Assembly (NCBI GenBank): GCA_001825665.1
Contig: MHXZ01000020.1
Span: forward strand, 1-38,888
Direction of reading: 5' to 3'
DNA: 38,888 bases
Source: Planctomycetes bacterium GWF2_41_51
GTDB taxonomy: Bacteria > Planctomycetota > Phycisphaerae > Sedimentisphaerales > UBA12454
Below the pieces are notes generated by a model. It ran no database searches and was not told where the DNA came from. It was given only the letters and a program-made list of their open reading frames with translations. Shown piece after piece: positions 1-38,888 of this stretch. Each line of letters starts with the position of its first letter. Within the stretch, counting starts at the first letter, position 1. The translations under genes were made by a program, and so were the position numbers.

Positions 1-278
1 TCCATATACAAATTAGCGCTATTAATAACGACTCCTGGAGCCTTCAGTATGTCAGGAATTTTAAAATAAACCTGTACCACTGCACCCCATCCTTCAGCGT
101 TCCAGCCTACTCGAGCGGTCTGGCTTGTCGAACTTATAGAGCCATCCCACATCGCAAATCCATCACTTCCAGTAACACCTTCCTGGATTGCAAGAGTCAT
201 TGTCTCTGCTCCGGCTGTCATAACAAAGATATACAATAAAAGTCCAGCCATCATAAATTTACTTTTCACAAATTTCAT
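1..278 (-). CDS. Secreted protein, N-terminal part only (C-terminus outside window)
   Basis: Reading leftward from an ATG at 278 the frame stays open to the window edge, giving 92 residues. It begins MKFVKSKFMMAGLLLYIFVMTAGAE, a basic start, a hydrophobic core and a likely signal peptidase site after AGA, so the product should be exported. The mature part (TMTLAIQEGVTGSDG, then VQVYFKIPDI and INSANLYM) resembles the start of DNRLRE/CBM96-type beta-sandwich modules, in which a variable lead is followed by strands of the 'sATLyl' kind; this is suggestive only. A perfect AGGAGG lies at 284-289, five bases before the ATG. It is the last visible gene of the minus-strand run regulator, pseudopilin, DUF4838 protein, and lies 42 bases downstream of the latter. 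The catalytic or binding function would be in the missing part. Confidence 0.7.
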   Translation of the reverse strand, partial: MKFVKSKFMMAGLLLYIFVMTAGAETMTLAIQEGVTGSDGFAMWDGSISSTSQTARVGWNAEGWGAVVQVYFKIPDILKAPGVVINSANLYM

Positions 279-320
279 AGCTACCTCCTGATTCCTAAAA
301 AAAATAAATTTCAATTTAAA

Positions 321-3107
321 TTAATTCCATACTGATTCTTCACAATAATTCAGCCAACCCATGTTACAGATAAAATCCGCTTCAACTGATGCACGGTAAC
401 TTAACAAATCAGTATAAGCCGTCTGCCAAGCTGTTTGCGCCGCCTCATAACCAGCACCATAAGGCGTATTTTGTAATGTTTCCCAAGCCTTTTGCGCAAT
501 CAAAGTTTTTTCTGCGTTTGTAAAACCTTTCTCAAGAAAATCTACCAAACGTTCAGCCATTGGATTTCCTACTGCCGCTGTTTGAGCATTTGTTATTAAT
601 GCCCTTCCACTTGCCATCACTTGAGGAGTAAAAATTGCATTAGCTCCAATAAACCATGAACCATAAGCAGGTGAAACAGTTGTGTTGTCAGAAACAGTTT
701 GCCAATAATCGAAATATGCCCGCACAGCTAATTCTGCAGATCCGAAAGATTCGTAAAATTCATCTAATATTGTTTCAATTTCAGAATTGTCATTGTGCCA
801 TTTTTGAGCTAACCTGGCAAAATCAACCATATCGATTTTGCTATCGCCATTCAAATCTCCACATTTATTTTTAATTTCGCAGCCTGATGCATCATTTAGC
901 CACCAATTCGATAGAACTGCCAAATCGCTTAAATCTATACTGTTGTCGCCATTTACATCTGCTCCCCAATTCTCCCATTGAGCGTCAATATGTGTTTGCA
1001 CACGAGCAAGCATATACAGATTCAAAGCCTGTGTGCTCCATTGACCTGTGAGGGAATCAAAGTGTGTGGCAAACATACCTCTTCTTAAGGCATAAAGAAA
1101 ATCTGCCCCAAGCTTTCGTGCAAAATTAATAGGATAATTATGGCCATCTAAAAAATAATTTGGCCTTAAGTACAATTTAGCGCCGGTATCAGCCCAACCA
1201 TTCCATGCATCACGAAATTCTTTGCGTTTGGAATCCGTCCATGGGAACATAAGACCTGGTACAATTCCTATCACAACTCGATCATTCAACTGAATACCGC
1301 CAAGAGGCCCCTTTGCATAATTGGTATAAGCCCAGGCATGAAGAGTAACATCGGGGTATCCTCTACCCGCAGCTTCCTGTTGTACGGCCAAAAGATATTT
1401 AGCCAATCTTGTTGACATAGAACCTAAATGCATGTACCAATCTGATTCACCGGCATTGAATGCATTTGTTGCATATGTTAAACGCTCTGCCCACGGTATT
1501 GTCAGGTCTGGGTCTTGCGCATCCCATACCATACAATCTGGACATGTACATTTGGTTGCTGTATCGTTTTGTGCACAAGCTATAAACCCAGATGCCCCGG
1601 CAGCTATCCAGTTATCCACTATCTGATGATGGAAATTAGGATTTGATAAATTCATGGATACTAAATCAGTGCGACCATTATGATAGTAAGGATCCGAACG
1701 TCTGGTGCCATCGGGCAGCAAATTAAAATATTCGGGGTGCGTCGAATGATATGTATCCCACCAGGTTCCAAACGCTTCGCCATACTCTAGGTTAATACTT
1801 CGACAGAATCCCTGACGACGAAGCCATAAAGATTGAGCATCCATATAGTTTGCCCGCACCTCGTTACTCGACCAACCGCCGGCACTAAATCCCCAATTCC
1901 AGGGATTGTAGTCTCCAAGACGTGTATGTTTGAGAATAGGCTTATCTATAATGGCAATACTGTCAGCAACAATATTTGAAGTCGGCGGAATAATTTCCCC
2001 CTTAGACCCAGGCCAGAGCCACTTAACTCCCATATATTGTTCAAGGAATCTATATACTGCAAGCATTGTACCTATTCGAGTATCATTTACATGCAGCATC
2101 CCTAGCGGGTTTCCGACACTATCATGCCCGGCAAGAAAGAGATTGTTCCCTACATTTCTTATAACGTAGGCATTGTCTTCAAGGTAACTGCCATTTATTC
2201 CTGCCGCAGCAGTTGCGTTGCATGCCCCAATATAAATTAAACCATCAAAATTAGAAGGTTTAGTATTTTCCTGATATATCCCTAATAAAATGCCAGTTGC
2301 CTGTTCGATGTGATACTGCAATTCATTAGCAGCAACAGTTTCAGTTTGCTTTGGTATTCCAGAAGGTATTACTATCGCAGTAGACGCCGTTCCTGATTGT
2401 ACTATTGTTAACGGTTGTGTCGGCACTGTGTCATCGATCATATCCGCCAATATCTCTGTATCAGAAAGAGCATGATTGAACAAACGAACATTATCCAGAG
2501 AACCACAATAATGGGGTACACTTCCAGACCAACCGACACGAAGAGGATAATTCGATGTTGAAATTGGGATACTGCTGCTATTAAGCCGCACACGTCTCTT
2601 ACGAACGCCGTCAACATATCCTGCAAGATATTGCCCATCATATGTAACCGCTATATGCAACCATACTCCATTTGGAATCAAACCAGTCATGATCACATAA
2701 TCAGTTATATTAGGAACACCGTCTAATGTAACCATAAGATTAGCATTGCTTTTCCAGATTCGAAATGCCCCCAATTTCCAAACAATCGTATCTCTCAAAG
2801 AACTCTGATCAGCTTTAATCCACGCTATCATCGTAAATCCACTTGTGATACTGTCAAGGCTAACTGAATCTGGGGCCTCAAAATATGTATTTCCGTCAAA
2901 ATCAAGGGAATATTGTGAATTACCGCCATGACCTGTTTGCCATTTCGGCTGTCCCATGAACAAAGCATTATTGGCATTGCCTGCAGTATCTCCAACTGTC
3001 GTAGCTGAACCTTCTTCTAATAAATATTCTACTATACGGTCGGCAAAAAGATTTTTTGCGCAAACAATAACAAGTAATAAAATAAATATTTGAAGAAATC
3101 GTTGCAT
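321..3107 (-). CDS. Secreted LamG + DUF4838 glycosidase-like protein with internal dockerin-like pair
   Basis: 928 residues. A signal peptide (1-23, MQRFLQIFILLLVIVCAKNLFA) is followed by a LamG/concanavalin A-like domain (about 24-225), then a GH67-N-like region (about 235-385, VAANELQYHI, YMGVKWLWPG) and a DUF4838 region (from about 390) with its usual cysteine cluster CTCPDC. DUF4838 proteins are glycosidase-like proteins without an assigned reaction. Two calcium-loop repeats, DVNGDNSIDLSDL (from residue 717) and DLNGDSKIDMVDF (from 751), form a type I dockerin-like pair at about 716-768. It sits inside the DUF4838 region, between the ARVQTHIDAQW segment and ILDEFYESFG, which are normally continuous. 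The start has AGGA at 3117-3120, in the end of the pseudopilin gene five bases upstream. It is probably an exported polysaccharide-binding or degrading protein; the substrate is unknown. Confidence 0.85.
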   Translation of the reverse strand: MQRFLQIFILLLVIVCAKNLFADRIVEYLLEEGSATTVGDTAGNANNALFMGQPKWQTGHGGNSQYSLDFDGNTYFEAPDSVSLDSITSGFTMIAWIKADQSSLRDTIVWKLGAFRIWKSNANLMVTLDGVPNITDYVIMTGLIPNGVWLHIAVTYDGQYLAGYVDGVRKRRVRLNSSSIPISTSNYPLRVGWSGSVPHYCGSLDNVRLFNHALSDTEILADMIDDTVPTQPLTIVQSGTASTAIVIPSGIPKQTETVAANELQYHIEQATGILLGIYQENTKPSNFDGLIYIGACNATAAAGINGSYLEDNAYVIRNVGNNLFLAGHDSVGNPLGMLHVNDTRIGTMLAVYRFLEQYMGVKWLWPGSKGEIIPPTSNIVADSIAIIDKPILKHTRLGDYNPWNWGFSAGGWSSNEVRANYMDAQSLWLRRQGFCRSINLEYGEAFGTWWDTYHSTHPEYFNLLPDGTRRSDPYYHNGRTDLVSMNLSNPNFHHQIVDNWIAAGASGFIACAQNDTATKCTCPDCMVWDAQDPDLTIPWAERLTYATNAFNAGESDWYMHLGSMSTRLAKYLLAVQQEAAGRGYPDVTLHAWAYTNYAKGPLGGIQLNDRVVIGIVPGLMFPWTDSKRKEFRDAWNGWADTGAKLYLRPNYFLDGHNYPINFARKLGADFLYALRRGMFATHFDSLTGQWSTQALNLYMLARVQTHIDAQWENWGADVNGDNSIDLSDLAVLSNWWLNDASGCEIKNKCGDLNGDSKIDMVDFARLAQKWHNDNSEIETILDEFYESFGSAELAVRAYFDYWQTVSDNTTVSPAYGSWFIGANAIFTPQVMASGRALITNAQTAAVGNPMAERLVDFLEKGFTNAEKTLIAQKAWETLQNTPYGAGYEAAQTAWQTAYTDLLSYRASVEADFICNMGWLNYCEESVWN

Positions 3108-3112
3108 TGATT

Positions 3113-3949
3113 TTACATCCTATTTCCGGGGATTGGATCTAAACTATATGAATCTACAATTGAATCACGCACAGAACTTACATGACCATCCCACAACAAC
3201 ACATCTAAGGCACGGCCATTCTGATGGCGGTATTCGACTTGTCGGCCACTGGGATTCGTATCATGGTCATATGGGGCATTCCGAGTCCCATCTGGTAAGA
3301 AAAGATCGGTAGTGGAACGTATATTTTCAGGAGCAAAAAAATCCATGTAGAAGCTATCGGCATGAGCTACTAAGTTTGAAGGATTCCTGAAGTTGGTAAG
3401 TTTTGCAGCAGGTTTATTTACATTAGCGCCAGGTTGATAATAACCTTGATCGGTAGTATTTCGACCGTATCCAATGTTTTGCAACCAGAACGGATATTTT
3501 GGGGGCACATTAAAACGAACATCACTCCAACTATATCCTGTGCAGCCACCAGGATCGGGCTTAGCATCAAAATGCGATAATGAAGGACATACGAGCCAAG
3601 CTGGTCTTTTAATCGGAGGAGAATTACGGTAATCATTTTGTGTCGGAACCGATTTTAACCCATTATAGACTGTCCACAACTGAGCTGCCCAATAAAGGCC
3701 TGAATTCATGGGTTTATCATAACGTGTAAGAACTAATTTGCCATCATTAGCAGTTGAATATAACATTTCAGCAGCACCAATCGTTCGAGCATTAGTTTTG
3801 CAAATCGTAAACCGTGCCTGTTCGCGGGCCTTATTTAAAGCCGGCAGCAACACTGCCAATAACATCGCAATAATTGAAATAACCACTAAAAGCTCAACCA
3901 GTGTAAACGCTGAAAGTTTTCGGTTTGTGTTAAGAGTTACGGCCATCAT
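3113..3949 (-). CDS. Type II-secretion pseudopilin-like protein (N-methylation motif, DGH tail)
   Basis: 278 residues. Residues 11-35 carry the prepilin cleavage and methylation segment [14 protein letters not shown] followed by a single hydrophobic helix; the residue before the cleavage point is Ala, not the usual Gly. The C-terminal part ends [13 protein letters not shown], the DGH-type tail seen in the very numerous planctomycete/lentisphaerote pseudopilin-like proteins (DUF1559-type). The body is periplasmic or surface-facing, rich in Tyr, Pro and Asn. It overlaps the regulator by four bases (ATGA), and a strong GGAGG at 3954-3958 serves either of two adjacent ATGs (3949 or 3946; spacing favours the second). 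It lies five bases before the secreted DUF4838 gene, so it is co-transcribed and probably works in export or surface handling of that product; that role is inferred. Confidence 0.85.
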
Positions 3950-5094
3950 CTTACCTCCGTAATGGGAATTTTCTGAAAAGATTTTCTATTAGCATTATGT
4001 CGTTGAATCAAAACAGGACAGGGAAGAACAATTTCCCTAATAATATTGTTTTTACCTTCAATTGTTTCTAACAAAAGCTCCATCGCCCTTTCACCCAACC
4101 TGGTAAAATCGGGATTTGTAGTCGGCCAATGATAATGGTACCCTTCACCCATTTCCAACCAAGGAACAAAGTCCGGAAGAATGTTATCAAAACCAGCCAA
4201 TTCAACTCCTGTCGGAACTTTATAACCATTAGAAATAAGCCAATAATAAACACTCGCGGCCTGTCCATCACTGGATGCTATAATTGCATCAGGCCGTTTA
4301 GATGAATTCATAATTGTTTCAAGCTTATCATACGAATACTTCAAACTATTGCCTGACCAACTTTCAACAGAGAAAATTATTCCACTATCATTTGCCAATT
4401 CTTGTTGAATTGCTTTTCTAATGCCAGACAAACGATCCTGAATTGCTCTGTTAGATTCATCCAAAGAATTGTAGTAAAATAAAAGTTTTCTTCGTCCCTT
4501 TGCAATTAGATGCTTAGTAATTTCATAGCCAGCATTGCAGTTATCGAATACAACACTTGACCTTTGCATGCTTGTTTGTGCAAGGTCTACGGTAACGATT
4601 GGGGTATCTTTAAACTCACTAGCTAAATATTCATACTCAGAACATCTGGGGTCGGCAGGATAAAGCACTAATCCATCTATGCCGCCTTCTATAAATGCTG
4701 CGACTATTTGCTTTTCTCTGTCGAAATCCCCATTACTATTGGCAACTTCGAGCCTATATCCGCTTTTACAAGTGACCCTTTCAATTCCTTCAAGGATTTT
4801 GTAACCAAATGCATTTTTTACCGCAAAACTATTGGTAATATAGCCAATCCTTTTTACTATTGGATAATCTTTAGACTTGGCAGGTTTAGGTGAAATATAA
4901 ATGCCGCTCCCTTGTCTTTTAACAACCACACCTTCCTGCGCTAAAATCTTTACGGCCTCAAGTATTGTGACATAGCTAACATTGTACTCTTTAGCCAATT
5001 CTCTTACAGTTGGTAACTTATCACTGACTTTACATTTACCAGAAACAATATAGTCAGCCACAATCTTATCTTTAACCATTATACTTGAAATCAT
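3946..5094 (-). CDS. GntR/LacI-hybrid sugar-responsive transcriptional regulator
   Basis: 382 residues. The N-terminus (1-70) is a GntR-type winged helix ([32 protein letters not shown], wing [11 protein letters not shown]), followed from about 83 by a LacI-type periplasmic-binding-protein fold for effector binding ([61 protein letters not shown]). Such hybrids resemble the AraR group: DNA binding through the GntR domain, sugar release or binding through the C-terminus. It is first in the minus-strand operon with the pseudopilin and DUF4838 genes, and its promoter region is shared with the rhamnosidase operon, so it may control one or both directions. The start ATG at 5094 has AAAGGA six to seven bases upstream. 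The ligand is not predictable from sequence. Confidence 0.85.
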
Positions 5095-5353
5095 TTTAAG
5101 TCCTTTTGGAATTCTTTAACCAGTGTATATCAATTTATTTCAATTATCCATAAAAGTCAAGTCATTTCTTATTTTTTCTATTTTTTTTCAAAAGCTCTAC
5201 AAATTTAACTGCTAAAAACCCCGTTTTTTTAACAAAAACAATAATATTTACCCCTCAATCACTTTTAAACACTTTTGAATTGATTTTTATTGTTAAATGT
5301 TTTACACTGCAAATGCAATTAGAATTGAATTAGAAACTAAGGGATTAACATTT
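5095..5353. promoter_or_regulatory. Divergent promoter region between regulator operon and rhamnosidase operon
   Basis: A 259-base AT-rich gap with runs of T and A. For the plus-strand operon a candidate promoter is TTGATT (5280-5285), 17 bases, TACACT (5303-5308), which would place the transcript start near 5315 and the ATG about 40 bases on. For the regulator, reading leftward, TTGACT followed 17 bases later by TAAATT is a weaker candidate. A direct repeat TCAATT-TATT-TCAATT (5130-5145, 10-base period) lies between the regulator start and its candidate promoter and could be an operator. A short inverted repeat AAAAAC-CCC-GTTTTT occurs near 5214. All assignments are by eye. Confidence 0.4.
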
Positions 5354-7723
5354 ATGATTAAATTGATATACAAAACCCCGTTTGATCCATTAGCGTGGCC
5401 AGGGAACTGGGTATGGACACAAGATTCTGGAAGCAGTTTTGAAGTAGTCCAGTTCTGCACTTATTTTCCAAGCAAGGCCTCACTACCAGTCCGTCTGCAT
5501 CTTTCAGCGGATAACAGATACAAGCTTTATCTTAACGGAAAATTTATAGGTCTCGGACCTCAAAGAGGATCACTCGATAGATATTTTTTTGATACATACG
5601 ATTTTTCATCTCTGAAATCGGAATCTGGTCCATATGTTATTTCTGCTGTAGTGTGGTATGACAGAGACACTGCTCCAACAGGACAAGTGAGTTCCCGACC
5701 AGGTTTTCTCGGTGTGCTTGAGTATTTAGATGGTAAAATTCGTTGCACGCCAGAATTATGGAAATACAGAAGATGGTTGGGTAACCAAACGCTTCCGTTG
5801 CCAGAGCATGCTCTTTGTATAGGGGCAGGATATGATATGGTCGGTTATACTTTAGATGATCACTGCCCATCAAAAGAAGTCTTTGAAAAAGAGTATAAAC
5901 CAGTGAAAGTTTTGGGTCTTGCCAGAGATCATCTAAAAGAAAAACATCCTCAATTACTTCTGCAATGGAATTTATTTCCCAGGACTTTACCTGCTTTAAA
6001 GGCTGAAACATTTGGTTTAGGAAATTGCAGACGTGTAATAATAGATGGTATTGCGTCAGAAAAGGGGGATTTGCAAAATAAAATTTCATTCCTTGCAAAA
6101 AATTCGTCGAATAATTCAGAATCGATAGTTGTGCCAGCAAATAGCAAATATAAAATTATTTTGGATAAGGAGGTTTTAGTTGTTGGGTATCCAAAGTTAA
6201 AGGTAAGTGGCGGAGATGGTGCTTGTATAGACGTAACCTATCAGGAAGGCTTGCAGTTGAATGATGATGTTAAAAGTAAGGGCAATCGAAATGAAGTAGG
6301 TAACAGAATCATGGTTGGGATAACAGATCGGTTACGACTACAAGGTAAAGACGACATTATATTTGAGCCATTATGGTGCAGATGCTGGAGATACATAGAG
6401 CTTGATATTCAAACTAAACAGCAGCCGCTTGAATTAAAGGAATTATCATATAGATCAACTGGTTATCCAAACGAAATAAAATCAACATTTGAAGCGGATA
6501 GTTGGTTTAGTCGTTTAATAGAGCCGGGTATAAGAACATTTGAACTATGCACAAATGAAACATATTTCGATTGCCCTTATTATGAACAAGTACAATATAT
6601 AGGTGATTCTCGAATCGAAGCCTTATTGTCTTACGTTATATCGAATGATGACAGATTAGCAAGAGAAGCTATTGATGCATTTGATCGCTCACGTTTGCCA
6701 AATGGATTGACTCAGGGCGGCTATCCAATTCGAGGCGTAAGTGAATTACCACTTTTTAGCCTTATTTATATCGCGATGCTCAATGATTTTCTTATGTGGC
6801 GCGGCGATGTTGATTTTATTCGCAGGTATATGCTTGGTGTTGAAACGATCTTATATTATTTCAACTCTTTAATTAAAGCAGATGGACTTGTTGGCAGAAA
6901 AACATTGCGTAAGGAAAAAAGCTGCCTTTACGCTCCCGAATGGTATATAGTTGATGCAACTAACCATCCTGCTTGGCCAAATGGGGAACCGCCAGGGTCA
7001 TCTGAAGGCAACAGTTTCATAGTTAGCTTTTTCTATTTATACGCACTTCAACAATCGATTAATATTTATCGGGTTATGGGCAATATAGAACGTGCAGATC
7101 AGCTTGAAATGCAGGCCAAGAATATCAGGGATATATTACGCAAAAAGGCATTTGATCCCGATCGCCAGATATTTATCGATGAACCAAGTGGTTTACATTT
7201 AAGTCAACATACAAATATCTTAGCAATCCTCACTGATACATATCTAGGTGTTGTTGATGGACAGATTTTAATGGATAATATTTTAAACAACCCAATTGTT
7301 GTAAAAGCCACTGTTTATTTTAAATTTTATCTTTATGAAGCTATGTACCATATTGGACGAACCGATTTGATTTGGCCGGATTTGAAATTATGGCATGATA
7401 TGCTTGATAACGGCCTGACGACATTTTTGGAAAAACCTGAACCATCGCGGAGTGATTGTCATGGTTGGTCATCACATCCTCTATATCATTTCATAGCATC
7501 AATATTAGGTGTAAGACCAAAGGTTCCCGGTTGTTCTAGTCTTACAATAAAGCCTTTGTTAAATATCAAAACTAATCCACCCTTGCCGCAGATATTAGCC
7601 GCTAAGTTCCCTACTCCGAATGGAGATTGTTATCTCCGTCTTACGGCATGCAAGGATGGATGGGATATTTATAAAGAAATTCCACCTGAAATTGCAACAT
7701 TCGATTCGGAATTATTTGATTAA
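5354..7723 (+). CDS. GH78-like alpha-L-rhamnosidase family protein (divergent active-site loop)
   Basis: 789 residues from the ATG at 5354, which has AAGGGA nine bases upstream; an in-frame ATG at 5297 has no ribosome binding site and would overlap the candidate promoter. An N-terminal lectin-like/beta-sandwich region (LHLSADNRYKLYLNGKFIGLGP, about 1-130) precedes further beta domains and, from about 390, a six-hairpin barrel. The catalytic loop reads FDCPYYEQVQYIGDSR, corresponding to the DCPxRxERxGWxGD loop of classical GH78 but with YYEQVQY in the middle; the later TTFLEKPEP and CHGWSSHP segments correspond to the GH78 second acidic motif and C-terminal histidine motif. There is no signal peptide, so it should act on imported glycosides in the cytoplasm. 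It heads a plus-strand operon with a second GH78 40 bases downstream. A rhamnosidase-fold glycosidase is well supported; exact sugar specificity is not. Confidence 0.8.
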   Translation: MIKLIYKTPFDPLAWPGNWVWTQDSGSSFEVVQFCTYFPSKASLPVRLHLSADNRYKLYLNGKFIGLGPQRGSLDRYFFDTYDFSSLKSESGPYVISAVVWYDRDTAPTGQVSSRPGFLGVLEYLDGKIRCTPELWKYRRWLGNQTLPLPEHALCIGAGYDMVGYTLDDHCPSKEVFEKEYKPVKVLGLARDHLKEKHPQLLLQWNLFPRTLPALKAETFGLGNCRRVIIDGIASEKGDLQNKISFLAKNSSNNSESIVVPANSKYKIILDKEVLVVGYPKLKVSGGDGACIDVTYQEGLQLNDDVKSKGNRNEVGNRIMVGITDRLRLQGKDDIIFEPLWCRCWRYIELDIQTKQQPLELKELSYRSTGYPNEIKSTFEADSWFSRLIEPGIRTFELCTNETYFDCPYYEQVQYIGDSRIEALLSYVISNDDRLAREAIDAFDRSRLPNGLTQGGYPIRGVSELPLFSLIYIAMLNDFLMWRGDVDFIRRYMLGVETILYYFNSLIKADGLVGRKTLRKEKSCLYAPEWYIVDATNHPAWPNGEPPGSSEGNSFIVSFFYLYALQQSINIYRVMGNIERADQLEMQAKNIRDILRKKAFDPDRQIFIDEPSGLHLSQHTNILAILTDTYLGVVDGQILMDNILNNPIVVKATVYFKFYLYEAMYHIGRTDLIWPDLKLWHDMLDNGLTTFLEKPEPSRSDCHGWSSHPLYHFIASILGVRPKVPGCSSLTIKPLLNIKTNPPLPQILAAKFPTPNGDCYLRLTACKDGWDIYKEIPPEIATFDSELFD

Positions 7724-7752
7724 ATGAACCCACTTGATATATAAATTGTTAT

Positions 7753-7756
7753 GGAG
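7753..7756 (+). promoter_or_regulatory. Ribosome binding site choosing TTG start at 7764
   Basis: GGAG lies seven bases before the TTG at 7764. The in-frame TTG at 7734 has no comparable site, so the shorter start is preferred. Confidence 0.6.
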
Positions 7757-7763
7757 ATTTAAA

Positions 7764-9461
7764 TTGATAAAAGATATTTACAAAAGGTCTGTGCCTGAAG
7801 AACTAACGAGACGATATATTTTACCAACACGTATTGTCTGGCAAAGCCAGGATTTAGTGCAAAATAAAAGTGGCGATGAATTGTTGATTAGCAAATCACA
7901 TCAATCCGCTTTGCAAAATTTATCATGCTGTATTTTAAAATATGAAGACATGCCATCCGGTATTCTTTTGGATTTTGGGTGCGAATTGAATGGTGGAATC
8001 AGAATCACTGTTAATGAAACATCAGAAAGTAAGCCTGTTCGATTACGTATTCGTTTTGGTGAATCTGTAAGTGAAGCAATGGGGCAACCCAATAATAATC
8101 ATGCAATGCATGATAGTATTGTTGAGGCACCATGGCTTGGAACATTTGAGTTCGGCAACACAGGCTTTAGATTTGTCAGAGTTGATATTGTTGACAAAAA
8201 TACATTTATTGAGATCAAGCAACTATGTGCAGTATTAGTATTTCGAGATTTGGAATATAAAGGCAAATTCGAATGTAATGATGAACGACTTAATAAAATC
8301 TGGCAAACGGGCGCTTATACTGTCCATCTTAATATGCAGGAATATTTATGGGATGGCCTCAAAAGAGACCGACTTGTCTGGCTTGGAGATATGCATCCTG
8401 AAGTGATGACAATTAATTATGTTTTTGGCAATAACCAGATTGTTCCTCAAAGCCTTGACTTTGTTAAGGACATAACTCCACTTCCTAAATGGATTAATGA
8501 AATCCCTTCTTATTCATTATGGTGGATTCTCGTTCAAAAAGACTGGTATATGTATCAGGGGGACATCAAATATCTCAAAAATCAGAGAAGTTATTTGCTT
8601 GGTTTGATTGACCAATTATTGGGTTATATCAATGAATCTAATCAAGAGATACTGCCAAATCAGCGATTTCTGGATTGGCCAACAACCGGCGATAAAAATG
8701 CTTTGGATGGCGGCCTACAAGCTATGATGATACTTGCCTTTAAGGCGGGAGCCTGGCTTTGTAAGCATCTGCAAGAATTTTCCGAGGAGCAAAAATGTCT
8801 TGATGCTGTTGCAAGACTATCAAGGATTAAACCTATCGATACACATAGAAAGCAAGCAATTGCAATAATGGCTCTTGCAAATATGCTTGACTCCGAAAAA
8901 ACTAATAATTTGTTAAGTGCTGAACCCTGCGATGGGATATCAACTTTTTTTGGATATTACATACTGCAGGCTCATTCTCTAATCTACAATTATCAGGAAG
9001 CTTTGGATATAATTCGTGATTATTGGGGCGCTATGCTGGATTTAGGCGCCACAACTTTTTGGGAAGATTTTGATATTGCATGGAAAGATAGTTCTCGCAT
9101 CGACGAAATCGTTCCATTAGGAAAGAAAGATTTTCATATCGAATATGGTAAAGGTTGCTATAAAAGTACACGTCACAGTTTATGTCATGGCTGGGCTAGC
9201 GGACCAACCGCATGGTTAAGCGAGCACGTTTTAGGTTTTCAGCCTTTGGAGCCGGGTTCAAAAAAACTACTTATAAAACCTGAATTGGCAGATTTAAATT
9301 GGGCTAAAGGCACTTTTCCAACACCTTATGGCAAGGTTACTGTTAGTCATGAAAAAGACAAGCATGGACAAGTTCATACCATAATTGAAAAGCCTGATGA
9401 TATCGAAATTATCAAAAAAGATAATATAAAAAATAAAGGGTTAGAAAAAATTGTTTCGTAA
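7764..9461 (+). CDS. GH78 alpha-L-rhamnosidase (TTG start)
   Basis: 565 residues from a TTG chosen by the GGAG at 7753-7756. The N-terminal 150 residues form a beta-sandwich (LDFGCELNGGIRITV, GFRFVRVDIV) followed by the six-hairpin catalytic barrel. The hallmark loop WDGLKRDRLVWLGDMHPE is intact, as are GATTFWEDFD, which carries the second conserved acidic residue, and LCHGWASGPTAWLSEHVLG near the C-terminus. The family hydrolyses terminal alpha-L-rhamnosyl bonds. It is shorter than most multidomain GH78 enzymes and has no signal peptide, pointing to cytoplasmic removal of rhamnose from an imported glycoside. Its end overlaps the start of the following hydrolase by 11 bases, so the two are translated together. 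It is only distantly like the upstream GH78-like protein, so they probably differ in substrate or linkage. Confidence 0.88.
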   Translation: MIKDIYKRSVPEELTRRYILPTRIVWQSQDLVQNKSGDELLISKSHQSALQNLSCCILKYEDMPSGILLDFGCELNGGIRITVNETSESKPVRLRIRFGESVSEAMGQPNNNHAMHDSIVEAPWLGTFEFGNTGFRFVRVDIVDKNTFIEIKQLCAVLVFRDLEYKGKFECNDERLNKIWQTGAYTVHLNMQEYLWDGLKRDRLVWLGDMHPEVMTINYVFGNNQIVPQSLDFVKDITPLPKWINEIPSYSLWWILVQKDWYMYQGDIKYLKNQRSYLLGLIDQLLGYINESNQEILPNQRFLDWPTTGDKNALDGGLQAMMILAFKAGAWLCKHLQEFSEEQKCLDAVARLSRIKPIDTHRKQAIAIMALANMLDSEKTNNLLSAEPCDGISTFFGYYILQAHSLIYNYQEALDIIRDYWGAMLDLGATTFWEDFDIAWKDSSRIDEIVPLGKKDFHIEYGKGCYKSTRHSLCHGWASGPTAWLSEHVLGFQPLEPGSKKLLIKPELADLNWAKGTFPTPYGKVTVSHEKDKHGQVHTIIEKPDDIEIIKKDNIKNKGLEKIVS

Positions 9462-10335
9462 TCAAGAACTCAATTTACTTATTATTGCCATTTGCATTTT
9501 CTTAATTCCACATGTCTGTGCTGCCAACACAGATACTTTCACGCTTTGGCAATTACCTTCTCAAACTGGCAGTCAGATGAACAGCTACGTAATACAAACG
9601 TTTCATGGCAAAGTAATAGTAATTGATGGAGGCTTCGCAGAAGATGCTTCTTATTTAAAAGGTTTCTTGGGTGCTCTTGGAAATAAAGTCCATGCATGGT
9701 TTATATCACATCAGCATGTTGACCATATTGAAGCTTTGACAACTATATTAAAAAAACCTCAAGGCTTAGAAATAGATAAAGTTTTTGGTTCTTTTTTAGA
9801 TGAAGAGTGGATAAAAGTTTATGAGCAGGATAGCTTAAAAACGGCATCTGAATTTAATAGAGCCTTACACGAGAAGGAAATACCAATTTTATCATTGAAA
9901 TTGGGACAGACAATTAAAATTGATGGGATAACCATTAAGATTCTTGGCATCAAAAATTCTGAAATTACTACCAATGCTATTAATAATTCGAGTGTAGTTA
10001 TGAAATTTTGGGATAAACATAAATCCATATGCTTTTTAGGAGATATTGGAGTTGAGGGAGGTCGAAAACTATTAAATAGTAAATTCAAAAAAGAACTAAA
10101 ATCAGATTATGTTCAAATGGCTCATCACGGTCAGGCTGGGGTTGAAGAAGACTTTTATAAAGCTGTCAGCCCGAAGTACTGCATTTGGCCGACACCTTTA
10201 TGGCTTTGGGAGAATAATAACGGCGGAGGTGACAATTCTGGCAATTGGAAGACTTTAGAAGTTCGCAGTTGGATAAATAAATTAAAAATCAAAAAACATT
10301 ATTGCCTTTTTGAAGGTTTAATAAAAATTTATTAA
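9451..10335 (+). CDS. Exported metallo-beta-lactamase-fold hydrolase
   Basis: 294 residues. A hydrophobic N-terminus (NLLIIAICIFLIPHVCAAN) looks like a signal peptide cut after VCA. The zinc-site motif HQHVDH is at about residues 87-92, followed by LGDIGVEGG with the bridging Asp and MAHHGQAG with a further His, in the order typical of MBL-fold hydrolases of the ComEC-C-terminal/phosphodiesterase-like type. The family contains hydrolases of esters, phosphodiesters and lactones; no substrate can be read from sequence. The start is TTG at 9451, 11 bases inside the rhamnosidase gene, with AAGGG about ten bases upstream. An exported enzyme between two cytoplasmic rhamnosidases and a symporter may remove a substituent before uptake; this is inference. 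Confidence 0.78.
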   Translation: MFRNQELNLLIIAICIFLIPHVCAANTDTFTLWQLPSQTGSQMNSYVIQTFHGKVIVIDGGFAEDASYLKGFLGALGNKVHAWFISHQHVDHIEALTTILKKPQGLEIDKVFGSFLDEEWIKVYEQDSLKTASEFNRALHEKEIPILSLKLGQTIKIDGITIKILGIKNSEITTNAINNSSVVMKFWDKHKSICFLGDIGVEGGRKLLNSKFKKELKSDYVQMAHHGQAGVEEDFYKAVSPKYCIWPTPLWLWENNNGGGDNSGNWKTLEVRSWINKLKIKKHYCLFEGLIKIY

Positions 10336-10363
10336 TAAGAATTATTTTTGAAACGGAGTACAA

Positions 10364-12436
10364 ATGCGTTTTACTTTTTTGGATGGCAGTATTATCTGCG
10401 TTTTATTCCTGATACTGACTGCCATAATATGCTGGATGAAACAATACTCTGTCAGTGTCGCTGATTTTTTGGCGGCTAATCGTTGTGCAGGAAGATATTT
10501 ATTGACTGTAGCTGGCGGCGCAGTTGGTTTAGGTTTTATCTCCGTAGTTGGTTCATGGGAAATATATTATAAAGTTGGATTTAGTGGAATCTGGTGGCAA
10601 TTGATGTTGTTACCCGCGGTTGGTATGCTTCTTTCTGTTTCCGGTTTTGTCACATATAGGTTTCGGGCAACTCGAGCGATGACTATGGCAGAGTTTTTCG
10701 AGTTACGATATAGCCGTAAGTTTAGAATTTTCGCTGGAATGATTGCATGGTTTTCCGGTGTTCTTAATTATGGTATTTTTCCTGCCATAGCCGGACGATG
10801 TTTGATTTATCTTTTGGGTCTGCCTGTATATACGACCAATTTTTGCGGTATCCAAATTAATTTGACATTGGCTTTGGTGATGGCTAGCTTATTAACGGTT
10901 GCGGTTGCTTTTACAATATCAGGTGGACAAATTACTGTAATGGTTACTGATTTTTGTCAGGGACAAATCATTAATTTTGCAACATTTGCAGTTATTATAA
11001 TACTCCTCTTTAAAATTGACTGGAGCAATATTATAACCGTACTGTCAGCCGCTCCACCCGGTCAATCAATGTTAGATCCTTTCGATATTAAAAACGTTGA
11101 AGGATTTAACCTCTGGTATTTTATATTTCAGATTGTGCTTACTGTTTACGGATATAATGCATGGCAAGGCAGTCAGGCATATAATTGCTCGGCAAAAAAT
11201 CCACACGAGGCTAGAATGGCCAGTGTTCTGGTGGGTTGGCGAAATTACATATATAATGTATTTTTCTTTTTCGTTCCAGTTTGCATCTTTGTCGTGATGA
11301 ATGGTAGTAATTTCCAATCAATCACTGAGACAATTAACAATAATTTAGCTGAGATTTCAGATTCACAGATGCGTGAGCAATTGACAGTACCTATTGGACT
11401 TTTACATTTATTGCCTGTTGGAATTGTTGGTCTTTTATGCGCCTCTTTTATAGCAGGCAACATTGCTACCGATGAAACATATTTGCATTCATGGGGATCA
11501 ATTATGGTCCAGGATGTGATAATGCCTTTGCGCGGGAAGCCATTTACTCCTAAATCTCATATAAAAGCTTTGCGACTTTCTATTATCGGTATTGCATTAT
11601 TTGCATTTTTCTTTAGTTTATTTTTTAACCTAAAAGACTTCATTTTTATGTATTTCGCTATAACAGGCGCTATTTATTTAGGGGGCGCCGGCGCAGTAAT
11701 TCTTGGAGGCCTTTATTGGAAAAGAGGTACTGTCCAAGGTGCATGGGCTGCTATGATATTAGGAGCAATATGCTCAATATCAGGTATTGTTTTACAAAGT
11801 ATTTTATGGCCATATTTATTGCCATCGCTAAAACAAAAATATCCCACAGTATTTAGTCGCTTCTCTGAATCATTCCCATTAACAGGAATGGAAATGGCCT
11901 TCTTCTTTACTGTTGTTGCACTCCTTGCATATCTAGTGGTATCTCTTTTAACAAAACCAGATAAAGAACTTGATTTTGATCGTTTATTCCATAGAGGTAA
12001 ATATGCGATTGATGATAATGAACCGAAACATAAAGCAGACAATTGGCGATTTCTTGCAAAATTCGGCATAGGAAAGGATTTCAGTTTGTCAGACAAAATA
12101 ATATCCATTGCGTCAATTCTTCTTACCTTATTCTGGGTTTTTATATTTATCCTCGGAAATATTATTCATAGTAAATTCGGGATTTCCAAAGAGGTGTGGG
12201 GCAAATGGTGGGCATTCTATCTAATTATAAATATGGCAATTTCTGTAATTGTGGCAATCTGGCTGTTTATAGGTGGATTGAGTAATTTTAGAGATCTCGT
12301 ACGTTTATTGAAAGAAAAACGCAGAGATAGTCTTGATGATGGGTATGTTGTTGGACATAAACGGTTGTCGGAAATTGAAAACAAAAATACAGAACAATTA
12401 CTAGACTCTGATGAGACTAAAAAAGTACATAGTTAA
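10364..12436 (+). CDS. Sodium:solute symporter (SSS family)
   Basis: 690 residues with about 14 hydrophobic segments. The beginning (LAANRCAGRYLLTVAGGAVG, then FISVVGSWEIYYKVGFSGIWW) and the MTMAEFFELRYSRKFR loop are typical of SSS-family transporters, which couple solute uptake to sodium. A charged cytoplasmic C-terminal tail (about residues 645-690) follows the last membrane segment. The ATG has GGAG five bases upstream, and the gene lies 28 bases after the exported hydrolase. Members carry sugars, glycosides, amino acids or carboxylates; with two intracellular rhamnosidases next to it the likely cargo is a small rhamnoside or a deoxysugar, but this is context only. No ABC or TonB-type transporter is present in the window. 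Confidence 0.88.
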   Translation: MRFTFLDGSIICVLFLILTAIICWMKQYSVSVADFLAANRCAGRYLLTVAGGAVGLGFISVVGSWEIYYKVGFSGIWWQLMLLPAVGMLLSVSGFVTYRFRATRAMTMAEFFELRYSRKFRIFAGMIAWFSGVLNYGIFPAIAGRCLIYLLGLPVYTTNFCGIQINLTLALVMASLLTVAVAFTISGGQITVMVTDFCQGQIINFATFAVIIILLFKIDWSNIITVLSAAPPGQSMLDPFDIKNVEGFNLWYFIFQIVLTVYGYNAWQGSQAYNCSAKNPHEARMASVLVGWRNYIYNVFFFFVPVCIFVVMNGSNFQSITETINNNLAEISDSQMREQLTVPIGLLHLLPVGIVGLLCASFIAGNIATDETYLHSWGSIMVQDVIMPLRGKPFTPKSHIKALRLSIIGIALFAFFFSLFFNLKDFIFMYFAITGAIYLGGAGAVILGGLYWKRGTVQGAWAAMILGAICSISGIVLQSILWPYLLPSLKQKYPTVFSRFSESFPLTGMEMAFFFTVVALLAYLVVSLLTKPDKELDFDRLFHRGKYAIDDNEPKHKADNWRFLAKFGIGKDFSLSDKIISIASILLTLFWVFIFILGNIIHSKFGISKEVWGKWWAFYLIINMAISVIVAIWLFIGGLSNFRDLVRLLKEKRRDSLDDGYVVGHKRLSEIENKNTEQLLDSDETKKVHS

Positions 12437-12461
12437 TATTATTTGTTCTTATTATTAATTT

Positions 12462-12465
12462 GGAG
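12462..12465 (+). promoter_or_regulatory. Ribosome binding site choosing TTG start at 12473
   Basis: GGAG precedes the TTG at 12473 by seven bases and gives a product starting MDSKTRFLMALAHEKPDRVP, which lines up with the N-termini of other UroD-like proteins. The upstream TTG at 12443 lacks a site. Confidence 0.6.
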
Positions 12466-12472
12466 AAATAAA

Positions 12473-13444
12473 TTGGATTCAAAAACGCGTTTTTTAATGG
12501 CGTTGGCACATGAGAAGCCTGACCGGGTTCCGTTTAACTTTTGGATGGACAGAAGATTGATGGCTAAATATGAGCAGTCTATCGGCAATCGACACTGGCG
12601 AGTAACGCACTATGGTGCAGATGTTATAGAATCATTCCCAACTTTAACATTTCCGAGCGGCAAATATGTTGAAGTTGGCTGCGCATCGCGATTGTCTGAA
12701 CCCTATCCTTTACGTTGGGAAAATACAAGCTCAATTCCAATGCCTGATCCAAATGCCGAAGACGTTCTTGAATTAGTCAAAACTGATATAAAGCAATTCC
12801 TAGATAAAGCAGTAATAATGAATGTCATAACACCATGGGGCGTTATTGCTTCAATGTTGGGTTATGAACAAATATATATGGATGTGATGGACCATCGCGA
12901 AGAATTGAAGCAACTTTCACGTCGAATTTGTGATACTTTCAAAGTAGTGGTTGAACGTGCTTGTAGATTGGGCATTACTGCATTATATATCCAGGAAGAT
13001 ATTGCCGACACCAATGGCTTATCAATGTCTATGAATTCGACTTTGGAACATTGTCTTGATTACGCAAAAGAACTTGCCGATATCGCAGCTTACCATAAGA
13101 TTCCCGTACTTTTTCATACCGATGGAAAAATGACAGATGAATTATTCGAGAACTTTATAAAAATTGGAATTAATGCAATCAATCCACTTCAGCCTCACCT
13201 TAATGACATGACCAATTTTAAATCTCGTTTTGGCCAAAAACTTGCTCTTTATGGCGGGCTGGATAATTGTTTCACAATTTCACAAGGTACTCCACAGGAT
13301 ATTCGTGAACATATAGCCAACTTATTTGAAATAGTTGGAAAACCAGATGGAGCCTTAATCTTTTCTTCCCATGATATTGATTACGATGTACCGCCGGAAA
13401 ATATTGAAACGATGATTAATACGATTAAAGCGTGCAAATATTGA
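12473..13444 (+). CDS. UroD-like protein 1 (HTDG form, no zinc Cys)
   Basis: 323 residues from a TTG start. The opening RFLMALAHEKPDRVPFNFW and the TIM-barrel pattern identify the uroporphyrinogen decarboxylase/cobamide-dependent methyltransferase superfamily. In the region where MtaA/CmuA-type methyltransferases have H-x-C, this protein has LFHTDGKMTDE, and near the C-terminus ALIFSSHDIDYDVPPENIE in place of the third zinc Cys. It therefore lacks the zinc-thiol site and is unlikely to be a thiol methyltransferase. True haem-pathway UroD is also unlikely because the gene is embedded in a sugar operon with three paralogues nearby. The reaction is unknown; such proteins are very common in planctomycete and lentisphaerote sugar clusters. 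It is followed 13 bases later by an oxidoreductase gene. Confidence 0.78.
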   Translation: MDSKTRFLMALAHEKPDRVPFNFWMDRRLMAKYEQSIGNRHWRVTHYGADVIESFPTLTFPSGKYVEVGCASRLSEPYPLRWENTSSIPMPDPNAEDVLELVKTDIKQFLDKAVIMNVITPWGVIASMLGYEQIYMDVMDHREELKQLSRRICDTFKVVVERACRLGITALYIQEDIADTNGLSMSMNSTLEHCLDYAKELADIAAYHKIPVLFHTDGKMTDELFENFIKIGINAINPLQPHLNDMTNFKSRFGQKLALYGGLDNCFTISQGTPQDIREHIANLFEIVGKPDGALIFSSHDIDYDVPPENIETMINTIKACKY

Positions 13445-13457
13445 GAAAAAAGCTTTT

Positions 13458-14624
13458 ATGAAATCTACTAAATTAAATTTTGCAGTAATAGGCTGTGGTA
13501 TGCTTGCACGTATGCAGCATATACCAAACATTGCCAATTCACAAAAAATGTCTCTTCATACCTGCTGTGATCTTTCAGATGAGTCCTTGCAGATATGCAA
13601 AGAAAGATTTTGTGCGTTAAACATTGGCAAAGATTTTAATGCAACGATCAATGATCCGCAGATAGACGCTATATGTGTTGCCACCACTGAAAAGCTTCGT
13701 TTGCCAATTATAGCTGCTGCCGCAAAAGCTAAAAAGCCGGTATATTGCGAGAAACCATTGGCTCGTACTCTCGATGAAATGTACGAAATACAAAAAATAG
13801 TTCATGCTGCTAATATTCCATTTTGCGTCGGCCATAATCGCCGCAGTTCGCCTGCAATGCGAGAAGCTCATACGATTTTCAGATCGCATATGGAAAATCC
13901 TAAGTCATGTCGGTGGCGGTTTGACAGAGAGGGTTTAAAACGGCCGAACTTACCTGATAATGGCAAAGCAGCAATATCTGTTCGCATAAATGATGATTGG
14001 TATAGCTGGAAGGCTTGGGTATTTGATAAACAGCAAGCACCGTTCGGGCCAATGCTATTTGAAATGACTCACTTCACAGATATATGCAATTGGTTTCTTA
14101 ATGCAGAACCAATCGAAGTTGTCGCAATGGAACAGGGAATGCTCAATCATGCGGTAATAGTACGATATAAAACAGGAGAATTAGCTACATTGGTTATGTG
14201 TGCAAATGGAACATTTGGTTATCCAAAAGAGCTTTATGAAGCCTTTGGAAATGGCGGCGCTGTAATAGTTGATCATATGCTTGAAGTTCGCACAGCAGGA
14301 ATAGAAGGGGCGTTTGCAAAAAGAGTATATCCGATGCTTGGTGATTGTCATCCAAACATAGGTACACAAAACGGTTTGTACGGCTGGCTCGAAAAGAAAC
14401 AAGCTGCCTGTAAAGATGCTGTTGCAGCAAATGACCCGATGAAGATTTTTACAGCCGAACCGGATAAAGGCCATGCACATGCATTGGAATATTTCGTTGA
14501 TGAGATAAACGGAACAGGTCCTGTTGTTTGTGGCATTGATGATGCTGTTATGGCGACACGAGTCGCATTTGCAGCCATAAAGTCAGCAAAAGAAAATAGA
14601 ACAGTTAAGCTTTCAGAGATATAG
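13458..14624 (+). CDS. Gfo/Idh/MocA-family oxidoreductase 1
   Basis: 388 residues. A Rossmann fold at the N-terminus (FAVIGCGMLARMQHIPNI, GxGxxA type), AICVATTEKLRLPIIAAAAKAKKPVYCEKPLA with the conserved EKP lysine, and a C-terminal substrate domain (MLFEMTHFTDICNWF, with the His typical of the family's catalytic region) define the family. Members oxidise or reduce sugars, cyclitols and sugar acids with NAD(P). No signal peptide or Tat motif is present, so it is cytoplasmic, unlike many planctomycete members. Second after the UroD-like gene and nine bases before a second family member, it probably acts on the sugar released by the rhamnosidases or on a keto-derivative of it. Confidence 0.87.
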   Translation: MKSTKLNFAVIGCGMLARMQHIPNIANSQKMSLHTCCDLSDESLQICKERFCALNIGKDFNATINDPQIDAICVATTEKLRLPIIAAAAKAKKPVYCEKPLARTLDEMYEIQKIVHAANIPFCVGHNRRSSPAMREAHTIFRSHMENPKSCRWRFDREGLKRPNLPDNGKAAISVRINDDWYSWKAWVFDKQQAPFGPMLFEMTHFTDICNWFLNAEPIEVVAMEQGMLNHAVIVRYKTGELATLVMCANGTFGYPKELYEAFGNGGAVIVDHMLEVRTAGIEGAFAKRVYPMLGDCHPNIGTQNGLYGWLEKKQAACKDAVAANDPMKIFTAEPDKGHAHALEYFVDEINGTGPVVCGIDDAVMATRVAFAAIKSAKENRTVKLSEI

Positions 14625-14632
14625 GAATTGTA

Positions 14633-15751
14633 ATGAAGAAAATTAAAATAGGATTTGTTGGTGCCGGCTGGATGGGCAATGTTCAGATGCAGCGGATTTG
14701 CGAACGCAATGATGCTGAAATTATTGCATTATTTGAAAAGAATACAGACCGCGGCAAAGAAGTTTTACGAAATTTAAAGTTATCAGAAAATCTTTTAGTA
14801 TCAGATTACAACGATATTATTAACAACAAAGACATTGATGCGCTTTGGCTTGTAAGTCCAAATAGTTTTCATGGGCCTCAATCGATAGCTGCTATGCAGG
14901 CAGGCAAACATGTTTTTAGTGAAAAACCGTGTGCCACAAAATTTTATGATTTTTGCAGGCAGATCGAACTTGAAAAAACAAATCCAAACCTTAAAACATT
15001 TGTGGATTATATATTATATTTCGATAGTCTGGAACAAAGACTTAGAACAATGGTTGCCGATGGTGTTTTTGGGAAAATCACACAAATTCAGGTCAATTAT
15101 CGTCATCCGGTTAATATAGCAGGTGATAAAGTCTGGAAATTAAGCAAAGAGACGATGGGCGATGCAATTGGAATGGGCATCAACCATGCTATATCGGTAA
15201 TGATTTACGCCATGCAAAGCCAGGCAAAGCCGATTGCAGTATATGCTACAAAACTTAAATCACAGGTAAGAGAATTTGAAGCAGAGCCAATTTACAATAT
15301 TATGATAAAATTTGATAATGGAACAACAGGTTTTTCCTTTGGGAATATTGATAATGGCAATGGCTATGATGCATATCATAATTTATTTGGTACCGAAGGC
15401 GGATTTATCTTTGAATCTCAAATTGACAGACCTTACAAAGTTCGTTATTGGTCAAATAAAACAACTGCCGGCAAATGGATAAGACCATTGGATAAACAAG
15501 ATGCAGGTGATTTAGCCTGGCCTGAATATACGACAACACCAGATAGCGGTAATGTAGTAGAACATCAAACCGGAGCATGTGTTTGCCATTTTATCGATTG
15601 TATTAAAAATAATATAAAATCACCGCTTAGCTTTGTAAATTCACAGACAATTGCAGAAATCGGTTGGGCAGCGCAGATGAGTGCGGAACTGAATAAGGAA
15701 ATCAAACTACCATTAGACTGGGATGAGGCGAAACATTTCTTCAAAGACTAA
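14633..15751 (+). CDS. Gfo/Idh/MocA-family oxidoreductase 2
   Basis: 372 residues. The nucleotide-binding start IGFVGAGWMGNVQMQRI, the segment ALWLVSPNSFHGPQSIAAMQAGKHVFSEKPCA with the EKP motif, and the C-terminal pattern DAIGMGINHAISVMIYAM identify the family. It is clearly a different subfamily from its neighbour (different substrate-domain sequence), so the two may perform successive steps, for example oxidation at one carbon and reduction or oxidation at another. It has AGGA six bases before its ATG and ends two bases before the enolase-superfamily gene. Cytoplasmic; substrate not predictable. Confidence 0.87.
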   Translation: MKKIKIGFVGAGWMGNVQMQRICERNDAEIIALFEKNTDRGKEVLRNLKLSENLLVSDYNDIINNKDIDALWLVSPNSFHGPQSIAAMQAGKHVFSEKPCATKFYDFCRQIELEKTNPNLKTFVDYILYFDSLEQRLRTMVADGVFGKITQIQVNYRHPVNIAGDKVWKLSKETMGDAIGMGINHAISVMIYAMQSQAKPIAVYATKLKSQVREFEAEPIYNIMIKFDNGTTGFSFGNIDNGNGYDAYHNLFGTEGGFIFESQIDRPYKVRYWSNKTTAGKWIRPLDKQDAGDLAWPEYTTTPDSGNVVEHQTGACVCHFIDCIKNNIKSPLSFVNSQTIAEIGWAAQMSAELNKEIKLPLDWDEAKHFFKD

Positions 15752-15753
15752 TT

Positions 15754-17025
15754 ATGAAAATTATTAAGACTAATTGTAGCTTTGAAAGAGAACCACTTAT
15801 TGCCCCATTTGGGTTCAAAGGTGGTTATCTTACTGAACTTTGGCAAACAACCGCGTATATGCAATCCGAATCAGGCAATGAAGCTGTCGGCCTTGGTACA
15901 CAAAGTACATTGTGGTCTGATGCGAATGTTTTTGTATCTAATTCCGAACACGATGGAAATAATATGATGTTTCAATTGACATCATATGCTCTTGAAAAAG
16001 CAAAACAAATTGAATGGCACACGCCTTTCGATTTGCTCGATAAAATATTGCCTGAAGTTTATGAATATGGCAAAAAAATAACGAATAACCCCCATCTTCG
16101 TCTTACATTTGTTCTCAATAGTCTCGTTGCTGTTGATAATGCTGCGTGGATTCTATATTGCAAAGACAACAGCACTAGCAATTTTGATGATATGCTACCC
16201 GAAGATATTAAACCTGCACTTTATTGCAAACATGCTAAATTAGCTAACATTCCTTTAATGAGCTATGACGTATCATTAGAAAACATTGTTGAGGCTGTAA
16301 AACAAGGCTATTTCTTTTTAAAGATTAAAATTGGCTGCGACCCTGATAAAGATGACAACCTTGATAAGATGCTTGAGTGGGATAAAAACAGATTAAAACA
16401 AATTCACGAAGCAGTAAAAGGCATTGAAACTCAATATACTGATAATGGCCATATTCCATATTATTTGGATGCCAATGGCCGCTATGACAGTAAAGATAGG
16501 TTGATGCAATTTCTTGATTTCGCAAAAAAGACTGGTGCACTTGACAGAATAATTTTGATGGAAGAACCGTTTGCCGAAGAATTTGAAGAAGATGTATCTG
16601 ATATTCCCGTAAGATTAGCTGCCGATGAAAGTGCTCATTCAGATCGGGACGCTTTGGCTAAAATTGACCAGGGTTTTTCTGCGATAGCCTTAAAGCCGAT
16701 TGCCAAGACGATGAGTATGAGTCTGCGAATAGTAGAAATAGCTCATGAAAAAAATATTCCATGTTTTTGCGCTGATTTGACTGTAAACCCGATTTTGGTA
16801 GATTGGAATAAAAATGTAGCCACAAGATTGCCTGTTCTTCCTGGTATGAAGATAGGAGTTCTGGAATCAAATGGCCATCAGAATTATAAGAATTGGCAGC
16901 AGATGAAAAATCAACATCCTTGTGCAGGCGCATTATGGATTGAACCAAAAAATGGAATATTTAATTTAGATCAGGAATTTTATAAACAAAGCGGCGGAAT
17001 ATTCAAAGATATTATCGGGGATTAA
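15754..17025 (+). CDS. Enolase-superfamily (MLE-type) racemase/dehydratase/epimerase
   Basis: 423 residues. The capping domain (1-150) precedes a barrel with KIKIG (Lys190 and Lys192, the KxK motif), metal ligands Asp239 (LDANGRY), Glu270 (MEEPF) and Asp291 (AADES), and Lys314 (ALKPI) on the opposite face. This spacing is that of the muconate-lactonizing-enzyme subgroup, in which two lysines flank a magnesium-bound enolate. Known members are cycloisomerases, dipeptide epimerases and o-succinylbenzoate synthases, while sugar-acid dehydratases mostly use a His-Asp pair instead, so the assignment to a specific reaction is open. It sits between two sugar oxidoreductases and a ceramidase-like protein with only 2-base gaps, suggesting that it acts on the same pathway intermediates. 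Confidence 0.82.
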   Translation: MKIIKTNCSFEREPLIAPFGFKGGYLTELWQTTAYMQSESGNEAVGLGTQSTLWSDANVFVSNSEHDGNNMMFQLTSYALEKAKQIEWHTPFDLLDKILPEVYEYGKKITNNPHLRLTFVLNSLVAVDNAAWILYCKDNSTSNFDDMLPEDIKPALYCKHAKLANIPLMSYDVSLENIVEAVKQGYFFLKIKIGCDPDKDDNLDKMLEWDKNRLKQIHEAVKGIETQYTDNGHIPYYLDANGRYDSKDRLMQFLDFAKKTGALDRIILMEEPFAEEFEEDVSDIPVRLAADESAHSDRDALAKIDQGFSAIALKPIAKTMSMSLRIVEIAHEKNIPCFCADLTVNPILVDWNKNVATRLPVLPGMKIGVLESNGHQNYKNWQQMKNQHPCAGALWIEPKNGIFNLDQEFYKQSGGIFKDIIGD

Positions 17026-17027
17026 AC

Positions 17028-18506
17028 ATGAACAAAAATATTTTACGAGCAGGCGTAGCCAAAAGCGATATAACCATTGATTCAAAGCAAGCTGTCATTC
17101 GCGATCCATTATACGCCAAAGCACTTGTATTAGATAATGGCGAAACAAAAATCGTTATCATTGCAATGGATGTTACTGCTATTAACGGCAGGACTGTTAG
17201 CAAGGATATGTTATACGACGTAAGTGATGATTTCCTACTGAACCTGCGAAGCCGGATTCAAAACAAATTAAAAATCCCAGGCTGCAATGTTTTAGTAAAT
17301 GCCTCACATACCCATCCTCCCGTAAGAATGTTATGTGATGACCGCCAACAAATTGAACGAACATTCGATGCTGTGAAACGAGCAATGCAAAACATGACAG
17401 AAGTGCGAATCGGCTTCGGGGTTGGTCATGAAGACAGAATAACAATGAATCGAACATTGCGATTAAAAAATGGCAAACATTGGACTATCCGTCATTCAAA
17501 TCCATGTCCGCCGGATGAAGAAGTAGCTGGAGTTGGACCTCTTGACCCTGAGATTGGCATAATTCGAATCGACAGGATGGATGGAAAGCCGTTAGCTGTG
17601 GTTTATAATTTTGCTTGTCATCTTCTTTTCGGCGATACGAAAGGTTCCATTACTGCAAATTTCACAGGTATTGCTTCGAAAGTGATCGAAGAGAGTCTTG
17701 GCAATGATGCAATGGCATTATTTTTACAGGGAGCCGCCGGCGATGTTATTGACACAACCTTTAAGGATTTCAACAGGGTGCGAGATATTAAACCACTTGG
17801 TAATATGCTAGGTTTGAGTACTCTTGAGGCATTGAAAAAAATACAAACAAGTGAAAACTTAAAATTAAATGTCATTTCAGAAACAATCCAGCTTCCTCGT
17901 CGAACAGATATCCCCGAGTGCATCGCAAAATTGCAGAAAGAACAAACAGAATTATTAGAATCTTTAAGGTTCATGAGCTTGAATTTCAAAAGCTTCCTGC
18001 CGTTATATATTAAATATGCTCTCAATTCTGAACATCCTGCGGATTATTCATATATGTATCTACAAAAGAAAAAAATTGATTCCGATGAATTAGCCTCTAT
18101 GGATACCGTTATTAGAAGCAACATAGAGAAATATTTAAAAAACATTTATGCGATGGAGAAATTAACAAGAATTCAGGACGATATTGAGACTCTCAAAAAA
18201 CACAAGGCAATAAATGATGAATCTGGCGAAGAAACAATTGCTGCCGAAGTTCAGGGCATAAGAATCGACGATTGCATCATAATAACTTCATCTGCAGAAG
18301 TACTTGCGGAAGTTGGTTTGAACATTAAGAAAGCTTCATCTTACGAACATACTTTTATAGCTGCTTATTCCAATGGCTATATGCACTATGGTGCACCAGC
18401 ATCATATTATGGCAAAGAAGGATACGAAGTAACAGAATGTTTATTGGCTCCTGAATGGCAGGAGATTTACGAAAAAAAGGCCAAGGAAATTATACTAAAA
18501 ATTTAA
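17028..18506 (+). CDS. Neutral ceramidase-like amidohydrolase, cytoplasmic
   Basis: 492 residues. The start (LRAGVAKSDIT), IVIIAMDVTAING, NASHTHPP and YNFACHLLF motifs, and LQGAAGDVID match the N-terminal domain of the neutral/alkaline ceramidase family, where the His residues bind zinc. The usual GDVNP is GDVID here. Unlike classical ceramidases it has no signal peptide and is shorter, lacking the usual C-terminal immunoglobulin-like domain. Planctomycetes encode many such proteins next to sugar genes, and a lipid amidase role is unproved; hydrolysis of an acylated or lactone-like intermediate is equally possible. GGGGA six bases before the ATG is a good ribosome binding site. It is the last gene of the plus-strand run and ends two bases from the convergent PfkB gene. 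Confidence 0.78.
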   Translation: MNKNILRAGVAKSDITIDSKQAVIRDPLYAKALVLDNGETKIVIIAMDVTAINGRTVSKDMLYDVSDDFLLNLRSRIQNKLKIPGCNVLVNASHTHPPVRMLCDDRQQIERTFDAVKRAMQNMTEVRIGFGVGHEDRITMNRTLRLKNGKHWTIRHSNPCPPDEEVAGVGPLDPEIGIIRIDRMDGKPLAVVYNFACHLLFGDTKGSITANFTGIASKVIEESLGNDAMALFLQGAAGDVIDTTFKDFNRVRDIKPLGNMLGLSTLEALKKIQTSENLKLNVISETIQLPRRTDIPECIAKLQKEQTELLESLRFMSLNFKSFLPLYIKYALNSEHPADYSYMYLQKKKIDSDELASMDTVIRSNIEKYLKNIYAMEKLTRIQDDIETLKKHKAINDESGEETIAAEVQGIRIDDCIIITSSAEVLAEVGLNIKKASSYEHTFIAAYSNGYMHYGAPASYYGKEGYEVTECLLAPEWQEIYEKKAKEIILKI

Positions 18507-18508
18507 AG

Positions 18509-19711
18509 CTATAAAGCTCTTAAAAGTTCTTCGAAACTTTGAAACACTATTTTTGTCTCTATAACATTAAGCATTCTTTCAAATGTGACTATAAAGCTGT
18601 ATCTATCCATTAAAGGTGCTTTAATATAAAGTGAGGCAAACAGATTTCCCATCTGAACCGCTTGTTCAATTTCTATTTTATTATTCCTAAAACTACTCGT
18701 TTTTTTTGCAATATACGTAATTAATCCAGCCCTGAACGAATCCCCTGCTCCCGCAAGATCATTAACATTTCCTGTCATAAATGATGAAGTTACTTTAGTT
18801 GGGCCGGTAATATTGCTATGTGCATCCCTATAAATTACATACGCTCCATCTTTTACTGTTACGCCTAATATTCTCGGATTATTGTTGGCGCTCCAAAATC
18901 GAGCCGACAGCCATCTCAGGAAATTCTCAATATATTCCTCTTGGGAAACACCTGCATATCTGCCCTTTTCGCCAATTGTGTTTTCTATCATTCTCGCTTC
19001 ATCATAGGATGTAAAAAATATATCGAGTACAGGCAACAATGGCTCCAGGAGTTTATATTCAAGAACAAATTTTTCTTTTTCTATTAAGCTCTGCGGATTT
19101 CCGGCAAGCGTATGGCTGTCAGCTATTGTTGTTATGCCTTTTTCCATACACCATTTGATAAAATTTGCAAGGTCTTTGCCGTTATTGGCATCACCTCTAT
19201 CTGAAAGGCCGGAATACATATAAAAAACTATCTTGGGTTTCAGTTTTTTGACAGATTTTTTGAAATATTCAAAATCGAACTCATTGTTTGCGTTTGGAAA
19301 ATATACTATTCCGCCGCGTTCGTGGTTTGCTTTTTCATCGATAAATGTTGTGCCTGTAGGCAGATCAGGATGGATGAAAATCTGCGACATATCAACATTA
19401 TATTTTTTCATTGTCTCGTAGAAAAATCTTCCCTGTATATCGAGGCCGTCAAAATTGCCTTTACCGAGATTCACTCCAACAGCAACCTTTAAACCTGCTT
19501 TGGCAATTAAAGGCGCTGTGTTGCCGGGACCGCCTGCCGCTGCTTTTCCTCCATCAATCCATTGTTTGTATAAATTCTGAGTATAGGATGGCATATCGGT
19601 ACTTTTACACTTTGCAAGTCCACCAGGGCCAGCAAGTTTTCCTACAAAGCCAAATTCATCGCTGCGAAAATCTACTACAGCTGTGTTTAAGATAAGTATA
19701 TCTATATTCAT
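18509..19711 (-). CDS. PfkB-family carbohydrate kinase
   Basis: 400 residues from the ATG at 19711; an in-frame ATG at 19753 lies inside the previous gene and adds a non-homologous lead. The N-terminal PfkB glycine region is GGKAAAGGPGNTAPLIAKAG and the C-terminal signature, with the catalytic Asp, is DLAGAGDSFRAGL. At 400 residues it is longer than ribokinase (about 310), with extra sequence around 55-75 and 240-300. It phosphorylates a sugar or sugar acid hydroxyl from ATP. It is last in the minus-strand run from the DeoR regulator, suggesting that it supplies the phosphorylated substrate for the aldolase/thiolase enzymes on the other side of the divergon. Which sugar is not evident. Confidence 0.87.
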   Translation of the reverse strand: MNIDILILNTAVVDFRSDEFGFVGKLAGPGGLAKCKSTDMPSYTQNLYKQWIDGGKAAAGGPGNTAPLIAKAGLKVAVGVNLGKGNFDGLDIQGRFFYETMKKYNVDMSQIFIHPDLPTGTTFIDEKANHERGGIVYFPNANNEFDFEYFKKSVKKLKPKIVFYMYSGLSDRGDANNGKDLANFIKWCMEKGITTIADSHTLAGNPQSLIEKEKFVLEYKLLEPLLPVLDIFFTSYDEARMIENTIGEKGRYAGVSQEEYIENFLRWLSARFWSANNNPRILGVTVKDGAYVIYRDAHSNITGPTKVTSSFMTGNVNDLAGAGDSFRAGLITYIAKKTSSFRNNKIEIEQAVQMGNLFASLYIKAPLMDRYSFIVTFERMLNVIETKIVFQSFEELLRAL

Positions 19712-19730
19712 ATATTCTTCTCTTAAATTG

Positions 19731-20948
19731 CTAAACAGCATTATACATTGCAATTACTTTTTCAGGGTCAATTTCCGCCGTTATGTTATGAATGCTGTTG
19801 AATACATAACCGCTATCCTGTTTTAAATAATCAACTACCTTTTTTGATTCATTGACAACTTCTTTGATTGATCCCAGCGGGAGAGTAACCTGTGAATTTA
19901 CTCCCCCTCCCCAAAGCGCAATTCTATTTCTGCATTTATCTTTCCATTTCATATACCCCTGCTCACCAGCAGACCATTGGACCGGATTTAGAACATCAAA
20001 GCCGCTTTTAATTATCAAATCTATAATATCATAAATTGCACCACAGCTATGAAGGAAGGTTTTAACTTCTGGAGTAATTTGGTGAATACAATCATTAACA
20101 CGTTTATAGTACGGCAAATACAAATTTTCGAATATAGCCGGTGACGCAATTAGGTTTTGCTGTGTACCCCAATCGTCCGCCGCAAGCATAATTATATCAA
20201 CATTATTAGCAATTTCAGGGAGAATTGCTTCGATCAACTTAACAGTACCTTCGGTTACAATACCATGGTAATCCTGAACAAAACCCGGTTCAGTCATGCA
20301 AATCATTGGCCAAACGGCTAAACCTCCGGGAAGACAGATGGAAATACTTAAACTAATGGGTCCATTTAGAAAGATTGCCTTATCAGTAGAATTACGAACA
20401 TTTTTGCAATGCAATGAAAGTTTTTTGATATATTCATCAGCAGGGAAATACTTGTCCAAATCAGCTTTAACCTGCTTTAAATTCGGCTTCGGTAGTTCTG
20501 CACTAAGATCCAGAGGATTTCCACCATGAGCTAAATCAAAAACAGTAGAAGTAGGTGGCATAATAGAACTTCTTTGTGGTTGTGTTATAGTACCATCAGG
20601 ATGGTCTATAAATATGCTCCTATCGCAGACTCTGGCAGAAAGGCGGCCATTAAAGTCGTAATCTTGCCACTTGTTGGAATCATCAAAAGCATTGGTCACA
20701 CAATCCCAAATAATGACAACATCGCACCCCAAAGCATCAAGCACGTCCATATCGGGCATAGCCAACATTGAACTTGTGTCATGGACACGACATCTTCGCT
20801 GAGGCAATCCTAAAGCTGTTACCAGTTTGGGATAAGCAAAAGCGCTTATACTCGTTGATGCCATACCCCCAAGATCCTTAGGAACACGGTCGACAGATTC
20901 AAAATTTAGCGATCGCATCACACGTTCACGCGAGGTCATAGCACACAT
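19731..20948 (-). CDS. UroD-like protein 2 (HSCG form)
   Basis: 405 residues. The opening MTSRERVMRSLNFESVDRVPKDLGG is typical of the UroD/cobamide methyltransferase superfamily. Its core has FLHSCGAIYDIIDLII, so His and Cys of the zinc site are present, but the third position is VFNSIHNITAE with His instead of Cys. GGGVNSQVTLPLGS is also characteristic of this subgroup, which is frequent in planctomycete and clostridial sugar clusters and biochemically uncharacterised. The start has AAGGA nine bases upstream. It lies 42 bases after UroD-like protein 3 and 19 bases before the PfkB kinase. No corrinoid-binding protein is encoded nearby. Confidence 0.8.
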   Translation of the reverse strand: MCAMTSRERVMRSLNFESVDRVPKDLGGMASTSISAFAYPKLVTALGLPQRRCRVHDTSSMLAMPDMDVLDALGCDVVIIWDCVTNAFDDSNKWQDYDFNGRLSARVCDRSIFIDHPDGTITQPQRSSIMPPTSTVFDLAHGGNPLDLSAELPKPNLKQVKADLDKYFPADEYIKKLSLHCKNVRNSTDKAIFLNGPISLSISICLPGGLAVWPMICMTEPGFVQDYHGIVTEGTVKLIEAILPEIANNVDIIMLAADDWGTQQNLIASPAIFENLYLPYYKRVNDCIHQITPEVKTFLHSCGAIYDIIDLIIKSGFDVLNPVQWSAGEQGYMKWKDKCRNRIALWGGGVNSQVTLPLGSIKEVVNESKKVVDYLKQDSGYVFNSIHNITAEIDPEKVIAMYNAV

Positions 20949-20990
20949 TATGTTTGTTCCTTGTAATTATATTATATTTTTTATCGTATC

Positions 20991-22154
20991 TTAATAGGTA
21001 CACTTTGATGCCTCATCACCAAAAACTTTTAGAAGTTCAGGATTACCTTCAAAAAATTGGTCTGATGGACATAGGATGTAAGAACCGTTTTTACCCGCCG
21101 CTTCGAAACAGCGTCTTACTTCTTCGCGAGTCTCGTCGGGATCACAATCTTTAAAATAATGAAACTGGTCAAAGCCGCCTATCATGCAAATATTTTGAGG
21201 GATTCGCCTGCGAGCCTCGGCTAAATTTACATCACCTCCCATGCCAGGAGGAGTAAATGTTTCCATTGCATCAGGTTTCATAGCGGCTATATTTTCGAGA
21301 ATGGCCATCATTCCACCGCACGTATGATAAGAAATCTTTTGTCCAGCTTTATGAGCGATTTCAATTAATTGACTATCGTATGGAGCAACAAATTCATCAA
21401 ATATTTTCGGCGAGATTACTGATGATGATGCACTTCCCCCGCCAAGTTCAAGGATGTCATATTTTGCTCCCTTAAGAGATTCAGTATATATCTTTTTGCG
21501 TTCAAAGAGAATGGATAGAAATTCATGTACCCATTTCGGGTCATCTATTGTTGCCATAATCATCTTTTCAACACCATAAAGACAGCAAGCATCCTGCCAG
21601 GTGCCAGGCTGACCAAAAATATCAAAGCAGCAAATATAACTACGAATCAATCCTCGCTGGCCATAAGAATCCGCTACCCTATTTACAGCTTCAACATCAC
21701 ATTTTGGAGCCGTAACAAATTGGCCGATCAAGTCAATATCATCCTTCTTCTTGACAGGATATTCAGTAACCCAGGCACTATATTCATCAAATTCTAAAAC
21801 CATATTTAAATTGCCCTTGGGAGTAACAAATTTAAATGTTTTGGCCGGATAGTTACGCCCCGGCAGCGTTTCTGATTCTATCCGCCAATCGTCAGTACAT
21901 ATCCGGCGATTTTCAAGAAATCCAATTTCTTTCTGAATGGGATCATAATATTCACCTTTGTTTTCATCAGGTTTGTGATATGTAGGATATGTAATCGGAT
22001 CCCAACCGCAAGCATCATAAAATTCCTCAATCGAAATATCCTCCATATATTTATTGAGATATGATGGCGTAACAAAATGACCTGTCACAGGCAGTCGATC
22101 AGGAATTCCGCCATTTAATGCTATTAACATTCGTTGTTTTGATGTCATTGCCAT
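20991..22154 (-). CDS. UroD-like protein 3 (HTCG plus distal Cys)
   Basis: 387 residues. It begins MAMTSKQRMLIALNGGIPDRLPVTGH, typical of the superfamily. The barrel contains ILELGGG, SYHTCGGMMAILEN and, near the C-terminus, GSYILCPSDQFFEGN. His-x-Cys plus a distal Cys is the zinc site of MtaA/CmuA-type cobamide:thiol methyltransferases, so of the four paralogues here this one is closest to a methyltransferase in metal-site composition. A partner corrinoid protein, normally required, is absent. AAAGG lies five bases before the ATG at 22154. It follows the MFS transporter by 44 bases in the same transcription unit. Confidence 0.82.
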   Translation of the reverse strand: MAMTSKQRMLIALNGGIPDRLPVTGHFVTPSYLNKYMEDISIEEFYDACGWDPITYPTYHKPDENKGEYYDPIQKEIGFLENRRICTDDWRIESETLPGRNYPAKTFKFVTPKGNLNMVLEFDEYSAWVTEYPVKKKDDIDLIGQFVTAPKCDVEAVNRVADSYGQRGLIRSYICCFDIFGQPGTWQDACCLYGVEKMIMATIDDPKWVHEFLSILFERKKIYTESLKGAKYDILELGGGSASSSVISPKIFDEFVAPYDSQLIEIAHKAGQKISYHTCGGMMAILENIAAMKPDAMETFTPPGMGGDVNLAEARRRIPQNICMIGGFDQFHYFKDCDPDETREEVRRCFEAAGKNGSYILCPSDQFFEGNPELLKVFGDEASKCTY

Positions 22155-22198
22155 ATTGGCCTTTCTACTTTCGTAATTTTTGATTGCAGTTTACGCGA

Positions 22199-23581
22199 CT
22201 ACGGAGGGGAGTATCCTTTTGCTCCTCCTCGCTGTAGCCACTCTCGATATACGAAGTACATTGGAATGAGCGATAATGCTCCGAAGAAAGCAACCCAAAT
22301 ATATTGATAGCGGTAACTTCCCATAATATCAAAAAACTTTCCGGCCAGAAAATTTCCTATGATGAGTCCAACGCAATTAATTATGGCATTCGCTGAACCG
22401 AATTGGCCGTACTTTTCCTTTGGCACAAGAAGAATAAACATTGGGCCACAACTCACAATATAAAGCACAAATAAAGCCTGTGTAATCATGCTATATATAA
22501 AATAGGTTGACTTATCTTGTATTGTGAAAAATGAAATAGCCATTCCAATAACAAATACGATAATGCCTAAAATATAAATTCGTAAAGGGTGAAATTTGTC
22601 AGAGATAGAACCTAAAGGCACTAATAAGCAGCCTATTAATAATGTGGACCAACCATTAATTTTCCCAATTTCTCCTAAACTCATGCCAAGATTATCACGA
22701 GGGAAAAATATTAAAAATGTGGTAAGCGGGATAAGAGCAATCCCGAAAATGGTTGTGCCCAGAAATATCCATTTATAGATTGGATCGCAAAGGCATTCAC
22801 TTAAATAACGCCTGACCGAATCAACAAAACCTTTGCTTTTAACTCTTTCTGGAGGCAGCTGATACTGCCCTTCTTTAATATATCGGCACATAAGAAGAAA
22901 ACAAATTAAATATGCAATACCAATAACAAGATAGATTTCCTTCATATGAGTGTTTGAGAAACCAAGAATATACCGGTAAAACAAAAATCCCGAAAGCATT
23001 CCCATCACCCGAAACCATGCATAAAACCTGCCCATAAAATGCTCAGGCACAACATCAGGTATTAAATATTGGTAAATAGACGATACGACAAGGTTAAAGA
23101 AATGAAAACATACTGCAAAAATACAAATTAGTGTGAGTGTTAAGCCAATTTTAGAAAAACTGTAAGAAGAAAATATGTTCGATGCCAACCATTCGCCAAT
23201 TACATCACTATATCCAATCAAAATTAAAAACAAAGCAAGAAATGGCGTTCCTAATAAAATGAAAGGAATACGTCGTCCAAAACGGCTTCTATATCTATCG
23301 CTTTTGACACTTATTATGGGATTAATTAAAATGTTCATTAAACTTGGCATACTGCCCACAACCAAGCCTATAACCATATTTGAGGCGTTCATAGCTTTCA
23401 GCGATAGAGGTAATAATGTTGGAATAGTCATTGTCATTAGCATAAAGAAGAAATTACCCAGCAGCAACCAGATAAAAACAATGATTAAGCTAAATCGCGA
23501 GTATCGCAATGTCCCCACCTGATATGGTGATGCAGCTTTTGTATTAACTTCATTATTCGCACAATCAAGGTTACTGCTCAT
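22199..23581 (-). CDS. MFS sugar:cation symporter (MFS_2/GPH-like)
   Basis: 460 residues with about 12 membrane segments in two halves. The loop after the second segment, SVKSDRYRSRFGRRIPFILLG, is the diagnostic motif of the sucrose/GPH-type branch of the major facilitator superfamily; the central loop after helix 6 is charged (KEGQYQLPPERVKSKGF). It should import a sugar or glycoside with protons or sodium. The start has AAGGA six bases upstream. It lies 55 bases downstream of E1-beta in the DeoR-led run. Together with the SSS symporter at 10364-12436 it means two secondary transporters serve the island, one per catabolic block. Confidence 0.87.
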   Translation of the reverse strand: MSSNLDCANNEVNTKAASPYQVGTLRYSRFSLIIVFIWLLLGNFFFMLMTMTIPTLLPLSLKAMNASNMVIGLVVGSMPSLMNILINPIISVKSDRYRSRFGRRIPFILLGTPFLALFLILIGYSDVIGEWLASNIFSSYSFSKIGLTLTLICIFAVCFHFFNLVVSSIYQYLIPDVVPEHFMGRFYAWFRVMGMLSGFLFYRYILGFSNTHMKEIYLVIGIAYLICFLLMCRYIKEGQYQLPPERVKSKGFVDSVRRYLSECLCDPIYKWIFLGTTIFGIALIPLTTFLIFFPRDNLGMSLGEIGKINGWSTLLIGCLLVPLGSISDKFHPLRIYILGIIVFVIGMAISFFTIQDKSTYFIYSMITQALFVLYIVSCGPMFILLVPKEKYGQFGSANAIINCVGLIIGNFLAGKFFDIMGSYRYQYIWVAFFGALSLIPMYFVYREWLQRGGAKGYSPP

Positions 23582-23636
23582 AAAGATTCCTTTGCAGTTA
23601 CTTCCAAGCGGATAAGTGCTTACCCGCTATGTTAGG

Positions 23637-24653
23637 CTATTTTAGTATTATTTGTCGTATTTCGTTACAAATCCTTTGAACCTGCGGCACATAAAAGTTT
23701 TCCATGGGCGGTGAAAATGGAACAATCGTATCTGGCGCAGCGATTCTTTTTATTGGCGCATTAAGCAAATCCACAGCTTCTTCTGCAATTGTTGCTGCAA
23801 TTTCAGCACCTATGCCTGAACGCTTGGGGCTTTCTTCAACAATCATCAGTCTTGATGTCTTTGCAATAGATTTTTTAAGCGTTACATAATCAAAAGGAAC
23901 TAAAGAACGAGGATCAATAACTTCTACACTAATTCCTTCTTTTTGAAGTTGCTCTGCTGCCTGCAGACATTTATGCATCATTAATAGTGTACCTACTACT
24001 GTAATATCATCTCCACAGCGTCTGACAACAGCCTGACCAAATGGAATAGTAAAATCTTCTTCAGGTATTTCGCTTGAACCATCTATCGCCCCGCTTTCTG
24101 CGCGAGCGCCTTTTGAACCATACAAGAGTTTATGTTCAAATATCATGACAGGATCCTGTCCTCTAACAGCAGTCCTAAGTAACCCAACGGCATCGTATGC
24201 TGTTGCGGGACAGACAATTTTCACTCCCTGAAGGGGCATGAAAAATGTCTCCATATTTTGAGCATGCTGTGAACCTCGGCCAGTAACTCCAACCGGTGCT
24301 CTCATCACAATTGGCACGTTTAGTTTTCCACCCGACATATAACGCAGTTTGGCGATATTGTTACAGATTTGATCCATAGCGCAAAATAAGAAATCAGCAT
24401 ACTGCACATCAGCGATAGGCTTCATTCCCATTAAAGCAGCACCACAGGCTATACCGAAAAAGCCTGCCTCGGATATTGGTGTATTAATCATCCGATGCGA
24501 AAATTCTTTTTCCATTCCAAGCGTTACGGTAAACGCACCACCCCAACCTCCAGGAATCGCTATATCTTCGCCGATACAAAAAACTCTCTCATCACGAGCC
24601 ATCTCCTGACGAATTGCCATTCTCAACGCTTCTGCTATTCCCATTTTTTGCAT
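23637..24653 (-). CDS. TPP-dependent dehydrogenase E1-beta subunit (pyruvate/acetoin type)
   Basis: 338 residues. The transketolase pyrimidine-binding region is present (FCIGEDIAIPGGWGGAF, TPISEAGFFGIACGAALMGMKPIADVQYADF), followed by the transketolase C-terminal domain (DITVVGTLLMMHKCLQAAEQL, EVIDPRSLVPFD). Glu in TPISEAG is the residue that activates thiamine diphosphate. Length and order are normal for the beta subunit of heterotetrameric pyruvate, branched-chain or acetoin dehydrogenase E1. GGAG five bases before the ATG lies in the end of the alpha gene, two bases upstream. No E2 acyltransferase or E3 gene follows; the next gene is a transporter. Substrate cannot be decided from sequence. 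Confidence 0.9.
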   Translation of the reverse strand: MQKMGIAEALRMAIRQEMARDERVFCIGEDIAIPGGWGGAFTVTLGMEKEFSHRMINTPISEAGFFGIACGAALMGMKPIADVQYADFLFCAMDQICNNIAKLRYMSGGKLNVPIVMRAPVGVTGRGSQHAQNMETFFMPLQGVKIVCPATAYDAVGLLRTAVRGQDPVMIFEHKLLYGSKGARAESGAIDGSSEIPEEDFTIPFGQAVVRRCGDDITVVGTLLMMHKCLQAAEQLQKEGISVEVIDPRSLVPFDYVTLKKSIAKTSRLMIVEESPKRSGIGAEIAATIAEEAVDLLNAPIKRIAAPDTIVPFSPPMENFYVPQVQRICNEIRQIILK

Positions 24654-24655
24654 AT

Positions 24656-25627
24656 CTACTCCGCAAACATATCACTAAGAGCATCTTCAGGTTTCGGTTC
24701 AGCAGCACTTTTCGCAGCCTCAACTACAACATCCAATTCTTTTTCAATATTATTTTCTATTTCTTCAAGCTGCTGATGTGAAGCATACAAATTATCAACA
24801 AGATACTTGCCAAAGCGGCCTATTGGTTCATTCTTTTTAGCCTCTGCACGTTCTTGCGCAGGCTGATATAAACAAGGATCACGTCTTGAATGACCGGTAA
24901 TTCTATAAGTAACTAGCTCCAGCAGAGTAGGGCCTTGACCATTTCTTGCTCTTTCTGCAACTTCTTTCGAAGCCTCATAAACTTCAAGCACATCATTACC
25001 ATCAATTGTTATACCAGGAATTTTATATATTGATGCTCTTTCAGATATTTTATCCGTTCTGATAGTAAGATTAACATGAGTGGACGCACCATAGAGATTA
25101 TTTTCTATTACAAATACAACAGGCAACTGCCAAAGAGCCGCCATATTAAGAGTTTCATGAAATATCCCTTCATTTGTTGCGCCATCTCCGATAAAAGAAA
25201 CAGCAATACGCTTTTCCTCTCGCATTTTAAAAGCCAAAGCTGCACCGGCGGCAAGAGGCAAATTACCTCCAACGATTGCAATGGCTGGAATCATTCCCTT
25301 TTCTAAATCCCCGAGGTGCATCGACCCGCCTTTACCTTTGCAGCAGCCGGTTAATTTGCCAAAAAGCTCATCCATCATTGATTGAACGCTTACGCCTTTT
25401 GCAATAGCATGGCCGTGAGGACGATGAGTCGAAGTAATAATATCATCTTTTTTAAGCGCCGTGCAAACCCCAACAGCAGTCGCTTCTTGTCCTTGGCACT
25501 GGTGAATTGTGCCTGGCATTACTCCTTCTAAAAACAAAAATTTTACTCTTTCTTCGAATTGCCGAATAAGTACCATTTTTTGGTAAATTTCGAGTAAAAA
25601 TTCTTTTGAATATTTTTCTTTTGTCAT
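24656..25627 (-). CDS. TPP-dependent dehydrogenase E1-alpha subunit (pyruvate/acetoin type)
   Basis: 323 residues from the second of two adjacent ATGs (25627), chosen because GGAG then has a five-base spacing; the longer in-frame start at 25675 would run into the lipoyl gene. Hallmarks are HQCQGQEATAVG, the THRPHGHAIAKG loop, GGSMHLGD and the magnesium/thiamine motif GDGATNEG followed by NN. THRPHGH and the lack of the branched-chain-type N-terminal extension fit the pyruvate/acetoin branch. It forms E1 with the beta subunit and decarboxylates or cleaves a 2-oxo compound, passing the acyl group to a lipoyl arm. The companion lipoyl domain is encoded immediately upstream as a separate protein. 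Confidence 0.9.
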   Translation of the reverse strand: MTKEKYSKEFLLEIYQKMVLIRQFEERVKFLFLEGVMPGTIHQCQGQEATAVGVCTALKKDDIITSTHRPHGHAIAKGVSVQSMMDELFGKLTGCCKGKGGSMHLGDLEKGMIPAIAIVGGNLPLAAGAALAFKMREEKRIAVSFIGDGATNEGIFHETLNMAALWQLPVVFVIENNLYGASTHVNLTIRTDKISERASIYKIPGITIDGNDVLEVYEASKEVAERARNGQGPTLLELVTYRITGHSRRDPCLYQPAQERAEAKKNEPIGRFGKYLVDNLYASHQQLEEIENNIEKELDVVVEAAKSAAEPKPEDALSDMFAE

Positions 25628-25643
25628 CATTTCTCCAACAGGG

Positions 25644-25901
25644 CTATTTAGGAATACTTTCGCCTGGTTCCCCAATATAGGCTATAATAGTGCCAACTGA
25701 AATTTCGGAATCCTCGGCGACAATTTGTTTTAATAATACACCACTTGCGATTGATTCAATTTCTACATTAGCTTTGTCGGTTTGAACTTCACAAATCGAT
25801 TCCCCCCTTTTAACTTGCTCTCCTTCTTTTTTGAGCCATTTAATCAAAATAACAGATTCGACAGTCGTTCCCACATCCGGCATTTTAATTTCTTTAATCA
25901 T
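25644..25901 (-). CDS. Free-standing lipoyl (biotinyl-lipoyl) domain protein
   Basis: 85 residues, a single lipoyl domain: MPDVGTTVESVILIKWLKKEGEQV, then the modified lysine in VQTDKANVEIES, then the closing GTIIAYIGEPG. In dehydrogenase complexes this domain is the N-terminus of E2 and carries the acyl group from E1. Here the protein stops at residue 85, with no peripheral-subunit-binding or acyltransferase domain, and the sequence between it and E1-alpha is too short to hold a missing part. The start ATG at 25901 has TAGGA overlapping the stop codon of the DeoR gene, so translation is coupled. It may dock with an E2/E3 encoded elsewhere, or act as a soluble carrier like GcvH. Confidence 0.9.
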   Translation of the reverse strand: MIKEIKMPDVGTTVESVILIKWLKKEGEQVKRGESICEVQTDKANVEIESIASGVLLKQIVAEDSEISVGTIIAYIGEPGESIPK

Positions 25902-25910
25902 TACTTATTC

Positions 25911-26717
25911 CTAAAAATTCGCCACTGATTCTTTTAACTGAGCAGTTATAACTTTTGCAACATTAGCTTCCAAAACTACTCGGTTATCATTATCAAGACC
26001 GCTATCGGTTATTACAGTATGTATTTGAGATATATCAAAAACCTTGCAAAGGCTTTTTTGTCCGAATTTAGTATGATCTGCTAACAAGATCACCTCATCG
26101 CAATGAGAAGCTAAAATTTGTTTGATACGAAAAGTTTCCGCTGATGATTCAAATGTTCCAACTGAAGGAGAAAATCCTTTAGTGGAAAAAAATGCTTTTT
26201 TAACGAAATATTTATGAGCGTGTTCTTCTGTGTTTGGCCCTGTAAGACAACAGCTTACAGGGTCATATTGCCCACCAAGACTTACTATAGATATATTCGA
26301 GCTTCGGGCCAATTCCATGTGAATAAGCAGTGAATTTGTTACTATAGTTAAAGCCTTAGATTGTTCAGCTATTTTTTTTGCTAATTCGAGACAAGTCGAA
26401 CTGCCATCCAGGTATATGATTTCACCAGGTTCAATATAATTGCTTGCTTCAATTGCAATGGCTTTCTTTTCTGCTCCATTAATGGACAAGCGATTCGCAA
26501 CTGGCGATTCATATACATCATTAATAGATTTTGCAAGTTGTGCTCCGCCAAGAGTTTTAATAACTAACTCTTCCTGTGCAAGAAAGTCTATATCTCTTCT
26601 TATAGTCATATTAGAGACATCAAACTTGCTTTCAAGTTCCAGATAAGAAGCTGTTTTTTTGCTTTCGATGTACTCCAATATTTCTCTTTGCCGATTATTC
26701 AGATTTTCGTAACTCAT
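25911..26717 (-). CDS. DeoR-family transcriptional regulator
   Basis: 268 residues. The N-terminal DeoR helix-turn-helix (NNRQREILEYIESKKTASYLELESKFDVSNMTIRRDIDFLA, then GGAQL) is followed by the sugar-phosphate-sensing domain (IYLDGSSTCLELAKKI, TIVTNSLLIHMELA, VSLGGQYDPVSCCLTGP, EVILLADHTKFGQ), an isomerase-like fold that binds phosphorylated sugars. DeoR proteins usually repress catabolic operons until a sugar phosphate accumulates. It leads the minus-strand run and is divergent from the aldolase/thiolase operon, so it probably controls both. AGGA lies seven bases before the ATG. Its candidate promoter overlaps one copy of a repeated 9-mer, consistent with autoregulation. Confidence 0.9.
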   Translation of the reverse strand: MSYENLNNRQREILEYIESKKTASYLELESKFDVSNMTIRRDIDFLAQEELVIKTLGGAQLAKSINDVYESPVANRLSINGAEKKAIAIEASNYIEPGEIIYLDGSSTCLELAKKIAEQSKALTIVTNSLLIHMELARSSNISIVSLGGQYDPVSCCLTGPNTEEHAHKYFVKKAFFSTKGFSPSVGTFESSAETFRIKQILASHCDEVILLADHTKFGQKSLCKVFDISQIHTVITDSGLDNDNRVVLEANVAKVITAQLKESVANF

Positions 26718-26742
26718 AATGAAATCCTATTCAATGACCATT

Positions 26743-26771
26743 ATTAGACCATGACGAATGTTAAAATTCAA
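26743..26771 (-). promoter_or_regulatory. Candidate promoter of DeoR-led operon
   Basis: Read on the minus strand: TTGAAT (26771-26766), a 17-base spacer, then TCTAAT (26748-26743), followed by the DeoR start at 26717. One copy of the AATGTTAAA element (26757-26765) fills part of the spacer. Identified by eye. Confidence 0.45.
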
Positions 26772-26827
26772 CACAAAAATGTTAAATATCATAAAATTTA
26801 TTTGCTTTTAATTAAAATAATGGTAAA
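26757..26827 (+). promoter_or_regulatory. Three spaced 9-bp direct repeats, likely DeoR operators
   Basis: AATGTTAAA occurs at 26757-26765 and 26778-26786, and AATGGTAAA (one mismatch) at 26819-26827. The intervals are 21 and 41 bases, close to two and four helical turns, so all three lie on the same face. They cover the spacer and upstream edge of the DeoR promoter and lie just before a TATAAG -10-like element (26836-26841) of the divergent operon. DeoR proteins commonly bind short direct repeats. The region is AT-rich, which raises the chance background. Confidence 0.45.
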
Positions 26828-26860
26828 TTTAATCATATAAGAATAAACAAATGATCCTTT

Positions 26861-26865
26861 GGGAG
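26861..26865 (+). promoter_or_regulatory. Ribosome binding site choosing ATG at 26871
   Basis: GGGAG five bases before the ATG at 26871; a TTG at 26859 in the same frame overlaps this site and is rejected as start. Confidence 0.65.
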
Positions 26866-26870
26866 TTCAC

Positions 26871-27770
26871 ATGAGTCTAATAAAACTATCTGATATGCTG
26901 AAAAATGCACAAAAAAATGGCTATGCTGTGGGATATTTCGAAGCATGGGACACATATTCTTTTGAGGCTGTTCTGGAAGCCGCCGAGGAAGAAAATTCTC
27001 CTGTTGTTTTAGGTTTCGGCGGTATGACTATGCATCAGGATTGGCTTAAAAGGTATGGAATCGCGCCTTTAGGACATTATGGTATTAAAATAATTGAGTC
27101 ATCTAAAATTCCTGCGGCTTTCATTCTTAACGAAGTTCCAAAAATTGAACATATAAAATCTGGCATTGGAACAGGCTTCAATACTGTTATGCTTGATAGC
27201 AGTTATCTTGCTTTCAAACAAAATGTAACTATAACCTCTAAGGTTGTAAAACTTGTAAAACCATATAACATCGAAGTTCAAGCGGAATTAGGCAGGCTGC
27301 CAACTTTTGGCGAAACATCTGATGGCGGCTTAACAGACCCCGATCAAGCTGAAGAATTTGTAAAGAAAACAGGTGTAGATTTTCTTGCAGTTTCAATAGG
27401 TAATGTCCATCTTCAGACAAATGGATCCTTCAATGTTGACACTTTAAGATTAGAAAAAATACGTGAAAAAGTTCCTGTACCCCTTGTTTTGCATGGTGGA
27501 AGTGGTTTCCCAAATAATGTCGTAGATAATGTTATCAAAGCCGGAATAAGCTTATTTCATTATGGAACAGCAATGAAAAAAGCTTTTCTGGAAGAAACAG
27601 TTAAACATCTAAAAAAAATCCCGAATAAGATTGATTACCAGGCTTTTGTAGGTTGCCGTAAAGCAACTGATATTTTGATGCCTGCTAAAAAAGCAATAAA
27701 AAACATTGTAAAAAGACAAATAAAATTATATGGCTCATCTAATAAGGCCAAATTATTTAAGAAAGGATAA
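26871..27770 (+). CDS. Class II (FBP/tagatose-bisphosphate type) aldolase-fold protein with altered active site
   Basis: 299 residues. The fold is that of KbaY/GatY/FbaA class II aldolases: start [21 protein letters not shown], then [38 protein letters not shown] with His180 and [10 protein letters not shown] with His208, the two zinc histidines at the positions usual for GatY/KbaY. However, the LHLDH block that holds the catalytic Asp and the first zinc His reads FILNEV (Asn87, Glu88). A zinc site could survive as Glu-His-His, but the proton-donating Asp is lost. The C-terminus is basic and ends in Lys-rich sequence. It is first gene of the operon divergent from DeoR and is followed directly by lsrF. 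It may be an aldolase of changed mechanism, or an isomerase-like relative. Confidence 0.8.
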
Positions 27771-27772
27771 AA

Positions 27773-28660
27773 ATGCCAGAAGCAGATGTAAGCAAAAAAG
27801 AAAAAGAATATTCTGTAAATATCCCGCAGCAAACCCCTGGTTTCTTCCTCAAAGGAGCTGGCAACTTGGATTGGGGAATGAAAAATCGCCTCTCACGTAT
27901 ATTTAATCCAAAAACCGGCCGAACAGTTATGCTTGCTATTGATCATGGCTATTTTCAGGGACCAACTACTGGACTGGAACGAATAGATTTGAATATCGTT
28001 CCTCTAATGCCTCATGCTGACGCACTTATGCTTACTCGCGGCATCCTGAGGTCAATAGTGCCTCCATCAATCACCAAGCCAATTGTTATGCGATGCAGCG
28101 GCGGCCCAAGTATTCTTAAAGAACTTTCAAATGAAGAACTTGCGGTCGATATTGAAGATGCCATTAGAATGAACGTATCAGCAATCACTCTTCAAGTCTT
28201 CATCGGCGGAGAATTTGAAACTCGTTCAGTGCATAATATGACTAAACTCGTGGATATGGGTCTGCGTTACGGAATACCTACGATGGCCGTTACCGCTGTT
28301 GGAAAAGATATGGTTAGAGATGCTAAATATTTCCGTCTGGCGTGCAGAATCTGTGCTGAACTCGGCGCTCAATTCGTAAAAACTTATTTTGTGCCTGAAG
28401 ATTTTGAAACTATCACAGCTTCCTGCCCTGTTCCGATTGTTATGGCCGGCGGCAAAAAACTGCCTGAACTCGATGCCTTAACTATGGCTTATAATGCAAT
28501 CCAGCAAGGCGCCGCAGGTGTTGATATGGGCCGAAATATATTCCAGTCCGATGCCCCGGAAGCAATGATGCAGGCAGTTAGCAAAGTTGTTCATGAAAAT
28601 ATGAAACCACAGGATGCTCTTGATCTTTACAATACAATCAAAAATAAAACGAAAAAATAG
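27773..28660 (+). CDS. lsrF: LsrF-type thiolase (3-hydroxy-5-phosphonooxypentane-2,4-dione thiolase homologue)
   Basis: 295 residues. Long blocks match E. coli LsrF as I recall it: [65 protein letters not shown] with Lys203, [15 protein letters not shown] and [12 protein letters not shown]. LsrF is a class I aldolase-fold enzyme that uses its lysine and CoA to split phosphorylated HPD, the AI-2 derivative, into DHAP and acetyl-CoA. The short N-terminal lead ending [13 protein letters not shown] is also LsrF-like. None of LsrA, B, C, D, R, K or G is encoded here; neighbours are an aldolase-fold protein (2-base gap) and an Rpe homologue (3-base gap). It may therefore cleave another phosphorylated beta-diketone or 4-keto sugar. 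AAAGGA precedes the ATG. Confidence 0.82.
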
Positions 28661-28663
28661 AAT

Positions 28664-29368
28664 ATGAAAAACAAAAAGGCGATTATCGATGAAATTAAAG
28701 CATCCGCCCCGCTTCTAAGCGTAGGCATACTCACGGCTGATTTAATGAATCTTGGTTTAGAAATAAAAATACTTGAAGATGCGGGCATAAAATTGCTGCA
28801 CATCGATGTAATGGATGGCAAAATCTGGCCTAAAATCACGGTTGGCTCATCTTTTGTGCAGGGAATCAAAACACCTATCCTTAAAGATGTCCATCTTTTA
28901 ATCGATAAGCCTGAAAATCAGATTGAGAACTTTATCAATGCAGGTGCCAATGTATTAACCTTTTCAATCGAATATTGCAGTGATGTCAAAAGAACATTTA
29001 ATATTATAAAGCAAATGCCGCAAGCGAAAGAGATGTTAGTTGGTTTGTCGCTTAATCCATCAACATCTATTGACAGTATAACTCCTTTTATCGATGATAT
29101 TGATGCTATTCTGTTGTTGGCAATAGGTCCTGATACGGGAAATAACAACTTTATTTCAGCTTTGCCTGAAAGAATTGCTCAATTAAGAAAAATCAAAAAA
29201 GACGTTTTAATTTTTGTAGATGGTGCGATTAAGAAAGATAATATTTCACAAGTTACATCAATGAATCCCGATGTTATCGTAGCGGGCAGCGGGATCTTTG
29301 ATGGTAAAGATCCCGCCGGCAATTTAAAATTTATGATTGATGCTGTTGAAAAAGGGAAAATAAAATGA
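28664..29368 (+). CDS. Ribulose-phosphate 3-epimerase family protein
   Basis: 234 residues, normal family length. The metal and catalytic residues are all present: His46 and Asp48 in LHIDVMDG, His77 in DVHLLIDKP, and Asp186 in VDGAIKK; the phosphate-binding end VAGSGIFDG is also intact. The central segment usually reading LMTVNPGF is replaced by LLLAIGPDTGNN, so the protein departs from housekeeping Rpe in the substrate loop, and it may act on another ketose phosphate, as do allulose-6-phosphate epimerases. It begins three bases after lsrF, without a clear ribosome binding site of its own, and its stop overlaps the SDR start (ATGA), so translation is probably coupled throughout. Confidence 0.85.
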   Translation: MKNKKAIIDEIKASAPLLSVGILTADLMNLGLEIKILEDAGIKLLHIDVMDGKIWPKITVGSSFVQGIKTPILKDVHLLIDKPENQIENFINAGANVLTFSIEYCSDVKRTFNIIKQMPQAKEMLVGLSLNPSTSIDSITPFIDDIDAILLLAIGPDTGNNNFISALPERIAQLRKIKKDVLIFVDGAIKKDNISQVTSMNPDVIVAGSGIFDGKDPAGNLKFMIDAVEKGKIK

Positions 29369-30183
29369 CATGCAAAAAATTACTTGATGGCAAAGTAGCC
29401 CTAATTACCGGCGCAGCCGGCGCAATTGGATATGGAATATGTGAAGTTCTTCTCGAAAATGGCTGCACTATAGCAGCTTCAGATATCGATAGTGAAAAGC
29501 TTGCAGAATTTGGAGATGACATTGAAAAATTATCGCCGGGTAAAACATCAACAGTTGTTATGGATGTTACTGATACAGCCTCTGTAAAGAATGGTTTTTC
29601 CGATGTCCTTCAGAAATTCGGCAGAATTGATATTGTGATTCATAATGCGGGCATAGCTTATGTATCCAAAATAATGGATATGGATTTGAAAAAATTCCAA
29701 CTTCTCGAAAAAGTGAATGTCGAAGGTACACTCATAATATTAGCCGAAGCTGCAAGGTGTTTCCTTGAACAAAAAACCCAAGGTGATATTGTAATTATGT
29801 CCACGAAAAATGTACCTTCTCCAAGCGCTGGATTTGGTGCATATAGCTGTACAAAAGCGGCCTGTCATCAGCTTGGCAGAATTGCCAGCCTCGAATTTGC
29901 TGAATATGGAATCCGCGTCAATATGGTTGCTCCTGATGCCGTTTTCTCTGAAGGAAAATATAAATCGGGATTGTGGGATTTGGTTGGCGCAGACCGTATG
30001 AAAGCTCGTGGAATAAATGAAAAAGAATTACATGAGTATTATCGTAATCGCAATTTGCTCAAGTCTGCCGTTACAGGCCGAGATGTAGGCAACGCGGTTT
30101 TATATTTTGTAAGCCGTCAAAGCCCTACCACCGGCGCAACTATTCCCGTCGATGGCGGCTTGCCCGATGCTACACCAAGATAA
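29365..30183 (+). CDS. Short-chain dehydrogenase/reductase (YuxG/RhaW C-terminal-domain-like)
   Basis: 272 residues. The nucleotide-binding motif is ITGAAGAIG (TGxxxGxG), followed by HNAGIAY (NNAG variant), STKNVPSPSAGFGAYSCTKAA with Ser and the YxxxK pair, and a C-terminal PVDGG. It resembles the SDR half of bifunctional class II aldolase/dehydrogenases (YuxG, also called RhaEW), where the aldolase splits rhamnulose-1-phosphate and the SDR oxidises lactaldehyde. Here it is a separate gene placed before the aldolase, three bases away. The segment GLWDLVGADRMKARGI and the ELHEYYRNRNLL run are also typical of that subgroup. It probably oxidises an aldehyde product or a sugar hydroxyl with NAD. 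AAGGG precedes the ATG. Confidence 0.83.
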   Translation: MTCKKLLDGKVALITGAAGAIGYGICEVLLENGCTIAASDIDSEKLAEFGDDIEKLSPGKTSTVVMDVTDTASVKNGFSDVLQKFGRIDIVIHNAGIAYVSKIMDMDLKKFQLLEKVNVEGTLIILAEAARCFLEQKTQGDIVIMSTKNVPSPSAGFGAYSCTKAACHQLGRIASLEFAEYGIRVNMVAPDAVFSEGKYKSGLWDLVGADRMKARGINEKELHEYYRNRNLLKSAVTGRDVGNAVLYFVSRQSPTTGATIPVDGGLPDATPR

Positions 30184-30186
30184 CGG

Positions 30187-31362
30187 ATGCTTATGAAAGA
30201 AGACAAAGAACTTTCTGATCTTATAGCAATATCAAATATTGTTGGTTGCGATAAAACACTTGTTCAGGGTGGAGGCGGCAATACATCCGTCAAAACAGAC
30301 AATGGTAGCGGAATGTATATAAAAGCAAGCGGTACTGCACTTGGAGATATGAATTTTCAAAAAGGCTGGCGAAAGGTAAAAATAAATAAAGTTAAAAATA
30401 TATTTGAAGATAGCCAACTTTCGGAAATGGACGATTTCAATAGGGAAAACAGAATTGTCAGTTATTTGCTGAAAGCTTGTGATGATGATATTAAGGAAAA
30501 TATAAGACCTTCTGTTGAAGCACCCTTTCACGCTATTCTTGACAAATATGTAGTTCATCTTCACGCGTTATCAGTACTTGCGTTGGTATGCGCAAAAGGC
30601 GGGAAAGAAGTCCTTGAACAAACATTCTCTAATCAACGCAATCCTATTTTATGGATACCATATGCAAATCCTGGTTATTCATTGGGTATTGAAATTTACA
30701 AATATGTAAAAGATTATGTTGAGAAACATGGCCAATTACCTAACATTATTTTTTTAGAGAAACATGGGGTTATAATTACATCGAAATCAAAAGGCCAAAT
30801 ACTACAACTAATTAAAAATGTCATTGATACTCTAAATAATATCTTGACTAACCAAATTGCAAAAGATTCCTTATATAATGATTTTACAAAAGAACATTTA
30901 AACATACGCAATTCTGTGGAAACAGCTTTGTATAAAATAACTGGACAAGTATGTCTTTTAAACCAATTCATTGATAACTACATAATTAATTTTTGTCGGC
31001 GGAAAGATGCCACAAAGTTGTTAAAATCGCCGCCAATGACACCAGATGAGATGGGCTTCGTTGAAAATATAATATGGCTAAACAATTATGATTTTGATTC
31101 TGTCAAGGATAAGATTGAAGTCGCGATTAAGAAGAATGACAAAGTACCTACTACATTCATGACAAGAGAAGGCGGGCTTTTAATACGTGCAAATAAAAAA
31201 CTCTCGGTGGTTATTAGAGATATAGTTGCAGGTTCATTATTTGTGAGAGTTGAAGCCCAAAAGTTTGGAGGTATCAATTCTTTAAACAGCCAACAACGTA
31301 AATTTATACAAAACTGGGAAGCTGAAAAATTCAGAGTACAACTCGCTGCCAAGGGAGCGTGA
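30187..31362 (+). CDS. Class II aldolase/adducin-fold aldolase (YuxG/RhaE-like)
   Basis: 391 residues. GGGGNTSVK near residue 28, VKASGTALGDM-like IKASGTALGDM, the zinc pair His124-x-His126 in VVHLHALSVLALV and His193 in LEKHGVI identify the class II aldolase/adducin family; the length and GGGGNTSVK start fit the aldolase half of YuxG-type bifunctional proteins, minus the SDR half, which is the preceding gene. The family cleaves ketose-1-phosphates such as L-rhamnulose-1-phosphate to DHAP and an aldehyde. About residues 225-391 form an extra C-terminal region. The start may be at 30187 or at the ATG at 30193; neither has a strong ribosome binding site. It ends two bases before the isomerase start. 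Confidence 0.82.
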   Translation: MLMKEDKELSDLIAISNIVGCDKTLVQGGGGNTSVKTDNGSGMYIKASGTALGDMNFQKGWRKVKINKVKNIFEDSQLSEMDDFNRENRIVSYLLKACDDDIKENIRPSVEAPFHAILDKYVVHLHALSVLALVCAKGGKEVLEQTFSNQRNPILWIPYANPGYSLGIEIYKYVKDYVEKHGQLPNIIFLEKHGVIITSKSKGQILQLIKNVIDTLNNILTNQIAKDSLYNDFTKEHLNIRNSVETALYKITGQVCLLNQFIDNYIINFCRRKDATKLLKSPPMTPDEMGFVENIIWLNNYDFDSVKDKIEVAIKKNDKVPTTFMTREGGLLIRANKKLSVVIRDIVAGSLFVRVEAQKFGGINSLNSQQRKFIQNWEAEKFRVQLAAKGA

Positions 31363-31364
31363 TA

Positions 31365-32054
31365 ATGAAAAGAAATGAAGTAAATAAATTGATTGAATAC
31401 GCAAAGAATGTTTTGCATAAAAACAACATTATTTTGCCGCCATTTGCTTATTGGTCTCCTGCCGATTGGAAAAACAAAGGCCCTGAATGTGATGAAATTC
31501 GTAAATGTATGTTAGGTTGGGATATCACAGATTTTGGTTCAAATAACTTTTATAAAGTAGGACTAGTTGTATTTACTTTAAGGAACGGCCATCATACGAT
31601 CGCACCATTTACTTCCAAGCCGTATGCTGAAAAGATTTTGATAGTTCAGCCTGACCAGCACACTCCTATGCATTTTCACAAAAGTAAAATGGAAGACATA
31701 ATTAACCGGTGCGGTGGCAATTTGATAATTCAGCTCTTTAATTCTGACAAAAATGAATCTCTTGCTGATACCGATATTGAGATTTCATTGGATGGTGTAG
31801 CGAAAAAAGTAACTGCTGGTTCAAAGATGGTCTTAAAGCCTGGAGAATCCATCACGATCCCTCCATATTTGTATCACGAATTTTGGGCTGATCACACAAA
31901 TGGATACGTGATTGCCGGCGAGGTGTCAAAAGTCAATGATGACAACATAGATAATAGGTTTTTAAATATTGTAGGCAGATTCCCAGACATTGAGGAAGAC
32001 TGCCAGATTAATCATTATCTTTGCAGTGAATATCCAATCGCTCTTTCTAATTAA
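31365..32054 (+). CDS. D-lyxose ketol-isomerase-type cupin sugar isomerase
   Basis: 229 residues from the ATG at 31365, seven bases after GGGAG; a GTG at 31359 is too close to that site. The metal-binding cupin motifs are QHTPMHFHKSKMEDIINRCGGNL with His103, His105 and Glu110, and YLYHEFW with His171, followed by AGEVSKVNDD. This is the signature of D-lyxose isomerase (YdaE type), a manganese enzyme interconverting D-lyxose and D-xylulose and also acting on D-mannose/D-fructose and L-ribose in characterised members. It is the only ketol isomerase seen in the window, and so is the likely entry step for a free aldose into the divergon pathway, giving a ketose for the PfkB kinase. Confidence 0.88.
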   Translation: MKRNEVNKLIEYAKNVLHKNNIILPPFAYWSPADWKNKGPECDEIRKCMLGWDITDFGSNNFYKVGLVVFTLRNGHHTIAPFTSKPYAEKILIVQPDQHTPMHFHKSKMEDIINRCGGNLIIQLFNSDKNESLADTDIEISLDGVAKKVTAGSKMVLKPGESITIPPYLYHEFWADHTNGYVIAGEVSKVNDDNIDNRFLNIVGRFPDIEEDCQINHYLCSEYPIALSN

Positions 32055-32095
32055 TATTACTGATAAAAAAAACAAAGTTGGAAAGGAATTAAATA

Positions 32096-33256
32096 ATGAG
32101 ATTCGAAATAAACATTGATTATCCTCTTGAAAAAATGGAAGCCTCGCGAAAACGTATGGAATCATGGCTAAAGTTCAAATATATTGATCGTGTTCCGGTA
32201 GCATTTTGTGTTGTTCCACGATATTTCACGCCTATTTTTAAAATTCCATACAAAGAGATATTCAAAGATGTTGAAACTCAATATTATTGGCTGCTTCAAT
32301 TTGCCAAATATAACATGGAGAACATACCCAGCGATGCCTTTTGTTCTCCGGCAATAAGTATATTACCTTATTTCGATAATGTGGTTGATGCAGATGCAAT
32401 GGGGGCTCAGATTGTTTGGCCAGAAAATGAAACATTACATGCTATCCCCTATATTAAGACAATTGAGCAAATGGAAGCATTTGAGATTCCTCCCGTAAAC
32501 AGTGGATTATGGGGGCGGACTATTGAGTGGTGGCTTAAGATGAAGGATTTTGCTGCTCAGACACGAGTCACTTTTGCAGGACATGAAGGACATATTGAAA
32601 TGGGATTATTAGGAATCAGCGGTATTGGCCCCCATATGATTGCGATTGATTTAGTCGGCACAGATTTTTATTGGTGGATATTGGAGTATCCTCAAGCGTG
32701 TCACCGTTTTTTGAATAAGATAACCCAAGCTTTAATCAAGTTTGACAAACATTGCCGTACCATCGACAAACGTCAACGCACAGATGTAAGTCTGGCCGAG
32801 GACTCTTCGCAAATAATGTCTGCTCAACAATTCGTAGAGTTCACAGTTCCTTACGATCGCATGTTGTATGAATCACTTCCCGACATTCCTAATACTCGGC
32901 GTGGTATGCACATGTGCGGTAAAAGCCAGCACCTGCATAAGGCACTGGTGGAAGAACTTAAAATTGATGCTTTTAATGTATTTGGCTACTTAGTGCCACC
33001 GGCTGTTGCTGCGGAAAATATGGGCGGAAAAGTAGCTTTATTTGGTAACATTAATCCTATGCTTATACACAAAGGCTCGAAAGAACAGATTAAGCAGGCT
33101 TGCTGGGAAGCTATAGATGTAATGGGGCCATATGGCGGCTTTATGCTTGGTGATGGTGCAAATGTTTGTCCCGGAACACCTCTTGAAAATTTGGCTGCAT
33201 TCGTCGAAACCGCTGAGGAATATGGTCTTGGCGGTGGAAAACTTCCACATGATTGA
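32096..33256 (+). CDS. UroD-like protein 4 (HMCG plus distal Cys)
   Basis: 386 residues. The N-terminal RMESWLKFKYIDRVPVAFCV and the barrel pattern place it in the UroD/cobamide methyltransferase superfamily. The metal-site region reads GMHMCGKSQHLHK, with His-x-Cys, and a distal Cys is in LGDGANVCPGTPLENL, so a zinc-thiolate site is possible, as in UroD-like protein 3, though the two proteins are otherwise far apart. VFGYLVPPAVAAENMGGKVALFGNINPM corresponds to the usual GGI/GNI strand. AAAGGA stands eight bases before the ATG. It is 41 bases after the isomerase and belongs to the same plus-strand run. Function unknown. Confidence 0.8.
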   Translation: MRFEINIDYPLEKMEASRKRMESWLKFKYIDRVPVAFCVVPRYFTPIFKIPYKEIFKDVETQYYWLLQFAKYNMENIPSDAFCSPAISILPYFDNVVDADAMGAQIVWPENETLHAIPYIKTIEQMEAFEIPPVNSGLWGRTIEWWLKMKDFAAQTRVTFAGHEGHIEMGLLGISGIGPHMIAIDLVGTDFYWWILEYPQACHRFLNKITQALIKFDKHCRTIDKRQRTDVSLAEDSSQIMSAQQFVEFTVPYDRMLYESLPDIPNTRRGMHMCGKSQHLHKALVEELKIDAFNVFGYLVPPAVAAENMGGKVALFGNINPMLIHKGSKEQIKQACWEAIDVMGPYGGFMLGDGANVCPGTPLENLAAFVETAEEYGLGGGKLPHD

Positions 33257-33359
33257 AAAACAATGACAACAAGAAACCAATATTCAGTTGATAATATACT
33301 TAGCAGCCTCATTTTACATGACAAATACAGGATATGGCATTGAAATGAAAGGCTTACGA

Positions 33360-34628
33360 ATGTTGAAATATGCCGTATTAACAACAGTTGCTTTATTATT
33401 TTCTGCCGGCTGCAAAAATAGAGAAAGTTTTTTTAATACCAATAAATTGACGTACCTCGAGAAAAGAGCCCCTATCACAATGGCCAAACTTGCCAAACAA
33501 ACAACATCAGGCATTTCCGTCATTGAAGTAAATGATTACGCTCCAGGTCTCTACACTGACGCAATGACGCCAAGCCCGCCTCATGCTGACATAAATCCAG
33601 GAAAAGCTTTTGTTGTATTTTGGAAAAAATATCCGCACCGTTTCGTCTTCAGCCACGAAGCAAGTTACTGTCCTTTGCTCGAACTGCCCAGCGGTGCCGC
33701 AATGTGCAATCAATTTTTCGAAGGTAACTTAGGTGAAGCAGAATTATTTAATAATATGGGGCGCAAAGAAAAAAATAGTTTTGTGGACATCCTCGAGAGC
33801 GGACATCAACGCGTTTGGATTCGATGGACATATTTCGCCGTGAATATGAATGATGATTCAAAGCCGCGATTGCGCGGAACAGAGGATTATTTTGGATATC
33901 CAAATGGTTTGATGCTTCGCCGGGCAACTTATCAAAGTCTTATGCCGGACAACGTCGTTGGTTATGCTACTGACCCGGTAGAACTCTTTGGAGTATTGCC
34001 AGCAGGTTTAGAATTTAAAGATGTATTCCAGCCTGATGTTAAGTACAAAGACTACCTGACCCTTACCGCGATGGATTTGTATAGTGATATACGTTATGAT
34101 ATCTATTGGGATGAGAATAAAAATGTACGTCGTAATGCTAATGATGCCGCTCTCGAAGCAATCTCAAAGTCAAAAGGATGTGCTTTGGTCTTGCCATTTC
34201 GTGATGGTTTGCTTTTCGCAGTGTTTGGAAATGCCAGCGGTTTTCCCTCAGAAAAAAATCAGCTAATAGATCACTGTACGCCACAAGCCCGAGGCGGCTG
34301 CGGCTGGGGAGTAGGACTTTGGGATCATTGGCCGATAGGTTGGTTGAATTCCCAGACATCTTTCTGGAAACCAGGTTCACCGTATGCCTATAGTTTTGGG
34401 TCAATTGGCCAATTCTTTGTCCCAGATGGCAAGAGAATTAGTTCATTTGCAAATGATTATCCCGAATATTGCAAAGATATGCAGCTCAATAAATGGACTG
34501 AAAATCGGATATTTTATGTGTTACTCGGTACAGCAGATGATTGGAACGAAATTCGGAGTATTGGAAAAAAATGGCTCGATAAAGGATCTGCTTGCACTTC
34601 GCCTGATAAGATTAAACATTTACGATAA
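33360..34628 (+). CDS. Lipoprotein of unknown function
   Basis: 422 residues from the ATG at 33360, which has AAAGG seven bases upstream and gives a compact signal MLKYAVLTTVALLFSAGC; longer in-frame starts at 33288 and 33345 lack sites. The lipobox-like FSAGC suggests lipidation of Cys18. The mature protein is rich in Trp, Tyr and Pro, with motifs VVFWKKYPHRFVFSHEASYC, GYPNGLMLRRATYQSL, ALVLPFRDGLLFAVFGNASG and GGCGWGVGLWDHWPIGWLNSQ, consistent with a beta-rich carbohydrate-active enzyme or binding protein. I do not recognise a family. It is 24 bases before a six-hairpin glycosidase-like gene, and an outer-surface or periplasmic role in handling the same glycan is the natural guess. Not assignable further. 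Confidence 0.65.
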   Translation: MLKYAVLTTVALLFSAGCKNRESFFNTNKLTYLEKRAPITMAKLAKQTTSGISVIEVNDYAPGLYTDAMTPSPPHADINPGKAFVVFWKKYPHRFVFSHEASYCPLLELPSGAAMCNQFFEGNLGEAELFNNMGRKEKNSFVDILESGHQRVWIRWTYFAVNMNDDSKPRLRGTEDYFGYPNGLMLRRATYQSLMPDNVVGYATDPVELFGVLPAGLEFKDVFQPDVKYKDYLTLTAMDLYSDIRYDIYWDENKNVRRNANDAALEAISKSKGCALVLPFRDGLLFAVFGNASGFPSEKNQLIDHCTPQARGGCGWGVGLWDHWPIGWLNSQTSFWKPGSPYAYSFGSIGQFFVPDGKRISSFANDYPEYCKDMQLNKWTENRIFYVLLGTADDWNEIRSIGKKWLDKGSACTSPDKIKHLR

Positions 34629-34652
34629 AATAGAATTAACAGGAAGTCTACG

Positions 34653-36053
34653 ATGAATTTTTCGGAAACTGGTTTGAACAAAATTCGACAATTATCTTTT
34701 GATGAAGTATATCTGCCTGACTCATTACTAACGGAAGCATATGTACAATCTGCTCGCAACAATGTAATGGCAGCCGAAAAACCACAATTTTATGAAGGTT
34801 TTTTTTCGGTCTGTGTTGATGGCAAGTATCATGGCGGCAATGATGGTATAACATTTCCAGGTCTTGATTGGGGCCAGATAATGGAAGCTCTTTTATGGCT
34901 TGGTCAAAATAAAAAGGTTCTCGCAAGCTGGAACTATGTTAAACAATATGTTCGTTCAGACGGAAAAGTCCCCTTTGTTATTTCACCTTTAGACGCGGGT
35001 AGAGGACAATTTGAAAAAAATGGTGCTCTCTTCGAGCACTGGTGTCCCGGCAATCCGTTACGTATGCTTGCAAATGTAACGATGCTTCAGGTGGCAGATG
35101 CTATTTGCCATCATAATCTCGACAAAGATTGGCTTAAAAATGAAAGTTCAATGCTTCAAAGAATTGTAAATTGGCTTGAAGCCGAATTAATTACCAAGGA
35201 TTATCTCGTTGAAGGTGCGGGGTTCTATGCAGAAAGACCGATACGTTTTGCATATGATGGCATAGCACAATGTTATACCGCAGATACATTCAGCAGAATA
35301 GCAGAACTTTTTAAATGGATAGGATTTGATCAATTTTCAGATCATTGCAAAAAAATTGCTGGAAAGATAGCCGAGGCTTTCCAAAAGCATTTCTGGATAG
35401 GTGACAGATTTGCTGAATATATACATCCAGACCGAGGACAAATAGCTTTTCATGGTTATACAGACGTGGATTGGGCAGCCATTGCGACAGGTATCGCAAC
35501 ACCAAAACAAATGAAAATTCTTTGGCCGAATTTAAAAAATAATCAGGATTTTTATTATGCGGACATACCGACGGGCATTTCCACTAATCCTCAATCGTAT
35601 GAACCCTGGGAATGGGAAGGCACTGATAGAAACGATTTGGCTGCAATGGGAAGAGTGTGGTATTTGGAAGCATGGGCACGCTACCGTATGAAAGATTCAC
35701 AAGGTCTTATTCAATCTATACACAAAGTGGCAGAAATTGGAAAAAAACGAAATTGGTATTGGCGAGAGCGTTTCTATTCTCCACTCACAGGAGATGTTGG
35801 AATAGGTTATAATATTGACACTTACCTTGAATATCCAGCCAATCTCATTAGAATTATGAACCAATTCGTATTAGGAATCCGACGAGAATTGGATAGTTCA
35901 ATAACTGTAAATCCATGCGCTACGGATGATATGTGGCAAAAAGGATTTGGGCGGTTTTTTTTACATCAAGGCCATCAAATACCTTTGTTCTATTACAAAG
36001 GAAAACTTGAATTTACAAACATTGACAGTTCCAGAATTCATCTCGATGTTTGA
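34653..36053 (+). CDS. Six-hairpin glycosidase-like protein
   Basis: 466 residues. Repeated paired helices with aromatic- and Trp-rich loops (GGNDGITFPGLDWGQIMEALLWLG, FEHWCPGNPLRML, DGIAQCYTADTFSRIAELFKW, DVDWAAIATGIAT, EPWEWEGTDRNDLAAMGRVWYLEAWARY, LTGDVGIGYNIDTYLEYPANLIRIM) indicate an (alpha/alpha)6 barrel of the six-hairpin glycosidase superfamily, to which GH78 also belongs. Acidic residues in LDWGQ, DVDWA and WEWEGTD are candidate catalytic ones, but none can be fixed. There is no signal peptide, so it is cytoplasmic, unlike the lipoprotein before it. It is last in the plus-strand run. AGGAAG sits a few bases before the ATG. It is not close to the two GH78 genes of this window, and could be a glycosidase of an unnamed family. 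Confidence 0.7.
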   Translation: MNFSETGLNKIRQLSFDEVYLPDSLLTEAYVQSARNNVMAAEKPQFYEGFFSVCVDGKYHGGNDGITFPGLDWGQIMEALLWLGQNKKVLASWNYVKQYVRSDGKVPFVISPLDAGRGQFEKNGALFEHWCPGNPLRMLANVTMLQVADAICHHNLDKDWLKNESSMLQRIVNWLEAELITKDYLVEGAGFYAERPIRFAYDGIAQCYTADTFSRIAELFKWIGFDQFSDHCKKIAGKIAEAFQKHFWIGDRFAEYIHPDRGQIAFHGYTDVDWAAIATGIATPKQMKILWPNLKNNQDFYYADIPTGISTNPQSYEPWEWEGTDRNDLAAMGRVWYLEAWARYRMKDSQGLIQSIHKVAEIGKKRNWYWRERFYSPLTGDVGIGYNIDTYLEYPANLIRIMNQFVLGIRRELDSSITVNPCATDDMWQKGFGRFFLHQGHQIPLFYYKGKLEFTNIDSSRIHLDV

Positions 36054-36162
36054 TTATAACTTTTCATAAATATATCTCATAGACTAAGCTGTGCCCTCTA
36101 AGTGAAATCCTGTTCTTATTTCAGATAGAATATAGGGAATGTGAGTAAATATTTATCATTTT
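36054..36162. other. Tail-to-tail gap, no clear terminator
   Basis: 109 bases between convergent genes. A 6-bp inverted repeat TGAAAT...ATTTCA (9-base loop) lies near 36101-36121 but is AT-only and lacks an adjoining T-run. TTTTTT occurs near the right end. I do not call a terminator. Confidence 0.3.
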
Positions 36163-38805
36163 TTAATCATCCTCAGTTTCATCATAGAATTTTATATAAT
36201 CAGTTGGCTGCCCTACTTTAATAAACCTGCTAAGTTTTGTATGGTTGTTTGGCACTCCTTGCCTGGCATTTGCCGAATCTCTGGCCTGCAAAGCAAAATT
36301 GATATCAATAAATGTTTCCTGCATCCAATCAAGCAATGTATAAGTTTGAGTCCGGTTAATTATTCGGTTCCCAAGAGGGAAGGAATTTTCTTGTGATAGA
36401 TATTGCAATTCTTGCCCATAGTCTGCCTCGATAAAAATGTCACCGATGTAAATAATTGGGCCAACTGCATCAAGGGCTACTGTGCCCAAAGTTTCAATAA
36501 TATCACCAACGCACCATTCGGTGTCTGAGAGCGGAATAATTGTTTTACATTTTACATAATCTGGATTAAATGCACTATCAGGCGTAGAGTGTGTGTCTGT
36601 TACACAAGGGTCTGCAATAACTCTATATAGCTTTTCATCATAGAGTACCAGGCTGCCTTTTGTGTATGCTGGTTTATGGTCTTGCTGCCAAACATGGAAA
36701 TTTATGCTATTTAAGATTGTCGCTGGTGTACCCGATAAGACAACTTCTCTTGTTTCGAGTTCAATTGTTTTTAACAATAAATCTTGCTGTCGCTCTGGTA
36801 TATAATCAGTCGATAAGTTACCATCTTCTTTGCAAATCATTCTATAATTAACAGGATTGCTATCTTCATAGTCTGTGCATAAACAGCTTTCTGCATTTAC
36901 ATGCAATTCTACCCAAGGCTTTTCCCATGTCCAATTATCGGGGTCATTCATCGGCGGTATTGTCGATTCTGCTATATAATTTTTTGCTGTAAATAATTGA
37001 TGTTTGCCATTCATCCATTGAAAAACTTTGTCGCCTGCCTGATATTCGTTACCACCAACCTCACTATCATAGTGCCATGCTTCAACATTCTCCCGCTGCT
37101 CTGGCGTTAATAAATAATAAGGCAAAATGTATTTTAAATTTGCAAATGGATTATAACGATGTACAGGTGGGTCCGGTCTTGGCGGCTTATTATCTATCTG
37201 CAATAGCCGTGGGCCAACAGTATAATAAAAAGTAGGGTCAAAAAATTTCACTGGCACAATATCATAATCCATAGTTACCCATACATCAGAGACATCAAAC
37301 GATAATGTGCCTAAATTCGCACCGCCAAACCAATCTATATACCAGCCGTTTGATCGAAACTCTGCCCATGAAATTACGGTTTTATAATTGAACACAGTGG
37401 GAATCAATTTATAAAAACTCTCGTTGCCTACTCCAAGATTTATATATGTATATCGCCATTTGACATCTTCCGGCTTTTTTACAAATCTTGTAGATAAACC
37501 GCCTGCGGTTTGCGAAGTAAGCATATCGTATTCATCAAGCACATCCTCAATACCTAATTTTACGTTTATGCTTGATGGAAGTCCATTCAAGGGGGGATTC
37601 CATGCAAGACAACGCATTGCTGTTGCTAATCCTGACCTGTTCGAATAAACTTCTTTCCATTCAAACCCAGGCGTCGTATCTTCAGATTGACCATCCATAC
37701 CACCGACACTTGGATTTGCATAACCATACGATGGCCATTCAAGCGGATTTTTAGCCATAGCTGCTCTTAATAACGAAATTTGCTCCGATATGACCCCGCC
37801 CATATTTAAAGTGCCTTCTTGTTTTGATGTCGGATTATGAAAGTCACCATTGATGATTTGCAAATTAGGCCACGCTTGATGATATATCGCAAATTCCAAC
37901 AAATCATATAAATCCAGCAGCGCTTCGAGTTTCACTTCATACCGTAAGGTAAAACTTATTTCTCCATTATCTGCCATGGTATAATCAGCAGCACTTGCAT
38001 CGTGCCGCTCGCAAATTTCCTTGCTCCAACCTGCCTTTGTGAAATATGAGTTCTCTTGAGTTCCAATATTTATTGTATCGCTGACAGTTATAATTGTTCT
38101 GTTATTATCCGAATCATACCGTATATCAAGAACGTGAACACATTTTATTTGTTCAGGGTCATTACTCACTATCTCAGGATAACTTGAGCCACTCATATTA
38201 AATAGATGCAGCATCCAACCTACTTTTATATTCATAGATTCATCCGCATTGTTAAACCTGTTTTCACTATTTATTGCAAACGCATATATTTTACACCTTT
38301 GCCAGTTTGCAGGGTCATTTGCTGGCGATATAATCAAACCTGCAATATCATTTTTTGCGAAATACGATTTCCCCGCATCTGCTCGAACAGTCCATTTTTT
38401 ATAGGGCATATTTTCAAGCCAGGGCAGACCTTCCTCGAATGGAACTATTGAAACAAATTTATTATCAAATTCGTCAATTGTCGGCCTGTCGTTTGTACGA
38501 GGCGCAAACCATTTGCTTGACTCATAAACAATATTACCTGCAATAATAGGATATCCATAAGGAGAAAATGCAGGATTCCAACTATCTTTATAATGAATAG
38601 GCAAACCTCTTTCCTGTGCTCTCATAAATGGCCTGACTCTGCCGCAACCAAATTTAAAAGTTTCAAAATAGTCTCCATCATGATTTAAATTCCATTGCTC
38701 CATTAAAGCTGATTCTGATGGAGGGTTGTTAGGGTCATACGGGTCTATACATTGCGTATATAATGAATGAATTATGTTAAAAGGGTAATATCTGTCTGGC
38801 GTCAA
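36163..38805 (-). CDS. Large protein of unknown function with CBM5/12-like segments (TTG start)
   Basis: 880 residues. The TTG at 38805 has GGAAGGAA upstream (38813-38820) and no ATG fits better. No signal peptide or membrane segment is seen. Several segments follow the aromatic pattern of chitin-binding-like CBM5/12 modules (GdxVxyxGxxYxA...P...W): about 90-115 (AGNIVYESSKWFAP), 575-625 (YQAGDKVFQWMNGKHQLFTA, DPDNWTW) and 700-755 (YTKGSLVLYDEKLYRVIADP). Such patterns also occur in phage tail and baseplate proteins. The remainder is acidic, low in Cys and not recognised. The long Trp/Tyr-rich layout suggests a multi-domain structural or binding protein. It is not obviously linked to the sugar genes, from which it is separated by a convergent gap. 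Confidence 0.7.
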   Translation of the reverse strand: MTPDRYYPFNIIHSLYTQCIDPYDPNNPPSESALMEQWNLNHDGDYFETFKFGCGRVRPFMRAQERGLPIHYKDSWNPAFSPYGYPIIAGNIVYESSKWFAPRTNDRPTIDEFDNKFVSIVPFEEGLPWLENMPYKKWTVRADAGKSYFAKNDIAGLIISPANDPANWQRCKIYAFAINSENRFNNADESMNIKVGWMLHLFNMSGSSYPEIVSNDPEQIKCVHVLDIRYDSDNNRTIITVSDTINIGTQENSYFTKAGWSKEICERHDASAADYTMADNGEISFTLRYEVKLEALLDLYDLLEFAIYHQAWPNLQIINGDFHNPTSKQEGTLNMGGVISEQISLLRAAMAKNPLEWPSYGYANPSVGGMDGQSEDTTPGFEWKEVYSNRSGLATAMRCLAWNPPLNGLPSSINVKLGIEDVLDEYDMLTSQTAGGLSTRFVKKPEDVKWRYTYINLGVGNESFYKLIPTVFNYKTVISWAEFRSNGWYIDWFGGANLGTLSFDVSDVWVTMDYDIVPVKFFDPTFYYTVGPRLLQIDNKPPRPDPPVHRYNPFANLKYILPYYLLTPEQRENVEAWHYDSEVGGNEYQAGDKVFQWMNGKHQLFTAKNYIAESTIPPMNDPDNWTWEKPWVELHVNAESCLCTDYEDSNPVNYRMICKEDGNLSTDYIPERQQDLLLKTIELETREVVLSGTPATILNSINFHVWQQDHKPAYTKGSLVLYDEKLYRVIADPCVTDTHSTPDSAFNPDYVKCKTIIPLSDTEWCVGDIIETLGTVALDAVGPIIYIGDIFIEADYGQELQYLSQENSFPLGNRIINRTQTYTLLDWMQETFIDINFALQARDSANARQGVPNNHTKLSRFIKVGQPTDYIKFYDETEDD

Positions 38806-38812
38806 CTATAAT

Positions 38813-38850
38813 TTCCTTCCAACGACAATTATTTCTTCCCTTGTATTATA
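38813..38850 (-). promoter_or_regulatory. Ribosome binding site and -10-like element for the 880-residue gene
   Basis: On the minus strand TATAAT (38850-38845) is followed by GGAAGGAA (38820-38813), then TTG at 38805. No convincing -35 at the right distance. The element supports the gene starting here and not beyond the window edge. Confidence 0.45.
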
Positions 38851-38888
38851 ACAGTTATCCTTTATACAGTCTTATGAGATGCCCCCAT

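Follow-up and report, generated by a model that had tools for sequence, protein, structure and literature searches.

In textbook 2-oxoacid dehydrogenases the swinging arm is part of E2, a subunit-binding domain (PSBD) holds E1 and E3, and the intermediate is channelled. How, then, would an E1 work if its operon supplies a lipoyl domain and nothing else of an E2? The question is raised by a gene run in Planctomycetes bacterium GWF2_41_51, which we have analysed in a window of 38,888 nucleotides, the whole of contig MHXZ01000020.1 (here C20). We consider it fairly likely that the run encodes an E1 together with its own carrier, a module that relies on a single shared E2 and E3 to serve its acyl-lipoyl arm in trans.

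A free lipoyl gene beside E1

The original prediction placed a lipoyl protein, E1-alpha and E1-beta in consecutive genes, with no E2 or E3 in the run. The open reading frames, their order, their shared minus strand and the Pfam matches agree with this (Table 1). The order on the minus strand is DeoR-lipoyl-E1a-E1b-MFS-UroD-UroD-PfkB, and the lipoyl ATG lies about 10 bp after the end of the DeoR gene. Neither the E2 acyltransferase domain (PF00198) nor the E3 dimerisation domain was found on C20, which is the entire window and whose ends lie at least 12.9 kb from the run.

Table 1. Genes of the two divergent operons in the window and the evidence for their assignment.
Feature	Position	Strand	Evidence
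DeoR-family regulator, first gene of the run	25911-26717	minus	PF00455 + PF08220
Free lipoyl protein, 85 aa	25644-25901	minus	PF00364 Biotin_lipoyl; lipoyl-lysine in QTDKANV
E1-alpha	24656-25630	minus	PF00676 (E1_dh), 303 bits
E1-beta	23637-24653	minus	PF02779 + PF02780
MFS-type transporter, downstream of E1-beta	22199-23581	minus	ORF; name read from sequence
Two UroD-like genes	between MFS transporter and PfkB kinase	minus	
PfkB-family sugar kinase	18509-19708	minus	PF00294, 64.4 bits
Class II fructose-bisphosphate-type aldolase, first gene of the divergent operon	26859-27770	plus	PF01116, 209.9 bits
LsrF-like thiolase/aldolase	27773-28660	plus	NF006081, 513.6 bits (cut-off 297)
Ribulose-phosphate 3-epimerase (RPE) family	28664-29368	plus	PF00834, 146.5 bits
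Short-chain dehydrogenase (SDR)	29365-30183	plus	PF13561; NF006194, 366 bits over the SDR half of aldolase/SDR fusions
Class II aldolase	30187-31362	plus	PF00596, 49.1 bits
D-lyxose isomerase family	31359-32054	plus	PF07385, 313.8 bits

The small protein has the marks of a lipoyl domain from a 2-oxoacid dehydrogenase complex. It covers the Pfam Biotin_lipoyl profile completely (1-73 of 73) at 71.8 bits (cut-off 22.1) and it carries the DKA lysine; TDKA is unchanged across eight aligned lipoyl domains. An AlphaFold model of the protein has a mean pLDDT of 84.5, and its Foldseek matches are solved E2 lipoyl domains. The protein is not fused to the subunit-binding and acyltransferase domains of an E2, its reading frame ending at its own stop.

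By sequence family, the two genes that follow encode the alpha and beta subunits of a TPP-dependent E1 of such a complex. The best NCBIfam match of E1-alpha is to the pyruvate dehydrogenase (PDH) model TIGR03182, at 347 bits and under the cut-off of 393.85, and its best solved relative is the human PDH E1-alpha (E 1.4e-60). E1-beta matches Transket_pyr at 139.5 bits and Transketolase_C at 130.4 bits, it reaches 311 bits against NF006667, under the cut-off of 321, and its best solved relative is 1ik6, named as a pyruvate dehydrogenase (E 2e-80).

The ORF list starts E1-alpha with a TTG at 25675, which would make it overlap with the lipoyl gene. The ATG at 25630 is the likelier start; it is preceded by TTGGAGA, similar to a ribosome-binding site. 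This ATG lies 13 bp from the lipoyl stop (25646-25644). A frameshift at 25644 that separates off an E2 remnant, which the original prediction named as a possible refutation, was looked for and is absent: 13 bp is too little for a piece of E2, so a remnant or frameshift between the two genes is ruled out.

Could the protein be a shuttle like GcvH or LbpA, with no part in acyl transfer? A single-lipoyl LbpA is described from sulfur oxidation (PMC6067878). However, the window protein has no match to GCV_H (PF01597) at E<=0.001, it groups with E2 lipoyl domains, including those of the same operon slot in relatives, and its gene is located between DeoR and E1-alpha. A GcvH-like shuttle, one of three options in the original prediction, is thus disfavoured, and we regard the shuttle reading in general as extremely unlikely.

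Carriers, E2 and E3 in the rest of the genome

The genome is a draft of 4.83 Mb in 138 contigs and is 95.6% complete. PF00364 has five matches in it: three lipoyl-only genes, an E2 on contig C75 and a 161-aa frame that is probably of the AccB type. Each of the lipoyl-only genes adjoins an E1 system, the first the E1-alpha/beta pair of the window, the second a fused 745-aa E1-alpha/beta on C92 and the third a 903-aa AceE on C61. E1-alpha type genes (PF00676) are found twice, on C20 and C92. We also came across an encapsulin-AceE-lipoyl gene run; a literature search for encapsulin with pyruvate dehydrogenase and lipoyl found nothing relevant.

The genome scan for E2 and E3 that the original prediction called for gave two acyltransferase domains (PF00198), one with a lipoyl domain on C75 and one without on C12, and matches to the E3 dimerisation domain on C96, C95 and C67. 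The E2 on C75 has 325 aa, with a lipoyl and an acyltransferase domain and no PSBD. It keeps the catalytic histidine (DHRIANG), its acyltransferase domain looks competent, and it is the only candidate for an E2 hub with that histidine in the genome. Asn in place of Asp in the motif is also reported from the A. vinelandii E2p (PMC9681731). There is at least one good E3 candidate, a 451-aa protein on C95 that is of the E3 type as judged from its sequence. The carriers would presumably be lipoylated in this cell: LipB- and LipA-like genes lie about 0.55 kb apart on C27, PF21948 matching the LipB-like gene and PF03099 matching only a ligase that reads as BirA-like. With an unlinked E2 and E3, LipA/LipB and two more E1s of this kind, docking with a distant complex is the best supported of the options first put forward. 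That said, between the window lipoyl protein and its counterpart domain in the C75 E2 the identity is only about 35%, from which docking at C75 does not follow.

The acyltransferase on C12 consists of 234 aa and lacks any lipoyl domain. A free lipoyl protein and a free acyltransferase domain would sum to one E2, and C12 is under purifying selection, so might this be the dedicated catalytic partner of the free lipoyl protein? The catalytic histidine of C12 is replaced by Ser, and with it absent we have rejected C12 as a catalytic partner in our main proposal. After identical domains were merged, the histidine is kept in all 56 readable lipoyl-bearing E2 domains (two more were unreadable) and lost in 33 of the 44 lipoyl-less ones; moreover, C12-type proteins also occur in family genomes with no listed lipoyl-only protein. 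A split E2 is therefore very unlikely.

What the C12 protein does instead is a separate matter. Relatives with an open frame of at most 282 aa are found in 42 of 58 genomes of the order, matches cut by contig ends being left out. In the histidine comparison all 56 lipoyl-bearing domains have the H...[N/D]G motif, and the lipoyl-less domains keep the histidine in 11 of 44 cases and the motif in 8. The lipoyl-less gene has a dN/dS of 0.06-0.10 over three pairs with high dS, the two pairs that include C12 itself giving 0.06-0.09. An AlphaFold model of C12 matches E2 core folds. Mammalian E3BP (protein X) has an E2 core fold that also lacks the catalytic histidine. C12 differs from it in lacking the N-terminal lipoyl and E3-binding domains, PF00198 being its only match. 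The lipoyl-less protein is comparable to E3BP and seems to be a structural partner for the E2 core; E3BP itself is described as having no known catalytic function (PMC8146983).

The operon slot in relatives

The closest E1-alphas were sought in a species-level genome collection by exact peptide patterns, which gave 43 loci. The nearest to the window are L027, from a Sedimentisphaerales MAG (73% identity), L068, from a Kiritimatiellae MAG (74%, over 93 residues at a contig end), L028, from a Verrucomicrobiota MAG (62%), and L029, from a Lentisphaeria MAG (57%). Among 161 genomes of the order, three have an E1-alpha at least 60% identical: the window's own, G205 (73%) and G317 (67%). We take G205 to be the genome of L027, its locus L212 repeating L027; G317 contributes a further locus, L213.

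The slot directly upstream of E1-alpha is variable. It holds lipoyl alone in the window and L027, a 157-aa lipoyl+E3_binding protein in L029 and a full E2 of 383-385 aa (lipoyl+E3_binding+acyltransferase) in L068 and L213. In L028 E1-alpha itself carries the lipoyl domain, fused at its N-terminal end, in a protein of 414 aa. Despite these differences, the six loci form one clade in the E1-alpha tree (support 100/99; 40 rows, L068 filling just 27% of the columns) and they group together again in the lipoyl-domain tree (support 99/97; 46 rows and only 81 columns). It follows that the free lipoyl protein belongs with the E2 lipoyl domain of that operon type. Because both full-E2 loci are nested inside the E1-alpha clade, several independent losses of the E2 domains and one loss followed by one regain fit the sequences about equally well. 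The usual E2 seems to have been trimmed from the window operon, probably because one copy elsewhere is shared.

These loci bear on another explanation, that the cognate complete E2 sits in the roughly 4% of the genome that is unassembled and the free lipoyl protein is an auxiliary arm. The draft state of the assembly speaks for this and against a shared hub, as the cognate E2 could lie in the missing sequence, and two members of the clade retain a full E2 in the slot. However, L027 is independently lipoyl-only there, and the single E2 gene of its genome is located elsewhere. On balance we think a missed E2 unlikely.

How common are such arrangements? We examined 60 loci around E1 matches in the order, which are a subset of all E1 matches among its genomes. 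A lipoyl...acyltransferase ORF is nearby in 37, and a lipoyl-only gene in three (L212, again L027, with L254 and L260). Lipoyl domains lie at the C-terminal end of E1-alpha/beta in two more, L214 and L215, as confirmed by Pfam. Neither type of lipoyl gene is nearby in 14 loci, several of which stop at contig edges. Three loci have a lipoyl+PSBD ORF of 420-423 aa (L216, L221, L222); the E2 query did not match these, but frames of that length suggest a diverged E2, and we have not counted them as lipoyl-only. L266 (G240) was dropped from the lipoyl-only loci, as its gene continues into undetermined bases (N). G205, which is from a different family of the order, has both its operonic free lipoyl gene and a second E1 with a C-terminal lipoyl domain.

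Other examples come from the window's own genus and family. A fused E1 is followed by a lipoyl-only gene in all four genus genomes in which that E1 was seen (L014, L254, L260, L300). An AceE is followed by one in three genomes (L017, L299, L301), at loci that were picked for their lipoyl matches, and the AceE-adjacent free lipoyl sits on a long branch in the lipoyl-domain tree. A single-lipoyl frame of E2 size (322-370 aa) is present in 13 of 13 family genomes, and lipoyl-only frames of at most 100 aa in five of them: three in G000, two each in G211 and G325, and one each in G102 and G209. No E1 was found beside that E2 in 10 surroundings from other family genomes, nor in the window's own genome. 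The E3_binding domain (PSBD) is absent at E<=1 from all 10 scanned E2s of the family; in a mixed set of these 10 and five other E2s of the order it is matched at E<=0.1 in 5 of 15. A literature search for Sedimentisphaerales with pyruvate dehydrogenase found nothing relevant.

Is the lipoyl gene perhaps a decaying leftover of E2, beside an E1 that is non-functional or a plain 2-oxoacid decarboxylase? The remainder of the E2 is gone, and the family has E1-alpha/beta pairs without any lipoyl gene, none being found near those of L219, L237, L263 and L267. On the other hand, the lipoyl fold and TDKA are intact, and L027 keeps the same arrangement at 73% E1-alpha identity. Between the window and L027 lipoyl genes dS is saturated. 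Where lipoyl-only genes accompany other E1s of the genus, their dN/dS is 0.04-0.13 (nine pairs), a sign of purifying selection. Decay is quite improbable in the light of this.

A proposed mechanism and its known counterparts

We propose that the two divergent operons encode a sugar pathway from which E1-alpha/beta draws its substrate, a 2-oxoacid or related ketone, and that this E1 then loads the acyl group onto its own carrier, at the lipoyl-lysine of the 85-aa protein. This carrier would be what the operon keeps of an E2, namely its lipoyl domain, without the subunit-binding and acyltransferase domains. Untethered, it may diffuse to the shared E2 core on C75, where CoA would accept the acyl group, and be reoxidised at the shared E3 on C95. 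The fused E1-alpha/beta on C92 and the AceE on C61 may follow the same plan, in which case flux from several swappable E1-carrier modules would converge on one E2/E3 hub.

The window genes identified with Pfam are sugar genes. The LsrF that the original prediction reported in the divergent operon is confirmed by its profile match, and LsrF-RPE-SDR genes accompany E1 in the window, in L027/L212 and in L213. Other neighbours are an FGGY kinase, a RuBisCO-like protein and a TIM-barrel in L027 and, read from sequence without a profile match, alpha-L-fucosidases in L213. This gene company points to a sugar pathway, perhaps for deoxysugars.

The recurring LsrF suggests a further option, also raised originally: that the acyl group is passed, without an E2, to some unusual acceptor in the pathway, such as an intermediate handled by LsrF. 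However, LsrF-RPE-SDR coexists with a full E2 in L213, where LsrF is thus no substitute for E2, and the window genome does have an E2 with the catalytic histidine. We hold such an acceptor to be distinctly improbable.

One could also speculate, from the gene company, that the E1 is acetoin-dehydrogenase-like and acts on a deoxysugar. The SDR and epimerase, with a RuBisCO-like protein in L027 and L068, might produce a methyl-ketone acyloin from a 6-deoxyketose phosphate. The E1 would split acetyl from this acyloin and load it onto the free carrier, to be collected by the shared E2 or by the LsrF-like thiolase. This is rather unlikely. If true, sugars of the rhamnose or fucose type would reach acetyl-CoA by a route that has not been recorded, via a plug-in E1-carrier module. 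Literature pairing a RuBisCO-like protein with LsrF was searched for and nothing relevant was found.

The broader interest lies in tethering. The lineage appears to have freed the swinging arm and lost the PSBD, while several E1-carrier pairs remain for one E2. If this is true, nature offers here a clean test of the degree of tethering that the chemistry requires, for which the slot variants (full E2, lipoyl+PSBD, lipoyl alone and lipoyl-E1 fusion) provide a matched natural set.

How does the proposed module compare with known systems? It shares the E1 subunits, a lipoyl domain, E3 and LipA/LipB with the canonical PDH or 2-oxoacid dehydrogenase complex; it differs in its separate lipoyl protein, in the absence of E2 from the operon and in the lack of a PSBD in the scanned E2s of the family. 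The Haloferax OADHC operon has an unattached lipoyl gene, although a literature search on this operon found nothing relevant. Neither single-lipoyl proteins nor the borrowing of an E2 by an E1 is new in itself. We found no description of a bacterial detached lipoyl protein beside E1 in a search that covered mainly abstracts and few subscription papers, which is weak evidence of novelty.

Single-lipoyl-domain proteins are described as a recognised class in archaea (PMC3904984); here the protein is bacterial, lies beside E1 genes and is tied to a series of E2 states in one slot. The actinobacterial OdhA is reported to use the lipoyl groups of AceF (PMC10415282, PMC8146983). There, as would hold for the proposed module, an active site is supplied in trans by a lipoyl domain and an E2 is common to several E1s, but from those accounts the OdhA/AceF lipoyl domain remains on E2 and E1o carries the acyltransferase as a fusion, whereas in our module the lipoyl protein is free and adjoins E1. 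Likewise, the human 2-oxoadipate dehydrogenase E1a is said to borrow E2o and E3 (PMC8146983) and would be similar in being an E1 without its own E2 that relies on the E2 and E3 of another complex; that source mentions no separate lipoyl carrier for the human E1a.

Two further comparisons concern where the lipoyl domain is encoded. In LbpA of Hdr-like sulfur oxidation a small free lipoyl protein is encoded beside its enzyme (PMC6067878); as described there, LbpA is GcvH-like and serves other chemistry, and the shared trait is the small free lipoyl gene adjoining its enzyme. An LbpA is marked by hdr-like neighbours and a special LplA; the genes identified in the window are sugar genes. In NF008854, a PDH E1-beta with an N-terminal lipoyl domain, the window lipoyl protein corresponds to positions 1-84 and the window E1-beta to positions 139-462. 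Here, as in the window, the lipoyl domain goes with E1 and not with E2; it is fused to E1-beta in NF008854, to E1-alpha in L028 and to the C-terminal end of E1-alpha/beta in L214 and L215, and it is free in the window.

Genes around the E1 operon and the encapsulin run

The E1 operon type of the window is shared by relatives from the Sedimentisphaerales (L027) and the Kiritimatiellae (L068), and in both of these a RuBisCO-like gene sits between the FGGY kinase gene and the lipoyl or E2 gene. The sugar-degradation cluster of the window itself hosts four UroD-like genes (see the table).

Elsewhere in the same genome, on a contig that carries AceE (locus L017), a gene for an encapsulin shell protein (218 bits to PF04454) is directly followed by AceE and the lipoyl-only gene of AceE. 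This gene order is present in three genomes of the genus (L017, L299 and L301). In L017 the encapsulin gene overlaps the start of AceE, and the run is flanked upstream by a small rubrerythrin-like protein with the C-terminal end LSVGNIKKSN, and downstream by a second rubrerythrin-like gene. A literature search found no publication connecting encapsulin with AceE-lipoyl.

Coordinates of the genes and gene runs discussed here
Feature	Location	Basis or remark
RuBisCO-like protein	L027:7316-8662	PF00016
RuBisCO-like protein	L068:1674-3134	similarity
UroD-like gene	window 12443-13444	weak similarity or sequence reading
UroD-like gene	window 19731-20948	weak similarity or sequence reading
UroD-like gene	window 20991-22154	PF01208 confirmed
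UroD-like gene	window 32096-33256	weak similarity or sequence reading
Encapsulin, AceE, lipoyl-only run	L017:5017-9655 (G000 C61)	
E1-alpha, E1-beta, C-terminal lipoyl domain in a single chain	L214:4213-6633	807 aa frame
E1-alpha, E1-beta, C-terminal lipoyl domain in a single chain	L215:4928-7486	853 aa frame
Lipoyl-less E2 homologue	L015:7200-7904 (G000 C12)	
Lipoyl-only protein	L302:4831-5109 (G209 C42)	93 aa

Other arrangements of E1 and lipoyl domains

Loci L214 and L215 encode the lipoyl domain fused to E1. No lipoyl or E2 gene was found within the fetched surroundings of the E1-alpha/beta pairs in L219, L237, L263, L267 and L230, the last three of which form one clade in the E1-alpha tree. 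The lipoyl-only gene of L302 adjoins UroD-like genes and two genes that resemble a split transketolase, with no E1_dh-type E1 beside it in the fetched locus.

Acyltransferase homologues lacking a lipoyl domain

Three genomes of the window's genus (G125, G161 and G184) carry both kinds of E2 domain; searches of these found no match to E1-alpha and no lipoyl-only frame. Conserved lipoyl-less E2 homologues occur order-wide (L112-L128 and L172-L193 among the loci). Despite the usual loss of the catalytic His, which is missing from 33 of the 44 domains, this homologue is under purifying selection, and it is possibly a structural subunit of the E2 core.
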